This document shows positions 1 to 64,000 of a stretch of 64,000 nucleotides of DNA, piece after piece. Numbering within the stretch: position 1 is the first letter of the stretch; the number at the start of each line of letters is the position of its first letter. The notes beneath the pieces are model-generated. The model was not told where the DNA came from, ran no database searches, and was given only the letters and a program-made list of their open reading frames with translations. A program made the translations under genes and the position numbers. The stretch is from NCBI GenBank assembly GCA_026129405.1, contig JAHCID010000004.1, forward strand, positions 186,001 to 250,000. The letters are read 5' to 3'. This DNA is from a bacterium. Its GTDB lineage: Bacteria; Desulfobacterota; Binatia; DP-6.

Positions 1-223
1 CACGCCGGACGGCCGTCCGATCGTGCGCCACGGTCTTCGCGAGCCCGAGGACGAGCTCGAGGTGCCGACCTGGCAGCGCCGCCAGCAGGCCGCGCCGCCC
101 CCGCCGCCTCCGCCGCCCGCGATCGAGCGCCCGGCGGCCACCCGGCGCCCGCTCGCGAACGGCGCGGACACGGACGACGTCGACTACGACGTCCCCAGCT
201 TCCTCCGCCGCGGCGCGGACTGA
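1..223 (+). CDS. ftsZ: Cell division protein FtsZ, 3' end only
   Basis: This open frame enters from the left edge (reading frame begins at base 2) and stops with TGA at 221-223. The visible 73 codons are the FtsZ tail: a proline-rich linker with a run of eight prolines, then DYDVPSFLRRGAD at the very end. That ending matches the conserved FtsZ C-terminal peptide (D-x-P-x-F-L-R-x-x-A-D), which docks FtsA, ZipA and other membrane anchors at the Z-ring. The GTPase core lies outside the window. The stop codon is immediately followed by the stop codon of the convergent Uma2 gene, with no base between them. Identification rests on the tail peptide and linker alone but is quite specific. Confidence 0.88.
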   Translation, partial: TPDGRPIVRHGLREPEDELEVPTWQRRQQAAPPPPPPPPAIERPAATRRPLANGADTDDVDYDVPSFLRRGAD

Positions 224-823
224 TCAGACGTCGTCGTCGGCCGGTCTGCCGGGCAGCAGGTCGGCGACGGCGATGGCCACGTCGGGGAGCGCGACGAGCG
301 ACAGGGTCTCGTCTTCTGCCGCGACACGGATGTCGCGGTAGAGCCCTGCGGCCGCGTCGGGCCGGCGGTAGACCTCGACGCGCCCGTGCCGCAGGTTGAC
401 GATCCAGTACTCGGGGACCTCGTTGCGCGCGTAGAGTGCGGCCTTGGTGAGGCGGTCGGTCGCGAGCGAGGTGTCGGCGACCTCGACGACGAGCAGCGCC
501 GCATTCGGGTGGCGCTTCCAGTAGTCGTCGGAGCTGCCCGTGACGACCGCGACGTCGGGCTCGGGCGCCGAGCGGAGGCTTGCCACGTAGGTGGATTGCC
601 CGCGCACGATCGCCCGTCCTCCGACGGCGAGGATCAGTCGTTGCATGAGGATGGAGACCGCATTCGCGTGCGGCGGGTTCGCCGGCGGCATGGGGACGAT
701 CACCCCCTCGAGCAGCTCCACGCGATCGTCCGGTCCGAGCACACCGTCCTCGACGAGACGGAAGTACTCCTCGACCGTGTATGGCCCGGGTCGGCTCGGC
801 AGGCTGGGGGCGGGCGTCGACAT
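224..823 (-). CDS. Uma2-family (DUF820) restriction-endonuclease-fold protein
   Basis: A protein of 199 residues. The start at 823 (ATG) gives the N-terminus MSTPAPSLPSRPGPYTVEEY, typical of Uma2/DUF820 proteins, which open with the Y-T-V-E-E-Y segment and then D-R-V-E-L-L-E-G-V-I. The nuclease-like core is visible: APEPDVAVV carries the acidic residue of a PD-(D/E)xK site and LLVVEVADTS the second one, followed by K-x-x-x-Y and V-P-E-Y-W-I-V. Uma2 proteins are abundant in cyanobacteria and high-GC bacteria. They have the endonuclease fold but mostly no proven role. This copy is single, convergent with ftsZ and divergent from the radical SAM gene, so context gives no function. An upstream in-frame extension exists but lacks family similarity. 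Confidence 0.85.
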   Translation of the reverse strand: MSTPAPSLPSRPGPYTVEEYFRLVEDGVLGPDDRVELLEGVIVPMPPANPPHANAVSILMQRLILAVGGRAIVRGQSTYVASLRSAPEPDVAVVTGSSDDYWKRHPNAALLVVEVADTSLATDRLTKAALYARNEVPEYWIVNLRHGRVEVYRRPDAAAGLYRDIRVAAEDETLSLVALPDVAIAVADLLPGRPADDDV

Positions 824-963
824 GCGGCGACCGTAGTCCCGCCACCCGGCGGCGACAATCCCTGGATGCGGACGTCCCGGCGCACCCGGTTCCGGCACGA
901 CGCCGGAGCGCAGCCGCGTGGTTGAGGCACCGCGGGGCCGGGGTTAAGGTCCCGCCCCTGGCG

Positions 964-2691
964 ATGCCGCGTCCCACCGTGCCCGACCGTGCCGTGCGTC
1001 TCGCCGCCGAGCGCCGGCGCTTCGCTCCAGGCCCGCGCGGACCGCTCTCGATCTGCCTCGCCTATCCGAACGTCTATCCGGTGGCGATGGCGAACCTGGG
1101 CTTCCAGGCGGTCCACCGCATCCTGAACGACGACCCGCGGGTCACGGTCGACCGCGCCTTCCTGCCCGACGGCCCGCGCGCGCAGTGGCCGCGGCCGCTG
1201 CGCTCGTTCGAGGACGCGCGCCCGGTCGCCGACTTCGACCTGATCGCGCTCTCGGTCTCGTTCGAGACCGACTACCTCCACGTCCTCGACCTGCTCGAGC
1301 TCGCCGGCCTCGCCAAGCGTCGCCGCGACCGCGGCGAGCAGGCGCCCCTGGTCCTCGCGGGCGGCCCGGCGACGTTCCTGAACCCCGAGCCGCTGGCCGA
1401 GTTCGTCGATCTGTTCCTCGTCGGCGAGGCGGAGGAGATGCTGCCGGAGTTCCTCGCGCTGGCCGCCGGCGGCCCGCGCACGCGCGCCGCGCTCCTCGCC
1501 CGCACCGAAACCGTCGACGGCGCCTATCGTCCGGACCGCTTCACGCCCCGCTGGGACGAGGCCGGCCGCCTGGTCGCCTTCGACTACGACGGGCCGGCGA
1601 AGCCGCGCGTCACGCGACGCTACCTCGCGCGCCTCGACCCGGTCACGACCGGCACCGAGATCCTCACCGACGAGGCGGTCTTCGGCGACATGGTCGTGGT
1701 CGAGGCGAGCCGCGGCTGCGAGTGGGGCTGCCGCTTCTGCGCCGCCGGCTACATGTACCGCCCCGTGCGCTATCGCAGCCCGGACGCGCTGCGGCCGCAG
1801 ATCGCGCGCGGGCTCGCCGAGCGCCGCACGATCGGGCTGGTCGGCGCCGAGATGGCGACGCAGCCGGGCATCGCCGCCATGTGCCAGGAGATCGCGGCCG
1901 CCGGCGGGCGCGCGTCGCCCTCGTCGCTGAAGGCCGACCTCATCACCCCGAAGCTGGCCGCCGCGCTCGGGGCGGGCGGCGCGCGCTCGGTGACCGTCGC
2001 GCCCGAGGCGGGCTCGGAGCGCCTGCGCCGGGTCATCAACAAGAACCTCACCGAGGCCGAGATCCTGCGCGCCGCCGAGTGGCTCGTCGGCGGCGGCGTC
2101 GAGGCGCTGAAGCTCTACGTCATGGTCGGGCTGCCGACGGAGACCGACGCCGACGTCGACGCCATCGCCGACCTCGCGCAGCGCCTGCGGGCGCGGCTGA
2201 TGGCCGGCGGCAAGCCGAAGGTCGGCCGCATCCTCGTCTCCATCAACCCGTTCGTGCCGAAACCGTGGACGCCGTTCCAGTGGGAGCCGATGGCCGCCCT
2301 CGGCGCGCTGAAGCGCACGCTCGCCCGCGTGCGTCGCCGCCTGTCCGCGATTCCCGCGCTCCAGGTCGAGACCGAGAGCCCGCGCGAGGGATACCTCCAG
2401 ACGCTGCTCTCGCGCGGCGACCGCCGCGTCGCCGACGTCCTCGAGCGGCTCCAGGCGGCGCCCGACGACTGGTGGGCGACGTTGCGCGGGCTGCGCGGCG
2501 GCCGCGATGGCACCGTCGACCCGGACCGCTTCGTGCACCGGCCCTACGACGCCGACGAGCTGCTGCCGTGGGACTTCATCGACCACGGCGTCGACAAGCG
2601 CTACCTCCTCGCCGAGCGGCGCAAGGCCCATGCGGAGGTCCAGTCGCCGCCGTGCGATACCCACACCTGCCACAGCTGCGGCGCCTGCTGA
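964..2691 (+). CDS. Radical SAM protein with N-terminal B12-binding-like domain (TIGR03960-like)
   Basis: A protein of 575 residues. The N-terminal third resembles a B12-binding-like fold (YPNVYPVAMANLGFQAVHRI, then VLAGGPATFLNPEPLAEFVD and LVGEAEEMLPE). The [4Fe-4S] cluster motif is CEWGCRFC, with C252, C256 and C259, followed by the SAM-fold glycine and acidic motifs (VAPEAGSERLRRVINK). The C-terminus ends in a second Cys cluster, C564, C569, C572 and C575, which resembles the conserved tail of the TIGR03960 family. Those proteins are often found with a DUF2344 partner linked to tRNA or porphyrin chemistry, but no such partner lies nearby. The exact reaction is unknown. The ATG at 964 was chosen because similarity begins there; the open frame extends to 781. 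Confidence 0.85.
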   Translation: MPRPTVPDRAVRLAAERRRFAPGPRGPLSICLAYPNVYPVAMANLGFQAVHRILNDDPRVTVDRAFLPDGPRAQWPRPLRSFEDARPVADFDLIALSVSFETDYLHVLDLLELAGLAKRRRDRGEQAPLVLAGGPATFLNPEPLAEFVDLFLVGEAEEMLPEFLALAAGGPRTRAALLARTETVDGAYRPDRFTPRWDEAGRLVAFDYDGPAKPRVTRRYLARLDPVTTGTEILTDEAVFGDMVVVEASRGCEWGCRFCAAGYMYRPVRYRSPDALRPQIARGLAERRTIGLVGAEMATQPGIAAMCQEIAAAGGRASPSSLKADLITPKLAAALGAGGARSVTVAPEAGSERLRRVINKNLTEAEILRAAEWLVGGGVEALKLYVMVGLPTETDADVDAIADLAQRLRARLMAGGKPKVGRILVSINPFVPKPWTPFQWEPMAALGALKRTLARVRRRLSAIPALQVETESPREGYLQTLLSRGDRRVADVLERLQAAPDDWWATLRGLRGGRDGTVDPDRFVHRPYDADELLPWDFIDHGVDKRYLLAERRKAHAEVQSPPCDTHTCHSCGAC

Positions 2692-2750
2692 GCCGCGCGA
2701 CCATCCAGTTCGGGTTGCCGCCTCGAGAGGGCGGGTGGTAGCGTCCCCGG

Positions 2751-3734
2751 GTGGCCGCCTCGGAGGCACCACGCGGGCGTACCACTCCGGAGCTGGACGG
2801 CGTCGATCGCAACGCGCTCGTGGCGTCCGACGGCGTGTCGTTCCGCGATTTCCGCCGTCGCCTGACGCCGCGTTGGGGCGTGCTGTGGGGCGAGATCGCA
2901 CTCGGCTTCGTCGGGCTGGCGGCCGCCGCGGCGCTGCCTTGCCTCACCCGCGACGCCGGGCTCGCAGGCGCCGCGGCGGGCACGCTCGCGGGCGGGCTCG
3001 GGATCGGCGTCGCGCTCGCCTATCTCGGCAACTTCTTCCACGAGGCGGCGCACTGGAACCTGGCGCCGTCGCGGGCGTGGAACGATCGCCTCGCGAACCT
3101 CCTCATCGGCCCGCTGATCCTCCAGGAGATCGAGCACTACCGCCGCGTCCATTTCACGCACCACCGCCACCTGGGGATGCCGGAGGATCAGGAGTACACC
3201 TACGTCCGTCCGCTCGACTGGTGGTTCGTGGCCTCCGGGCTCACCGGCCTCGCGGTGCTCGAGACGCTGTCGCGGCCGGCACCGCAGAGCGGCGGCCGGC
3301 GGCTGTCGGGGCGCGCGCTCGTGATGGCCCTGGTCGCGCACGGCAGCGTGCTCGGCGTCGCCGCGCTGGCGGGGCAATGGACGCTGGTGCTGGCGTGGCT
3401 CGGCGGCGCGGGGGCCGTGCTGCCCTTCGTCGCCGCGCTGCGCACGCTGCTCGAGCATCGCGACCTCGCGGCGCGGCCCGAGGTCGACTACCGCCGCGTG
3501 CCGCACGGCCCGGTGAACCGGCTCTTCGGCGACGGGGTGCTCGCGCGCACCCTCGGCAGCGCCGGCTTCAACCGGCACCTGCTGCACCACTGGGAGCCGC
3601 AGGTGCCGTGTACGCGGCTCGCCGACCTCGAGCGCTTCCTGCTGTCGACGCCGGCCGCGGACGACGTACGGCGCCATCGCACCACGTACGCCGCCACCTT
3701 CCGGGCGCTGCTCGTCCGTGTCCGCGACGTCTGA
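2751..3734 (+). CDS. Membrane fatty acid desaturase-type diiron protein
   Basis: A 327-residue membrane protein starting at GTG 2751. It carries the histidine boxes of the integral-membrane desaturase/hydroxylase superfamily: HEAAH at 97-101, HYRRVHFTHH at 129-138 and HLLHH at 276-280. These would hold the two catalytic irons at the cytoplasmic face. Hydrophobic stretches near residues 45-95 and in the middle (LVMALVAHGSVLGVAALAG) fit the expected membrane hairpins. The substrate could be an acyl chain, a sphingoid base or a carotenoid; the sequence does not settle this. The 3' end overlaps the next gene by 17 bp, so the methyltransferase is probably co-translated. The start is uncertain because no ATG or clear ribosome site is present. 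Confidence 0.82.
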   Translation: MAASEAPRGRTTPELDGVDRNALVASDGVSFRDFRRRLTPRWGVLWGEIALGFVGLAAAAALPCLTRDAGLAGAAAGTLAGGLGIGVALAYLGNFFHEAAHWNLAPSRAWNDRLANLLIGPLILQEIEHYRRVHFTHHRHLGMPEDQEYTYVRPLDWWFVASGLTGLAVLETLSRPAPQSGGRRLSGRALVMALVAHGSVLGVAALAGQWTLVLAWLGGAGAVLPFVAALRTLLEHRDLAARPEVDYRRVPHGPVNRLFGDGVLARTLGSAGFNRHLLHHWEPQVPCTRLADLERFLLSTPAADDVRRHRTTYAATFRALLVRVRDV

Positions 3735-4662
3735 CGCGCCTCGCTGCCTCGCCTGCGGCGCCGCCGGGGCGACGCCGTGGGCCGTGGCGCACGACGTCGA
3801 GTACGCGACCACGTCCGACGCGTTCCGCTATCTGCGCTGCCCCGCCTGCGCCGCGCTCTTCATCGACCCCGTGCCGCGCACGCGCCTCGCCGAGATATAC
3901 CCGCCCACGTACTACACCGCCGCCGGCCCGGCGACGTCGCCCGTCGCGCGGGTGAAGGAGCACCTGGACGCCCGTCGCGTCCGGCGCCTGCTCGCCGGCA
4001 TCCCCGGGGAGACACTCGCGGTGCTCGACGTCGGCGGCGGGCACGGCGGGCAGCTCGACCTCGTCCGCCGCGTCGATCCGCGCGTGCACCGCACGCAGCT
4101 CGTCGATCTCGCCCCCGGCGACGCGGACGCGCTCTACGCGCGCGGGCACGGCGTCTTCGCCGGTCGCATCGAGGACTTCACGACGCCCGAGCGCTTCGAC
4201 CTGATCCTCCTCCTGAACCTCGTCGAGCACGTCGAGGACCCGGTGGGCGTGCTGGCGCACGTGCGCACGCTGCTCGCGCCCGGCGGCGTCGTCCTCGTCT
4301 CGACCCCCAACACCGACAGCCTCGACGCGCGCCTCTTCCGGCACCGCTCCTGGGCCGGCTACCACTGCCCGCGGCACTGGGTGCTGTTCACCGAGGCGTC
4401 GTTCCGGCGCGCGGCGCACGCCGCGGGCCTCGCGGTGGAGAGCTGCACGTACACGCAGGGCGCGCCGTTCTGGGCCGCGAGCGCGGTCGCGTGGCTCGCG
4501 GCCCGCGGCGTCGGCCGCATCACGACGACGACGCCCGCGGTCGCGCACCCGCTCTTCATGCCGCTGGCCGCGCTCTTCGCCGCCGTCGACTTCGCGCGCC
4601 GGCCGTTCGCGCGGACGTCGCAGATGGAGCTGCGGCTGGCGCGCGATCCGGCCTTCGACTAG
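3718..4662 (+). CDS. Class I SAM-dependent methyltransferase with N-terminal zinc-ribbon
   Basis: A 314-residue protein. The N-terminus has a four-cysteine ribbon (CLACG near residue 10, then CPACA near residue 43). It is followed by a Methyltransf_23-type Rossmann domain with the SAM-binding loop VLDVGGGHGG, an acidic motif LVDLAPGD, and the post-motif LLLNLVEHVEDP. Proteins with this architecture (ribbon plus class I methyltransferase) often act on sugars or lipids in surface polysaccharide or secondary metabolism. The methyl acceptor here is unknown. The gene starts inside the end of the desaturase gene (GTG at 3718) and acpS follows 12 bp later, so the three probably form one transcript. 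The start codon is a best guess from the overlap and from the ribbon following it closely. Confidence 0.82.
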   Translation: MSATSDAPRCLACGAAGATPWAVAHDVEYATTSDAFRYLRCPACAALFIDPVPRTRLAEIYPPTYYTAAGPATSPVARVKEHLDARRVRRLLAGIPGETLAVLDVGGGHGGQLDLVRRVDPRVHRTQLVDLAPGDADALYARGHGVFAGRIEDFTTPERFDLILLLNLVEHVEDPVGVLAHVRTLLAPGGVVLVSTPNTDSLDARLFRHRSWAGYHCPRHWVLFTEASFRRAAHAAGLAVESCTYTQGAPFWAASAVAWLAARGVGRITTTTPAVAHPLFMPLAALFAAVDFARRPFARTSQMELRLARDPAFD

Positions 4663-4674
4663 ACGGCGCCCAGG

Positions 4675-5139
4675 ATGATCGCCGGCCTGGGCATCGACGT
4701 CTGCGACGTGGCGCGCATCCGCCGCGCGCTCGAGGCGCCGAGCGGCGCGCGCTTCCGCGCCCGCGTCTTCACGCCCGGCGAGCAGGCCTACTGCGAGGCC
4801 CGCAAGCGCGCCCGCTTCGAGAGCTACGCCGCCCGCTTCGCCGCCAAGGAAGCGGCGATGAAGGCGCTCGGCACCGGCTGGGGGGAGGGCGTCGTGTGGC
4901 ACGACGTCGAGGTCGTGCGCGAGGGCGACGGGCCGCCGGCGCTGCGGCTGCACGGGGCCGCCGCGGCGCTGGCGCGCAGCCGGCGGCTCGGGCGCTGGCA
5001 CGTGTCGCTGAGCCACACGGCCGAGGTGGCCGTCGCGTCGGTCATCGTGGAGACGGCTACGCGTCGGGCCGGGGGGCGGCGCGCGACGGCAGGAGCAGCA
5101 GCACCGCCACGGCCCACACGCCGCCGACGAGGCCGATGA
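4675..5139 (+). CDS. acpS: Holo-[acyl-carrier-protein] synthase
   Basis: AcpS transfers 4'-phosphopantetheine from coenzyme A to the serine of acyl carrier protein. All family signatures are visible: GLGIDVCDVARI with the Mg-binding D8, FAAKEAAMKALGTG with E59, and the closing VSLSHT motif. The enzyme core ends near residue 126. About 28 further residues, rich in Arg, Ala and Pro, run on to the stop; AcpS proteins are usually about 120-130 residues long, so this tail is extra. It overlaps the small membrane-protein gene on the other strand by 83 bp, which may explain its low-complexity composition. ATG at 4675 is the only sensible start. Confidence 0.93.
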   Translation: MIAGLGIDVCDVARIRRALEAPSGARFRARVFTPGEQAYCEARKRARFESYAARFAAKEAAMKALGTGWGEGVVWHDVEVVREGDGPPALRLHGAAAALARSRRLGRWHVSLSHTAEVAVASVIVETATRRAGGRRATAGAAAPPRPTRRRRGR

Positions 5140-5305
5140 GGAACCAGGACCGGGGCGGGCGGCCGTTGTTGACGGCGATGACCCGGCAGATGAAGGCGTC
5201 GCAGAGGTGGAGGATCACCATGGTCCCGAGCAGCGTCGGCAGGGGCAGAGGCCGGGCGACGAAGGCGAGTCCGCTCCACCAGCCGAGCAGCGTCTCGAGG
5301 CTCAT
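5057..5305 (-). CDS. Small two-helix membrane protein, unknown function
   Basis: An 82-residue protein starting at ATG 5305. It has two hydrophobic segments, LLGTMVILHLCDAFICRVIA near residues 24-43 and WFLIGLVGGVWAVAVLLLL near residues 54-72, separated by a short polar turn, so it is probably an inner-membrane hairpin. I do not recognise a family. It lies divergently from the coiled-coil gene at 5351 and its 3' end runs 83 bp into the end of acpS on the opposite strand. The clean membrane-segment pattern and the start next to a short divergent intergenic region favour a real gene, but small size and overlap leave doubt. Confidence 0.55.
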   Translation of the reverse strand: MSLETLLGWWSGLAFVARPLPLPTLLGTMVILHLCDAFICRVIAVNNGRPPRSWFLIGLVGGVWAVAVLLLLPSRAAPRPDA

Positions 5306-5333
5306 GTTGCTTTCCGTCCGAACCGGGCGCCCG

Positions 5334-5339
5334 TATACT
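5334..5339 (+). promoter_or_regulatory. Possible -10 element TATACT
   Basis: TATACT is an AT-rich hexamer in otherwise very GC-rich DNA. It sits 11 bases before the ATG at 5351, so any transcript would be almost leaderless. A -35 match is weak (TTTCCG at 5311-5316 gives a 17-bp spacer). Prediction by eye only. Confidence 0.3.
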
Positions 5340-5350
5340 CGGTGCCGATC

Positions 5351-5659
5351 ATGCTGAGCTCCAAGAAGCTCTCCGGCCTCGCCGAAGACCTGCTGTCGAA
5401 CCCGCTCTTCGCGCAGGCCTTCGCGAGCGCGCTGCAGAAGGGCCTCGAGACCAAGGGCGCGTTCGACCGCAACGTCGCCAACGTGCTCTGGCTGCTGAAC
5501 CTTCCGTCGCGCGCCGACCTGGGGAAGCTCATGACCAAGCTCGACGTGCTCCAGGGCCGCCTCGCCAACCTCGAGGTGAAGGTCGACAAGCTCGTCACCG
5601 CCGAGAAGCGACGGCGGCGTGCGTCGCGCAGGTCCGGCTCGGGCGACGCGTCGGCCTGA
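5351..5659 (+). CDS. Small helical coiled-coil protein, hypothetical
   Basis: A 102-residue protein starting at ATG 5351. It begins MLSSKKLSGLAEDLLSNPLF and continues through amphipathic helices to a heptad-like segment, LMTKLDVLQGRLANLEVKVD, and then a strongly basic tail (KRRRRASRRSGSG). The pattern recalls small phasin-like or granule-associated helical proteins in general style, but there is not enough to name a family. No signal peptide or membrane segment is present, so it is likely cytoplasmic. It is convergent with the ArsA-like gene that ends at 5667, 8 bp away. Upstream conserved-looking sequence is absent, which supports the chosen start. Confidence 0.68.
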   Translation: MLSSKKLSGLAEDLLSNPLFAQAFASALQKGLETKGAFDRNVANVLWLLNLPSRADLGKLMTKLDVLQGRLANLEVKVDKLVTAEKRRRRASRRSGSGDASA

Positions 5660-5666
5660 GCGCGTC

Positions 5667-6797
5667 TCATCGGCCCGCGCCCTGGGCGCTGGGCGCGGCG
5701 GGCGGATCGCCCGGCAGGAGCTCACGCGAGACCGCGACCAGCTCGTCGAGCGAGCCCGGCGCCTGCGCCAGCAGCGGCACGCGCGCCACGAGCGGCGCAT
5801 CGGCCGTGCGCAGGAGCGGCGCCACGGTCGCGGTCTCGCGATCGGCGAGCGTGCGCAGCTCCTCGGCGACGCGCCGCAGGCGGCGCGCCAGCTCGGGGGA
5901 GACGCTCGCCGGCGGCTCGCTCGCCACCGCGTCCAGCCCCGGCGGCAGCGCGCGGTTCAGCACCACGCCGTGGACGCGCAGCCCGACGCCGCCGAGCGCC
6001 TGCGCGAGCGCGGCGGTCTCGTCGACGAGCCGCGGCTCCGGTGCGGTGACGAGCACGAGCGAGGTGTCGGCGCTGCGCAGGAGCGCGTCGGTGGCGGCGA
6101 CGCGGGCGCGCAGCGCGTCGGTGAGGCCCTCGATGGCACGGATGAACTCGCCGATCTCGGACACGAGGCCGAGCCCGGTGAAGCGCTCGAGGCCGCGTAG
6201 CACGCCGGTCAGGAGGAGCTGCGCCAGCTTGGAGCCGGCCGACGGCAGGATGCTGGTCGGGTCCTTCAGGATGCCGAAGGCGCGCGAGTCGAGCAGGGCG
6301 ACGAGACGCCGAGGAGCGTCGAGGAAGTCGACGGCGTGGCGCGAGGGCGGCGTGTCGACGACGAGCAGGTCGTAGTCGCGCTCGGTCGCGAGCCGGTACA
6401 CGGCCTCGGCGGCCATGTACTCGGTCGTGCCGGCGAGCGTGCCCGAGAGGTTCTGGTAGAGGCGGTTCCGGAGGATGCGCTCGGCCTGCTCGCGGCTCGT
6501 CGTGAGGCCGCGCACCAGCTCGTCGAAGGTGCCCTTCACGTCGAGCAGCATGGCGTCGAGCGACCCGGCGGCGTCTGGCAGCGGGACGCGATGGGGCGCG
6601 CCGATCGCCTCGCCGAGCCCGAGCGCGTCCTTGAGCCGCTGCGCCGGGTCGACGGTGAGCACGACCGTACGCCGGCCGCGGCGGGCCGCGGCGACGGCGA
6701 GCGCGGCTGCGGTGGTCGTCTTGCCGACGCCGCCGCTGCCGACGCAGAGGAGGATGCGGCGCTCGGCCAGCAGCGTCTCGAGCGACGGCGTCGTCAT
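5667..6797 (-). CDS. ArsA/Get3-family ATPase, second of a pair
   Basis: A 376-residue protein starting at ATG 6797. It has a deviant Walker A of the SIMIBI class, GSGGVGKTT at residues 20-28, then LTVDPAQRLKDALGL (an ArsA-type segment) and the switch motif LLVVDTPPSRHAVDFLDAP. ArsA-like paralogues of this sort are found as adjacent pairs in high-GC bacteria and are thought to handle membrane or envelope clients; they are not necessarily arsenite pumps. No arsB or ars regulator is nearby. Its ATG overlaps the stop of the upstream ArsA-like gene as ATGA, so translation is coupled and the two probably form a heterodimer. The C-terminal tail is Pro/Ala-rich. Confidence 0.87.
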   Translation of the reverse strand: MTTPSLETLLAERRILLCVGSGGVGKTTTAAALAVAAARRGRRTVVLTVDPAQRLKDALGLGEAIGAPHRVPLPDAAGSLDAMLLDVKGTFDELVRGLTTSREQAERILRNRLYQNLSGTLAGTTEYMAAEAVYRLATERDYDLLVVDTPPSRHAVDFLDAPRRLVALLDSRAFGILKDPTSILPSAGSKLAQLLLTGVLRGLERFTGLGLVSEIGEFIRAIEGLTDALRARVAATDALLRSADTSLVLVTAPEPRLVDETAALAQALGGVGLRVHGVVLNRALPPGLDAVASEPPASVSPELARRLRRVAEELRTLADRETATVAPLLRTADAPLVARVPLLAQAPGSLDELVAVSRELLPGDPPAAPSAQGAGR

Positions 6798-7721
6798 GCC
6801 GCCAACCCGGCCGCGCCGGCGAGCGCGGCGGCGAGGGTGTCGATGCCGCCCGGCGCCTCGGGCCCGGCGGCGAGCAGCGGCAGGCGGACCGGGGCGCCGA
6901 GGGCGCGGCGCAGCGCGCATCTGCTGCGACGCGGCCCGCCGGCGCGCGAGCTGGAAGCGGGCCGCGTCGAGTCCAGGGATGCCGACGCCGCCGGCGTCGA
7001 GGCGTGCGAGCGCCGCCGCGTCGCCGGGCGCGAAGCGGCGCGGCGGCAGCGCGTTCACGATCGGCGGCGCGACCGGCAGCCCGAGCCCCGCGACGGCGCG
7101 GTGCAGCTCGATCGTCTCGCGCACGGCCAGCTCCTCGGGCGTCGTCACCACGCCGACCAGCGTCGTGTCCGGATCGGCGAGGCGGCGCTCCATGTCGTCG
7201 AGCAGCGAGCCGATCGGGCCGAGCCGCGCGAACGCACCGAGCGCGCGCGGCGCCGACAGCAGCGGCAGCGAATGGCCCGACGCGGGCGCGTCGACGACGA
7301 CCACGTCGTATTGCCGGCGGCCCAGCCGCCGCGCGTCGAGGAAGCCGACCAGCCGATGCAGCACGACCAGCTCGGGCAGACCCGGCGCCGCCGCCGCCAG
7401 CACCTGGAACGACGTGCTCTCGAGAAGCCGCTTCGCGAGCAGCCGCAGGCGCAGCACGCCGAGGATGAAGTCGCCGAGCGCCTCCTCGGGCTCGACGACG
7501 ACGGCCTGCACGCCGCGCCCGGCCGCCACCGGCTCCGGCCCGAGCGCCGGTGCCCCGAGCAACGCTCCCAGCCGGCCGCGGCCGATCTCGACGGCGAGCA
7601 CGCGGCGCCCCGCACCGGCCAGCGCACGTGCCAGGGCAGCGGTGACCGCGCTCTTGCCGACGCCTCCCTTCCCGGTCACGACGACGAGCCGCTGTGCGGT
7701 GAGCGGAAGGTAAGCGGCCAC
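6794..7721 (-). CDS. ArsA/Get3-family ATPase, first of a pair, with an apparent frameshift
   Basis: It starts at GTG 7721 with MAAYLPLTAQ and a Walker A GKGGVGKS at residues 17-24, followed by VVVVDAPASGHSLPLLSAP, the switch-like motif. Near 6920 the reading frame breaks. The frame used so far runs into an Arg/Pro-rich stretch and would fuse to the next gene, whereas shifting by one base restores a natural ArsA-like C-terminus (ALRRALGAPVRLPLLAAG, then GGIDTLAAALAG) that stops at 6794-6796. That stop overlaps the ATG of the downstream partner. I therefore take the gene to run to 6794 with one extra base around 6915-6925. This could be a sequencing error or a real lesion. Confidence 0.75.
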
Positions 7722-7813
7722 TGGGGCGGGGTCTTAGCCGTGCGGGCCGGGCCGGTTCAACCGCTCGTTCGGCCTTGCAGCGGGACGAGCGGGCGGATAC
7801 CCCTCACCCCCCG

Positions 7814-8695
<882 letters not shown>

Positions 8696-8712
8696 GCCGC
8701 CAGGGAGCGACG

Positions 8713-9903
8713 GTGTTCCTCGATCTCTTCTACGGGCTCAGGGACGAGGGGGTGCCGGTCGGCATCCAGGAGTGGCAGGCGTTCCTCACGGCGCTGGAGA
8801 AGAACCTGCACGGCTCGAGCCTGCTGCGCTTCTACCACCTAGGCCGCGCCTGCCTGGTGAAGAGCGAGACCTTCTTCGACGCCTACGACCGCACCTTCGC
8901 GCGCGTCTTTCGGGGCGTCGAGGGCGAGCTCGGCGACGAGGTCACCTCCAAGGTGATGGACTGGCTGCGCGATCCGAAGAACTTCCCGGATCTGTCGCCC
9001 GCGCAGCTCGCCGAGCTGATGAAGCTCGACAGCGACGAGCTCATGCGCAAGTTCCTCGAGACCCTCGCCGAGCAGACCGAGCGCCACGACGGCGGCGACA
9101 AGTGGGTCGGCACGGGCGGCAAGTCGCCCTACGGCCACGGCGGCCAGCACCCGACGGGCATCCGCGTCGGCGGCCCGGGGAAGAGCCGCTCGGCGATGAA
9201 GGTCGCCGAGGAGCGCAAGTTCAAGGACTACCGCACCGACGTCACGCTCGACATCCGCGCCACCAAGGTCGCGCTGCGCCGCCTGCGCCAGCTCACCCGC
9301 CTCGGCCAGCAGACCGAGCTCGATCTCGACGAGACCATCGACGAGACCTGCCGGAACGCCGGCGAGATCGAGCTGGTCTTCCGCGCGCCGCGCAAGAACG
9401 ACGTCCGCCTGCTGCTGCTGCTCGACGTCGGCGGCACGATGGACCCGCACTTCGAGCCGGTCAGCTCGCTCCTCACCGCGTTGCACGAGGAGCGCGGGCT
9501 GCGCGACTTCCAGCCCTACTACTTCCACAACACGATCTACGATCAGCTCTACACCAAGGCGCGCATGCTGCGCATGGACGAGATCCCGACGGCCGACGTG
9601 CTGCGCAAGCTCGACTCGCGCTGGAAGGTCGTCATCGTCGGCGACGCCGCCATGCACCCCGCCGAGCTGATGGAGCCGAACGGCAACATCGATCCGCGCC
9701 GCATGGCGCAGACGGCGAGCATCGTCTGGCTCCAGCGCATCGCCCACCACTTCGAGCGCGTGGTGTGGATCAACCCCGAAGCGCCGACCGAGTGGGACTA
9801 CACGCAGACGACGCGCGTGGTGAAGAAGCTCTTCCCGATGTTCCACCTGTCCGTCGACGGCATCGCCGCGGCGGTGCAGGCGCTGGTCGGCGCGCGGCAC
9901 TGA
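8713..9903 (+). CDS. VWA-domain protein (CoxE-like), partner of MoxR ATPase
   Basis: A 396-residue protein starting at GTG 8713, preceded by AGGGAG at 8702-8707. The N-terminal half is helical and charged. The C-terminal half is a von Willebrand A fold beginning [14 protein letters not shown]. The metal-ion site would normally read D-x-S-x-S; here it is D-V-G-G-T, so the first serine is replaced by glycine and the second by threonine. Such proteins work with MoxR ATPases as adaptors that present a client. The client is not evident from the context. The stop codon forms one end of a 19-bp palindrome whose other end is the stop of the convergent DUF362 gene. Confidence 0.87.
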
Positions 9904-9919
9904 CGCGCGCCGCGCGTCA
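9901..9919. terminator. Perfect 19-bp inverted repeat joining two convergent stop codons
   Basis: TGACGCGCG at 9901-9909 and CGCGCGTCA at 9911-9919 are exact reverse complements around one central base. The outer three bases on each side are the stop codons of the VWA gene (plus) and the DUF362 gene (minus). It is a compact, bidirectional hairpin without a T-tract, so intrinsic termination is only a possibility. Confidence 0.45.
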
Positions 9920-11134
9920 CGCCGGCAGGCGCACGGCGGCGGCGAGGCCGGCGTGCACGGCGTCCGGCAGCGGCGCGCCGTCGACGGCGAGCCCGACCCG
10001 CGGCACGCCGCCCGCCATCGCATACGCCCGCCGCAGGACGCGGTCGTCCCACACGGTGGCGAGGTCGTAGCGCGGCAGCGACTGCGTCCGCCACGCGGCG
10101 CCCATGCCGCCGAGCCAGTAGGTCACGACCCGGTTCGCCACGTCGACGAAGGTCTGCGAGCCGTTCGGATCGTCGAGGAAGCCGTGGCGCGCGCCCTCGG
10201 GCGTCGCGCGGCGGCTCTCGAGCAGCCAGGCGAGCGACACCATGTCGTGCGCCACCACGGAGGGGCCGGCGATGACGAGCCCGGTCTCGGGCGCGAGCAC
10301 GTAGCCGTCGTCGGGACCGAAGGTGGTGAGGACCTGCGTCGCGCTGGTCAGGACGAGACGCTGCTTCTCGCGCAGGGACGGCACCCAGTTGGCTTCGGCC
10401 GTCTTCGCCGAGAACGTCGCGGCGTCGCGGTGGTACTCGAGGCGCGAGTCGTGACGCCACCAGCCGACGGCGGCCTTCAGGCCGAGCGTGCTGCCGGCGA
10501 GGACGTGGCGCCCGCAGCGCGGCATGAGGACCACGTGGTCGACCTCGCGCAGGATGCGCGGCATCAGCACCGGCCCGACCCAGTCGGCGGCGCCGGCGGG
10601 CGTCTCGGGATCGAACGCGTCCCAGCCCGCCTCCTCGAAGGCGCGCAGCTCGCCGCCGGCCTCGGCGATCGCCCGTGCGAGGCCGGCGTCCTGCATGAGG
10701 GTGCGCGTGCTGCCGCTGCGGCGGTCCTTCGAGAAGCGCACGGCCTGCACGCCCGACATGTCGCCGACGAGGACGCGCCCCGCGCCGCGCTCGCGCAGCA
10801 GCTCGATCATGGCGCGCAGCGCGACGGGGTCGGTGGTGGCGGGGTAGGCGTTGCCGGAGTTGCACACCGGCTTCACCATCACCGTGTCGCCGCGGCCGAG
10901 CCACGCGAAGTCGGTGGCGGCGAGGGCGGCGCGGCGAACCGCGGCGGCGACCACCTCGGGGGCGGCGCCGCGGGGGACGCCGACGACGGTCACCGTCTCG
11001 TCCGCGCCGTAGGCGAGCGGCGGCCGTGGGGCAGGCTCGGCCGCGGCGCGCCCCCCGCGTGGCGCGAGCAGCGCGCCGGCGAGACCACCGGCGGCGGCAC
11101 CGAAGCGGCGACGGCTGACGGGGGCGGGGCTCAC
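9917..11134 (-). CDS. Tat-exported DUF362 protein
   Basis: A 405-residue protein if started at GTG 11134. The N-terminus has a twin-arginine signal, SRRRFGAAAGGLAGALLAPRG, so it is probably exported folded, perhaps with a cofactor. The body matches DUF362: MVKPVCNSGNAYPATTDPVAL, an acidic GDMSGVQ segment, and VVLMPRCGRHVLAGSTLGLK. DUF362 proteins sometimes carry ferredoxin domains, but no CxxCxxC cluster is present here. Function is unknown. A longer start at ATG 11185 is possible. It lies convergent to the VWA gene and divergent from the S53 peptidase gene, with about 220 bp between the two starts. Confidence 0.82.
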   Translation of the reverse strand: MSPAPVSRRRFGAAAGGLAGALLAPRGGRAAAEPAPRPPLAYGADETVTVVGVPRGAAPEVVAAAVRRAALAATDFAWLGRGDTVMVKPVCNSGNAYPATTDPVALRAMIELLRERGAGRVLVGDMSGVQAVRFSKDRRSGSTRTLMQDAGLARAIAEAGGELRAFEEAGWDAFDPETPAGAADWVGPVLMPRILREVDHVVLMPRCGRHVLAGSTLGLKAAVGWWRHDSRLEYHRDAATFSAKTAEANWVPSLREKQRLVLTSATQVLTTFGPDDGYVLAPETGLVIAGPSVVAHDMVSLAWLLESRRATPEGARHGFLDDPNGSQTFVDVANRVVTYWLGGMGAAWRTQSLPRYDLATVWDDRVLRRAYAMAGGVPRVGLAVDGAPLPDAVHAGLAAAVRLPA

Positions 11135-11358
11135 GGGCGCCGAGTCTAGGCCGGGCGCTGGCCGGGCGCCACCGTGCTGGCGCATCCGCGCACACGGCGC
11201 CCCGACTCGACCTCGGAGCGGCACCGATCGGGTCGCCGGTCGCGCCTACGCTATTTTGCTTCTTGACGCGGACCCGCGCGCAGTCCGAACATCCGTCGGC
11301 CACGCCGTTCCCGCGCGCCCTCGCACGGGCCAGCTGGGCGTGCGCGCGAGGATCAGCG

Positions 11359-14300
11359 ATGCGGAATCGGCGGGCTCGGTTGGCGGTGACGGTCACGGTG
11401 CTCCTGACGGCGGCGACGGCGATCGCGCTGCCGCGGCCGCCGGGACGCTCCGCGCCCGTACCCGGACACGTGCTCGACGCCCTCGCCGGTGCCGAGCGCC
11501 TCGCGCCGCCGCCGGGTGCCGACAAGGCCCCGATGACGCTGACGCTCACCCTGCGCCGCGACGACGAGGCCGGCTTCGCCCGCTTCGCCCAGGCCGTGCG
11601 CGACCCGGCGTCGCCCGAGCACGGCCGCTTCCGGACGCCGGCGCAGCTCGCGGACCGCTTCGGCCCGTCACGCGCCACCTACGACCGGCTCGCCGGCTGG
11701 CTCGCGGCGCAGGGCCTCATCGTCGTCGAGCCCTCGGCGAGCCGCCTGACGCTCGGCGTACGCGGCACGCGCGCCGACGTCGCGCGTGCGTTCGGCGTGG
11801 CCATCGGCGACTGGCGGGTCGGCGACCGCGTCTTCTCCGCCAACGCCGGCGAGCCGCGGCTGCCGGCCGATCTCGCGCCGCACGTGCAGGGCATCGCCGG
11901 GCTGTCCGACCTCGCCCGCGTGCAGCCGGCGATCAAGGCGCTACGCACCGGGTTCTACGTCTCGCTGTGCGCGCTGCTGATGGCGCCGGTGCCGCCGCCG
12001 CCGGGCTACAAGGTCTGCAACCCCGTCTTCGTCGACGCGTACAACCAATGCCTCGCCGCCGCGCGCTCGGCGGGCGCCAGCGGCGCGCCGTTCGACTTCG
12101 ACTTCTTCGCGCAGCCGTACGTCACTTATGCCGACATCCGCCTGATCGGCGAGCCGTGCCCGCCGTCGCCGCCGGGCCCGACGAGCTTGGCCGCCGCGAC
12201 CCAGGCCATGCCGCGCCCGCGGGCCGCGGGCGGCGCCGGGCAGAAGGTCGCGATCGTCGGCTTCGACTCCTTCGTGCGCAGCGACGTCGCCGACTACCTG
12301 GCGCTCACCCGCATCCCGGCCGGCAACATCGATCGGCTGAGCAGCGTGCCCGTGAACGGCGGCGCGCCGCTCGGATCCGACCAGGACGAGGTCCTGCTCG
12401 ACGTGACCACGGTGATGATGATCGCGCCCGAGGCGGAGGTCGTCGTCTACCACGCGCCGTTCACCGGCGCGGGCAGCTTCCAGCGGCTGTTCACCGCCGC
12501 CCTCGACGGCGGTGCGACCATCGTCAGCAACAGCTGGGCATACTGCGAGAACGAGACCACGCGCGCCGACGTGGAGAGCCTCGACGCCATCCTGCAGACG
12601 GCCGGCGCGGCGGGCGTGAGCGTCTTCACGGCCGCCGGCGACACCGGCAGCACCTGCCTCAACGGCAGCCCGAACACCGTCGCCGTGCCGGCGGGCTCGC
12701 CGAACCTGACCGCGGTCGGCGGCACGACCACCGCGAGCGGCGACGGCAAGCCGTACGCGGGCGAGCAGTGGTGGAACGGCGTCGCGGGCGTGCCGCCGAC
12801 GGGGCAGGGCGGCTTCGGCACCAGCCGCTTCTTCGCGCGCCCGAGCTACCAGGACGGCTTCACCACCGCCGCGAACCGCTCCGTGCCCGACATCGCCCTC
12901 AACGCCGATCCGAACCAGGGCGTCATGATCTGCCGCGCCAGCGGCGGCGGCTGCCCGACCGGCGCGATCTACGGCGGCACGAGCTACTCGGCACCGCTCA
13001 TGGCCGCGTACACGGCGCTCGTGAACCAGTCGATCGGGCGCAATCTCGGCTTCGCCAACGCGGCCTTCTACCCGCTCGCGGCGACGCCGGCGTTCCGCGG
13101 TCCGGCCGCCCTCGGCAGCGACTTCGCCCACGTCGGGCTCGGCTCGCCGAACGTCGACCGGCTGGTCGTCGAGCTCGCGGGCGCGACCATCGGCGTGCCC
13201 GACGCGCAGGCGTCGATCGTGACGCCGTCGCTCGAGACCGAGGCCGTGACCTCGCGCCGCGTGCCGCTGGAAGTGCCGGCCGACGGCGCCGCGAAGGCGT
13301 TCGTGGTCGTGAGCCTGCTCGACGCCGCCCGCCACGCGGTCGCGGGCAAGACGGTGACGCTCGCCGCGAGCCCGTCCGGCAACGTCGTGGTCACGCCGGC
13401 GTCGGCCGTGACCGACGACCTCGGCACCGTGTCGTTCGCGGTGACGAACCTCGTCGCCGAGGAGGTGACGTTCACCGCCACCGACACCACCGACGGCGTC
13501 GTGCTCGCGAACACGCCGTCGATTCCGTTCGTGGTGCCGCCGGCCGCGGCGGCGTCGATCGCGGCGTTCCCCACCACGGTGACGGCCAACGGCATCGCCA
13601 CCACGACCATCACCGTGACCCTGAAGGACGCGCTGAACCGCCCGACGCCGGGCAAGGAGGTCACGCTCGCCCAGGGCAACGGCCACTCGCTGATCGATGG
13701 GCCGAGCCCGAGCATCACGGACGCGGACGGCGTGATCCAGTTCACGGCGCGGAACCTCGTCAACGAGACGGTGACGTACACCGCCGTCGACGTGAGCGAC
13801 GGCGACCTGCCGGTGCCGGGTACGGCGGTCGTCGTGTTCAGCGGCGGCTCGGGCTCGGCATGCGGGCAGGGAACCGTGCCGCCCGTCGGCATCGGGGGAA
13901 CCGTGGTGACGCCGTGGGCCACCGGGTTCCTGGCGCAGAACTTCACCTACAGCGGCGTCAACTGGGGCGGCTGCCCGGGCGCCTCCCTTCCGGCCTTCCA
14001 GGCGGAGACGAACGCCTCCTACGTGCTCGGATTCCCGGTGGGCCAGGTCTACCGCTTCGGCCTCGGCGGCGGTGCGGTGTCGAGCGGCAACCTGCTCGAC
14101 ACGATCGGCCCCACGCTCGGCTGGCCGGTGTTCGGGCTCGACGGCAAGCTGTACGCGGTGCGCGGGGCCACCGGTACGGGCGGCTCGGGTGTGGTCATCG
14201 AGCTCGATCCGACGACGGGCGCGGAGCTGCGCACGATCGCGTCGAGCCTCCTCTGCCCCGGTGGTCTCGCGGTCGACCCGCTGAGCGGCGACCTCTTCTT

Positions 14301-16197
14301 CACCGGCACCTGCTTCGGCGGCTTCGAGACCAACGCGCTGCTCCGCATCGTGAACCCCGCGTCCGTGACGCCGTCCACGGTCACCTACGCGACGCTGCCG
14401 TTCACGGCGAACGGGCAGGTGTCGTTCGCCCCGAACGGCACCATCTACGTGGTCAGCGGCTACAGCGCGAATCCCGACAACGCGCCCGTCGTGCGCGTCA
14501 GCGCCACGAACGTGGCGGGGCCGCCGAGCGTCACGACGGTGGCGGGCGTCACGTCGTCGTTCCCCGTGAACGTCGGTGAGACGACGCCCGAGGGCGACGC
14601 GAAGTCGCTGCTCATCAACCGCCAGGGCGAGCTGCGCCTCGTCGACGTCACCACGGACCCGCCGACGGTGACGCCGCTCGCCGAGCGCGTCGGCATCGGC
14701 ACGATCGGCCCCGACGGCTGCTTCTACGGTACCAACGAGGGCAACGTATTCCGCGTCACCAACGCCGACGGCGGCTGCGCGTTCACGCCCAGCAACCCGG
14801 TCCCGTCGCTGACGCTGACCCCGGCCACGACCTCGCCCGATCCCGCGCAGGGCGACACGCGCACCTTCACCGCGACCTTCCACAACGTCGACACCGCCCC
14901 GGGCACCCCGGTCTTCTTCGAGGTGCGCGGCGCCAACCCGCGCGTGCAGATGGTGCGCACGAACGCCGAGGGCAAGGCGGCGCTCACCTACGCCGCCATG
15001 CGGCCGGGGCGGGACGTGCTGATCGCGACCGGCGCGGCCGGCGGTGCGGAGCTGCGCTCGAACCGCGCCAGCGTCACCTGGGCCGCGGGCAGACACACGA
15101 CGTTCCTGACGCTGAACCCGAGCCCGACGCTCGGTCAGGTCGACGTCCCCGTCGCGCTGGCGGCGTCGCTGACCGACGTCTCGAACGACCCGCCCACGCC
15201 GGTCGCCGGGGCGACCGTGGAGCTCGGTGCGGCGGGCGCGAGCTGCACGGCGACGACCGACGCCGCCGGCCTCGCCGGCTGCACCGTCGTCCCCACCGCG
15301 GTGGGCTCGTCCGTGGTGACGGCGGAGTTCGCCGGCACCGAGACGCTGCTGCCGTCGAGCGACCGCGTCGGCTTCGCCGTGCCGGCGGCGGCGCGGACGC
15401 CGCTCGGCAGCTTCCTCCTCTACAAGGCGACGACCACGAAGGGCACGGCGAAGACGCCGAAGTTCGGCCCGATCACGCTGGCCGACGCCTTCGGCACGAG
15501 CGCCTACGACGTGAACGCGCCGACCCATCTCGCCACCCCCGCGAGCGTGAACGGCCAGTCGGCCGGCGACGCCACGCACTACGTCGGCTGGAGCGTGAAG
15601 CGGGCGAAGAAGGCGCCGAAGGTGGGAAAGCAGAGCCTCCAGGTCGTCTCCGCCTGCACCAACGCCAGCGTCACCGCGAAGAAGCCGGTGACGCTGGCGC
15701 TGCCGTCGGCCGAGAGCCCGACCGCGCCGGTCACCGTGCCGGCCTCGGCCACCCAGGATCACCTCCTCTGCTGGCAGGCGAAGGCGCCGAAGAGCGCGAC
15801 GCCGAAGGGCGCGCAGGCCGAGGTCGCCGACGCCTTCGGCAGCACGCTGTGGGACCTCGGCAAGGTGGCGCTGGTCTGCAACCCGGTCGACAAGAGCGGC
15901 AGCCCGGAGATACTGAAGGGCAAGGAGAAGGGCACGCCGTTCCCGATCACGCCGGCGACGATCCAGCATCCCGCCGAGCACCTCGTCTGCTACGACGCCA
16001 AGCCGGCGAAGAAGCGCATTACGCAGAGCGGCTGCGGTCCAGCGACGCCGGGCGACAAGGGCACGAAGATCAAGCCGGCGCAGTCGAAGGTGCCGGCGCA
16101 GCGCGGCCTCCACGTCGCCAACCAGTTCGCGAGCGGGCAGCTCGACACGAAGAAGATCCCCATCCTCGTCTGTCTGCCGGCAGCCGTGTCGCCCTAG
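11359..16197 (+). CDS. Very large secreted S53 peptidase (pro-kumamolisin type) with Ig-like and repeat C-terminal domains
   Basis: A protein of 1612 residues starting at ATG 11359, with GAGGA at 11348-11352 as ribosome site. A signal peptide (MRNRRARLAVTVTVLLTAAT...) is followed by a pro-kumamolisin activation domain and an S53 catalytic domain. The sedolisin residues are visible: E344 and D348 (DEVLLD), D428 (AAGDTGS) and S542 (GGTSYSAP). After the peptidase come two invasin-like Ig repeats (about 640-840), a propeller-like region (about 870-1130), more Ig-like sequence, and three repeats of a pattern in which a Leu-rich strand is followed by DAFG or NQF and a Cys-Pro ending. S53 enzymes are acid-active endopeptidases. 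The long C-terminus probably anchors or displays it outside the cell. It appears to be a stand-alone gene. Confidence 0.9.
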   Translation: MRNRRARLAVTVTVLLTAATAIALPRPPGRSAPVPGHVLDALAGAERLAPPPGADKAPMTLTLTLRRDDEAGFARFAQAVRDPASPEHGRFRTPAQLADRFGPSRATYDRLAGWLAAQGLIVVEPSASRLTLGVRGTRADVARAFGVAIGDWRVGDRVFSANAGEPRLPADLAPHVQGIAGLSDLARVQPAIKALRTGFYVSLCALLMAPVPPPPGYKVCNPVFVDAYNQCLAAARSAGASGAPFDFDFFAQPYVTYADIRLIGEPCPPSPPGPTSLAAATQAMPRPRAAGGAGQKVAIVGFDSFVRSDVADYLALTRIPAGNIDRLSSVPVNGGAPLGSDQDEVLLDVTTVMMIAPEAEVVVYHAPFTGAGSFQRLFTAALDGGATIVSNSWAYCENETTRADVESLDAILQTAGAAGVSVFTAAGDTGSTCLNGSPNTVAVPAGSPNLTAVGGTTTASGDGKPYAGEQWWNGVAGVPPTGQGGFGTSRFFARPSYQDGFTTAANRSVPDIALNADPNQGVMICRASGGGCPTGAIYGGTSYSAPLMAAYTALVNQSIGRNLGFANAAFYPLAATPAFRGPAALGSDFAHVGLGSPNVDRLVVELAGATIGVPDAQASIVTPSLETEAVTSRRVPLEVPADGAAKAFVVVSLLDAARHAVAGKTVTLAASPSGNVVVTPASAVTDDLGTVSFAVTNLVAEEVTFTATDTTDGVVLANTPSIPFVVPPAAAASIAAFPTTVTANGIATTTITVTLKDALNRPTPGKEVTLAQGNGHSLIDGPSPSITDADGVIQFTARNLVNETVTYTAVDVSDGDLPVPGTAVVVFSGGSGSACGQGTVPPVGIGGTVVTPWATGFLAQNFTYSGVNWGGCPGASLPAFQAETNASYVLGFPVGQVYRFGLGGGAVSSGNLLDTIGPTLGWPVFGLDGKLYAVRGATGTGGSGVVIELDPTTGAELRTIASSLLCPGGLAVDPLSGDLFFTGTCFGGFETNALLRIVNPASVTPSTVTYATLPFTANGQVSFAPNGTIYVVSGYSANPDNAPVVRVSATNVAGPPSVTTVAGVTSSFPVNVGETTPEGDAKSLLINRQGELRLVDVTTDPPTVTPLAERVGIGTIGPDGCFYGTNEGNVFRVTNADGGCAFTPSNPVPSLTLTPATTSPDPAQGDTRTFTATFHNVDTAPGTPVFFEVRGANPRVQMVRTNAEGKAALTYAAMRPGRDVLIATGAAGGAELRSNRASVTWAAGRHTTFLTLNPSPTLGQVDVPVALAASLTDVSNDPPTPVAGATVELGAAGASCTATTDAAGLAGCTVVPTAVGSSVVTAEFAGTETLLPSSDRVGFAVPAAARTPLGSFLLYKATTTKGTAKTPKFGPITLADAFGTSAYDVNAPTHLATPASVNGQSAGDATHYVGWSVKRAKKAPKVGKQSLQVVSACTNASVTAKKPVTLALPSAESPTAPVTVPASATQDHLLCWQAKAPKSATPKGAQAEVADAFGSTLWDLGKVALVCNPVDKSGSPEILKGKEKGTPFPITPATIQHPAEHLVCYDAKPAKKRITQSGCGPATPGDKGTKIKPAQSKVPAQRGLHVANQFASGQLDTKKIPILVCLPAAVSP

Positions 16198-16763
16198 GCA
16201 TGATGGTCGGATGTCGACGGCGAGTCCTTGCTTGCAGATCGGGTAGCAGACGGATGCTGCAGTTGGGGTATGCCGATGGGGAGGCTCACGCCTTGCGCGC
16301 AAGGTGCCAATTGCCTCGGTATCGTGGAGGGGTGAGCGCATTTGCGATCAGACCATCGGCCTGGCTCCGTTCGTAATTGATGGGCGAGAGGCAGCCGAGG
16401 GCGGAGTGGCGCCGGTGCCGGTTGTGCCGGCCCTCGATGAGTTCGAAGACGGCGAGGCGGGCTCCTGCGCGGCCAGCTCGGGCGTGCACCCGCGACGTGC
16501 CGTACGTCCCGCGCGAGTGCGTGTGGATCGCCCGGATGTGCGCGAGCAGCTCGGCATCGACCTGCGCGCATCGTAGAGCCGGTCGCTGCGTCCACGCAGA
16601 GAAGTCGCTGGGGGAGGCACCCTGGCCGTGCCTCGCGCGTGCGTGCACTCGTCGCGTTCATCGGGGAGTCAGAGTGTGGACGGTAGTTCGATACACGAAA
16701 ATCGGACACCGCCCGGGTGGGGTGCTCGGGTCGCGAAGACGACGGACCGATGCGGAGTGTCGC
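16198..16763. other. 566-bp gap holding an IS3 remnant and a palindrome
   Basis: No complete gene is seen. The stretch contains a deleted IS3 transposase (16367-16618, listed separately), a perfect 14-bp palindrome CCTTGCGCGCAAGG at 16291-16304, and from about 16655 a segment repeated imperfectly near 18243 on the other side of the outer-membrane protein gene. From here rightwards the DNA looks less GC-rich than to the left. Confidence 0.6.
16367..16618 (-). pseudogene. IS3-family transposase OrfB remnant, internally deleted
   Basis: On the minus strand an open frame joins two separated parts of an IS3-type OrfB. The first part reads DFSAWTQRP followed by DAELLAHIRAIHTHSRGTYG, matching the region just before the catalytic core. 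The second reads FELIEGRHNRHRRHSALG, then CLSPINYER, which is the family C-terminus. The DDE catalytic core that should lie between them (roughly 150 or more residues) is missing, so it cannot transpose. It marks a past insertion at the left border of the composition change. Confidence 0.75.
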
Positions 16764-18125
16764 ATGCGAAGATGTAGATTGGGGCGAGGGACGGCCGTGC
16801 TCGCGCTGTCGTGCGTCGTGGTCGCGGCTGGCGTCGCGCTTGGCGCAGACGACACCAACGCGGTCGCGGCCCCTTATCGCAGCGCAGGGCGCTTCTATCT
16901 CTCCTTTGACGCCGGCCATGCGTTCGTCCTTGACGACCATCTCGTTGGAGACGTCCACCTCGACCAGCCGAACGGATTCGACCTCGTCCTCGGCGGCAGC
17001 GGCGGCATCGACCTGAGCGAGCACTGGGGCATCGAGCTGCAGGGGCACGGCGTCGAGAGCGACGTCCGCTCGACATCGCTGGGAAAGCTCGAGGAGTACA
17101 GCAACATCACCATCGTGCCGGCAGCACGCTTTCGCTGGCCGCTCGGCGGTGGCCGAGTCGTGCCCTACGTAACGGCCGGTGTGGGCTACGCGATCAACGA
17201 CGACAACGACCAGCACAAGCCGCTCGTGAAGGTAAAGGCCGACGACTCGACCGTGGTGGGGTCGCTCGCGGGAGGCGTCGACTACTTTCTGAGCCCCAGC
17301 GTCGCGGTCGGGGTCTCGTTGCATGGATTCATCTTTCCCGACCAGGACGTTCGGGTGACGGTCCGTGACGATCGCAATCGCATCGTCAGCGACCAGCGCG
17401 GCTCCTTCAACCAGAGCTCCATCGCACTGCTCGGTCACGTGCGCGTCTATCCGGGCTCGCCGGCTTCAGTGGATGGAGGCGGAGCGTGGCTGCTCGCCGA
17501 CCATGGACCGTTCGACACCGACGAGCGTCGCTGGTTTGCGTATCTCCTCGGTGGTCACACCGCGATGTTCGACCATCGCTTCGGTGGCGGCGTCACGCTG
17601 AGCGACCCCGGCGACTTCAACGCGACGCTCGGCGCCGGCGTCGGTGTGAACCTCGATCGCCACTGGGGCGTCGGCATCGAGTTCTTCGACGTCGCGCCCA
17701 ACGTGCACGCCGACCCGTATGGCAAGTTCACGGAGATCGACAACTTGACGTTCCTGATCAAGGGCCGGTTTCGCTGGCCTTTCCTGAACGGACGGCTCGT
17801 CCCGTATGCTACGGCGGGCCTCGGCGCCGGCACGTTCGACCTCAACGACAGCCGAAGCGTCGTCGACATCCCGACGCAGCAGGGGACCGCCGTCACCGCG
17901 AAGTCGCCAACGGTGAGCGTGCAAGCGACCCAGGTGGCCGCAGAGGCTGGCGTTGGGCTCGAATACTTCTTGAACCACTGGATTAGCGTCGGTCTTGCGG
18001 TACCGGTCTACATTTACCCAGACATCGCTACGACGGTGCAGCGGGGACGCCGTCCGGTCGAGAAGGGCCACGCGAACTTCTCGGGCGTCGCGCCCGAGCT
18101 GCAGCTGAAGGCTTACTTCAACTGA
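16764..18125 (+). CDS. Outer-membrane beta-barrel protein with internally duplicated barrel
   Basis: A 453-residue protein from ATG 16764 with a signal peptide (MRRCRLGRGTAVLALSCVVV..., cut after GVALGA). It consists of two homologous halves of about 200 residues. The halves share HWGIELQGHGVE versus HWGVGIEFFDVA, then the pattern RFRWPLGGGRVVPYVTAGVG versus RFRWPFLNGRLVPYATAGLG, and EYF or DYFL with a following S-V/I-G-V strand. Each half looks like an 8-stranded OmpW/OprF-like barrel and the chain ends in an aromatic-containing strand (LKAYFN). It could form two linked barrels or one larger barrel. It stands alone on the plus strand between IS3 debris and the efflux operon. Its role is unknown. 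Confidence 0.78.
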   Translation: MRRCRLGRGTAVLALSCVVVAAGVALGADDTNAVAAPYRSAGRFYLSFDAGHAFVLDDHLVGDVHLDQPNGFDLVLGGSGGIDLSEHWGIELQGHGVESDVRSTSLGKLEEYSNITIVPAARFRWPLGGGRVVPYVTAGVGYAINDDNDQHKPLVKVKADDSTVVGSLAGGVDYFLSPSVAVGVSLHGFIFPDQDVRVTVRDDRNRIVSDQRGSFNQSSIALLGHVRVYPGSPASVDGGGAWLLADHGPFDTDERRWFAYLLGGHTAMFDHRFGGGVTLSDPGDFNATLGAGVGVNLDRHWGVGIEFFDVAPNVHADPYGKFTEIDNLTFLIKGRFRWPFLNGRLVPYATAGLGAGTFDLNDSRSVVDIPTQQGTAVTAKSPTVSVQATQVAAEAGVGLEYFLNHWISVGLAVPVYIYPDIATTVQRGRRPVEKGHANFSGVAPELQLKAYFN

Positions 18126-18705
18126 CGCCAGGGTCGCTGCGGTTCGGCCAGCGCACGCAAGCGCCCTCTTCATGTGGCTGGGCGCCGCGGGTAGCTCACC
18201 GTGGGGCCCGGCGAGCCGACGAGGCGATTGCATGACTCCTCCGCGTTTCACCGGGGAGTCACGGTGCGGGCGATACGGACTCGCGCCACGAGGGACCTCT
18301 CTTCCGGGTGCGCTCGCCCGGGTGCGCTCGCCTAGATGGCCGGGCATGTACGGCCGTGTCCGCAGCACTCGTCCTCGTAGTCCTGGCCGGGGGGTGCAGC
18401 GAGCCGTTGCCGCCTCGTGGCTGATCGTGAAGGAGGTAACGGGCACCACTGCCGTGCTGAGCGGTGCGGGACTCATGCCTGCCACACTACGTTCGAGTCC
18501 GCGTCACGAGAGCCGGGATAGATATGAAGGCGATCGACTTGGACGGTCACCTCGTGCATCGAGTACGACTTCGCCGCGGCATCGTCGTCCCATGTCGCTC
18601 GCAGTGGCCTCCCGCTCTCGAATCCTCCACAATATCCGAGACGCCCAATGTCGAGCGATCGATTGCTGGGTGAGCAATCGGCGTCCGGGTCCTCGATTCC
18701 TCGAG
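18126..18705. other. 580-bp intergenic region, no gene seen
   Basis: It lies between the outer-membrane protein gene (plus) and the end of the GT2 gene (minus). I see no protein similarity on either strand. It contains an imperfect repeat, at about 18243-18280, of the segment near 16655-16690, and a hairpin at 18660-18680 just beyond the GT2 stop. The rest appears to be unselected spacer. Confidence 0.6.
18660..18680 (-). terminator. Hairpin just downstream of the efflux/glycosyltransferase operon
   Basis: CGATTGCT at 18660-18667 and AGCAATCG at 18673-18680 form an 8-bp stem with a 5-base loop, 26 bp past the last gene of the minus-strand operon. There is no T-run, so it is only a candidate terminator. 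Confidence 0.4.
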
Positions 18706-19494
18706 TCAACGAGCATCGGCTTCGTTGAGCACGCTTGCGGGGCCGCCGTCGTTGCATGGGTGTACATCGCGCCGCTCCAGAACGAGCCGGGCCAGGTACC
18801 AGCGCACGCCGAGCATGTCGATCAACGGCCGCCACAGGAACGCACGAACGCCGTAGCTCGATTGTCCTCCCAGACGCGGGCGATGCCCCACCGGGCACTC
18901 GCCAACGCGGAATCCCGCGGCGAGCGCGAACGCCGGAATGAAGGAGTAGAGGGTGCGGATCGGCGGCAGCGTCGCCACGACCGTTCGTCGCATGACTTTC
19001 AAGGCGCAACCCGAGTCCCGGACGTGATCATGGAGGACGCGCGACCGAACGGCGTTCGCGAGCCGCGACATGAACCGTCGCACGACGTTGTCCTGGCGCG
19101 AGACGCGGATGCCGCAGACGAGATCGAGGTCGTCGTGAGCGAGCATGTTCACGAGGAAGGGAATGTCCTCAGGGCGGTTCTGGCCGTCACCATCGAGGAT
19201 GACCACGAGATCTCCTCTCGCGTGGCGCAGCCCGGCATACAGCGCGGCGGCTTGGCCCCGATTGCGTTCAAACCGCACGCACCGGAATGCCCGGTCCTGG
19301 TCCACGAGCGTGTCTATGAGGGCGCCACTCCCGTCCGTGCTGCCATCGTCGACCAGAATGCACTCAAACCCGCCGTCGAGCGTGCTCATCACGTCACGAA
19401 CCTCGGCGGTGACCGCCGGTAGTGCGATTACCTCGTTGAAGACAGGCACGACGACCGAGAACCGCGGCGTCTTCCGATGCTCGGTGGCGGTCAC
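18706..19494 (-). CDS. Family 2 glycosyltransferase (DPM1/ArnC-like), short form
   Basis: A 262-residue GT2 enzyme. The nucleotide-sugar site is visible: FSVVVPVFNEVIALP, then ILVDDGSTDGS and VVILDGDGQNRPEDIP. Sequence LGGQSSYGVRAFLWRP follows, as in dolichol- or undecaprenyl-phosphate sugar synthases. These enzymes charge a polyprenyl phosphate with a sugar that an ArnT-like (GT39) enzyme then uses. Here that GT39 gene lies directly upstream, and its TGA overlaps this gene's GTG start as GTGA. ArnC-type proteins usually have two C-terminal membrane helices; none is evident in this shorter protein. It is the last gene of the seven-gene minus-strand operon. Confidence 0.85.
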   Translation of the reverse strand: MTATEHRKTPRFSVVVPVFNEVIALPAVTAEVRDVMSTLDGGFECILVDDGSTDGSGALIDTLVDQDRAFRCVRFERNRGQAAALYAGLRHARGDLVVILDGDGQNRPEDIPFLVNMLAHDDLDLVCGIRVSRQDNVVRRFMSRLANAVRSRVLHDHVRDSGCALKVMRRTVVATLPPIRTLYSFIPAFALAAGFRVGECPVGHRPRLGGQSSYGVRAFLWRPLIDMLGVRWYLARLVLERRDVHPCNDGGPASVLNEADAR

Positions 19495-21164
19495 CGAGTC
19501 GCCCACAGCGCGCTCCGCTGGTCCGTCGCCATGACGACCAGTGGAAGGTTCCAACGCGGTGTCTGCGTGACCCTTCCGGCACCGGTGAGCACGTAGAACG
19601 AGGGTGTCGCGCGGATCAGCTGGCGTGCGTGGGCCGGCGTGACGAGTCTGCCGTCGGCCAGAAAGCGCTCGGGTCGCGACGACACGTAGTTGCTCGTGAG
19701 CTCACGGCCGTCGAAGGTCGCCAACAGCATCGTCCTCCTGTGGTAGAAGGCCAGGCTCGGCCGGAAATGCCGCAATCCGACGACCGTGGCATTCGGAGGC
19801 AGGGCGCTCGCGAGCCTTCGTGCCGAGCGACTCTCCGCAAATGGCATGAGCGGATCCAGCGCGAGCAAGTACAGGGCGGGCGCGAACACGGCGGCCAGCG
19901 CGAGTGCCGGGCGCCGTCGTCCCGCGGCGAGCACGGCCGCACCCCACACGATGCAGACGCCGCAGGTGATCAAGAACAGCGGTTGGACCAGCGTCGGCGG
20001 TGCCTCCTTCGGGAAATCCGCGAGCGCCGTGGCGTCCTGCTGCCCTACGAGGGAAAGCAGCGCAACGAACAGCGCGATGACGGCGGCCCCCCGCAGGGCC
20101 GACAGCGCGCGTTCCGGCGCGAGCGTGATGCCCGCTCCGACGAGCAGTGCGAGCGGGACGAGCGCCGGGAGCACGTAACCCGCGCGCTTCGACGCACTGA
20201 TCGAGAAGAACACGAGGATTGCCACGGCGGCCCGTGCCGCGAAGTGGATCGCGCTACGCTGGCAGGGTGTCGTTCCGCCGTCCCGCATCAGCATGGGGGC
20301 GGTCCACAGCAGGACCGAGGCCCACACGCCCATGCCGACCACGGCCACCGCGGTCGGATAGTAGACGGGTTCGCCGCGGTGAAACCGAGCCGTCGATGTG
20401 AAGCGCAGCAGCGTCTCGTCGACGACAGCGTAGCGGAGAAAATCGGGCTCTGCGTGAACCACCCACAGGAGCCAAGGCAGCACCACGGTCAACGTGAGCG
20501 CGGACGCCGCGAGCACGACGATCCGTCGCGACCGCTGCACCGGCGGAGGAAGTGCCCCACGGCCACACCACCAGGCGAGCAGCGGCAGCACGACTCCCAC
20601 GGGGCCCTTCGTCAACACCGCGAGCCCCATCGAGAGTCCTGCGAGCGGCAGCCATACTGCCGCTGCCCCCCCGAGGCGGGTACGCACGAGACTGACGAGT
20701 GCCGCGGTGACGAAGGCCGTGAACGGCATGTCGAAAATGGTCAGCCGCGCATAGACTAGGGCGAGGGGAGCAGTGGCCAAGGCCACGCCGGCCCAGCAGG
20801 CCGCGAGGCGGCCGAGCAACATGCGCGTCAGAGCGACCGTCAGCAGCACGAGCGCCACCCCGGCCAAGGCAGCAGGAAGCCGTGCCGAAATCTCGTTGGT
20901 GCCGAAGGCCCGGAATGCTCCCGCGATGATCCAAAACAGCATCGGCGGCTTGTCGAGAAACGGGAGCCCGTTGAGCCGCGGCACCATCCACGACCCGAAC
21001 CCGAGCATCTCGCGCGCCACCTCCGCGTTGCGCCCCTCGTCCGGATCGAGCAGCGGCCAGCGTCCCAACCCCCAGAACATGGGAACGCACGCCAGGATGG
21101 GCAGCGCGACCACCCACGCCGCGCGCACGCTGGAGGAGCGGACCGACGACTGTGCGGCTTCCAC
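19491..21164 (-). CDS. ArnT/GT39-family membrane glycosyltransferase
   Basis: A 557-residue polytopic membrane protein starting at GTG 21164. The N-terminal periplasmic-loop motif is intact: LLDPDEGRNAEVAREML with the catalytic-type D-E pair, followed by PRLNGLPFLDKPPMLFW, which matches the ArnT pattern. GT39 enzymes move a sugar from undecaprenyl phosphate onto lipid A, protein or glycolipid at the outer face of the inner membrane. Roughly a dozen hydrophobic segments follow and the C-terminus is a soluble domain. It sits 17 bp after the RND pump gene and overlaps the GT2 gene, so efflux and surface glycosylation would be expressed together. The acceptor and sugar are unknown. Confidence 0.85.
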   Translation of the reverse strand: MEAAQSSVRSSSVRAAWVVALPILACVPMFWGLGRWPLLDPDEGRNAEVAREMLGFGSWMVPRLNGLPFLDKPPMLFWIIAGAFRAFGTNEISARLPAALAGVALVLLTVALTRMLLGRLAACWAGVALATAPLALVYARLTIFDMPFTAFVTAALVSLVRTRLGGAAAVWLPLAGLSMGLAVLTKGPVGVVLPLLAWWCGRGALPPPVQRSRRIVVLAASALTLTVVLPWLLWVVHAEPDFLRYAVVDETLLRFTSTARFHRGEPVYYPTAVAVVGMGVWASVLLWTAPMLMRDGGTTPCQRSAIHFAARAAVAILVFFSISASKRAGYVLPALVPLALLVGAGITLAPERALSALRGAAVIALFVALLSLVGQQDATALADFPKEAPPTLVQPLFLITCGVCIVWGAAVLAAGRRRPALALAAVFAPALYLLALDPLMPFAESRSARRLASALPPNATVVGLRHFRPSLAFYHRRTMLLATFDGRELTSNYVSSRPERFLADGRLVTPAHARQLIRATPSFYVLTGAGRVTQTPRWNLPLVVMATDQRSALWATR

Positions 21165-21180
21165 CTGGGTAAAACCGCTA

Positions 21181-24100
21181 TCAGTCGAGGTCTGACGCTT
21201 CCGTGAAGGCAGCGTGTGCCCGCCGGCCGAAGTGCGCGTAGAGGGCCGGCATCAGCAGGAGGTTCAGCGTCGTCGACGTCCCGAGGCCGCCGAGGATGAC
21301 GGTCGCCATCGGGAACTCGATCTCCCGACCCGGTCCGTTTCCCCCGACGATCAGTGGAAGCAGCCCGACCCCCGCGCACAACGCGGTCATCAGGATGGGC
21401 GCCAGGCGTTCAACGGCGCCGCGCACGACGAGCTCCCGACCGAACGGCATGCCCTCCACCGTCTCGAGATGGCGATAGTGGCTGAGGAGCATGATGGCGT
21501 TGCGGGCCGCGATGCCGGTGACGGTGACGAAGCCGACCAGTGATCCCAGCGAGAGCACACCTCCGCCCAGGACGACGCCGACCATGCCGCCAACGGCCGC
21601 AAAGGGAAGCGTCGACAGGACCAACCCCGTGAGGCGCCATGACTGAAACTCCATATGCAAAAGGCCGACGATCGCGAGCAACGCCATCCCAGCGAGCAGC
21701 AACATCCGGCGTTGTGATTCCTGTCGCGCGGCGAGCTCGCCCAAGACCTCCGGGTGATAGCCGGGCGGAAAGGTCACGGATCGCACGGCCTCGTCGACCT
21801 CGCGCGTGACGCTTCCGAGATCGCGCCCGGCGACGTTGCACGTGACGTCCAGCCGGCGCGAGCCGCCATCGTGTCTGATCTCGTTGGGCGTCGGCTCGAC
21901 GGCGATCTCGGCAACGTCGCGTAACGGAACCTGCGTCCCGTCGGGGGCATCGACGAGGACGTCGCCGAGTCCCCACGGATCGCTGCGCAGCGCAGGGGTG
22001 CCCAGCAGGACCACCGGCAGCGCACGCTGGTGGTCGTAGATCTCTCCGACCGCCAGTCCCTGGACGAGCGCGGTGACCGTGTGGCGCACCTGACCGGGCG
22101 TCACGCCGAATATCGAAGCGGCGTCGGGACGCCAACGGACCGCTACGTGCGGGACGAGAACGCTGGGCTCGGTACGTAGGGCGGTCACCCCCGGCACACG
22201 CTCCAGTACGGTCGCCACCTCCCGCGACTTTGCGCGCAGCACGTCCATGTCGGGACCGAAGGTGCGTACGACGATGGTAGCGCCGGCGCCCGTCAGCACC
22301 TCCGCGATGCGCTCGCGGAGGTACGTCAGGACGTCACGATGTAGGCCCGGATATCCATCGATCACCGCCCGGATGCGCTCCACCGTGGTCGCGTAGTGCG
22401 CGGTCGGCTCGATGCTCGTCCATAGCTCCGCGAAGTTCTGCCCGACGACCTCGTCGGCAGCTTCGGCACGTCCGAGATGTGCACCGAAGTTGCGCACGCC
22501 CGGGATGGCGCGAAGCTCCGCACTGACCCGCTCGGTCACCCGTCGCATGGCCTCTAGCGATGTCCCCGGTTTCCCGACCCAGTGCATGAGAAAGTCGGTC
22601 TCCTGGAACGAGGGAAGAAACTCTTCGCCGAGAAAGGGAACCACCAGGAGGCTCAGGGCGACCGCGACCGCGCTACATGCGATCGCCACGCGGGGGTGCG
22701 CCACTAGAGACGGAAGAAGACGCCGATAGACCCGCTCGAAGGCGCGTGCCAATGGCGATCGCGGGCGCTTCGCCATTGGAGGAAGGAGAAGCAGTGAAAG
22801 TGCGGGCGTGACAGTTAGCGCGACGACCATGGAAGCAAGGATCGCGAGGACGTAGGAGGCCGCGAGCGGGCGAAAGAAGGCGCCCGCGACGCCCGGCAGG
22901 AAGAAGGCGGGTATGAGCACGGCCATCACGATGGCGCTCGCGAGCACCACGGCGCTGCGGACTTCGAGCGATGCCGCCCAGACGATGTCGAGCGCCGCCC
23001 TCGCCTCATCGTGCCCCACGGCCGACTCGTGCAGACGGCGTGCGACGTTCTCGACGTCGACGATGGCGTCGTCGACGACGACGCCGACGGCGATTGCCAT
23101 CCCAGCCAGCGCCATCGTGTCGATCGTTCCGCCGAACGCGGTGAGCGCCAGCCCGGCAGCGAGAAGCGACAGCGGGATGGATACGGCGCTGATCAGTGCC
23201 GCGCGCCACTCGGCGAAGAACATCAGCAGGACCGCTGCGACGAGCAGGCAGCCGAGCACCAGCGCGCTCCGCAGGCCATCCAGGGCACGCATCACGAACG
23301 TGGCCGGTCGAAAGATCGTCGCGTCGACGTCGACGCCAGCGAGTGCCGGAGCCAGATCGGTGAGCGCGGCGTCCACGGCGCGCGTGACGTCGAGCGTGTT
23401 GCCCCACGGCTCCTTCTCCACGATGAGCAGCAATCCCGGACCGTCGTCGACGACCGCGTCGCCGATCGGCGTTGGAGAGCCGAGGCGGACCTCCGCTACG
23501 TCGCCGAGCCGAACCGGCGCTGAGCCGCGCATCGTGACGATGCTCTGGGCGAGATCGCTGGCCGAGGTCACGGCTGCCACGTGTCGCACTGGCAGGCGTT
23601 GGTTCGGCAAGTCGAAAAATCCGCCTCCGCCGACCGCCGTAGCGTCGCCGGCGGCACGCGCCACGGCATCCATCGTCACGCCGGCGATCTGGAGTCGTGT
23701 CGGATCGACGAGCACCTGATATTGGCGATCGCGCGCACCCCAGATGGCGACGTTGGCTACGCCGCGCATCGCCATCAGCCGCGGCCGGATCGTCCAGCGC
23801 GCGAGTTCCGTCAGATCCATGATCGAGAGGGTGCGCGAGCGGATGCCGATCGCCATGGCACGGCTCACCGATGAGACGGCGGGCATCATGACCGGCGCGC
23901 GAGCGGCCGCGGGAAGCGGCGCGGCAGCGAGCGCGAGCCGCTCCTGCACCAGCTGTCGCGCGCGCAGCAGATCCGTTCCCATCTCGAACAGGAGCTCGAC
24001 AGACGACAGGCCCGAGACCGATTTCGAACGGATCGTCGTCGCCCAGGCGAGCCCCGAAAGCCCCTGCTCGAGCGGCGCCGTGATGAGCGCTTCCACCTCT

Positions 24101-24276
24101 TCGGTCGACAGACCGGGAGCCTCCGTCTGGATCTCGACTCGGGGAGGTGCGAACTCCGGAAAGACGTCGAACGGTGCGCGACGCAGGTGGGCGACGCCGA
24201 TGAGCGTCGCCGCCACCACACTTCCGACCACGATCCACCGGTGGCGCAGTGACACGCCGACCAGCCAGGCCATCAT
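21181..24276 (-). CDS. CusA/CzcA-type RND efflux pump, inner-membrane component
   Basis: A 1031-residue RND transporter starting at ATG 24276. It opens with one membrane helix and the HME-type segment [20 protein letters not shown] with [15 protein letters not shown]. The fourth helix contains the proton-relay pattern [17 protein letters not shown], with two Asp and one Glu as in heavy-metal pumps. The second half repeats the fold and ends after [15 protein letters not shown]. This points to export of metal cations or related toxic ions across both membranes together with the adaptor and TolC-type gene just upstream. Which metal cannot be read reliably without the pore methionines mapped on a structure. 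The 7-bp spacing from the adaptor gene indicates one operon. Confidence 0.9.
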
Positions 24277-24283
24277 CGAGGCA

Positions 24284-25327
24284 TCACCGGTCGTCGCCGA
24301 GCTCGTGGCCGAACAGCTCGGTCGCTCCGTCGGTCACGACGCGCGCACCGGCGGAGGGGCCGCGCGCCAATCGCGCCCCCGCCCCATCTATCGACCTCAC
24401 GTCGACGCGCGTGCGGGTGAAGCGACGCGGAGCGGTTTCCACGTAGATCCACGTACTGCCGTGCACGTCGTAGAGGATTGCCCCAGCGGGCACGACGACG
24501 CCGTCTTCGCTGTCGCGCAACGGGATCGCGACGCGAACCCGTTGCCCAGGACGCCACCCCTCCCCTACGTCGTCGAGCTTGTAGAAGACGTCGACGACCC
24601 CCACCGCAGTGTTGGTAGACAATGGGACAGCGACCGGATGGGCCTCGCGGGGAGGATCGTCGGTGTCCGTTCCGAGTGCGGAGACGGCGGCGATGGCTGC
24701 GTGATTGATCCGCTGGAGATCACCGGTGTAGAGCGCGACGCGTACCCACAGCGTCTTCTTCTGGACCGCATCGAACACGGATGTCCCCAGCAACGCCCGT
24801 TTCTCGCGCGCCGTGCGCAGACCTGCCTCGGCCAAGTGCACCTGCGCACGCGCTTCATCGAGGGCACGCCGGGTACCGGCACGGCTTTCGAGCAGGCGCT
24901 CGGCGCGCACCAGCGATGCGCGCGCGGTGTCGAGCTGTACGTTTGCCACGGCGATCTGCCCGTCTGCATCGATCTGCGTCTCGGCGACCTTGACCAGCTC
25001 GGCCGGTGTCGTCATCGGCATGAGCGCGAAGATCGAACGGTTGCTGCGATCATCGGGCCGCGCGAGCGGCAGCAGCAGATCGCCAGCGAGCGTAAGGAGC
25101 CGCCCGACCCGCGCGGTCTCGACGGACACCGTCACGATCCCGAGGCGGTGCTCGGCCTCCCCACTCACCTCGACCGATGGGAGACCGTCTTTGACTACGA
25201 CCTGCGCCGGCGCGCTTTCTCGCGACGCTGCACTCCTTCCACAGGCGACGGCGATGAGCGCAGCCGCGATCGGCGACAGCGCGGGGCGTGGGCGGCGACC
25301 GCTATCGCCGCGCATGGCCCGCACCAT
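24284..25327 (-). CDS. RND periplasmic adaptor (membrane fusion protein), lipoprotein
   Basis: A 347-residue protein from ATG 25327 (an alternative ATG is at 25315), overlapping the TolC-type gene end by up to 26 bp. The N-terminus is a lipoprotein-type signal with cysteine in [12 protein letters not shown] long alpha-hairpin follows ([20 protein letters not shown] then [20 protein letters not shown]). The beta-barrel ([14 protein letters not shown]) and membrane-proximal parts ([16 protein letters not shown]) come next. The first half of the barrel-sandwich domain looks shorter than usual: the common A-P-x-x-G-x-V strand is not evident. It links the CusA-like pump to the outer-membrane factor. 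Confidence 0.85.
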
Positions 25328-26693
25328 CCTCGGGAATTCGTGCCCCGACGCTTCGCTCCATATCCGCCCACGCGCGCCGCACGTCGGCGGCGAGCTCGGC
25401 CTCGCGGGCCCGCGCCGCGACCAGCTGACGCACGTTCTCCTGAACCATGAGCGGCGAGAGCTCGCCGATCTCATAGGCGGCTTCCGAGCCCCGCACGAGC
25501 TCCTCGAGGAAAGGCACGAGCTCCGTGCTCCAGCGATGCCATGCTTCGATGGCCTGACGGCATCGTACGGATGACGAACGCACCTCACGCAGCACACGCT
25601 GGCGCGCGCCGACGTATCCCCAGGCCGCGCGCTGAACCTCGGCGTCCGCCCGGAGCCGCGCTGCCTGATTCTGGTTGAAGAGCGGCAGTAGCAGCTGGGC
25701 GCCAGGGCCCATTTCGAACCCTTGCTTGCCGCTGCCGTTCGCATCGGCGATCCCAGAGATCGCAAAGATCTCCGCGACTGCTAACCCAGCACGTTCCCCC
25801 GCCGCTTCCACTGCGATCTCCGCCGCCCGAATATCCGGCCGTGCCGCGAGCGCCCGTTGCTCCAGCCACTCGGGGGGTGGGTCGCTCGTCGGCGTTGGGA
25901 TCGGAGCGACGTCGAGATGCTCGGCGACACCCGTGAGCCCGAGTAGGTACAAGAGTTGCTGTTCGGCGAGGGCGACGTCCCAGCGCAGGCGTGCCGCTTC
26001 GTCTCGGGCACGGGCAGCCTCTGCGGTCTGCGTCGCGACATCGAGCGCGCTGCTCTCGCCCGCGCGCTCGCGGGCGGTGGTTAGTTCCGTGACACGGTCG
26101 CGCACCTGTACGGCCTCCGTGGAGGTTCGGATCCGGTCGCGCGCGAGCGCGACATCGCTTACCGCCACCCGAACGTCTCGGATCAGGTCTAGCCCGGTTT
26201 GCAAAAGTTCGTTGGCGGCACGCTCCGCGTCGAGCGCGGCGATCCGGACCCGACGCGGCCGCAGCCATAGCGCCTCGAGTGGAAACGTGGCGGCGAACTC
26301 GAGCTGCTTCGGCCCGAGCGGGAACAACACCGCGAGCGTCGGATTCGACAGTAGTCCAGCCTGCGCGAGCTCGGCTCGCGAGAGCCCGAGCTTCGCGAGG
26401 CTCTCTTGAAACGGCGCGTCGTTCCACAGCGCAATGGCGACGGTGTCGTCGGTGTTCAGCGGACCGTGGATGTCGATGCCGGGCGGCACACGCGTGGTCA
26501 CATCCGCATCGGGACGGACGCCGTGCTCACCGCGCCGGCCTAGCCCTTCCGACAGCGCGGCGCGTTCCGTGAACGCGCTGTGCGGCACACATCCAGACGA
26601 GACCGCCGATGCCCCGACAGCAACGGCGATCAACCAGCGCCGCCGACCGTCGCTGTGGCGAGTCCGTACGGTGCGCTCAGGGATGCATTTCAC
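25302..26693 (-). CDS. TolC-family outer-membrane efflux factor, lipoprotein
   Basis: A TolC/OMF protein of 463 residues if started at GTG 26693. An upstream in-frame GTG/ATG-like region allows up to 481. A lipoprotein-like signal ends at SAVSSGC. The two repeated OEP halves are recognisable: LSRAELAQAGLLSNPTLAV and AALDAERAANELLQTGLDLI in the first half; ERAGLAVAEIFAISG then GPGAQLLLPLFNQNQAARLR in the second, the last being a hallmark of OMF proteins. It forms the outer-membrane duct for the CusA-like pump. It is the third gene of the operon, after the regulators, and overlaps the adaptor gene. Confidence 0.88.
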   Translation of the reverse strand: MKCIPERTVRTRHSDGRRRWLIAVAVGASAVSSGCVPHSAFTERAALSEGLGRRGEHGVRPDADVTTRVPPGIDIHGPLNTDDTVAIALWNDAPFQESLAKLGLSRAELAQAGLLSNPTLAVLFPLGPKQLEFAATFPLEALWLRPRRVRIAALDAERAANELLQTGLDLIRDVRVAVSDVALARDRIRTSTEAVQVRDRVTELTTARERAGESSALDVATQTAEAARARDEAARLRWDVALAEQQLLYLLGLTGVAEHLDVAPIPTPTSDPPPEWLEQRALAARPDIRAAEIAVEAAGERAGLAVAEIFAISGIADANGSGKQGFEMGPGAQLLLPLFNQNQAARLRADAEVQRAAWGYVGARQRVLREVRSSSVRCRQAIEAWHRWSTELVPFLEELVRGSEAAYEIGELSPLMVQENVRQLVAARAREAELAADVRRAWADMERSVGARIPEDGAGHARR

Positions 26694-26865
26694 GACACCA
26701 GCGGTAGCTCGCTCCTCGTGACGAGAAGGTGAACTACTGCGCCGCACCAGATGCCGTCGTCTCGAAGTCCCTTCGCCAATGAGCCCGCGAGATGTTGCCC
26801 GCCTCGGCGCGTTTCAGCGCGACTCGGCGTTCGCGGCGGTAGCCATCCGCGCGAGCGGAAGTGGG

Positions 26866-28230
26866 TCAGCCTCCGGCTCGGGCTCGCGCCACGACCGGCA
26901 GCGCCAGCACGGCGCGGGTGCCGCGCCCCTCCTGGCTGTCTATGTCGAGCTGGCCTCGATGCCGCTCGGCGATCTCGCGTGACAGCGCCAGACCAAGGCC
27001 GGTGCCTGGCGACGACGTGCCCCGGCCCCGTGCGAAGCGCTCGAAAACGCGCGGTCGGTCTTCGTCGGCGATTCCGGGGCCCTCGTCGTCGACGACCACC
27101 CGCACCCAGCCGTTGTCGCTCACGACATCGACATGTACGGCACTCCTCGCTGGCGTGTGGCGGAAGGCGTTGTCGACGAGGTTCACGATCACTCGCCGCA
27201 GGAACGAGGGGACACCCGTCACCCACACCTCGGCGCCGACGTCCCAGCGAAACGGTCGCTGCTGCTCTGCGGCGATCACCTCCATCTCACGCAACACCTC
27301 GCCCACGAGGATATCGAGGCGAACGGGTTCCCGGCCGGCATCCAGAACGCCGGCCTCGACCGCGCTCAGCGCCAGCAGATCCTCGGAGAGCCTGCCAAGA
27401 CGCTCAGCTTGCTCGAGTCCATCGAGGAGCCCCTCGCGCCAGGCCGCCGGCTGTTGGCGCCCGAGTGCGACCTCCAGCGTGGCGCGCAGCGCCGCCACCG
27501 GCGTACGAAGCTCATGCGCAGCGTCGGCGGTGAAACGACGAAGGTGGTTGACCGCCGCGTCGAGGCGACCTAGCAGGCGGTTTAGGACGACCACGAGCCC
27601 GTCGACCTCCAGCGTGTCGCGGCGCACGAGCCGGCGCGCGAGCGTGCTGGCCTCGATGGCCTCGATCTCCTCGGCAAGACGGCGTAGCTCACGGGTGGCG
27701 CGCGTCGTCACGCCCCACATGAGAGACACGAGGGCGACGAAGACCGCTGCGGCGCCGGCCACGATGCGGCGGCGTATCGCGCGCAGCGCCGCAATCGGGC
27801 GTCCGGCATCCACGCCGAGGACGAGCGTGCCCTGCGCGGTATCGCGCCGGACAAGTCGCATGCCGCGCAACTGCCCGCGCACTCGGAGGGCGCGCGTGAC
27901 CGACTGGCGACGTGGGAGCGTGGTCCGCAAGAGACGGGGAACAGGGCCGGCTTCGGCGCGAACGGTGCCGTTCTCGTCGAGCATGAGTACGAACTTCCCC
28001 GGGCCTAAGTCACGCTCGCGAGCGATCTGGGCCACTGCGGTCGCGCGATCAATGCCGTGGGGCAGTGTCGCGAGCAGGTCTGCTTCCTCGAGGAGCGCGG
28101 CGTCGATCGCCGCCCAGGTGGAGATGCGCATCTGCCGGTTGAGCAGCACCGCTGCGGTCACGATCACCAGCGCCGCGACGAGGGCGAAGGCAAGGGTCAA
28201 ACGCAGCCGAAGGCTGCGCGGCCTCAGCAT
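26866..28230 (-). CDS. Sensor histidine kinase of the efflux operon
   Basis: A 454-residue kinase from ATG 28230. TM1 is at about residues 11-31 and TM2 at about 155-175, enclosing a periplasmic sensor of about 120 residues. HAMP-like sequence precedes the H-box ADAAHELRTP with phospho-acceptor H239. Later come the N-box IVNLVDNAFRHTP, the G1 box DEGPGIADEDRPRVFERF and the G2 box GTGLGLALS. It belongs to the OmpR-partner kinases (CusS/PmrB/QseC-like). The start overlaps the stop of the response-regulator gene by 7 bp (ATGCTGA). Its neighbours suggest it senses metal or envelope stress and drives the downstream efflux and glycosyltransferase genes. Confidence 0.9.
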   Translation of the reverse strand: MLRPRSLRLRLTLAFALVAALVIVTAAVLLNRQMRISTWAAIDAALLEEADLLATLPHGIDRATAVAQIARERDLGPGKFVLMLDENGTVRAEAGPVPRLLRTTLPRRQSVTRALRVRGQLRGMRLVRRDTAQGTLVLGVDAGRPIAALRAIRRRIVAGAAAVFVALVSLMWGVTTRATRELRRLAEEIEAIEASTLARRLVRRDTLEVDGLVVVLNRLLGRLDAAVNHLRRFTADAAHELRTPVAALRATLEVALGRQQPAAWREGLLDGLEQAERLGRLSEDLLALSAVEAGVLDAGREPVRLDILVGEVLREMEVIAAEQQRPFRWDVGAEVWVTGVPSFLRRVIVNLVDNAFRHTPARSAVHVDVVSDNGWVRVVVDDEGPGIADEDRPRVFERFARGRGTSSPGTGLGLALSREIAERHRGQLDIDSQEGRGTRAVLALPVVARARAGG

Positions 28231-28904
28231 GGCGGTTCGGCGGCGAGAACGAAGCCGGCGCCGCGCACGGTGTGCAAGAGCGGCGCTGCGCCATCGATGT
28301 CGAGCTTGCGACGCACTCGGCATATGTAGACATCGACGAGGTTGGACAACCCATCATAGTTGCGGTCCCAGCAGTCATCGAGGAGTTGGCTACGTGTGAC
28401 GAGCTCACCCGCATGGCGCGCGAGGTATTCGAGTATCGCGAACTCCTTCGCCGTCAAGGAGATCGCGCGCCCCGCACGGCGCACATTGAAACGCGCAGGA
28501 TCGACCTCGAGATCGCCGACGCGCAGTACCGGCGGCAGGGTGGCTGTGCCGCGCCGTAGGAGCGCGCGCACCCGCGCCACGACCTCGGCAAAGGCGAACG
28601 GCTTCGCCAAGTAGTCGTCCGCTCCGGCGTCTAGCCCGCCCACGCGGTCAGAGAGCCTGCCTCGCGCAGTGAGCACGAGGATGGGGAGCGCGCTGCCCCG
28701 CTGACGTAGGTCGCGCAGAAAGAGCAAGCCATCGCCATCCGGAAGCCCGAGGTCAAGGATGACGCAGTCGTAGGCGTGCTCGCGACATAGCTCGTCCGCC
28801 TCTTCCGCCCGTCCGGCCAGATCGACCGCATAGCCGCGGGCAACAAGCCCATCGCGCAGCGCGCGAGCAATTGCACGGTCGTCCTCGACCACCAGCAGTC
28901 GCAT
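28224..28904 (-). CDS. OmpR/PhoB-family response regulator
   Basis: A 226-residue regulator from ATG 28904. The receiver domain shows the acidic pocket VVEDD at 5-9 and phosphorylation site D51 (CVILDLGLPDGDG), then LTARG and LAKPF with the conserved lysine. A winged-helix DNA-binding domain follows (SLTAKEFAILEYLARHAGEL, VDVYICRVRRKLD). It is the first gene of the minus-strand operon, so it probably also controls itself. About 98 bp separate its start from the divergent GT39 gene at 29003, and that spacer is the natural place for its binding site. Confidence 0.92.
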   Translation of the reverse strand: MRLLVVEDDRAIARALRDGLVARGYAVDLAGRAEEADELCREHAYDCVILDLGLPDGDGLLFLRDLRQRGSALPILVLTARGRLSDRVGGLDAGADDYLAKPFAFAEVVARVRALLRRGTATLPPVLRVGDLEVDPARFNVRRAGRAISLTAKEFAILEYLARHAGELVTRSQLLDDCWDRNYDGLSNLVDVYICRVRRKLDIDGAAPLLHTVRGAGFVLAAEPPC

Positions 28905-28971
28905 CGCGCCGGAGGATAAGCCGCTCCATTGTGCCGCGCGAACGCCCTGAAGGTGTCCGGTCCGCACCCGA

Positions 28972-28987
28972 TTCATCCTGGCGTCAG
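28972..28987. promoter_or_regulatory. Possible response-regulator half-sites between divergent starts
   Basis: TTCAT at 28972-28976 and GTCAG at 28983-28987 start 11 bases apart, the spacing OmpR-family regulators use for tandem half-sites. They lie in the 98-bp region between the response regulator and the divergent GT39 gene. The match between the halves is poor (shared TCA), so this is only a weak suggestion. Confidence 0.22.
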
Positions 28988-29002
28988 ACGACGACGAGAA
29001 GA

Positions 29003-30679
29003 ATGAAGCAGTTCATGTCGCCCCGCCAGGTCGCCTTTGCGAGCGCGCTCGCGGCTGCGCTCGCGTTTGCCGTCGTGGCTACCGCACTCCCATTCTATAC
29101 TCGCGCCGAGCCGCGCGAGGCCAATGCCGCTCGCGCGATGGTGGCGGGGCGTGGCCTCGTGGTGCCGGAGCGCGATGGCGACCGACCGTCGAAGAAGCCA
29201 CCCCTCTACCACTGGCTAGCGGCCGCTGCGCTCGCCATCGGCGTCGAGCCACCAGAGCTCGCGGTACGCCTCCCAAGCGTGTTGCTCGCTGCGACGGCCG
29301 TCGGCGTCACTGCGGGGATCGGGGCTGCGCTCCACGGACCGTTGGCCGGGGCGCTCGCCGGGCTCGTTCTCGGGAGCAGCTTCGAATGGTTTCGCGCTGC
29401 GACGCAGGCGCGCGTCGATATGACGCTCACCGTCTTCCTATCGCTCGCCGCGATCGGGCTTTGGCTGGGCACTCGACGGAACCGCCCTGCGTGGTGCCGG
29501 CTCGGCGCACTCGCTGCGGGAGCGGCTACGCTGGCGAAGGGGCCAGTCGGTATCATTTTGCCGCTTGGCATCGTCGTCTTGGATGCATTCGTGCACGGCG
29601 AGCACCGGCGTCTTCGACGCCTCGTCGATCCGGTGGCTGCTGCCATGCTGCTTCTTCCGCCCCTGGCGTGGTATGTCGCCGCGGCGTTGCACAGCGGCGC
29701 CGGCGTGCTCCACACCCAGCTCGTCGACGAGAACGTCGCGCGTTTCCTCGGCATCGGAAATGTCGGGCACCGCCACGGGCTGCTCTACTATCCTCCTCTT
29801 CTTGCGGGCGGCCTACTTCCCTGGACCCTCGCCGTGATGGCTGGTGTGTGGGCGGCGATCCGGCGGCCGGGGCGGGTGGAGCGATTCTGCCTCGTCTGGG
29901 CCGCCGTCGTGCTCGCATTTTTCTCGGTAGCGGCCGGTAAACGGTCCGTGTATCTGCTCCCCGCGTTCCCGCCGATGGCGCTCCTTGGCGGCTTGGCGCT
30001 CGCGCGCTGGTGTCGGGCCCCAGTTTCGGAACGTGTGCGCTCGGGCGGTGCGGCGGCGGCCGTCTCACTTGTGTTTGCCGCCGTCGCCCTCGCGCTGCCG
30101 CCGGTGCAGGCGACACTCGTCGCGTGGGCACCGCACGTGGTGAGCAGCGATCGAGAAATGGTGGCGCCAGCGTTCGCAGTGCTAGCGCAGGCAGGCTCAC
30201 TGGTAGTCGGAGTCGCGGCGGGGATCGGTGGTGCGCTCCTCGTCGCCGTGCGGGCGCGAACGGCCACTGCTCGCGGAAGCGCGCTCGTCGTTTTTGGCAT
30301 CCTCCTGCCGCTTGCCATCACGCTCCTGGGCACACTTCCGCTCGCGCGCCTACTTGCGCCGCGAGAGTTCGCCGAGGCAGTCCGCCGCCGCGTCGGTCCA
30401 GATGCCGCTATGTGCGCGCTTGGCCCGGTGCCCACGAGCCTGCTCTGGTATCTAGACCGGCCGTTGCCGCCCTGCCGTCTGCAATGCGACCGGCCCGAAG
30501 GCATGGCGTGGGTGTTGCGCACGATGTCGTTCGATGCGCGCCACCGCGAGCCCTGTCTGACGCTCACGCTGCGTCACGATGGAACCGGGCTTGGCGACAG
30601 CATTCGCCTGGACCGAGTGATCGCGCGGACGGTTGGTGAAGCGGGTGGGTTGCGCGTCGTGGAAAAGGAAGCACCTTAA
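29003..30679 (+). CDS. Second ArnT/GT39-family membrane glycosyltransferase
   Basis: A 558-residue polytopic protein from ATG 29003 (GAGAAGA just upstream). The periplasmic loop reads TRAEPREANAARAMVAGRG, then GDRPSKKPPLYHW, so the ArnT-like pattern with KPPL is present, but the usual D-E pair is replaced by A-E, and catalysis may use a different acidic residue. Many hydrophobic segments follow; a short soluble part with several cysteines closes the chain. It is divergent from the response-regulator gene and probably shares control with the operon. It would act with the GT39/GT2 pair at the other end of the operon, on the same or another lipid-linked sugar. Confidence 0.82.
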   Translation: MKQFMSPRQVAFASALAAALAFAVVATALPFYTRAEPREANAARAMVAGRGLVVPERDGDRPSKKPPLYHWLAAAALAIGVEPPELAVRLPSVLLAATAVGVTAGIGAALHGPLAGALAGLVLGSSFEWFRAATQARVDMTLTVFLSLAAIGLWLGTRRNRPAWCRLGALAAGAATLAKGPVGIILPLGIVVLDAFVHGEHRRLRRLVDPVAAAMLLLPPLAWYVAAALHSGAGVLHTQLVDENVARFLGIGNVGHRHGLLYYPPLLAGGLLPWTLAVMAGVWAAIRRPGRVERFCLVWAAVVLAFFSVAAGKRSVYLLPAFPPMALLGGLALARWCRAPVSERVRSGGAAAAVSLVFAAVALALPPVQATLVAWAPHVVSSDREMVAPAFAVLAQAGSLVVGVAAGIGGALLVAVRARTATARGSALVVFGILLPLAITLLGTLPLARLLAPREFAEAVRRRVGPDAAMCALGPVPTSLLWYLDRPLPPCRLQCDRPEGMAWVLRTMSFDARHREPCLTLTLRHDGTGLGDSIRLDRVIARTVGEAGGLRVVEKEAP

Positions 30680-30789
30680 GCACTACCTCGAAGGCGCGCT
30701 GGTCTTACGACCAGGGCTCAGGATTGTCTCGTGCAGTCGGCGTTGCCTGCCAGACCGGTGATGGGTGTCGCGGATCGCTCGAGGAGCTA

Positions 30790-30949
30790 GTCCCGAGTCG
30801 GAAGTCCGTCAACAAATCTTGGGCGGTCTCACGCCGGCCGGCTGCGTTGCTCCTCCTCAGACATAGCGACGGCGATGCCTCGTCGTCGCGCGCTGCCGGG
30901 TGGCGCGCGATCCCGCCTGAGATGTGGCAACGGACTTCCGACTCGGGAC
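30790..30949. repeat. Dispersed inverted-repeat element, copy A (160 bp)
   Basis: The ends are perfect 20-bp inverted repeats: GTCCCGAGTCGGAAGTCCGT at 30790-30809 and its exact reverse complement at 30930-30949. The interior is clearly related to the copy at 50446-50602; for example CTCCTCCTCA and ATGCCTCGTCGTCGCG are shared word for word. No open frame or transposase is inside. It lies between the GT39 gene and the SRPBCC gene at the right border of the GC-poorer block. Confidence 0.85.
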
Positions 30950-31072
30950 ACGTTAAGCGAAGAAGCGGGATCGATGTCGACGTTAGCGGCCCCGGCTTGA
31001 TGAGCCGTTGTAACTTGCAGAATCGCGGGCGGGACGGCGCGTGCGCCGCCCGCGCGCGCGTCGTTTCGGCGG

Positions 31073-31087
31073 TGGCACGGAACCTGC
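31073..31087 (+). promoter_or_regulatory. Sigma-54 (-24/-12) promoter for the SRPBCC gene
   Basis: TGGCACG at 31073-31079, four bases, then CTGC at 31084-31087: the GG and GC cores are spaced exactly as RpoN promoters require (GG-N10-GC), with one departure from the TTGC consensus. Transcription would begin near 31099, leaving about 54 bases before the ATG. If real, expression needs an enhancer-binding activator. Confidence 0.6.
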
Positions 31088-31152
31088 GATCGCCTAGCAC
31101 CGATTTCGCGGACGGCGCCCTCGGGCGCCGCACGCAGAAGGAGGTGCGATCC

Positions 31153-31617
31153 ATGGCATCGCAGATCGAGAAGTCGATCGAGGTCGACGTCCCCGTGCGC
31201 ACGGCCTACGATCAGTGGACCCAGTTCGAGCAGTTTCCGAACTTCATGGAGGGCGTCACGGAGGTGCGTCAGATCGACGACCGCCGGCTCTTCTGGCGCG
31301 CCGACGTCGGCGGCAGGGAGAAGACCTGGGAGGCCGTCATCGACGAGCAGATCCCCGACGCGCGCATCGCCTGGCACGCGACCACCGGTGCCCGCAACGC
31401 CGGCGTGGTGACCTTCCACCGCCTCGACGACCGGCGCTGCAAGGTGATGCTCCAGATGGAGTACGACCCCGAGGGCTTCACCGAGAACGTCGGCGACTTT
31501 CTCGGCGTCGCCAGCGCCCGCATCAGCGGCGACCTCGGGCGCTTCAAGGAGTTCATCGAGGATCGCGGCACGCAAACGGGCGCCTGGCGCGGCTCCATCG
31601 GCCGCCCGCTGCATTGA
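31153..31617 (+). CDS. SRPBCC/START-like cyclase-dehydrase family protein
   Basis: A 154-residue protein with a textbook ribosome site, AAGGAGGTG at 31138-31146. It opens IEKSIEVDVPVRTAYDQWTQ and FEQFPNFMEGVTEVRQIDD, the standard start of the polyketide-cyclase/dehydrase (SRPBCC) fold, and ends with a helix ISGDLGRFKEFIEDRG. Such proteins form a deep hydrophobic cavity and bind lipids or other small ligands; many are stress-induced. No partner gene is adjacent. The strong ribosome site plus a -24/-12 promoter suggests high output on demand. Cytoplasmic, as there is no signal peptide. Confidence 0.87.
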   Translation: MASQIEKSIEVDVPVRTAYDQWTQFEQFPNFMEGVTEVRQIDDRRLFWRADVGGREKTWEAVIDEQIPDARIAWHATTGARNAGVVTFHRLDDRRCKVMLQMEYDPEGFTENVGDFLGVASARISGDLGRFKEFIEDRGTQTGAWRGSIGRPLH

Positions 31618-31652
31618 GCCGCGGCGCCGGGGTGGCCCGCGCCGCCCCGGCG

Positions 31653-32012
31653 TCAGGCCGCGACCAGCGTGAGCAGCACCACGCTGCGCTCCTCCGCCGT
31701 GACCGCATGCGGCACGCCGCTCTCGATGGCGACGATGGTGCCGGGGCCGAGCGTGCCCTGGCCGTCCCGGGCCTCGAAGCGGACACGCCCGGCGAGGATC
31801 TGCACCGTCGCCGGCCCGGCTTCGGCGGCGTCGTCGAGCGCCGCGCCGGCGTTCAGGAGGACCAGGACGACCCGCAGCGGGCCGTCCTTCACGAGCGTGA
31901 TGCCGTTGCGGGTGCCGCTCTCCGCCTCGGGCTCGTCGCGCAGGCGGCGGGCCTCCGTGTCGAGCGCGAAGCACAGGAGCGGGCCGGACATCGTATGCGT
32001 GGGGCGTGTCAT
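31653..32012 (-). CDS. Small cupin-domain protein
   Basis: A 119-residue protein from ATG 32012. The middle and end show a single cupin barrel: VQILAGRVRFEARDGQGTLG, then GTIVAIESGVPHAVTAEERS, matching cupin motifs 1 and 2, with the motif 2 histidine in VPHAV. The motif 1 histidines are not evident, so metal binding may be absent. It may be a stress or sensory cupin; no substrate can be inferred. It is convergent with the SRPBCC gene (35 bp apart) and follows the cytochrome gene on the same strand with a 67-bp gap. Confidence 0.72.
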   Translation of the reverse strand: MTRPTHTMSGPLLCFALDTEARRLRDEPEAESGTRNGITLVKDGPLRVVLVLLNAGAALDDAAEAGPATVQILAGRVRFEARDGQGTLGPGTIVAIESGVPHAVTAEERSVVLLTLVAA

Positions 32013-32079
32013 GGCTCCGTCGTAACGAGGGGCCGGGGGTCGGGCGAGCCCCCTCGACGGCAGCGCCGTCACGACACCG

Positions 32080-34275
32080 TCACGATCCGGTGCGCAGCGC
32101 GCCGATCGCGGCGCGGAGGCGGCCCGTCGCCGCGGTCACGGCCTCGGCGCAGGCCGCTTCGATGCGCTTCGCGGGCGGCGCTCCCGCCGCGGTCGTGGCG
32201 CGCGATCCGAGCTGGCGCAGCGCCTTGTCGGCTTTCGCGAGCGGACGGCGGAGCTTGCGCGCGGCCGCGCCCTTGTCGGCGAGGCGCCGTGCAGCGGCGA
32301 GGCCCTTGCCTGCGGCGCGCAGCCTCGCGGCGATCTGCTTGCGGAACGACTTCGGCGCGGTGGCGCACGCCGGCGGGGCGGCGAGCGCGCCGAGTGCGCA
32401 GCGCACGTCGTCCCAGCTCTGCACCGTGCCGGCGCAGACGGCGGCGCGGCAGGCGTCGCCGCTCGTGCAGGCGTCGGCGTCGTCGCAGGCGCCGCCCTCG
32501 GCGACGCCGCAGCACGGCCCGTCGGCGGGCGTGCAGCGCGGTGCGAGGTCGGCGGCGACCTCGGCGAGCAGGGCCGGGGCGCTGCGGCCCTGCGACTCCC
32601 ACAGCGCGTAGACGGTGGGACCGGTGTCGTCGGGCGTGCCGTCGCGCAGGAACTCGGCGTACTCGCGCGTCGTCGTCTGGAAGCGCAGCCGTACGAGGAC
32701 ACGCGTCGCGCCCTCGGGGATCGCGTAGGTGGTGTCGTCCCAGTGCTGGCCGTCGGCGTAGGCCTGCCCGACGGGTGCGGCACCGATGGCCTCGAAGGCG
32801 GCGTTCGTGAAGCCGCGGGGTGGGATGCGGTTGTCGAACGCGACGACGTTGTTGAGCGCCAGGTGGAACGGCGTACCGGCGGCGAGCCCGGTCGCGGCAC
32901 CGACGGCCGCGTCGATGGTGTGCACGGCCTCCCAGATCCTGGTCGTCGCGGCGTGGTCGAGGATGGCCGTGCCCTCGTCGTAGGCGCCGTCGGCGGCGAC
33001 CAGCGTGTCGCCGGCATAGAAGCGCACCTCGAGCCACATGCGACGCCCCTCGGGGTAGCCGGTGGGCAGCTTGTGGCCCGTCTGGTTGACGACGCGGACG
33101 GCGAGCGCGGCGCCGGTCTGCGTCAGCTCGACGTCGGCCGCCTTCGCCAGCATCTCGGCGGTGCGCGCCTCGGCGGCGGCGACGCTCGCCGCGGTGAGGC
33201 CGCTCGCCGCGCCGTACTGCTCGAGGATCGCGCCCAGCACCCAGGTGTTGGCGCCGGGGAAGACGTGCTGCGCGAGGTCGCTACGCCCGCTGCCGCCCGA
33301 GCAGCCGGCGGCGTTCACCGTCGGCATGTGGCAGTCCTGGCAGGTCGCGACGGGGACGACGTTCGGCAGCGTCGCGGTGCGCAGACCGCCGAAGCGGCCG
33401 TCGGGGAAGACCACGCCCGTGGTCGCGAAGGCGCTCGCGCGCCACTCGCTGAACGTGCGCTGCTCGGGGAACATGTCGTGCGGGTTCTGCGTCGGGTGCG
33501 GCGCCCCGAGTGGATTGAGGGCGTAGGTGTCGTCCGGCTGGCGGCTGTACGTCGGCGTGCTGACGTCGTGGCAGGGCGCGCAGACGTCGGCACGCCGGTG
33601 GTACGGCGAGAAGACGACCTGATGCGGCACGAAGGGGATCTCGTAGGGCCCGCGGCGGCGGTCCTCGGGATCGATCACGAAGCGGCCCTGGCCGGCGCCG
33701 ACGTCGCACGGACCGGCGGCGCCGCAGGCGGCGTCGCTGCTGCACGCGACCTGCGGCTGCGCGCGGCAGGTGCCGGTCGGGCGCACGCCGACGAGGTCGA
33801 GGGCGGCGTGGATCGCGGCGTCGGGCGCCGGCGAGTCGGCGCGCGCGATCGGGTCGGTCAGACGGTGGCAGACGTGGCAGGTGACGCCGTCGAGGTCGCC
33901 CGGCGCGAGAGCGTCGAAGTCGGCGTCGGCCGAGCGGCCGGCGAGCCAGCCGATGGGTGCATGGCAGCGAATGCAGGTCTCGACGGCCTGGCCGGCGTCG
34001 ACGCCGGCGATGGCGGCGGCGGCGCGCGTCACCGGGTCGCGGGCCGCCTGCGCCATCATGGTGGCGACCCAGCCGTCCCACGGCTCGACGTCGCCCGATT
34101 CGTCGTACTGGCCGTGGCAGCCGCGGCATACGGACGACGTCAGCAGCCCCAGCCCGGCCGCGGGCTGCGTGCCCGGCTGGACGAAGTCGGCCGGCGTGGT
34201 CTCGACGCGCGGCTGCGCACCTGCCGGGGCGAACGGGAGGCCGAGCGTCATCAGGACGACGAGGGCGACGAGCAT
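32080..34275 (-). CDS. Secreted pentahaem c-type cytochrome with Cys-rich modules
   Basis: A 731-residue exported protein from ATG 34275 with a signal peptide. Five CxxCH haem sites are visible at residues 50-54, 101-105, 133-137, 232-236 and 312-316. The layout resembles cytochrome c554-like multihaem proteins. Between haems 3 and 4 is a Cys module C-x7-C-x5-C-x5-C (C170-C190). After a beta-rich middle (about 400-560) comes a Cys-rich stretch, CDDADACTSGDACRAAVC, and a Lys/Arg/Ala-rich helical tail with paired cysteines. The same Cys module and tail occur in the divergent propeller gene at 34405, so the pair probably works together in extracellular electron transfer. Confidence 0.85.
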   Translation of the reverse strand: MLVALVVLMTLGLPFAPAGAQPRVETTPADFVQPGTQPAAGLGLLTSSVCRGCHGQYDESGDVEPWDGWVATMMAQAARDPVTRAAAAIAGVDAGQAVETCIRCHAPIGWLAGRSADADFDALAPGDLDGVTCHVCHRLTDPIARADSPAPDAAIHAALDLVGVRPTGTCRAQPQVACSSDAACGAAGPCDVGAGQGRFVIDPEDRRRGPYEIPFVPHQVVFSPYHRRADVCAPCHDVSTPTYSRQPDDTYALNPLGAPHPTQNPHDMFPEQRTFSEWRASAFATTGVVFPDGRFGGLRTATLPNVVPVATCQDCHMPTVNAAGCSGGSGRSDLAQHVFPGANTWVLGAILEQYGAASGLTAASVAAAEARTAEMLAKAADVELTQTGAALAVRVVNQTGHKLPTGYPEGRRMWLEVRFYAGDTLVAADGAYDEGTAILDHAATTRIWEAVHTIDAAVGAATGLAAGTPFHLALNNVVAFDNRIPPRGFTNAAFEAIGAAPVGQAYADGQHWDDTTYAIPEGATRVLVRLRFQTTTREYAEFLRDGTPDDTGPTVYALWESQGRSAPALLAEVAADLAPRCTPADGPCCGVAEGGACDDADACTSGDACRAAVCAGTVQSWDDVRCALGALAAPPACATAPKSFRKQIAARLRAAGKGLAAARRLADKGAAARKLRRPLAKADKALRQLGSRATTAAGAPPAKRIEAACAEAVTAATGRLRAAIGALRTGS

Positions 34276-34404
34276 CGCGGCGCACTGCTACCACGTCCGC
34301 GCCCGAGCGTGCTCCTCGCGTCGTACGCCGGTGGGCGCCAACGGTCGTTCCGTTGCACCGAACGGCATTGACCCTCCGAATCGCCCGCTGGTAAGGCGCC
34401 GAGC

Positions 34405-36507
34405 GTGCGACCCACGCCCGCGTCGTTGACGCGCCTTGCCGTCCCGTTGCTCGCGCTCGTCCTCGTGTCGGCGCACGCGGCGGAGATCTCGCCACAGACC
34501 GTCGGCTCGCTCGGCGTGCGCTGGACCCGCGCGCTCGGGCCGGTGACCGGACCGCTCGTGGTCGAGGGCGACACGCTCTACGCGGCGGGCTGGAGCGGCG
34601 GTCGCTTCTACGCGCTCGATCTCGTCACCGGCGCCAACAAGTGGTCGGCGACGGTGCCCGGGCTGCTGTTCGGCGGAACCCTCGTCCTGCCGGACACCGT
34701 GTGCGCCGGTGCCGGGACGTTCGTCACCTGCGTCGACAAGGCCACGGGCGCCGAGCGCTGGACGCGCAACGTCGGCAATCCCGACTTCCCCGACGCCATC
34801 TGGTCGGCGCCCAACGCGGCCAACGGCCGCCTGTTCGTCAGCATCGCCTCGATCTCCGACGACCCGTGTACGCGCGGCCGGCTCATCGCGCTCGACCTCG
34901 CGACCGGCGATCTGCTGTGGACCCACCAGACGGTGCCGGACAAGATCTGCACCACCGACACCGGCACCGAGTGCGACGACGACGGCGACTGCCCGTCGGG
35001 CGGCAGCTGCGTCATCGGGCGCGGCGCGGGCGTCACCGCGACGGTCGCCGTCGATCCGACGGGCGCCTTCGTCTACATGAACACCGTCGGCTGCTTCTCG
35101 TTCCCGTCGATCGGCGACTCGGAGACGATGTTCAAGCTGAACGCGGCGACCGGCGAGACCATCTGGAAGAACCGGGTCACGCCGCCGGAGCAGTTCGGCT
35201 ACTGCGCCAACGACGGCTCGGTCGACTGCAACCTCGACGCCGACTGCGCCGGCGTCGGCGGCACCTGCACGAACCCGAAGGCCGGCTACCACGACTTCGG
35301 CTTCCTCAACGGTCCGCATCGTCTCGTGCTGCCCGGCGCCACGCTCATCCTCTCGGCGGCGAAGAGCGGCACGCTCTACGCGTTCGACGAGCAGACGGGC
35401 ACGATCGTATGGGAGAACGCCGTCCAGCCGACGCCCATCTCGCCCGGCACCGCCGGCTTCGGCCTGTTCAACGGCGCCCTCGCCGTGTCGGGCGACCGCG
35501 TCTACGCCGCGCTGAACTCGCTCATCCCGTCGCGCGTGTGCGCCAACGACCATCGCGTCGGCTGCACCTCGGACGCGCAGTGCCCCGGCGGCATCTGCCT
35601 GCCGGCGCCCGAGCACCTCCAGGCCTTCGACGCCAGCAACGCCGGCGCCACGCTGTGGACGCACGAGATCGGCTCGAGCTGGTCGTCGGCCTCGGTCGCG
35701 AACGGCGTCGTCTTCGCGGGTACGAACACGAAGGCCGCCGACGACTCGTCGGAGTTCTTCGCGGTCGACGCGGCGAGCGGCACGCGCCTCGCCACCTATC
35801 GCGTGCCGGCACCGTCCATCGGCCGCGCGACCGTCGCGGGCGACACCGTCTTCGTGCCCTACGGGACGCTCAGCACGCCGGGCACCGGCGGCGTGGTGGC
35901 GCTGTCGCTGTGCGGCAACGGCGTCCTCGACGCCGGCGAGGCCTGCGACTTCGCGGCAGCGGACGCCGCCGACTGCTGCACGCTCGCGTGCACGCCGGCC
36001 GCCGCCGGCACCGCCTGCGGCACCGACGACGGCAACGTCTGCACCGACGCCGCCTGCGACGGCGCCGGCCTCTGCGTCACGACGAGCAACACCGCGTTCT
36101 GCGACGACGGCGACGCCTGCACCAGCGGCGACGTGTGCGCCGCCGGCGCCTGTGCCGGCGCCGTCGGCACGCGCGCCGACCTCGACTGCGCGCTCGCCGG
36201 CCTCACCGCCGCCAGCTGCGACGGCGCGCCGCTGCCGAAGGGCCTGGCGAAGGCGCTCGCCAAGCGCACGCGCGGCGCGACCAAGCAGCTGAACAAGGCT
36301 ACGGCGCTCGCGGCCAAGGGCGCCGCGAGCGCCAAGATCGAGAAGCGCCGCCAGGCGGCCGCGCGTCAGCTCGACGGCGTCGCTGCGCTGACGGCCAAGG
36401 CCGTGCGCGCGCGGAACGCGAAGAAGCGCATCGCCGAGTCCTGCAAGGCGACGCTCGACGCGATCGCCGCGCGCAGCCGCGCCGCGATCGCGGGCTTCGG
36501 CTTCTAG
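34405..36507 (+). CDS. Secreted PQQ-type beta-propeller protein with Cys-rich inserts
   Basis: A 700-residue protein from GTG 34405 with a signal peptide. Propeller blades appear as repeated A-L-D-x-x-T-G-x-x-x-W patterns (LYAAGWSGGRFYALDLVTG, LIALDLATGDLLWTH, LYAFDEQTGTIVWEN). Three inserts have the pattern C-x7-C-x5-C-x4 to 6-C (for example CANDHRVGCTSDAQCPGGIC), as in the neighbouring cytochrome. Near the end comes a CGNGVLDAGEACD Cys repeat of the DUF4215/myxobacterial type, then CDDGDACTSGDVCAAGAC and a helical basic tail. It may be a dehydrogenase-like or scaffold propeller; catalytic PQQ residues were not identified. A dispersed repeat begins at its stop codon. Confidence 0.82.
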   Translation: MRPTPASLTRLAVPLLALVLVSAHAAEISPQTVGSLGVRWTRALGPVTGPLVVEGDTLYAAGWSGGRFYALDLVTGANKWSATVPGLLFGGTLVLPDTVCAGAGTFVTCVDKATGAERWTRNVGNPDFPDAIWSAPNAANGRLFVSIASISDDPCTRGRLIALDLATGDLLWTHQTVPDKICTTDTGTECDDDGDCPSGGSCVIGRGAGVTATVAVDPTGAFVYMNTVGCFSFPSIGDSETMFKLNAATGETIWKNRVTPPEQFGYCANDGSVDCNLDADCAGVGGTCTNPKAGYHDFGFLNGPHRLVLPGATLILSAAKSGTLYAFDEQTGTIVWENAVQPTPISPGTAGFGLFNGALAVSGDRVYAALNSLIPSRVCANDHRVGCTSDAQCPGGICLPAPEHLQAFDASNAGATLWTHEIGSSWSSASVANGVVFAGTNTKAADDSSEFFAVDAASGTRLATYRVPAPSIGRATVAGDTVFVPYGTLSTPGTGGVVALSLCGNGVLDAGEACDFAAADAADCCTLACTPAAAGTACGTDDGNVCTDAACDGAGLCVTTSNTAFCDDGDACTSGDVCAAGACAGAVGTRADLDCALAGLTAASCDGAPLPKGLAKALAKRTRGATKQLNKATALAAKGAASAKIEKRRQAAARQLDGVAALTAKAVRARNAKKRIAESCKATLDAIAARSRAAIAGFGF

Positions 36508-36554
36508 TGTTCCGAGTCCGAGATTTGGTGACGAACTTCGGACTCGGGACACTA
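36505..36554. repeat. Dispersed inverted-repeat element, copy C (50-bp mini form)
   Basis: It starts with TAGTGTTCCGAGTCCGAG, whose first three bases are the stop codon of the propeller gene, and ends with CTTCGGACTCGGGACACTA, nearly the reverse complement of the start. The reversed sequence matches the left end of the copy at 50446 for about 28 bases. The interior of the long copies is missing. It fills most of the gap between two convergent genes. Confidence 0.8.
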
Positions 36555-36567
36555 GGGTCTCGGGATC

Positions 36568-37986
36568 CTAGGGTCGCCGTGCGGCGCCGCCGCCGTGCGC
36601 CGCCGGGATCGCCGGCGGCGCCAGCGGGCGGATCGTCACGGTGTGCACGGCACGCGTGCGGTCGCGCCGGATCCACACCTGCTGCCGGCCGGCGCGCACG
36701 ATCGCCACGTCGCCCGGCGACGTCTCGACGGTGAAGCCGTTCGGGAAGTGGCGCTCGGGCACGAAGATCACCGTCGGGTCGGCGACGCGCCGGCTCGTGT
36801 CCTCGGCGAAGGAGTAGACGAACGCGCCGCTCGCGCTGCGGTCCCATGCGATCGACAGCGGGATGCCCGCCGTCTCCATCGGGTAGGGCCGCACGAGCGC
36901 GTCGACCACCCCCGGCTTCTCCTCGCCGCGCGCGGTGACGACGGAGAACCCGTTGCCGCTCGGGAAGTAGGCCCACCCCGCACCGCCGACGAGGCGCTCG
37001 TCCTGCTCGTCGAGCGTGTGGTGCCAGAAGAGCGTCGTCTGCGCGGGAAAGCGGTCGACCACGCCGCCGTACTCGCCCGGCCACAGGACGGCTCCCTGCA
37101 CGGACGCCTCGCGCGCCGCCAGCGCGTAGTCCGCGTCGATCTTGGCGCGGTCGCCGTCGTAGGCGAGGTCCTCGAGGCCGCCGGTCACCGTGTAGAGGTG
37201 CGGCGCATAGAGGAGGTCGTCGTCGCCGACGGGCTCCGGCTTCGCGGGTATGCCGAGGTTCCGCGTCACCGGCGGCTCCAGCACGATCATCTGTCGCGCC
37301 TTCACCGCACGCACCCGCCGGACGGCCTCGCGGTAGAAGGGGTAGAGCGTGTCGTGCTCGAACGTCTGCGTCGCGTACACGTCGAGCGGCTCGTTCAGGA
37401 AGTTGAAGCCGACGACGGTCCGCGAGCGCCGATAGTGCTTCGCGACCCGCTCCCACACCCGCAGGAGGTGCTCGACGAGCGGCACCCCGTCGGGCGCGAG
37501 CGCCCCGGCCCAGAAGTCGTGCTGCGCCTCCCAGCCGCCGAGAAAGTCGCGGCCGTATCCCTTCCCCTCGCAGCTCCACGCCGGCACGCCGTTCCCCCCG
37601 ACGCACGGCGACCACTGGAACTGATGCAGCTCGAGCACCACCCGCATCCCGTTCCGCCGCGCCCAGGCGACGATCGGATCGACGTTCCGCCGCAGGTGAT
37701 CCCGATCGAACACCCCCGGCGCCGGCTCGAGGTAATGCCACGCGACGGGCAGGCGGACGACGTTCACCCCCCACGCCGCCATCTGCACGAAGTCCTCTTG
37801 CGCCGGCCCGTTCTGCCGCCCGACGAAGTTGCCGAACTCGAGCCCGGAGTAGTTGAGCCCCCGCAAGAGGACGACGCGGCCGCGGGCGTCGCGGATCCAG
37901 TGGTCGTCGGTGTGGAGCCAGCCGGTGGAGGCGAGGGCCGGCGCGGCGAGGAGAAGCGTGAGCGCGAGGGCGGCGAGGCGGCGCAT
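36568..37986 (-). CDS. Secreted GH5 glycoside hydrolase, endoglycoceramidase-like
   Basis: A 472-residue exported enzyme from ATG 37986 with signal peptide MRRLAALALTLLLAAPALAS. The TIM-barrel GH5 features are present: RGLNYSGLEFGN after strand 1, GVNVVRLPVAWHYLEP, the acid/base in GFNFLNEP (Glu of NEP) and the nucleophile in LWPGEYGG. A beta-sandwich domain closes the chain. The combination resembles endoglycoceramidase-type GH5 enzymes, which cut glycolipids between sugar and lipid, although a cellulase or glucosidase role is not excluded. It is convergent with the propeller gene. It is the only carbohydrate-degrading enzyme seen in the window. Confidence 0.85.
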   Translation of the reverse strand: MRRLAALALTLLLAAPALASTGWLHTDDHWIRDARGRVVLLRGLNYSGLEFGNFVGRQNGPAQEDFVQMAAWGVNVVRLPVAWHYLEPAPGVFDRDHLRRNVDPIVAWARRNGMRVVLELHQFQWSPCVGGNGVPAWSCEGKGYGRDFLGGWEAQHDFWAGALAPDGVPLVEHLLRVWERVAKHYRRSRTVVGFNFLNEPLDVYATQTFEHDTLYPFYREAVRRVRAVKARQMIVLEPPVTRNLGIPAKPEPVGDDDLLYAPHLYTVTGGLEDLAYDGDRAKIDADYALAAREASVQGAVLWPGEYGGVVDRFPAQTTLFWHHTLDEQDERLVGGAGWAYFPSGNGFSVVTARGEEKPGVVDALVRPYPMETAGIPLSIAWDRSASGAFVYSFAEDTSRRVADPTVIFVPERHFPNGFTVETSPGDVAIVRAGRQQVWIRRDRTRAVHTVTIRPLAPPAIPAAHGGGAARRP

Positions 37987-38197
37987 GGGCGCGTGATCCC
38001 ACCGCGGGGAGCGGGGTGTCAACGGAGATGCCCGGGGATGTCGCAAGCCGTGCCGGCGGCGTCCCTCGCGACGCGGCCGCGAGGCCATCGGTCGTCCCGG
38101 TGGGCCCCATCGCCTCCCCCCACGGTGCACGATCGGCGCGCGCCACCGAGCCGTGGAAGCGCGCCGCGACGAGCGGCGCCTCGCGGCTCGCGGCCCC

Positions 38198-38926
38198 TCA
38201 CCCTCCCGACGCGCGCGCGCGGGTCGCGATCTCCTGCGCGATCGCGCCGCCCAGGCGCTGCAGGTCCTTCGCCGTCGCGTTTCGTCCCAGCACGAACTTC
38301 GCGGCGATCACGTACGGGTTCATGGTGACGGCGCCGCCGGGCATGTGGCCGCTGTCGGCGGCGGTGCTCATGCGGATCGCCGGGATGCGGCGGGGGCCGT
38401 CGATGGCGTCGACCGAGACGTCGACCTTGGCCGTCGCGGCGCCGGCGCCGAAGCCGACGGCGGCGCGCTCGGCGCGGTTGCCGGGGTCGACGGAGACGAC
38501 GTCGCCGGTGACGAGCCAGCCGTGCTCGGGCGGCGGCGCGCCGGGGGCGAGGCGGTAGACGGGGATGCCGAGGTTGGCCTCGTCGAGGCCGCTCGTGATC
38601 GCGGCCTCGAGCGTGTCGCTGACGCCCTCGGGCGTCGGCTGGTCGGCGGCGGCGCGGCGTTGCAGCGGGCCCTCGCCGCCGAGGAGGCGGGGGCGGTCGG
38701 ACAGCAGCTGCTCGCCCTCGCCGATGACGCCGCCGGGGGCCTCGATGGCGGCGGGGTCGGTGACGAAGCTGCCGACGTAGATGGCGCGGGGGGCGGGTAC
38801 GTCGGCGTCGCGTCCGACCGGCTCGGTCGTCACCGTCGCCTGGCCGGTCATGTAGTTGCCGCCGCCGCCGCGGGCGGCGCAGGCGGCGACGAGGACGACG
38901 AGGGCGAGTAGGGGGAGCGTTCTCAT
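38198..38926 (-). CDS. DUF4410-like lipoprotein
   Basis: A 242-residue lipoprotein from ATG 38926. The signal ends at [13 protein letters not shown] with a clear lipobox cysteine (residue 16). The body has [18 protein letters not shown] and an internal helix, then [48 protein letters not shown] and [11 protein letters not shown], a pattern characteristic of DUF4410 proteins. Those are periplasmic or outer-membrane lipoproteins of unknown function. It is divergent from aspS with 83 bp between starts. The GH5 gene lies 211 bp further along on the same strand. Confidence 0.78.
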
Positions 38927-39008
38927 CGGTGGGAGCGCCTATCATGCGAGGCACGGGGCGGCCATGCGCGGGTTGCGCGCGCTCGTCCGGCGCGATAGCC
39001 GACGCCGG

Positions 39009-40799
39009 ATGTCCCAGACCCACTATCGCAGCCATACCTGCGGCCAGCTCCGCGAGTCCGACGCGGGCACGACCGTTCGGCTCGCGGGCTGGGTGCACCG
39101 CAAGCGCGACCACGGCCAGCTGCTCTTCCTCGATCTGCGCGACCACTTCGGCGTCACGCAGTGCGTGATCGACGTCACCAGCCCGCTCTTCAAAGACGCC
39201 GAGGCGCTGCGCTCCGAGGCCGTCGTGCAGGTGGCGGGCGAGGTGCGGCGTCGCTCGGCGGAGACGGTCAATCCCGAGCTCGCGACCGGCACGATCGAGA
39301 TCGCGATCCGCGAGCTGACGGTGCTCTCGACGGCCGAGACGCTGCCGTTCCCGGTGAACGCCGACGCCGACACGCCCGAGGATCTGCGCCTGCGCTACCG
39401 CTTCCTCGACCTGCGGCGCGAGGGCATCCACCGGAACATCATCCTGCGCGCGCAGGTGATCGCGTCGATCCGCCGCCGCCTGACCGACGCCGGCTTCACC
39501 GAGTTCCAGACGCCGATCCTCACCTCGAGCTCGCCCGAGGGCGCGCGCGACTACCTCGTCCCCTCGCGGCTCTATCCGGGCAGCTTCTACGCGCTCCCGC
39601 AGGCGCCGCAGCAGTTCAAGCAGCTGCTCATGGTCGCGGGCTTCGACCGCTACTTCCAGATCGCGCCGTGCTTCCGCGACGAGGACAGCCGTGCCGACCG
39701 CTCGCCGGGCGAGTTCTACCAGCTCGACCTCGAGATGAGCTTCGTCACCCAGGACGACGTCTTCGCCGCCGTCGAGCCGGTCCTGCACGGCGTGTTCGAG
39801 GAGTTCGGGGGCGGTCGCACCGTGTCGCCGGCGCCGTTCGTGCGCATCCCCTACGACGAGGCGATGCTGCGCTACGGTTCGGACAAGCCCGACCTGCGCA
39901 ACCCGATCCGCATCGCCGACCTCACCGACGTCTTCCGCACGAGCGGCTTCAAGGCGTTCGCGGGTGCGATCGCGCAGGGCGCGGTCGTGCGCGGCATCCC
40001 GGCGCCCGGCGCGGCGAAGTGGTCGCGCAGCCAGTACGACAAGCTGAACGACTGGGGGAAGGAGCTGGGTCTCCCCGGCCTCGGCTACATCGTCTTCGCC
40101 GAAGGGCAGGCGCGCGGGCCGATCGCGAAGTTCCTCGCCGACGGCGAGCTCGCGGCGCTGCGCGAGGCGGCGGGTCTCGCCGACGGCGACGCCGTCTTCT
40201 TCGTCTGCCAGGAGCGCGCGGGCGCCGAGAAGGCCGCCGGCCAGGTTCGCACGCGGCTCGGCAACGAGCTCGAGCTGATCGAGAAGGACGCCTTCCGCTT
40301 CTGCTGGATCGTCGACTTCCCGATGTACGAGTGGAACGACGACCTGAAGAAGATCGACTTCAGCCACAACCCGTTCTCGATGCCGCAGGGCGAGCTGCAG
40401 GCGCTGGAGACGCAGGACCCGCTGACCATCAAGGCGTGGCAGTACGACATCGTCTGCAACGGCGTCGAGCTGTCGTCGGGCGCGATCCGGAACCACCGCC
40501 CGGACATCATGATGAAGGCGTTCGCGATCGCCGGCTACGGGCCGGAGGAGGTCGAGGCGCGCTTCGGCGGGCTCCTCAACGCGTTCCGCTACGGCGCGCC
40601 GCCGCACGGCGGCACAGCGCCGGGCATCGACCGCATCGTCATGCTGCTCGCCGACGAGCCGAACATCCGCGAGGTCATCGCCTTCCCGCTGAACCAGAAG
40701 GCGCAGGACCTGCTCATGCAGGCGCCGGCGCCGGTGCCGCCCGAGCGTCTGAAGGAGCTGCACCTCAAGATCGACGTACCGCCGCCGCGCAAGGCGTGA
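39009..40799 (+). CDS. aspS: Aspartyl-tRNA synthetase, bacterial type
   Basis: A 596-residue class II synthetase from ATG 39009. Domains in order: OB-fold anticodon-binding (residues 1-110), catalytic core with motif 1, the flipping loop [17 protein letters not shown], motif 2 ([24 protein letters not shown]), the bacterial GAD insertion (residues about 290-420), and motif 3 (GIDRIVMLL). In the anticodon region it has [15 protein letters not shown], with His where the E. coli enzyme has Leu; that histidine is a known mark of AspRS forms that also charge tRNA-Asn. The second diagnostic site is neither the typical Gly nor Lys, so specificity is only suggested. An earlier in-frame ATG at 38964 exists. 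Confidence 0.93.
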
Positions 40800-40820
40800 G
40801 CGCGGCGGCCGAGGAGCCGC

Positions 40821-41456
40821 ATGGACTTTCGCGAGGTGGTGTCGAGCACGCCGGCGTGCCGCTTCTACCGGCCGGACCCGGTCCCCGACGACGTGCTGCG
40901 CCGCGTGCTCGACGCCGGCCGCCATGCGCCCACCGGCGGCAACCGCCAGGGCGTGCGCTGGATCGCGGTGCGCGATGCGCACAAGCGCCGGCAGCTCGCC
41001 GCGCTCTACCTGCCGCTCTGGGAGCAGTACGCCGGGCGCGCCACGACCAGGCCGGGCGCGCCGCTCCCCACGCTGCTCGCCAACGCCGACCACTTCGCGC
41101 GCCACCTCGCCGACGTGCCCGTGCTGCTCGTCGTCTGCGCGCTGCTCGGCGACCTGCTCGCGACCGACCGGCATCTCGGGCGTCTCTCGATCGTCGGCGG
41201 CGCGTCGGTCTATCCGAGCGTGCAGAACGTCTTGCTGGGGGCGCGCAACGAGGGCCTCGGCACGGCGCTGACGACGCTCCTCTGCGCCGTCGAGCCCGAG
41301 GTGAAGGCGCTGCTCGGCATCCCGGAGGAGGGCGTCGCGACCGCGGCGCTGGTCGCGCTCGGCTGGCCGTCGCAGCCGTTCCCGAAGCGCGTCGCGCGCC
41401 GCCCGCTCGCCGCCTCCTGCTTCGCCGACGCCTGGGGCACGCCGCTCTTCCCGTGA
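40821..41456 (+). CDS. Nitroreductase-family FMN protein
   Basis: A 211-residue protein from ATG 40821 with GAGGAG upstream. It opens with MDFREVVSSTPACRFYRPDP and VPDDVLRRVLDAGRHAPTGGN, which is the standard nitroreductase start, including the FMN-phosphate contact (R-x-Y/F) and A-P-T-G-G-N in place of A-P-S-x-x-N. Later, SVQNVLLGARNEGLGTAL matches the dimer/FMN region. Physiological substrate unknown: nitro compounds, quinones or flavins are possible. The stop codon overlaps the GTG of the next gene (GTGA), so both are co-translated and lie in an aspS-led transcript. Confidence 0.87.
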   Translation: MDFREVVSSTPACRFYRPDPVPDDVLRRVLDAGRHAPTGGNRQGVRWIAVRDAHKRRQLAALYLPLWEQYAGRATTRPGAPLPTLLANADHFARHLADVPVLLVVCALLGDLLATDRHLGRLSIVGGASVYPSVQNVLLGARNEGLGTALTTLLCAVEPEVKALLGIPEEGVATAALVALGWPSQPFPKRVARRPLAASCFADAWGTPLFP

Positions 41457-42436
41457 CCGCCGACCGGATCACCGCCGCGGCGGACGACGTCGAGCGGACC
41501 ATGCGCCGGCTCGGCGCGTGGACGGAGCCGCCGCCGCTGCGCCCCTTCGCGGCGCCCTTCGGCATGGACGCGATGCCGTTCGAGCACTGGATCCAGCTCG
41601 TGCTGGTACCGCGCCTGCGCGAGATCGCGCGGACCGGCGCGCCGCTGCCGCCGTCCAGCAACCTCGCCGGGCACGCGGTGCGGGAGTTCGACGGGCGCGA
41701 CGACATGGGCCCGCTCGTCGACGTCCTGCGCCGGGTGGACGGGCTGCCGGGATCGGCGCGCGCGGGCGCGGCGGCTCCGGGGCCGGCCGCCGCGCCCGCG
41801 CAGGGAATGGCCCTGTTCATGCGCGCCCGGGCGGCGGGGGGGCTCGCGGCCGTGGTCGGCGTGCTGATCGCGATCGCGGCGAGCGACTGGGCGTCGACCG
41901 CGCTGCGCGGCTGGTTCCTGCCGACGGTGACGGCGTCGTTCGAGGGGACCATCCCGCCGAGCGACGCCCACGTCCCGCTGCGTGCCACGTTCTCCGCCGG
42001 CGTCCGCGACGACGGCCGCCTGGTGCCGGGCGACGGCCTTCTCTCCCTCCACCGCCGCGGCATCCCCGTGCCCGGCGACTTCGCGCACGTCGCCGAGCCG
42101 CTGCCGTTCGCCGCCGCGGCGCCGCCCGCTGCGGAGACGATCCGCGCCTGGCTCGTGCGCGTCGGCGTCGATCCGGAGGCGCAGGGCCTCGGGCCGGCGG
42201 CGCAGGAGATGGTCGTGATCCTCGCGGTCGCCGCCGCCGAGCCGACGCGCGCGGGCCTGGACGAGGTGGCGTCGCGGCTGCCGCTGGGGACGCCGGAGCC
42301 GCAGCTCTTCGACCTCGAGACGCGCACGCCCGGCTGGGTCGATACCGCCGCCGGCATCGGCGCGGTGGTGCTCGTGTGCGTGCCGATCCTGCTGCTCGTG
42401 GTGCGCCGCGTCCGGCGGCGGCAGCGGGGACACTAG
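41453..42436 (+). CDS. YqcC-like (DUF446) domain fused to a two-helix membrane protein
   Basis: A 327-residue protein starting at GTG 41453, overlapping the nitroreductase stop. Residues 1-100 match the small YqcC family, for example PFGMDAMPFEHWIQLVLVPRL and TGAPLPPSSNLAGHAVREFD. After a Pro/Ala linker a membrane helix (about 123-145) leads to an extracytoplasmic beta-rich region of about 150 residues. A second helix near residues 296-320 (VVLVCVPILLLVVRRVRRR) ends the protein. YqcC is normally a free protein of about 110 residues of unclear role, so this fusion is unusual. Its stop codon TAG overlaps the stop of the convergent MFS gene by two bases. Confidence 0.8.
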   Translation: MTADRITAAADDVERTMRRLGAWTEPPPLRPFAAPFGMDAMPFEHWIQLVLVPRLREIARTGAPLPPSSNLAGHAVREFDGRDDMGPLVDVLRRVDGLPGSARAGAAAPGPAAAPAQGMALFMRARAAGGLAAVVGVLIAIAASDWASTALRGWFLPTVTASFEGTIPPSDAHVPLRATFSAGVRDDGRLVPGDGLLSLHRRGIPVPGDFAHVAEPLPFAAAAPPAAETIRAWLVRVGVDPEAQGLGPAAQEMVVILAVAAAEPTRAGLDEVASRLPLGTPEPQLFDLETRTPGWVDTAAGIGAVVLVCVPILLLVVRRVRRRQRGH

Positions 42437-43836
42437 GCCGGCGGCGCGACCGCGGCCGACAGCGGCGCCAGCGCCGGCGCGCGGCGCAGCAGCACGAGCA
42501 CCGGGAGCAGCACCGACGCCGCCAGCTCGACCCAGAACAGCTCGAGGAACGCCAGCTCCGTCGCGAAGGCGCCGGGATGCCCGCCCGCGAGCAGCTGCTC
42601 GGTGCGTACCTGGAGGAAGGCGTCGAGCGCCGCGACGCCGAGCGCGTAGCCGAGCTGCTGGCCGAGCACGAAGAGCCCCGCCGCCGCGGGCACCTGCGAC
42701 GGCGACAGCGAGCGGAACGCCAGCGTCGCCAGCACCGCGGACACCACCCCGAAGCCGACGCTGCTCACGGCTGCGGGCCAGATCGCGCCGAGCGGCGAGA
42801 GCCCCGGCGCGTAGTGCGTGAAGCCGTACTTGCCGACCAGCAGCAGCCCGAGCCCGGCGGCGAACACCGCGAGCGGCCGCGTGACGCCGAGCATCCGCCC
42901 GGCGGCGGCGAGCCCGAGCAGCAGCGCCGCGCCCGCGCACGCGCCGCGCATGCCGAGGAACCCACTGTCGAAGCCGACGACGCTGCCGAGCATCGCCGTC
43001 TGGAAGAAGGCGGTCGAGAACGCGCCGATGCCGAAGCAGAGGACGACCATGGTCGCGAGGTCGTGGTTCGCGAGCGGCGCGAGGTCGACGATCGGCCGCG
43101 GCGTCCGGCGGGCGTGGCGCAGGAAGGCGCCGAGTCCGACGGCGGCGGCGAGCGGCAGGAGGAAGAGGGCCGGCGCGTGGTGCCAGTCGACGTCGTCGCC
43201 GATGGTGAGGAAGAGGTTCAGCGCGAGGATGCCGCCGCCGAAGGCCGCGAGCCCGAACCAGTCGACGGGGACGGCGCGCGACGGCTCGGCGGGCACGGCG
43301 CGCGCGACCAGCGGCAGCGCCACCAGCGCGAGGGCCGGGGCGAGCGCGAAGATCGCCGGCCAGCCGACGTGCAGGCAGAGCCAGCCGCCCGCCAGCGCCC
43401 CGAGCAGCGTTCCCGCGGCGCTGCCGCCGCCCCACAGCGCCATGCCGACGGCGCGATGCCGCTCGGGGAAGCGCGCGACGACGAGCGCCTGCGTCGCGGG
43501 AAGGAGCGGCGCGACGCACAGCCCCTGCACGAACGCGAGCCCGAGCAGCGGTCCGAGGCTCGGCGTCGCGGCGGCGGCGGCCGACGCGACGCACGTCCCC
43601 GCGATGCCGCCGAGCATGACCCGGCGCGCGCCGAAGCGCTCCAGCAGGAACGGCGTCAGCGGCGTCGCGCACACGGTGGCGACGAGGAACGCGTCGACCA
43701 GCCAGAGCACGCGCGCCGGGCTGGTGCCGAGCGCGGCGCCGAGCGCGGGCAGCGCGATGCCGAGCGACGCGAGACCGACGCCGGCCAGCGCGTTCACGAG
43801 GACGATCAGGACGCCGGCGCGGCCCACCGGTTCCAC
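42433..43836 (-). CDS. MFS exporter, 14-helix DHA2 (EmrB/QacA-like) type
   Basis: A 467-residue membrane protein. GTG at 43836 or 43827 is the most likely start because TM1 (VLIVLVNALAGVGLASLG) follows directly. The proton-antiporter features are visible: motif A-like LLERFGARRVMLGG after TM2, and motif C-like WGGGSAAGTLLGALAGGWL in TM5. I count about 14 hydrophobic segments, as in drug/H+ antiporters of the DHA2 group. It would export a small hydrophobic or amphipathic compound. It overlaps the 3' end of the hexahaem cytochrome gene by 20-30 bp, which suggests coupled translation of an unlikely pair. Confidence 0.83.
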   Translation of the reverse strand: MEPVGRAGVLIVLVNALAGVGLASLGIALPALGAALGTSPARVLWLVDAFLVATVCATPLTPFLLERFGARRVMLGGIAGTCVASAAAAATPSLGPLLGLAFVQGLCVAPLLPATQALVVARFPERHRAVGMALWGGGSAAGTLLGALAGGWLCLHVGWPAIFALAPALALVALPLVARAVPAEPSRAVPVDWFGLAAFGGGILALNLFLTIGDDVDWHHAPALFLLPLAAAVGLGAFLRHARRTPRPIVDLAPLANHDLATMVVLCFGIGAFSTAFFQTAMLGSVVGFDSGFLGMRGACAGAALLLGLAAAGRMLGVTRPLAVFAAGLGLLLVGKYGFTHYAPGLSPLGAIWPAAVSSVGFGVVSAVLATLAFRSLSPSQVPAAAGLFVLGQQLGYALGVAALDAFLQVRTEQLLAGGHPGAFATELAFLELFWVELAASVLLPVLVLLRRAPALAPLSAAVAPPA

Positions 43837-46361
43837 CGCTGCCGGCCGCGGCCATGCCGCAGGCGCTCGTCGCGCGCGACCGGCAGCGTCCAGCCCGAGA
43901 TCGCCTGGCCGGCGAGGTCGAGCCGGCTGGCGATGTAGTAGAGGCGCTGCGTCTCCGGTCCCTGCGCGGTCTGGAAGCGGTCGCGCAGCCAGTAGGGCGG
44001 GATCGACTGGTAGTGCAGCGTGACGCGTACCCGCGCCGCCTTGCGCACCGTGCGCAACGGGACGCGGTAGACGAGGTCGTCGCTGCCGCTGCCGTCGAAG
44101 TACGACGGATCGGCGACGCCGACGGGCCGCGTCTCCTCCGCGAACGGCTTGGTCGTCGACCAGCCCAGGGGCTCGAGGCGGTTGTCCTTCACGTCCTCGC
44201 TGAGCGCGAGGAAGCTGGTCGTCAGGTTGCCCGCCGAGTCGCGGTGCCGCTCCTCGTAGATCTGCACCTGCGTCTGGTCGTCGATCACGTCCCGGTGCGG
44301 CTGCCAGACCGTGGTGCTGAACTCGGTCTCGAGCGGCGAGCCGTCCGGGGCCAGGATCACGCCGAGCGGCGAGGTGCGGCCCGAGGCCCAGAGCACGCGG
44401 CCGCGGCGGTCCTCGACCACCAGCTCGAGGAAGGCGCGCCGGAAGCCGACGCCGGACGGGAAGCGGTGCCCGGCGAGGTTCGTCACCCGCACGGCGACCT
44501 CGAGCGCCGCCGGCGTGCGGCCGCGGCGGCGCACGCGGCGCAGGTCGGTCACCTCGACGGTCGCCGTCTGCTCGCGCGCCACGCGCTCGGACGCGGCCTG
44601 TGCGACGAGAAGGCTCAGGGCCGCGTTCTGCGCGCTCGAGATGTTGCCGTCGACCGGCACGATGCCCAGCAGATCGGGGAACTGCTGGAACATCTCCATG
44701 ACGAAGAGGTTGATGCCGACCAGCGTGTGGCGCGCGTAGGGCTGGCGGATCGGCAGGGTCACGTCCGCCGCCGGCGCGGCGTGCTCGAAGTACGGGTAGC
44801 GCTCGTCCTGGATGTTGGCGATGCGGAACGCGAGCGGCTTCGCCGGGTCGTCGAAATGATCCGGCATGTGGCAGCTCTGGCAGCTGCGGAACGTGCCGGG
44901 CTCGGAGAAGGCGCTGTTCACCCACTCGAAGTACGTCGTCTGCTCGTGCGCGCGCGGCGCGTTCGCCATCTCGCCGGGCGTGTACGGACGGCCGACGTCG
45001 AGGATCGGCGTGTAGACCGTGTGGCAGGTACCGCAGAGCGCCGAGTCCTCGAGGTGCGCTCCGTGCACCGGCGTCGCGCCGACGGCCTGCTCCATCGCGT
45101 ACGGGCGCGGGTCGTCGTAGGGCCCGTAGAGCTCGTCCGCGGGCCCGAGCGGGAAGCGGCCGGTGAACGTCGCCGGCGTGCCGAGACCGTCGGCGGCGAT
45201 GTGGTGGCAGACGGTGCAGGTGACGCCGTCGCGGCCGAGCGCGGCGTAGCGCGCCTTCGGGCCCTCGGTGGCGTAGAGGTCGGCCAGCGACAGGCGCTCG
45301 CTGCCGCCGCTGTCGATCTCGAGCGCGCGCTTGCCGGCGGCGCCGTGGCAGGTGAGGCAGAAGTCGTCGATCGCGTCGCCCAGCTCGGGGCGCAGCGCGC
45401 GCTCCGACTCGAGCTGGGCGCGGAACACGGGATCGCGGCCGGCGAGCCCCATGAGCGACGCGCTCCACTCGCCGAGCGGCGAGAGGTTCAGGTTCTGCTC
45501 CTGCACGCGCAGCATCATGTTCGGGTAGAGGCCGTGCAGGAGCGAGTCGGCGTCGTGGCAGCCGCCGCACACGTCGCTGGTGACGAAGTGCTCGGGCGTA
45601 CCCGGGCGCGGGACGACGTGGTCGAAGGTCGCCGAGGGCAGGGGCAGTGCGCTCGCGGGCGGCGCCATCTCGGCGTAGCGCGCGACGAAGACGGGGTCGG
45701 GCGCGGCGAGCGGCTGCGGCAGGTCGGCGGGCACGTACGGCGGTACGTGCGGGCCTGGTGCGCTCGGCACGTCGGGCGCGCCGGTGTCGATGTCGCCGTA
45801 GGTGACGATGGGGCCGGTCAGGTTGGCGAGGCTGGCGAACAGGAAATGCGGGTTGTTGGCGGCCGCGTGGCAGCCGATGCAGTAGGGAAGGAAGGTCTCG
45901 CCGCTGTCCCAGCTCGGGTCGTGCGCGTCGACGTAGGCCCAGAACCAGCCGTCGCGGGACGCGTCGCCGGCGCGCAGCATGATCGTCCAGCCGCCGAGCG
46001 CGGTCGGGTCGGTCGCGCCCGGACCCGCATACTGCTCCTTCACGACCAGCGTGCCGTCGGGGAAGACGTGCTCCGGCGGGCGGCCGTCGGCGAGCCAGGC
46101 CAGCACCGCGGGCGGATAGTGCACGCGCACGTCGCCGTGGACCGAGAAGTAGTTGCCGTCGACGATCGGCCCGGTGGCGCGGATGCGGAGGTCGGGGGCC
46201 CAGCCGGCCAGCTGCTCGTAGCAGCGGCCGACGAGGAACGGCCGGATCGACGCGATCGACGGGCCGAGCGGCGCCTCGCAGTCCCACGCTTGGGCGCCTG
46301 CGCCGCCCGCCATCCCGAGCACCAGCCCGAGCCCTCCGATCCACCGCCGTGTGTGTCGCAT
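43806..46361 (-). CDS. Secreted hexahaem c-type cytochrome
   Basis: An 851-residue exported protein from ATG 46361 (signal peptide MRHTRRWIGGLGLVLGMAGGAGAQ). Six CxxCH sites are visible, in order CIGCH, CGGCH, CLTCH, CTVCH (followed by another H), CGTCH and CQSCH. The spacing and the beta-sandwich C-terminal third (VAVRVTNLAGHRFPSGVGFR, then TSPLGVILAPDGSPL) resemble multihaem proteins of the cytochrome c554/decahaem group, which move electrons at the cell surface or in the periplasm. It lies upstream of the MFS gene and overlaps it; no haem-lyase or quinol oxidoreductase is nearby. Confidence 0.86.
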   Translation of the reverse strand: MRHTRRWIGGLGLVLGMAGGAGAQAWDCEAPLGPSIASIRPFLVGRCYEQLAGWAPDLRIRATGPIVDGNYFSVHGDVRVHYPPAVLAWLADGRPPEHVFPDGTLVVKEQYAGPGATDPTALGGWTIMLRAGDASRDGWFWAYVDAHDPSWDSGETFLPYCIGCHAAANNPHFLFASLANLTGPIVTYGDIDTGAPDVPSAPGPHVPPYVPADLPQPLAAPDPVFVARYAEMAPPASALPLPSATFDHVVPRPGTPEHFVTSDVCGGCHDADSLLHGLYPNMMLRVQEQNLNLSPLGEWSASLMGLAGRDPVFRAQLESERALRPELGDAIDDFCLTCHGAAGKRALEIDSGGSERLSLADLYATEGPKARYAALGRDGVTCTVCHHIAADGLGTPATFTGRFPLGPADELYGPYDDPRPYAMEQAVGATPVHGAHLEDSALCGTCHTVYTPILDVGRPYTPGEMANAPRAHEQTTYFEWVNSAFSEPGTFRSCQSCHMPDHFDDPAKPLAFRIANIQDERYPYFEHAAPAADVTLPIRQPYARHTLVGINLFVMEMFQQFPDLLGIVPVDGNISSAQNAALSLLVAQAASERVAREQTATVEVTDLRRVRRRGRTPAALEVAVRVTNLAGHRFPSGVGFRRAFLELVVEDRRGRVLWASGRTSPLGVILAPDGSPLETEFSTTVWQPHRDVIDDQTQVQIYEERHRDSAGNLTTSFLALSEDVKDNRLEPLGWSTTKPFAEETRPVGVADPSYFDGSGSDDLVYRVPLRTVRKAARVRVTLHYQSIPPYWLRDRFQTAQGPETQRLYYIASRLDLAGQAISGWTLPVARDERLRHGRGRQRWNRWAAPAS

Positions 46362-46504
46362 CCCCGGGACGCAGCATCGGCGCATCGGCGCGCGAACTTG
46401 AGTCGCTCGCCGCCGGTGCCGGCGCGGCGCGGGATTTGGTGGGCGCCCGACGGCGGTGCTAAGGGGAGGCCGCGCGTGTCGGTCGCCATCCCTCCCGCCC
46501 GTCG

Positions 46505-47989
46505 ATGATCCGCATCGTGCTCCACGAGCCGGTCGTGACGGCGCACGCGGCGGTCTTCCGGTGGGAGGTCGAGCCCGAGTCGCCGCTGTACCGTGCGCAG
46601 GAGTTCCACCTGCGCTTCCCCCCGACGCTGCCGCTCGGCGCCGTGCCGGTCGCGCTCTGGCGCACGGTCGCGCTCCTCTGTCTCCACAGCCACTGGACGC
46701 TGCTGCGGCCGTGCCGCGTCGAGCTGCCGTGGGCGCTCGCGCACGGCGAGCGCGAGTTCTGGCTGCGCCTGTGCGACGCCGCCGTGGCCACGCTGGAGGC
46801 GTCGCGCGGCGGTCGCGACGTCGCGCGTGCGATCGAGCTGTGGGACGACGGCCCGCGCGCCGCCCCACAGCCGCCGCCGCCCGACGACGGGGGCAGCGTG
46901 ACCGCGTTCAGCGGCGGCAAGGACAGCCTCCTCCAGCTCGGGCTGCTGGCCGAGCTGGGCCAGCGGCCGATCGCGGTGATGACGACGTCGCCCATGCCGC
47001 CGATGCACGACCACGTGACGCCGCGCCGGCGCGCGCTCACGGCCGAGGTGGTGCGCCGGCGGCAGCTCGAGCTGGTCGAGGTCCACTCCGACCTCCGCGC
47101 CGCCTGGCACAACGACTTCGCCCGCCTGCGCGGGCACACGATCGCGGTCAACGAGATCAGCGACACGTTCCTCTACCTGGCGTCGGCGCTCGTCGTGGCC
47201 TTCGTGCGCGGCGCGCCGCGCGTCTTCCTCGCCTCCGAGGCGGAGCTGCAGGAGACGGTCGTGCGCGACGGCTTCGTCGTGCAGCATCCGCACTTCATGT
47301 ACTCGGCGGTGACGCAGTGCGCGCTCGACGCGCTCTTGTCGCGCCACGGGCTGCGCTACGGCTCGACGAACTACCCGCTGCGCAGCGGTCAGGTGCAGCG
47401 TCTGCTGTGGACGCGCTACCACGACCTGCGCGACCTCCAGTACTCGTGCTGGCGCGTCGGTCCGGACGACGCCGCGTGCAGCGCGTGCGCGCAGTGCCTG
47501 CGCGTCGCGCTCACGGCGCTGTCGGCGGGCGGCGATCCGGCCGTCATGGGCATCGACCTCCTGCGCCTGCTGCCGGCGCTGCGCGACTGGGCGCCGGCCG
47601 AGCCGAGCGGCGACGACCTGCCGGACGACCGGGTGAAGGCGTCGCTGCACGGACACGTCGTGCGCGAGCTGCGCGCGGTGTCGCCGCTGCTGGTCGCGCG
47701 TCGCCTCGCCGCCGGCGCGCCGGGGCGCCTGCTCGACCGGCGCGTGGTCGCGGCGCTGCGCAGCTATGCGGCGCTGCGCCGCCGCGTGCTGGCGCGCGGG
47801 GCGGCGCTGCCGGCGCCCGGCTATCGTCGCGCCTACCTGGCGCTCGTCGACGAGCGGCTGCGCGACGGGCTCGCGGCCATCTTCGACGGCGTCTTCGAAT
47901 CCGCCGACGCGGCGGACGACGCCGCCGCGCTCGCCCGCACGCGGCACCTCGCCGCCTGGATCACGGCTCCCCTCATGGAGGCGACATGA
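46505..47989 (+). CDS. PP-loop ATP pyrophosphatase-like protein (QueC/MurL-like)
   Basis: A 494-residue protein from ATG 46505. After an N-terminal domain of about 130 residues comes a PP-loop, SGGKDS at 136-141, the site where such enzymes adenylate a substrate. Residues C315, C325, C328 and C331 (C-x9-C-x2-C-x2-C) match the zinc site of QueC, the 7-cyano-7-deazaguanine synthase. QueC itself lacks the N-terminal domain and no other queuosine gene is nearby. The bacterial MurL epimerase, which uses ATP on a muropeptide glutamate, is another possible relative. It overlaps the aminotransferase start as ATGA, so it is the first gene of a three-gene cassette. Function unresolved. Confidence 0.7.
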   Translation: MIRIVLHEPVVTAHAAVFRWEVEPESPLYRAQEFHLRFPPTLPLGAVPVALWRTVALLCLHSHWTLLRPCRVELPWALAHGEREFWLRLCDAAVATLEASRGGRDVARAIELWDDGPRAAPQPPPPDDGGSVTAFSGGKDSLLQLGLLAELGQRPIAVMTTSPMPPMHDHVTPRRRALTAEVVRRRQLELVEVHSDLRAAWHNDFARLRGHTIAVNEISDTFLYLASALVVAFVRGAPRVFLASEAELQETVVRDGFVVQHPHFMYSAVTQCALDALLSRHGLRYGSTNYPLRSGQVQRLLWTRYHDLRDLQYSCWRVGPDDAACSACAQCLRVALTALSAGGDPAVMGIDLLRLLPALRDWAPAEPSGDDLPDDRVKASLHGHVVRELRAVSPLLVARRLAAGAPGRLLDRRVVAALRSYAALRRRVLARGAALPAPGYRRAYLALVDERLRDGLAAIFDGVFESADAADDAAALARTRHLAAWITAPLMEAT

Positions 47990-49209
47990 TCGCACCGCAG
48001 GACCTCACCCCCGACGAGCTGGAGACGATCCGCCATCTCGTCCCCGATCCCGAGCCGGTGCTCGGCGAGCCCGCCGGTAGCGCGGACGAGCCGGCGCCCG
48101 CCGCGCCGCTGCGGGTGTGCGAGACGCTGCTCGACGGCAACGAGCGCCGCTACGTCCTCGAGTGCTTCGACACCAACATGATCTCGTCGGCGGGGCCGTT
48201 CGTCCGCCGCTTCGAGGAGGCGTTCGCCGAGGCGGTGGGATGCCGCCACGGCGTCGCCTGCTCGAGCGGCACGGCGGCGCTGCACCTCGCGCTCGGCGCC
48301 GCCGGCGTCGGCCCCGGCGACGAGGTGCTGATGCCGGCGTTCACCATGATCGCCACCGCCAACGCCGCGGCGCTGCTCGGCGCCGTCCCGGTCCTCGTCG
48401 ACGCCGAGCCCGACACCTGGAACCTCGACGCCACCCGGCTCGCCGCCAAGGTGACGCCGCGCACGCGCGCCATCGTGCCCGTCCACATCTACGGCCATCC
48501 GTGCGACATGGACGCCGTCCACGCCGTCGCCCGGCGCTATCGCCTCGTCGTCGTCGAGGACGCCGCCGAGGCGCACGGCGCGATGTATCGCCGCCGCCCG
48601 GCGGGCAGCCTCGGCGACGTCGCCGCGTTCTCGTTCTACGGCAACAAGGTGCTGACGACGGGCGAGGGCGGCATGCTGACGACCAACGACGCCGCGGTCG
48701 CCGCGCGTGCCCGCGAGCTGCGCGCGCTCTGCTTCTCCACCGAGCGTCACTTCTGGCACCGCTCCGTCGGCTTCAACTACCGCATGACGAACCTCCAGGC
48801 CGCCGTCGGCCTCGCGCAGACGGAGCGCCTCGCCGATCTCGTCGCCCGCCGCCGGTCGAACCGCGACCGCTACCTGGCGGCGCTGGCCGACGTGCCGGGG
48901 CTCGGGCTGCCCGTCGAGCGGCCCGAGGTGCGCAACGTCTTCTGGATGTTCGGGATCACGGTCGACGCCGCGCGCTTCGGCTGCACGCGCGACGAGCTGC
49001 GCCGGCGGCTCGCCGCGCGCGGCATCGAGACGCGGACCTTCTTCGTGCCGCTGCACGTGCAGCCCGCCTACTTCCGCGCCCATCGCGGCGAGTCGTATCC
49101 GGTGGCCGAGCGCCTCGGACGGACGGGGCTCTATCTGCCGTCGGGGCCGTCGCTCTCGGACGCCGACGTCGCCTACGTCGCGCGCGAGATCCGCCGCGCG
49201 CGCAGATGA
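47986..49209 (+). CDS. DegT/DnrJ/EryC1-family PLP aminotransferase
   Basis: A 407-residue protein from ATG 47986, with GGAGG four bases upstream, overlapping the PP-loop gene as ATGA. Motifs: NMISSAGPFVRRFEEAFAEA near the start, GVACSSGTAALHLAL, VVVEDAAEAHGA with the PLP-binding Asp, and FYGNKVLTTGEGGML with the Schiff-base lysine K221. Close in style to perosamine-synthase-like enzymes that install an amino group on a nucleotide sugar, although non-sugar substrates are known in the family. About 45 N-terminal residues precede the usual family start. Its stop overlaps the GT4 start. Confidence 0.88.
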   Translation: MIAPQDLTPDELETIRHLVPDPEPVLGEPAGSADEPAPAAPLRVCETLLDGNERRYVLECFDTNMISSAGPFVRRFEEAFAEAVGCRHGVACSSGTAALHLALGAAGVGPGDEVLMPAFTMIATANAAALLGAVPVLVDAEPDTWNLDATRLAAKVTPRTRAIVPVHIYGHPCDMDAVHAVARRYRLVVVEDAAEAHGAMYRRRPAGSLGDVAAFSFYGNKVLTTGEGGMLTTNDAAVAARARELRALCFSTERHFWHRSVGFNYRMTNLQAAVGLAQTERLADLVARRRSNRDRYLAALADVPGLGLPVERPEVRNVFWMFGITVDAARFGCTRDELRRRLAARGIETRTFFVPLHVQPAYFRAHRGESYPVAERLGRTGLYLPSGPSLSDADVAYVAREIRRARR

Positions 49210-50444
49210 GGCCGCTGCTCGTCTTCGTCGCCGGCAAGGATCCGCTCGAGGAGCCGGGCGGCGGCCACTCGGTCTACGTGCGGGCCTGCGCGCGCGCCGC
49301 CGTGCGCGCCGGCTACGCCCCGCAGATCCTGTGCGTGGGCGCGACGGCGCGCGTGCGCGAGACCGACTTCGGCACGATCCGCCGCCTGCGCTCGCCGTTC
49401 CGGCCGCTGCGTCAGCTGATGATCCCCGGTCACGCGCCGATCCTCGCCCGCGGCCTGGTCACGCTGGCGGCGGCACGGCCGGGGCCGGTGCTGGCGCACG
49501 GCTTCGGCGTGTGGGGCGCGGCGGCGGTCGACGGCTGCGCGCGCCTGCGCCGGCGGGGGCGCACGGCGGTGGCGGTGATCGGCTCGTATACGACCTACCG
49601 CGTCGAGTCGGACTCGCTGGTGCGCGGCCTGCGCGACGCGCCCGTCCGCGTCGCGCTGGGCTATCGCGCCCAGGCGGCCTGGGCGCGGGCGGTGGTGCAT
49701 CGCTACGAGCGCGCGGCGTACCGCGGCGCGGCCCGCGTGTTCGTGAACTACGAGTCGGTGCGCCGTCTCGTCCTCGCCGAGCACGGCCCCACGGTACGCG
49801 TCGAGCGCGTCGCGTACGGGCCGGAGTCGGCCTTCCTGCCGCCGCCGGAGCCCGGCGCCGTGCCGGCCGAGATCGCGGTCCTGCGTCCCGCCGGCGCGCC
49901 GCTCGTCGTCAGCGTCGCGCGCAGCCACTCGCGCAAGGGCGTCGACGTGCTCGTCGATGCGCTCGCCCTCGCCCGCGACCGCGGCACGCCGCTGCGCGCA
50001 TGTCTCATCGGCGAGGGCCCGCTGCTCGCGGACAACCGCCGGCGGGCGCGCGCCCTCGGCCTCGACGGCGCGGTGGTGCTGGCCGGACGGGTGGCGGAGG
50101 TCGAGCCCTACCTGCGGCGGGCCGACGTCTTCGCGCTCGCGTCGCGCGAGGAGCAGAGCGGGGCGCTGGCGCTGCTCGAGGCGCTGAGGGCGGGCCTGCC
50201 GATCGCAGCGTCGGCGGTCGACGGCATTCCGGAGGACGTGCGCGACGGCGAGAGCGCGCTGCTCGTGCCGCCCGGCGACGCCCCGGCGCTGGCGTCGGCG
50301 CTGGTCCGGCTCGCCGCCGATGCGGCCCTGCGCCGCCGTCTCGCCGCCGGCGCCGCGGCGGTGTATGCGACGCGCTTCGCCGCCGAGCCCTTCGCCGCCT
50401 CGCTCGGCGCGGCGTACGCGGCGCTCGGCTTCCCGCCTTCCTAA
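49206..50444 (+). CDS. GT4-family glycosyltransferase
   Basis: A 412-residue GT-B enzyme from ATG 49206, overlapping the aminotransferase stop as ATGA. The C-terminal nucleotide-sugar domain shows VSVARSHSRKGVDVLVDAL, IGEGPLL and SREEQSGALALLEALRAGLP, the usual acidic pair and glycine motifs of GT4. The N-terminal half has GGGHSVYVRACARAA, fitting the acceptor domain. It would transfer the sugar, possibly the one aminated by the preceding enzyme, to an unknown acceptor. Last gene of the cassette. A 157-bp dispersed repeat begins 2 bp after its stop. Confidence 0.86.
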   Translation: MRPLLVFVAGKDPLEEPGGGHSVYVRACARAAVRAGYAPQILCVGATARVRETDFGTIRRLRSPFRPLRQLMIPGHAPILARGLVTLAAARPGPVLAHGFGVWGAAAVDGCARLRRRGRTAVAVIGSYTTYRVESDSLVRGLRDAPVRVALGYRAQAAWARAVVHRYERAAYRGAARVFVNYESVRRLVLAEHGPTVRVERVAYGPESAFLPPPEPGAVPAEIAVLRPAGAPLVVSVARSHSRKGVDVLVDALALARDRGTPLRACLIGEGPLLADNRRRARALGLDGAVVLAGRVAEVEPYLRRADVFALASREEQSGALALLEALRAGLPIAASAVDGIPEDVRDGESALLVPPGDAPALASALVRLAADAALRRRLAAGAAAVYATRFAAEPFAASLGAAYAALGFPPS

Positions 50445-50445
50445 C

Positions 50446-50602
50446 GTCCCGAGTCCGAAGCTCGTCACCGAAGCTCGGGCCGTCTCACGCCGCCCGGCTG
50501 CATTGCGCCTCCTCACCATGGCGACGGCCATGCCTCGTCGTCGCGCCGCGCCGGGCGGTGCGATCCCATCCGAGCTTCGGCAACGAGCTTCGGACGCGGG
50601 AC
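50446..50602. repeat. Dispersed inverted-repeat element, copy B (157 bp)
   Basis: Outer repeats: GTCCCGAGTCCGAAGCTCGT at 50446-50465 and its complement with one mismatch at 50583-50602. Inside are a second pair, CCGAAGCTCGG at 50468-50478 and CCGAGCTTCGG at 50570-50580, and a third, CCGCCCGGC at 50490-50498 and GCCGGGCGG at 50550-50558. The whole can fold into one long hairpin. It fills exactly the space between the GT4 stop (50442-50444) and the MMPL stop (50604-50606). It is clearly homologous to the copy at 30790. Confidence 0.88.
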
Positions 50603-50603
50603 A

Positions 50604-52856
50604 CTAGCGTCGCGCGCGCCAGTGCTCCCAGACGGTCACCAGCGCCGGCAGCAGGAGCAGGTTCGCGAGCAGCGACAGGGTCATGGCGGCGGCGCCGAGC
50701 AGGCCGAGCGTCGCCACCGGGACGAAGCTGGCGGCGAGCAGCACGGCGAAGCCGGCCGCCAGCACGACGTCCGAGACGATCATCGGCGCGCCGACGGCGT
50801 CGAGCGTGGCCTCGCGCGTGGCGGGACCGAGCGTGCCGCGCAGGCGCCGGTAGCGGTCGAGGTACTGGACGGTGTCGTCGACGGCGTTGCCGAGCGCGGC
50901 GGCGCCGGTCGTGACCGTGGCGGCGTTGAGCGGGATCCCGAGCCAGCCGAGGAGGCCGTAGATCAGGACGATCGGCAGCAGGTTCGGCAGGAGGGCGAGG
51001 AGCCCGAGCCAGGGCGAGCGCAGTGCGACGGCGAGCAGCACGGTCATCGCGAGCGACGCGAGCAGCAGCTCGCGCACCAGCCCGGCCGTGAACTCGTAGG
51101 CGGTGGCGACGCGCAGCAGCCCGGTGCCGGTGAGCCGTGCCTCGAGCGGCGCCGGCACCAGCCGGCGCAGATGCTCCTCGACGCGGGCCACGAAGGCCTC
51201 GACCTCCATCGTGCCGGCGTGGGCCATGCGCAGGAGGACGTGGTGGCGGCCGCTCTCCTGGTGCACCCACGGCGCCAGCGTCGCCGGGTCGCCGAAGTCG
51301 TACAGCAGCGCGTACTGCGCGATCAGATCGGCGCGGCCCGGCAGCGGCGCGCCGGGGCCTTCGAACGCCGTCGCGGTGAGCCGCAGGAGATCGGCTGCGC
51401 TGGTGACCGTCTGCACGCGCGGGTCGGCGCGCAGGGCCTCGACGACCGCGTCCTCGGCCCGCAGCAGCGCGGGATCCCACGGGCCCTCCGGGCTGCGGAA
51501 GACCAGGCTGAACGGCAGGACGCCGCCGAGCTGGCCGTCGATGAGATGCGTCGAGCGGGCGACGGGCGACTCGTCCGGGAACCAGTCCCAGGGGCTCTGG
51601 TCGACGTACACCCAGCGCAGGCCGACGGCGCCGAGCCCGACGACGAGCGCAGTGGTCGCGAGGACGGCTGCGGCGTGGCGGTCGGTCAGGCGATGGACGG
51701 CCGCGAGGAGCGGCCGCATGCTGGCGTGCGAGCGTTCTCCGGGCGCGCGCCGCGCGACCAGCGTCAGCACGGCGGGCACGACGGTGAGCGAGAGGGCCGC
51801 GGCGATGCCGCTCGCGGTCACGGCGAGGAGGCCGAGGTCGCGGAGCACGTCGATGTGGCTCCCGCACATCGGCAGGAAGCCGAGCGCGGTGGCCGCGCCG
51901 CACCACATCACCGTCGTCCCCACCTCGCGCAGGGCCGCTTCGACGCCGGCGCTGCCGCGCATGCCGAGGTCCTGCTGGCGCCCGAACTCCGAGAGGACGC
52001 GCACGCAGTAGCTCGTGCCGACCGCGAGCACGAGCGGCACGAGCGTCGAGGTGACGACCGAGATCGACACCCCGGCCGCGCCGGCGATGCCGAGCGTCCA
52101 CGCCAGCGAGAGCACGACGGTGACGAGCGGCAGCACCACGGCGGCGACGCCGCGATAGGTGAGGCCGAGGAACGCCGCCATGGTGAGGAAGGCGAGCGAG
52201 CCGAGCACGCGGAGGTCGCGCCGCGTGAGGGCGTCGATCTCGACCTGGCCGTACGGCGCGCCGCCGAGGAGCACCTCGCTGCCGGGCGCAAGGTCGGGCG
52301 TCAGATCGGCGATCAGCTGCTCGACGGCGGCGACGAGGCGGCCCTTGAAGCGCGGGTCTTCCGGTCGCGGCCGCACGAACGCCAGGACCGCGGCGACACG
52401 GCGGTCGGGCGTGAGCAGTGTCTGCGCGACGATGGGGTGCGCGAGCACCGCCGGCAGCGGCGCGCCGTCGCTGGGCGTGCCGTCGCTCGCGAACAGCCGC
52501 TCGACGACGACGTCGTCGCCCGACGGCCACGGCCAGCGCAGCGTCGCGAGGCTGGCCACGCGCTCGACGCCGGGGGCCTTCGCGAGCGCGGTGTCGAGCC
52601 GCAGGAGGTCGCGGACGGCGGCCGGCGTCGTCACGTCGGGTGCGCGCAGCAGGACGAAGAGGATCTCGTCGCCGCCGAACGCGGCGCGCACGTCGAGCAG
52701 GAAGTCGGCGTCGGGCGAGTCCTGCACGAGCAGGCGCTCGCTCGAGTTGTCGAAGCCGAGGCGTCGCAGGCCGATCCCGGCCACCCCGGTGAGCAGCGCC
52801 GCGACGAGCAGCACGAGCCACGGGTGGGACACGATCGCCCGGGCGCTCCGGTCCAC
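50604..52856 (-). CDS. MMPL/HAE3-family RND transporter
   Basis: A 750-residue membrane protein from GTG 52856. It has the two-fold MMPL layout: one N-terminal helix, a periplasmic domain, five helices, then a second periplasmic domain and five helices. Typical motifs are VVLPLVTVVLSLAWTLGIAG and GTSYCVRVLSEF in the first half, and PNLLPIVLIYGLLGWLGIPL followed by ALGNAVDDTVQYLDRYRR in the second. Relatives move lipids or hopanoids out of the inner membrane (HpnN, MmpL). No adaptor or outer-membrane factor is adjacent. It is convergent to the GT4 gene through the dispersed repeat. Confidence 0.87.
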   Translation of the reverse strand: MDRSARAIVSHPWLVLLVAALLTGVAGIGLRRLGFDNSSERLLVQDSPDADFLLDVRAAFGGDEILFVLLRAPDVTTPAAVRDLLRLDTALAKAPGVERVASLATLRWPWPSGDDVVVERLFASDGTPSDGAPLPAVLAHPIVAQTLLTPDRRVAAVLAFVRPRPEDPRFKGRLVAAVEQLIADLTPDLAPGSEVLLGGAPYGQVEIDALTRRDLRVLGSLAFLTMAAFLGLTYRGVAAVVLPLVTVVLSLAWTLGIAGAAGVSISVVTSTLVPLVLAVGTSYCVRVLSEFGRQQDLGMRGSAGVEAALREVGTTVMWCGAATALGFLPMCGSHIDVLRDLGLLAVTASGIAAALSLTVVPAVLTLVARRAPGERSHASMRPLLAAVHRLTDRHAAAVLATTALVVGLGAVGLRWVYVDQSPWDWFPDESPVARSTHLIDGQLGGVLPFSLVFRSPEGPWDPALLRAEDAVVEALRADPRVQTVTSAADLLRLTATAFEGPGAPLPGRADLIAQYALLYDFGDPATLAPWVHQESGRHHVLLRMAHAGTMEVEAFVARVEEHLRRLVPAPLEARLTGTGLLRVATAYEFTAGLVRELLLASLAMTVLLAVALRSPWLGLLALLPNLLPIVLIYGLLGWLGIPLNAATVTTGAAALGNAVDDTVQYLDRYRRLRGTLGPATREATLDAVGAPMIVSDVVLAAGFAVLLAASFVPVATLGLLGAAAMTLSLLANLLLLPALVTVWEHWRARR

Positions 52857-53169
52857 GCGCCTCCGTCAGGACCGCCGTCGGCGCCGCGGCGGGGGGATGG
52901 ACGGCGCGCGCGCCGCCGGCGTCGCCTCCGAGCGATCGGTCTCAGTCGCCACCGCGAGGCGGCTTACGGCGCGTACGCCGACGCTGTCAAGGAACGGCGA
53001 GGGCGAACGCCGCGGGCGGTCGCGCGCCCCGATCGGGTGTAACGCTTGCAACGGGGTTGAAACCGGCGGGTTGCGGAGTGCGCGGCGGCGGCGCCGGCAG
53101 ACGCGACATTTCTCCGTGGCATCCGGGTTGCTCCGTCGTCGTCCCAGGATTCCCCACAGGAGGTGACGA
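52857..53169. other. 313-bp divergent intergenic region with a sigma-54-type promoter
   Basis: It lies between the MMPL gene (minus) and the small secreted protein gene (plus). The only clear signals are the -24/-12 promoter at 53117-53131 and the ribosome site AGGAGGTGA at 53158-53166. No gene was found in the remainder. Confidence 0.6.
53117..53131 (+). promoter_or_regulatory. Sigma-54 (-24/-12) promoter for the small secreted protein
   Basis: TGGCATC at 53117-53123, four bases, TTGC at 53128-53131 and then T. The GG-N10-GC spacing is exact. Transcription would start near 53143 and leave about 27 bases before the ATG, including the strong ribosome site. Confidence 0.6.
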
Positions 53170-53688
53170 ATGGGCATTCGAACTGCGGACACCGGGCGCG
53201 GGCGGCTGATGGCGGCCCTCGCCTTCGGCGCGGCGCTGCCGGCGCTCGCGGCCGCACAGACCACGACCACCACGTCGACGACGCTCGCCACGAGCACGAC
53301 GTCGACGAGCTCCACGTCCACGACCAGCACGACGCTGCCGGGTGCATGCGCCCCCGAGGTGTCGTTCGATTCGCTCGAATGCCGCGTCGACGCGCTCCGC
53401 GTGCGGCTGGCCGGGGCCGACGATCTCGGCCGCACCAAGCCGACGCTGAGGAAGCAGGCCGATAAGCTGGAGCGCCTGCTCGGTGAAGCCGAGGCGGCGA
53501 GCACGGCCGGCAACGCGCGCCAGGCGCGTACGAAGCTCAAGAAGGCGGGCCGCGTGCTCGTGTCGATGGGCTTCCGCGTCCGCTCGAACAGCGGCCGCAA
53601 GAACATCTCCGACGCCACGCGCTCGGAGCTGACGGCCACCGTCGCGACGTTCAAGAACGATCTCAAGACGCTGCGCGGGACGCTGTGA
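53170..53688 (+). CDS. Small secreted protein with Thr/Ser linker and helical tail
   Basis: A 172-residue protein from ATG 53170, with ribosome site AGGAGGTGA four bases upstream. A signal peptide is followed by about 30 residues of almost only Thr and Ser (TTTTTSTTLATSTTSTSS...), then a Cys pair (ACAPEVSFDSLECRV) and a helical, Lys/Arg-rich domain of about 110 residues. No known family. Its basic helical domain recalls the tails of the pentahaem cytochrome and the propeller protein in composition and helix style, although I could not align them firmly. Likely extracellular or periplasmic. Strong initiation signals suggest abundant production. Confidence 0.75.
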   Translation: MGIRTADTGRGRLMAALAFGAALPALAAAQTTTTTSTTLATSTTSTSSTSTTSTTLPGACAPEVSFDSLECRVDALRVRLAGADDLGRTKPTLRKQADKLERLLGEAEAASTAGNARQARTKLKKAGRVLVSMGFRVRSNSGRKNISDATRSELTATVATFKNDLKTLRGTL

Positions 53689-53696
53689 GAAGCACC

Positions 53697-53729
53697 GCGG
53701 GGCGGCCGGCCCTCCGCCGGCCGCCCCGC
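53697..53729. terminator. Strong 14-bp-stem hairpin between convergent genes
   Basis: CGGGGCGGCCGGC at 53698-53710 and GCCGGCCGCCCCG at 53716-53728 are exact complements with a 5-base loop; one more G-C pair extends the stem. It sits 9 bp past the small secreted protein's stop and 16 bp before the stop of the convergent SDR gene. No T-run, but stable enough to act as a bidirectional 3' end. Confidence 0.6.
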
Positions 53730-53744
53730 CGCGAAGCGCCGGCG

Positions 53745-54791
53745 TCAGTAGGCGCCGGCGAGCGACGGATGCGGCGTCAGCGCCGCCCGGCGTGCCGGCG
53801 GAACGAAGCCGCGATCGAGCGCCCAGGCCACCGTGCGCCGGACCACGTCGCGGACGGGACGGTAGGTGAAGCCGAGCTCCTGCTGCGCCTTCGCGGAGCT
53901 CACGAAGCCGAAGGTGCCGGCGAACTCGTCGACCTGGGCACGATCGAGCAGCGGCCGGGTGCCGCTGGCCCGGCCCCACAGCTCCATGCCGGTGGCGAGC
54001 ACCCGCAGCAGCGGCGCAGGCATGCGCAGGCGCGGCGCCGGTACGCCCGAGAGCTCGGCCGCGAGGTCGAGGAGCTGCTTCACCGTGACGTTGTCGCCCG
54101 AGAGGATGTAGCGCTCGCGATCACGTCCGCGCTCCATGCCGAGGAGCGCGCCGCGCGCGACGTCCTCGACGTCGACCGTCCCGAAGCCGCTTTCGAACCA
54201 CACCGGCAGGCCCTGGTTCAGGAAGTCGACCACCTGGCGCGTCGACTCGCTCGGCTTCCAGAAGCGCGGGCCGAGGATGAAGCCCGGATTCACCGCCGTG
54301 ACGGGCATGCCCGTGCGCTCCGCGATTTCGAACGCCTCGCGCTCGGCGGCGATCTTGCCGCGGAAGTAGGGCGTGTGCGGCGTCGTGTTGTGGTCGAGCT
54401 CGGTGCGCACGCGGTCGGGCGTCGCTTCGAAGCCGATGGTGCCGCTGGTGCTGACGTACAGCACCTTCTCGACCCCGGCGCGGGCCGCCGCCAGGAGCAC
54501 GTGGCGGGTGCCGTCGACGCTGGCGCGCACGATGTCGCGCTCGGGGTCGGGCGACCACATGAGGAAGCCGGCGGCGGTGTGGTAGACGCGCCCGGCGCCG
54601 TCCATCGCGCGGGCGACCGCGTCGGGGTCGCGGATGTCGCCGCGCACGATCTCGACCTCGAGGTCCGCAACCGGGGCCGGGTCGGCGGTGTCGCGCATCA
54701 TCGCGCGCACCGGCTCGCCGCGCGCGCGGAGCAGGCGGCAGACGTTGTTGCCGACGTGGCCGTTGGCACCGGTGACGAGGGTGGGCTTCAT
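53745..54791 (-). CDS. NAD(P)-dependent epimerase/reductase (extended SDR)
   Basis: A 348-residue enzyme from ATG 54791. The Rossmann start is TLVTGANGHVGNNV (T-G-x-x-G-x-x-G), the catalytic pair is in YFRGKIAAE (Tyr-x-x-x-Lys), and STSGTIGFEAT supplies the active-site Ser. The length and the segment RYILSGDNVTVKQLLDLAAE resemble dihydroflavonol-4-reductase and 3-beta-hydroxysteroid-dehydrogenase-type SDRs acting on ring ketones or polyketide/sterol-type lipids. Substrate unknown. It lies 13 bp downstream of the aldo/keto reductase gene on the same strand, so both may act in one pathway or transcript. Confidence 0.86.
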   Translation of the reverse strand: MKPTLVTGANGHVGNNVCRLLRARGEPVRAMMRDTADPAPVADLEVEIVRGDIRDPDAVARAMDGAGRVYHTAAGFLMWSPDPERDIVRASVDGTRHVLLAAARAGVEKVLYVSTSGTIGFEATPDRVRTELDHNTTPHTPYFRGKIAAEREAFEIAERTGMPVTAVNPGFILGPRFWKPSESTRQVVDFLNQGLPVWFESGFGTVDVEDVARGALLGMERGRDRERYILSGDNVTVKQLLDLAAELSGVPAPRLRMPAPLLRVLATGMELWGRASGTRPLLDRAQVDEFAGTFGFVSSAKAQQELGFTYRPVRDVVRRTVAWALDRGFVPPARRAALTPHPSLAGAY

Positions 54792-54804
54792 GGCGGCCTT
54801 CGGC

Positions 54805-55791
<987 letters not shown>

Positions 55792-55876
55792 GCTCGTCGC
55801 CTATGCCGATGTCGCCGCCGAGGCCAGGGGGTCACCGCGGTGGACAAGCGGCGGGCGCCCGCATAGACGAGCCCGG

Positions 55877-56002
55877 ATGACCCGCACCAAGAAGCCGAAA
55901 CGCCCGCGCAAGTCCGCCCGCTACCGTGCCGCCAAGAAGGTGAAGGCGCGCAAGAAGCAGGCCCGCAAGTCCGGGCATGCCCGCGTGAAGGGCGGCCGCT
56001 GA
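55877..56002 (+). CDS. 41-residue highly basic protein
   Basis: A tiny open frame from ATG 55877 encoding MTRTKKPKRPRKSARYRAAK followed by KVKARKKQARKSGHARVKGGR. About half of the residues are Lys or Arg, with no acidic residue at all. It is bounded by genes on the opposite strand: its start lies 85 bp beyond the aldo/keto reductase start (divergent) and its stop lies just before the methyltransferase stop. The composition is that of a nucleic-acid or ribosome-binding protein. No family is recognised and the ribosome site is weak, so chance is possible, but an acid-free 41-codon frame is unlikely at random. Confidence 0.5.
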   Translation: MTRTKKPKRPRKSARYRAAKKVKARKKQARKSGHARVKGGR

Positions 56003-56004
56003 TC

Positions 56005-57144
56005 TCAGGCGTCGGGCTCGAAGCGGGCCACGGTCTCGACGTGCTCGGTCCACGGGAAGAGCGCGAAGGGCCTCAGGGCCCGTAGCCGCATCCGGCCCCG
56101 CGTGCGCAGCGCCGCGGTCTCGCGCACGAAGGCATCGAGCCCGCAGCTGACGACGAGCAGCCGCGCCGGGCGCGCGGCGCAGAGCGCGTCCAGGGTCACC
56201 GCGTCGAGTCCCTTGCGGGGCGGATCGACGATCACGGTGTCGGCCTCCGAGATGCTGGCGGTGTGCTCGGCGGCGGGGCCGGGCAGCAGCGTCGCTCGGA
56301 GCGGGTCGCCCGCCGCCGCGAGGCCGAGGCGCAGCCCGTCGAGCGAGCCGGACGCGACCTCGTTGAACGCGATGGCGGCGACGCGCGGCACGAGCCCGAG
56401 GCCGATCGCACCGCAGCCGGCGTAGAGCTCGAGCACGCGCGCGCCGTCGGGCACCCAGGCGTGTACCTGCGCGACGACGTGGTCGGCGAGCGGCAGGTTC
56501 GTCTGTCCGAACGCGCCCGGCGGGAAGAACACGCGCGCGCCGCCGATGGTCTCCACGATCGCCTCGGGTCCCTGCCAGCGGTGCCAGTGCGGGCCGAGGA
56601 TGGTGTTCGTGCGCGCGGGGTTGCCGTTCCACCACAGGCTGTGGAGGCGGTCGCCCAGGCGGGCGGCGAGCGCGTCCGCGAGCGGCGCGAGCGACGCCGG
56701 GGTGATGTCGTTGCCGACGAGCACGACCTGCGCCGTCGTGGTCGGGCGCGCGACGACGACCTGCACGTAGCGCAGGAGCCCGCGGTGGGGCGCGTCCGCG
56801 TAGGGCGCGGTGGCGGTGGCGCGGACGGCGTCGCGCACGGCGGCGGCGACGGCGTTCACGAGCGGGTGGTGCACGAGGCAGCGCGGCACGTCGACGATGC
56901 GGTGGCTGCCCTCCTGGAACAGGCCCACCTTCGGCGAGCTCGCGCGCCCGCGCACCGCCAGCCGTGCGCGATGGCGATGGCCGCGCGGATCGCCGTCGAC
57001 CACGACCGGCGCCGGCAGGCCCGCGTCGGCGGCGAGCGCACGCAGCGTCGCCACGGCGCTCGCGGCGACGCCGGGCGCGCCCAGCCGCGGGCAGCCGGGG
57101 CAGGGCGGACGGTGCGGGCAGACGATGCTCGGCCCGCGCGACAT
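56005..57144 (-). CDS. TrmA/RlmD-family RNA (uracil-C5)-methyltransferase
   Basis: A 379-residue enzyme from ATG 57144. The N-terminal Fe-S cysteines appear in CPHRPPCPGCP. The SAM domain follows: PPGAFGQTNLPLADHV (Q-x-N), LELYAGCGAIGLGL, FNEVASGSLDG and DPPRKG, then the catalytic cysteine in VVSCGLDAF. These mark the RumA/RlmC/RlmD/TrmA group, which makes 5-methyluridine in rRNA or tRNA. Which RNA is modified cannot be told. The usual TRAM domain at the N-terminus is absent or shortened. It is divergent from the acyltransferase gene, with 87 bp between starts. Confidence 0.88.
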   Translation of the reverse strand: MSRGPSIVCPHRPPCPGCPRLGAPGVAASAVATLRALAADAGLPAPVVVDGDPRGHRHRARLAVRGRASSPKVGLFQEGSHRIVDVPRCLVHHPLVNAVAAAVRDAVRATATAPYADAPHRGLLRYVQVVVARPTTTAQVVLVGNDITPASLAPLADALAARLGDRLHSLWWNGNPARTNTILGPHWHRWQGPEAIVETIGGARVFFPPGAFGQTNLPLADHVVAQVHAWVPDGARVLELYAGCGAIGLGLVPRVAAIAFNEVASGSLDGLRLGLAAAGDPLRATLLPGPAAEHTASISEADTVIVDPPRKGLDAVTLDALCAARPARLLVVSCGLDAFVRETAALRTRGRMRLRALRPFALFPWTEHVETVARFEPDA

Positions 57145-57194
57145 GCCGGGCAGTGTGCCGACGCGTCGCGCGCGTGGTCAACCGTCGCGTCGCG

Positions 57195-57223
57195 TTGACA
57201 TCGAGGGGGTCGTCCCCTACCTA
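57195..57223 (+). promoter_or_regulatory. Sigma-70-like promoter before the acyltransferase operon
   Basis: A perfect -35 box, TTGACA at 57195-57200, is followed after 17 bases by TACCTA at 57218-57223, a weak -10. The transcript would begin only a few bases before the ATG at 57232 and so would be close to leaderless. Confidence 0.42.
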
Positions 57224-57231
57224 GCGAGGCC

Positions 57232-58218
57232 ATGCCCGATGCGGAGCGTCCGCCCGGCGAAGCGCCGTCGCGTGTGATCCCGCTCCGCTCCGGCCGCCGC
57301 GGAGGGCGCTTCGCTCCGCTGCCCTCCGCCGCCGACGTCGGACGCCGGCTGGCGGCGCTGGAGAAGCAGGTCGAGGAGGCGCTGGTCGACGCCGGTCGTG
57401 CGTCGGGCGCGGCCGAGGTCATCCAGACGGCGCTCGACGAGGCGCTCGCCGCATACTCGCAGGTGCGCCGCTGGGTGATGGGCGAGTCGAGCGACAACCC
57501 GCTCGGCGAGCTGTCGCGCCAGCTCTTCTACCATTGGTGGTGGCGCGTCGACGTGGTCGGGCTCGAGCGTCTGCCGCGGCGCGGGCGCGTGCTGGTGCTC
57601 GCGAACCGCTCGGGCGCGATGCTGCCCTACGAGGCGTTCATGGTGGCCGAGGCGGCCTCGGGCAGCGGCGTGGCGGTCGGTCGCACGGCGCACCCGCTGG
57701 TCGACGAGAGCCTGCTCGCGCTGCCCGTCGTCGGCGGCATGCTCAAGGGGCTCGGCGCCGAGCCGAACGACCCCGAGACGCTGCGTGCGCACCTCGAGGC
57801 CGACCATGCCGTGGTCGCCTTTCCCGAAGGCCCCGACGCGGTCGCCAAGCCCTGGGGACGGCGCTACCGGCTCGCGAGCTTCGCGCGCGGGCCGCTCTTC
57901 CGCACCGCGATCGAGACCGGCACGCCGATCGTGCCGGTGGCGGTGATCGGCTCGGAAGAGGTGCATCCGGTGCTCGCGCGCCTGGAGACGCTCGGCCGCG
58001 CGCTCGGCCTGCCCGCCGTGCCGATCACGCCGACGCTCGTGCCGCTGCCGACGAAGTGGACGCTGCTGGTCGGTGACCCGCTCGACCCGACCGAGCGCTA
58101 CACCGCCGCCGACGCGCGCAACGCGAAGGCCGTGCGGACCCTGCGCGATCGCCTGCGCGAGCGGCTCCAGGGCCTGGTCTCCGACGGCGTGCGCCGCCGC
58201 CGCGGCTACTTCCTCTGA
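57232..58218 (+). CDS. Glycerophospholipid acyltransferase-like protein (PlsC-type fold)
   Basis: A 328-residue protein from ATG 57232. The LPLAT layout is present: VLVLANRSGAMLPYEAFM where the catalytic motif should be, then AVVAFPEGPDAVAKPWG (the E-G-x motif) and IVPVAVIGSEEVHPVL (the P-I-V-P-V strand). In homologues the first motif reads N-H-S-G-x-x-P-x-D; here His is Arg and Asp is Glu, so the usual acyl transfer may be altered or lost. A helical N-terminal region precedes it. It leads an operon with glpK (3 bp) and a lipase, so it probably acts in glycerolipid metabolism. Confidence 0.82.
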   Translation: MPDAERPPGEAPSRVIPLRSGRRGGRFAPLPSAADVGRRLAALEKQVEEALVDAGRASGAAEVIQTALDEALAAYSQVRRWVMGESSDNPLGELSRQLFYHWWWRVDVVGLERLPRRGRVLVLANRSGAMLPYEAFMVAEAASGSGVAVGRTAHPLVDESLLALPVVGGMLKGLGAEPNDPETLRAHLEADHAVVAFPEGPDAVAKPWGRRYRLASFARGPLFRTAIETGTPIVPVAVIGSEEVHPVLARLETLGRALGLPAVPITPTLVPLPTKWTLLVGDPLDPTERYTAADARNAKAVRTLRDRLRERLQGLVSDGVRRRRGYFL

Positions 58219-58221
58219 GCC

Positions 58222-59708
<1,487 letters not shown>

Positions 59709-59712
<4 letters not shown>

Positions 59713-60551
59713 CCCCCTCGCAGGGCAGCTTCGCCGGGCACGGCGGCATCGCGATCCACTGGCGTCGCGCCGCTCCCCACGGACCGCCCCGCGCCGTGGT
59801 GCTCGTCTCGCACGGCTACGCCGAGCACGTCGGCCGCTACGATCACGTGGTCGCGCACCTCGTCGCCCGGGGCTTCGCCGTCGCCGGCGTCGACCATCGC
59901 GGCCACGGCCGTTCCGCCGGCCCGCGCGGCCATTGCCGCGATCTCGACGAGATGGTCGCCGACCTGCGCACCCTGGCGTCGCACGCGGAGCAGTGGTGGC
60001 CCGGCACGCCGCGCGTGCTGCTCGGGCACAGCATGGGCGGCCTCATCGGGCTCCGCTACCTGCTCGCGTATCCCGAGACGGTGCGCGCGGGCGTCCTCTC
60101 GGCCCCGGCGCTGCGCGTGCCCGACGCCGCGCCGCGCGCGCTGCTGGCGCTGGTGCGCGGCCTCGGCCGAGTCGTACCGCGCCTGCCGCTGCGCTCGCGG
60201 CTCGACCAGTCGGCGCTGGCCCGCGATCCGGCGGTCGGTGCGGCGTACGTCGCGGACCCGCTCGTCCATCGGCGCGCGACGGCAGGGTTCGTGCGCGCGA
60301 TGTACCGGGCACAGCGCGATACGATGGCCCGCGCGGCGTCGCTGCGTCCGCCGACGCTGGTGCTGCAGGGCGCCGCGGACCGCATCGTGCTGGCGGCGGG
60401 GGCGTCGGAGCTGGCGAGTCGGCTCGGGGCGCCGCACGAGGCGGTGATGCTGCCGGGGTTCTACCACGAGCTGCTGAACGAGCCCCCGGCGGAGCGGGCG
60501 AAGGTGCTCGCGGCGATCGACGCATGGCTCGATCGCTGGCTGGCGGGGTGA
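59709..60551 (+). CDS. Alpha/beta-hydrolase, monoacylglycerol lipase-like
   Basis: A 280-residue hydrolase starting at GTG 59709, overlapping the glpK stop. The fold shows [19 protein letters not shown] (oxyanion HGxxEH), [14 protein letters not shown], the nucleophile GHSMGG, the acid in LQGAADRIV and the histidine in FYHELLNEP. This set and the HG-x-x-E-H-x-x-R-Y pattern match monoacylglycerol lipase. No signal peptide, so it is cytoplasmic. With glpK directly upstream, glycerol released from monoacylglycerol could be phosphorylated at once. Confidence 0.88.
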
Positions 60552-60552
60552 G

Positions 60553-60580
60553 CCGGCCGCACGCGCCCGGGCGCGGCCGG
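60553..60580 (+). terminator. GC-rich hairpin after the lipid operon
   Basis: CCGGCC at 60553-60558 pairs with GGCCGG at 60575-60580 around a 12-bp palindrome GCGCCCGGGCGC, with a small bulge. It begins one base past the lipase stop. No T-run follows. Confidence 0.4.
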
Positions 60581-60771
60581 AGGGATCGCACCGCGCGCCC
60601 TGCGCCATGTGCGGGGCGAACGCGCGCGGTACTTCCGGCCCGCCATGCGTCTCCGGCCGTTCCGAGCCTCGAGGCGGCGTACGCGCGTTGCGTCGTCCAG
60701 TGCGGCCATCCGCCCATCTCGCCGTGCGCCACCTGGTGTACGACCCGGCGCCGCCCGAGGCCGCCGCGGGC

Positions 60772-62628
60772 TCACTCGAGGGTGCAGGACGGCGGCGCGA
60801 GCGCGTCACCGTCCCAGACCGGCGCCGCGTAGAGCGCGACCTGCCCACCCGGCTCGTCGGCGTCGCGCGCAGCGGGACACGCGACCGCCGCCGTCGCCTC
60901 GCCCTCGACGAGAACGTTCGCCAGCGCCTGCCGGTACGCGCAGTCGACGCCCGTGCCGAGCACGGCGCTCGTCTCGCAGGCGCGCACCACCTGCGGCGCT
61001 GCGCCCGCCGGCAGCGTGCAGCGCAACGTTGCCGGCTGGCCCGCCGTGCAGGCGATGCTCGGCCCGGCGGTGAAGCCGCAGTCGCGCCGCGGGCCGAGCT
61101 GGCCGCGCGTGCAGGCGCCCGTCACCTGGGCGCCGACCCGCGGCAGCGTCGCCGGTACCTCGGCGTAGTTGTTCGCCTGCCAGGCCGGATCGAAGTCGCA
61201 CGCGAAGCGGTCGACGGGTTTGCCGTCGGCGGTGACGAACTCGGTCGGCACGAAGGCCGGATTGCCGTGCTCGTCGAGGATGGGGCGGCCCTCGCAGAGG
61301 AACTGGTCGGGGTTGGCGTCGAACGAGAGCATGGCGGTCTGTGGGCCGGCGCTGGTGTCGACGTCGGTGACGTCGATCCACTGGCACTCGATGCCGGCGA
61401 TGTAGTCGTCGCCCCAGCCGGCCGAGATGCCCTGGTAGTTGCAGTCGGCGTAGGGCGAGACGAGCGACGTGCTCTCGTTGTTGGAGTAGCGCTGCGTCGT
61501 CTGCAGGCAGAAGGCGCGCTTGTCGCCGGTCGTCCCTGCGAAGAGGAAGTCGCCGTAGTGCGAGAAGTGGTAGTGCCCGTGGCAGGCGCTGAACTCGAAG
61601 ATGTTGTGCTGCTCGTTGGCCGGGTTCAGCCCCTCGAGGAAGAAGTCGACGGCGCCGATGTGCACGGCCGCGCCGCCGGTGTTGCGCACGCTGGCGGTGA
61701 ACTTGAGGAGCCGCCGCCAGCCCGTGCCCTTCACGCAGCCCTCGGCGACGGCGCACGAGTCGGCGGGGATGTAGCGGTACTCGAGGCGGTGATCGAAGAG
61801 GCCCTCGCGCACGACGGCGAGGTCGCCGGTGGGCGCGGTCACCTCGCCGACGCGGTAGCGGTCGGCGACCGCCGGGTCCCAGCGCAGGCGCGTGAAGCGC
61901 AGGGCCACCGGCACGCGGCCGACGTGGCGCTTCAGCGCCTTGCGGCACGACTCCTTCGGCAGCGGCGGCGTCAGGTGGCAGGAGAGGGCGCCCGGCTTCT
62001 CGACCGTGCACTGGTCGTCGAAGAACGCGCGCGCGTTCTCCTCGTCGACGCTGTTCGGCGGAAACTCGGCCTCGTCCATGCAGGCGAAGCCGGTGCGCTG
62101 GAGCAGCAGCTCGGGATCGGCCGGCAGCTGGAACTTCTCGTGCCACGAGCCGCCCGCGCGGCGCAGCTTCGGTTCGGACAGCGCCGGCGACGCCGGATCG
62201 CTCAGCAGCACCGTTTCGAGGCGATACGGCGCGAGGACCATGTCGTGCCCCTGGAGGCGGGCGCGCTTCGGCGGCTCGGTGGTCACCGTCCAGGCCTCGG
62301 CGGGCGGCAGCGGCAGCTGCCGACGGCCGGTCCGCGCCGGGTAGTAGAAGGAGCGGTAGACGAGCCGATACGTCGTCGTCTCGAGCTGCATCCGTGCCCG
62401 CGCCTCCCAGAACGCCGGCGGCGCGGCCAGCAGCGCCGCGGCGACGCGGTCGCGCATCGCCGGCGGGATCTCGTCGAGCAGCACGCCGACCCGGGCGCGC
62501 GTCGTGATGCGCACGAGCGCGCCCGGATCGGCGGCCGCCCGCCCTGCCCAGAGCGCGACCGCGACGGCCAACACCACCCCGGCCCGGCATGCGCCGGGCC
62601 GCTCCCGCCTGTACGACGCGCCACCCAT
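60772..62628 (-). CDS. Secreted lysyl-oxidase-like copper amine oxidase
   Basis: A 618-residue exported protein from ATG 62628 with a hydrophobic signal ending near GRAAADP. The lysyl oxidase copper motif is ACHGHYHFSHYGDF, with H350, H352 and H354. Residues K370 (GDKRAFC) and Y409 (WGDDYIAGIECQWIDVTDV) fall at the positions that form the lysine-tyrosylquinone cofactor in animal enzymes, and C-Q-W-I-D-x-T-D is conserved. The ADC-NYQGISAG segment matches too. A Cys-rich C-terminal part follows. Bacterial lysyl oxidases are rare and little studied. It should oxidise lysine side chains of extracellular proteins. Confidence 0.85.
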   Translation of the reverse strand: MGGASYRRERPGACRAGVVLAVAVALWAGRAAADPGALVRITTRARVGVLLDEIPPAMRDRVAAALLAAPPAFWEARARMQLETTTYRLVYRSFYYPARTGRRQLPLPPAEAWTVTTEPPKRARLQGHDMVLAPYRLETVLLSDPASPALSEPKLRRAGGSWHEKFQLPADPELLLQRTGFACMDEAEFPPNSVDEENARAFFDDQCTVEKPGALSCHLTPPLPKESCRKALKRHVGRVPVALRFTRLRWDPAVADRYRVGEVTAPTGDLAVVREGLFDHRLEYRYIPADSCAVAEGCVKGTGWRRLLKFTASVRNTGGAAVHIGAVDFFLEGLNPANEQHNIFEFSACHGHYHFSHYGDFLFAGTTGDKRAFCLQTTQRYSNNESTSLVSPYADCNYQGISAGWGDDYIAGIECQWIDVTDVDTSAGPQTAMLSFDANPDQFLCEGRPILDEHGNPAFVPTEFVTADGKPVDRFACDFDPAWQANNYAEVPATLPRVGAQVTGACTRGQLGPRRDCGFTAGPSIACTAGQPATLRCTLPAGAAPQVVRACETSAVLGTGVDCAYRQALANVLVEGEATAAVACPAARDADEPGGQVALYAAPVWDGDALAPPSCTLE

Positions 62629-62742
62629 GCGGGTGGCCGTCGCAAGGTTCGTTCCGTCGTGGATCGCCGGGCGGCCGGGCCTGCGTCGCGCGCCGACGTC
62701 CCCGCTGCTGCCTCGGTGTGCAGCGCGAAGCGGGCGCGGCAC

Positions 62743-63126
62743 TCAGCCGAGACGCCGCACCGGCCGGCCGCTCGCCGCCCAGGCGCGGAAGCCGCCGACG
62801 AGATCCGTCGCCCGCATGAGCCCGAGGTCGTGCAGCCCGGCCGCGGCGAGGCTCGAGGCGTATCCCTCGGTGCAGACGAGGACGATGTCCTGCGCCGGGC
62901 CGGTCGCCTCCGGGATGCGGTTCGGGCTCGCGGGGTCGAGACGCCACTCGAGCACGTTACGGCCGATCGCGATCGCGCCGGGGATCTCGCCCTCGCGCCG
63001 GCGCTCGTCGAGCGGGCGGAGGTCGACGACGAGGCCGCCGCGCGCCATCACGGCTTCGGCGGTGGCGACGTCGGCGCGGGCGAGGCGGGCACGGGCAGCT
63101 TCGAGGATCTCGGCGATCGTGGCCAT
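62743..63126 (-). CDS. Rhodanese-domain protein
   Basis: A 127-residue single rhodanese domain from ATG 63126; GTG 63129 would add one residue. The active-site loop is VLVCTEGYASS with catalytic C85, preceded by VVDLRPLDERRREGEIPGA, the conserved D-x-R and G-x-I-P-G-A segments. Rhodaneses carry sulfane sulfur on the cysteine. The start overlaps the stop of cysteine dioxygenase, and a dioxygenase-rhodanese link is known from other bacteria where it joins cysteine oxidation to sulfur transfer. Cytoplasmic. Confidence 0.9.
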   Translation of the reverse strand: MATIAEILEAARARLARADVATAEAVMARGGLVVDLRPLDERRREGEIPGAIAIGRNVLEWRLDPASPNRIPEATGPAQDIVLVCTEGYASSLAAAGLHDLGLMRATDLVGGFRAWAASGRPVRRLG

Positions 63127-63656
63127 CACGCCACCTCCAGGGCGGGCCGCTCGGGTCCGCGGGCCGGCTCGCTGTGCAGGCGAACGAGACCGGGCTCACG
63201 ATGCGCGTAGAAGGTCATGGCGGTGAGGGGTGGGGAGTAGACGTGCAGGCTCGCCGCCGGCGTCGCCCGCTCGTTGTGGACGTCGTGCACGTGGCCGGGG
63301 CCGAGGGCCTGCACGCTGCCGGTCGCCCAGCGCCGGCGACGGAGCGGCTCGGCCGGCACGGCGAGGTCGCTCCACAGCTCGGTGAGCTCGCCCTCGAGGA
63401 CGGCGGCGACGGCCGACGAGCCGCCGTGGTCGTGCAGCTCGAGGCCCTGCCGGCGGGTCCAGGTGATGAGCCAGGCCTCGACGTCGGCGGTGCGGTAGAG
63501 GCGGATGAACCAGCGTTGGTCGGCGTCGTAGCGCACGAGCGGCTTCCACAGGGCCGTGCGCCGGACGATGGCGTTCGCCACCGCCCGCAGGCTGGCGGCG
63601 CCGAGGCCGGCGCGCCGGGCGCCGGGGCGGTGGAGGGTCGTCGGTTCGGAGGTCAT
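63126..63656 (-). CDS. Cysteine dioxygenase, type I
   Basis: A 176-residue cupin enzyme from ATG 63656. The iron ligands are H75 and H77 (ELHDHGGSS) and H127 (HVHDVHNER), and the active-site tyrosine is Y140 (LHVYSPPL). Bacterial enzymes have Gly in place of the mammalian cross-linked cysteine, and this one does too. The reaction turns cysteine into cysteine sulfinate with oxygen. A thiol dioxygenase with a different substrate, such as mercaptopropionate, is possible. The gene overlaps the rhodanese gene and is preceded by a long leader. Confidence 0.86.
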   Translation of the reverse strand: MTSEPTTLHRPGARRAGLGAASLRAVANAIVRRTALWKPLVRYDADQRWFIRLYRTADVEAWLITWTRRQGLELHDHGGSSAVAAVLEGELTELWSDLAVPAEPLRRRRWATGSVQALGPGHVHDVHNERATPAASLHVYSPPLTAMTFYAHREPGLVRLHSEPARGPERPALEVA

Positions 63657-63709
63657 CGGAGGAATCCCTTTCGCGTGCTGCGAGGGGTGGCTCCGGGCCT
63701 CGAGACGGC

Positions 63710-63743
63710 ACGGCCCACCAGCCTCGCGAGGGTGGTGGGCCGT
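63710..63743 (-). promoter_or_regulatory. Large hairpin in the cysteine dioxygenase leader
   Basis: ACGGCCCACCA at 63710-63720 and TGGTGGGCCGT at 63733-63743 are exact complements (11 bp). The 12-base loop contains CCTCGCGAGG, itself a palindrome that can extend the stem past a C-C mismatch. It lies 54-87 bases before the ATG, within the predicted transcript, and could be a regulatory structure. Confidence 0.45.
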
Positions 63744-63857
63744 CTGATGGAGCGCCGCCGCGGCTATCGGACGAGTCGTCCGAGCGCGGACGGGCAGGGG
63801 CCCGACCACCGCGACGGACGACACGGACGCGCGTGCAGCTCCACGATCACGGCGGCG

Positions 63858-63886
63858 ACCGTACGGGCCGGTCCCCAGGCTGTCAA
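63858..63886 (-). promoter_or_regulatory. Sigma-70-like promoter for cysteine dioxygenase
   Basis: On the minus strand TTGACA (63881-63886) and TACGGT (63858-63863) are spaced 17 bases apart. The -35 box is perfect, the -10 matches at three of six positions. It would give a leader of about 195 bases. Confidence 0.45.
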
Positions 63887-63983
63887 CGCAAAAATCTCGA
63901 CGCCGGGAGCGTGCCGTGCGCCTCGCGAGCGGGCCGGACCGCATTGCGCTACGCGACATGCCCTGTTAGACCCGACGTTCGCC

Positions 63984-64000
63984 ATGAAGGAAGGCATTCA
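63984..64000 (+). CDS. rpmE: Ribosomal protein L31, first codons only
   Basis: ATG at 63984 is followed by codons for K-E-G-I and the first two bases of what would be His. MKEGIH is the almost invariant start of bacterial ribosomal protein L31, a zinc-binding or Cys-less large-subunit protein. The rest lies outside the window. Only five complete codons are visible, so the call depends on that signature alone. Confidence 0.55.

Follow-up and report, generated by a model that had tools for sequence, protein, structure and literature searches.

What kind of sequence can fill, to the base, the gap that separates the stop codons of a convergent gene pair, and how could it have come to lie there? 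The question is raised by a locus in a window of 64,000 nucleotides (assembly GCA_026129405.1, contig JAHCID010000004.1, positions 186,001 to 250,000) from a bacterium of the Binatia, in which the genes of a glycosyltransferase family 4 protein (GT4) and of an MMPL/RND transporter face each other across a hairpin-forming sequence.

The element and its two stop codons

The features of the locus are as follows (window coordinates):

49206-50444, + strand: glycosyltransferase family 4 gene, whose 3' end is the left edge of the element
50442-50443: left TA of the presumed target duplication, with which the GT4 stop codon begins (TAA 50442-50444, TAG in the ancestral state), as judged from the comparison of copies and the IS630 mechanism
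50444-50604: highly likely IS630-type MITE, 161 bp, with the ends (G)TGTCCCGAG...CGGGACAC; the left terminal GT is now AC
50486-50561, - strand: conserved core, including an inner hairpin (R1 covariance model: 65.8 bits, E 5.8e-13)
50604-52856, - strand: MMPL/RND transporter gene, whose 3' end is the right edge of the element
50605-50606: right TA of the presumed target duplication, which together with base 50604 forms the MMPL stop codon TAG (- strand, 50604-50606)

Gene calling relied on a custom codon model, for which the window itself served as training data, and the GT4 and MMPL assignments are backed by Pfam and NCBIfam. Both stop codons consist of TA and the terminal G of the element, the left one having since mutated to TAA, and the flanking G at 50607 completes a CTAG on the right side. 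The element is a palindrome with inverted-repeat arms of 58 nt (50441-50498 and 50550-50607), which are 79% complementary and contain nested perfect blocks of 10-13 bp. Folding of the RNA, a check proposed in the initial annotation, gave structures far more stable than those of shuffled sequences on both strands (z = -9.8 on the + strand and -10.8 on the - strand, with 0 of 200 shuffles as stable).

The initial annotation had described a hairpin-forming element without a transposase, which exactly fills a 157-bp gap and contains three nested inverted repeats of 20, 11 and 9 bp. The arms, the fold and the stop coordinates agree with the hairpin and with the exact fill, and the element has no coding capacity. 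The length of the gap needs correction, as the space from stop to stop is 159 bp (50445-50603), and the inverted repeat is real while its division into three segments is approximate.

Copies in the window and in the host genome

The following related sequences and sites lie elsewhere in the window:

about 30787-30952: diverged full-length copy, 80% identity, with a core match at 30830-30906 (- strand, 58.6 bits)
36504-36555: core-deleted 50-bp derivative with both ends kept
42433-42436: unoccupied CTAG of the presumed target type, forming the overlapping stop codons common to the convergent genes 41453-42436 (+ strand) and 42433-43827 (- strand)

The first two correspond to the copy of about 160 bp at 30790 and the 50-bp derivative at 36505 that had been noticed before. 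The left TAG of the derivative (36505-36507) is the stop codon of the gene 34447-36507, and the convergent gene beside it stops 16 bp from its right end. Confident gene calls are sparse, and codon usage is atypical, in the part of the window (24284-31153) that contains the diverged copy.

With the element and its end sequence as queries, 23 distinct places were found in the host genome (5.63 Mb, 15 contigs). These comprise eight long copies, six of which are essentially complete (~162 bp), several copies shortened by internal deletion to 37-89 bp in which both ends are still present, and single ends. The full-length copies read CTAG-TGTCCCGAGTCCGAAG...CTTCGGACTCGGGACA-CTAG. At 18 of the 23 places, the neighbouring gene stops at the TAG (once TAA) of at least one end, and at five this is true of both ends; one or two of these coincidences depend on low-scoring gene calls (L003 right, L052 right). 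The setting could be assigned for 22 copies: 15 lie between convergent genes, seven between tandem genes and none between divergent genes. Compared with the genome background of 57 convergent pairs among 359 adjacencies, this bias is significant (p = 6e-8), also when the reference is the fraction of gene 3' ends lying opposite a second 3' end (p = 5e-4). The position relative to convergent genes, which the initial annotation had proposed to tabulate, is thus truly biased, and the copies are neither few nor scattered in coding sequence.

Both a MITE and a REP-like unit had been suggested. The dispersed copies, the symmetric ends, the TA duplication within CTAG, the lack of coding capacity and the IS630-like terminal repeats speak for the former. 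REP/BIME elements, moved by a REP-associated tyrosine (RAYT) transposase, are likewise palindromic, intergenic and dispersed, but they differ in size, ends and mobilising enzyme: a REP measures 20-40 nt and has a conserved 5' tetranucleotide, whereas the unit described here is about 161 bp long, is flanked by TA and has ends that match IS630 elements. On account of the size, the TA duplication and the IS630 ends, the REP/RAYT reading was rejected, and we give it practically no chance.

Target site and proposed mode of insertion

In a 400-kb sample of the genome, CTAG is depleted 13-fold (75 found against 988 expected). Twenty-one of the 75 sites (28%) serve as stop codons, in two cases for both genes of a convergent pair; 12 lie inside genes and 42 are intergenic. 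The coincidence of the copies with stop codons (18 of 23) is clearly higher than that of the background CTAGs (Fisher p = 2e-5). As this excess is larger than a preference for CTAG alone predicts, selection against other insertions must be added. Most copies have the flanks C-TA...TA-G, and the base preceding the end TA is nearly always C in the elements of the relatives; the flanks GTA...TAC of the copy L028 fit a 2-bp duplication of TA and not a 4-bp one. The preference of IS630 for the TA in CTAG goes back to Tenzen and Ohtsubo (1991), as referenced in PMC2170065, and the duplication of TA by an IS630-family transposase has been shown in vitro for ISY100 (PMC2170065).

We consider it highly likely that the GT4/MMPL feature is a MITE belonging to those members of the IS630 (Tc1/mariner-like) family that are specific for CTAG, and that it arose by insertion, rebuilding of stop codons and selection. 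An IS630 transposase, presumably acting in trans, would excise the element of ~160 bp and join it to the TA of a CTAG, with duplication of this TA. With G as the first and C as the last base of the element, the product would be C-TA-[G...C]-TA-G, in which a TAG stop codon is rebuilt for genes entering from either side, and a gene ending at CTAG would lose nothing. Where a CTAG already served as stop codon, for one gene or, by overlap, for both genes of a convergent pair, neither protein would be altered; the target between the GT4 and MMPL genes was probably an overlapping stop pair of this kind. Insertions within genes or promoters would be purged by selection. The survivors would sit exactly between convergent stop codons because CTAG is rare in this genome and often located at gene ends, and because the harmful insertions are removed.

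Elements in related genomes and the empty hisF site

The same ends were found in 23 of 98 relatives. Among the flanks with a clear coding signal, the stop was in the TAG frame in 23 of 34 (by-eye count, score > 0.1). In the relative G036, one copy lies exactly at the end of hisF (named from its C-terminal sequence), which reads CTC-TAG directly followed by the element, while hisF in three genomes of the same genus stops at the same codon position, there a TGA, and carries no element. As the position of the stop is unchanged in these element-free orthologues, hisF of G036 is not truncated. The orthologous empty site supports the proposed seamless insertion at gene ends, and, because the empty sites carry TGA, the change from TGA to TAG must have preceded the insertion in that lineage.

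The same observations bear on the possibility that insertions occurred at random near the 3' ends of genes, which then came to end at the TAG built into the element. Each end of the element does offer TAG in one of three frames. This truncation is nevertheless very unlikely in view of the 18 of 23 copies with a stop codon exactly at an end, the use of the TAG frame by 23 of the 34 coding flanks of the relatives instead of about one third, the end codon shared by the hisF orthologues without the element, and the distant MMPL homologues, which align up to residues 739-744 of 750.

IS630 elements as candidate mobilisers

In genomes of the same taxonomic class, genes of IS630-family transposases were found inside elements with like ends of the GTGTCCYG type, namely L194, L203, L204 (one end) and L107 (one end). 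The element L194 has 1147 bp between the outer TAs, encodes a transposase of 374 aa and has GTGTCCYG at both ends (CTAG followed by TGTCCCG). The host genome itself contains one IS630 element, L201, of 1133 bp, whose ends are of the sister type GTGCACCGCCGTCGA. This is the sole DDE_3 match of the genome, in which no IS630 element with precisely the end type of the MITE was found. The transposases of L201, L194 and L203 were assigned to IS630 by NCBIfam. In L194, L201 and L204 the transposase's own stop codon is a TAG at the element boundary, which agrees with the statement, in the title of Fournier et al. (1993) as referenced in PMC6471742, that IS870 requires CTAG to form the stop codon of its ORF.

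No convincing R1 core match was present in L194, L201, L203 or L204. IS630 elements with the core inside were not seen; in L197 (780-2066) the core belongs to a separate MITE that abuts an IS630 element, the two being chained end to end at a shared CTAG. In L336, chained in the same way, a copy abuts a palindrome whose ends resemble the Lysobacterales type. The near-complete genome G051 has seven identically scoring DDE_3 matches (L187), with the ends TTATTGAGTCTCGCAGAATATAGTG, which are unrelated to the CTAG type.

Distribution of the conserved core

A core of ~50 nt is located at the tip of elements of ~160 bp that have several unrelated terminal repeats and occur in about ten phyla. When elements were picked in the relatives solely on the basis of their ends, almost all measured 163-166 bp including the flanking TA, and the central motif is present in nearly all full-length ones. 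The exact-motif scan of one genome per species yielded 89 stretches, labelled as Nitrospirae, Gallionellales and other Proteobacteria, Binatia, 'Deltaproteobacteria', Gemmatimonadetes, Acidobacteria, Myxococcota, Omnitrophica, Planctomycetota, Fibrobacter and Eisenbacteria; most of these records are metagenome-assembled, and single taxon labels may be wrong. The end types of the core-bearing elements are GTGTCCYG, GTGCACCGYCG, CAGCCCGTTGA, GTGCAGAGATCC, YCCGCATTTCTC, AAACCDCAGTTG, TTAGGCCTCTGG and C-TNA-G followed by AGTYTGTGAAT. Most of the 58 core elements with recognisable ends are 162-168 bp long, and in 27 an end coincides exactly with a stop codon. The orientation of the core relative to the gene ending at the element is balanced in these 27 (16 versus 11). 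Seven of them are of the C-TNA-G type and lie at TGA (L206, L214, L216, L266, L280, L275 and L285).

R1 matches occur in 16 of 58 relatives. There are 34 in G036, about 17 of which have identical scores, which suggests a recent spread. The identically scoring elements of G036 (L335-L344) have the ends GTGCACCGCCG, several being located at contig edges, and this core-bearing element, of the sister type, was probably active recently. In G045 and G025, core-like elements with the ends CTAGCAGCCCGTTGARAAACAGG are repeated several times (L345-L347, L353-L354).

The core was not found in viral contigs (exact pattern) or in plasmids (query: one representative element). Neither the core of the window nor that of eight loci in other hosts matched Rfam 15; the ASdes match in L223, the sole one above its gathering score, lies outside the core. 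Among the papers listed in a literature search with core sequence strings, all were unrelated. We attribute the weak R1 match at 61440-61506 of the window (E 0.005) to chance; it falls within a called gene. Coding sequence was rejected as an explanation of the core, as the spacer between its two conserved motifs varies from 15 to 22 nt and no frame is kept.

Structure and possible function of the core

In the non-redundant set selected by ends (n = 16), the core columns mostly have a pairwise identity of 0.76-1.0, while the arms and the inner loop mostly have 0.3-0.7. In 35 diverse core sequences, the 21 named pairs are 90.6% paired, and 18 of them show changes on both sides. The covariation score of the core is 0.643, compared with 0.186 for shuffled and at most 0.148 for slid controls; in most of the 35 rows the motif letters are conserved by construction, owing to the exact-motif scan, which placed no such constraint on the stems. 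The core is flanked by strongly covarying stems and holds a conserved asymmetric purine-rich internal loop. Its inner stem has 52 double versus 4 single-sided changes and few G-U pairs, and so few single-sided changes, few for an RNA, hint at pairing at the DNA level.

Taken together, conservation and covariation suggest that the core is needed for the spread or the tolerance of the elements. A further reading, plausible rather than probable, is that the tip forms a functional module independent of the terminal repeats, acting most likely at the DNA level, and that a widely conserved factor recognising it would make the elements transmissible or tolerable at gene ends. The core could instead be a passive remnant of one old MITE, ancestral to all these elements, whose ends were swapped between transposases. 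The near-constant length (162-168 bp with the flanking TA) and the common layout across end types would fit such a descent, but a core without function would hardly keep 0.76-1.0 identity next to arms and a loop at about 0.3-0.7, or covary in the stems on either side of it (0.643 versus 0.186 shuffled), and we regard this explanation as rather unlikely. Covarying helices beside a conserved asymmetric purine-rich internal loop would also be expected of a structured RNA, such as an sRNA or a 3'-UTR element with a CCUCCUC stretch, which resembles an anti-Shine-Dalgarno sequence. Against this stand the missing Rfam match, the unbiased orientation relative to the gene ending at the element, and the scarcity of G-U pairs and single-sided changes, which DNA-level pairing fits at least as well; an RNA core is unlikely.

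The initial annotation had further proposed that the element was adopted as a bidirectional transcription end. As a bidirectional terminator or 3'-end stabiliser, it would be retained between convergent genes because it blocks antisense transcription by read-through. The hairpin is indeed very stable on both strands, the copies are enriched between convergent genes, and the short derivatives without the core retain both ends and can still form a hairpin. IS630 elements have also been reported as over-represented between convergent genes (PMC9208149). However, no intrinsic (rho-independent) terminator, i.e., a GC-rich hairpin with a T-run behind it, was detected at 49500-51500, the choice of target together with selection against harm already explains the placement, and the orientation is balanced in the 27 core elements from many phyla with an end at a stop codon. 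A terminator function is possible, though on the improbable side; the sequence gives it no support and the placement alone is insufficient.

Comparison with known elements and significance

The MITE shares with IS630 of Shigella sonnei and IS870 of Agrobacterium vitis the TA of a CTAG target, the TA duplication and the terminal repeats, and the completion of the transposase stop codon at the element boundary, seen in L194, L201 and L204, is a further likeness to IS870, as far as the title cited above goes. Unlike these insertion sequences, it has no transposase and consists, in its 161 bp, mostly of the hairpin arms and the core. RUP of Streptococcus pneumoniae (107 bp, mobilised by IS630-Spn1; PMC2229807) is likewise an IS630-derived, dispersed, intergenic MITE with a TA target, but it is shorter and was described without another signature of structure or function, and no placement at stop codons is reported in PMC2229807. 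MITEPsy1 of Pseudomonas syringae (100 bp, CTAG or YTAA target; PMC3189936) also prefers CTAG and has been shown to transpose; it differs in its 4-bp duplication, in its ends, which are those of ISPsy2 (IS5 family), and in that two of its six copies interrupt loci.

The GT4/MMPL feature is therefore ordinary in kind, as an IS630 MITE. It illustrates a simple route to a nearly harmless mobile element, whose target is rare within genes and common at stop codons and which rebuilds the stop codon on both sides. What is not ordinary is the conserved core common to elements with unrelated ends. This core is found neither in Rfam nor in the literature searched, and its recurrence in similar elements whose ends differ, in about ten phyla, suggests an undescribed function that they share. 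A conserved, structured core combined with unrelated ends in different phyla is not predicted by the view of MITEs as internally deleted insertion sequences. With a covariance model and many copies at hand, the core provides a concrete object for testing whether bacterial MITEs carry functional internal structures.
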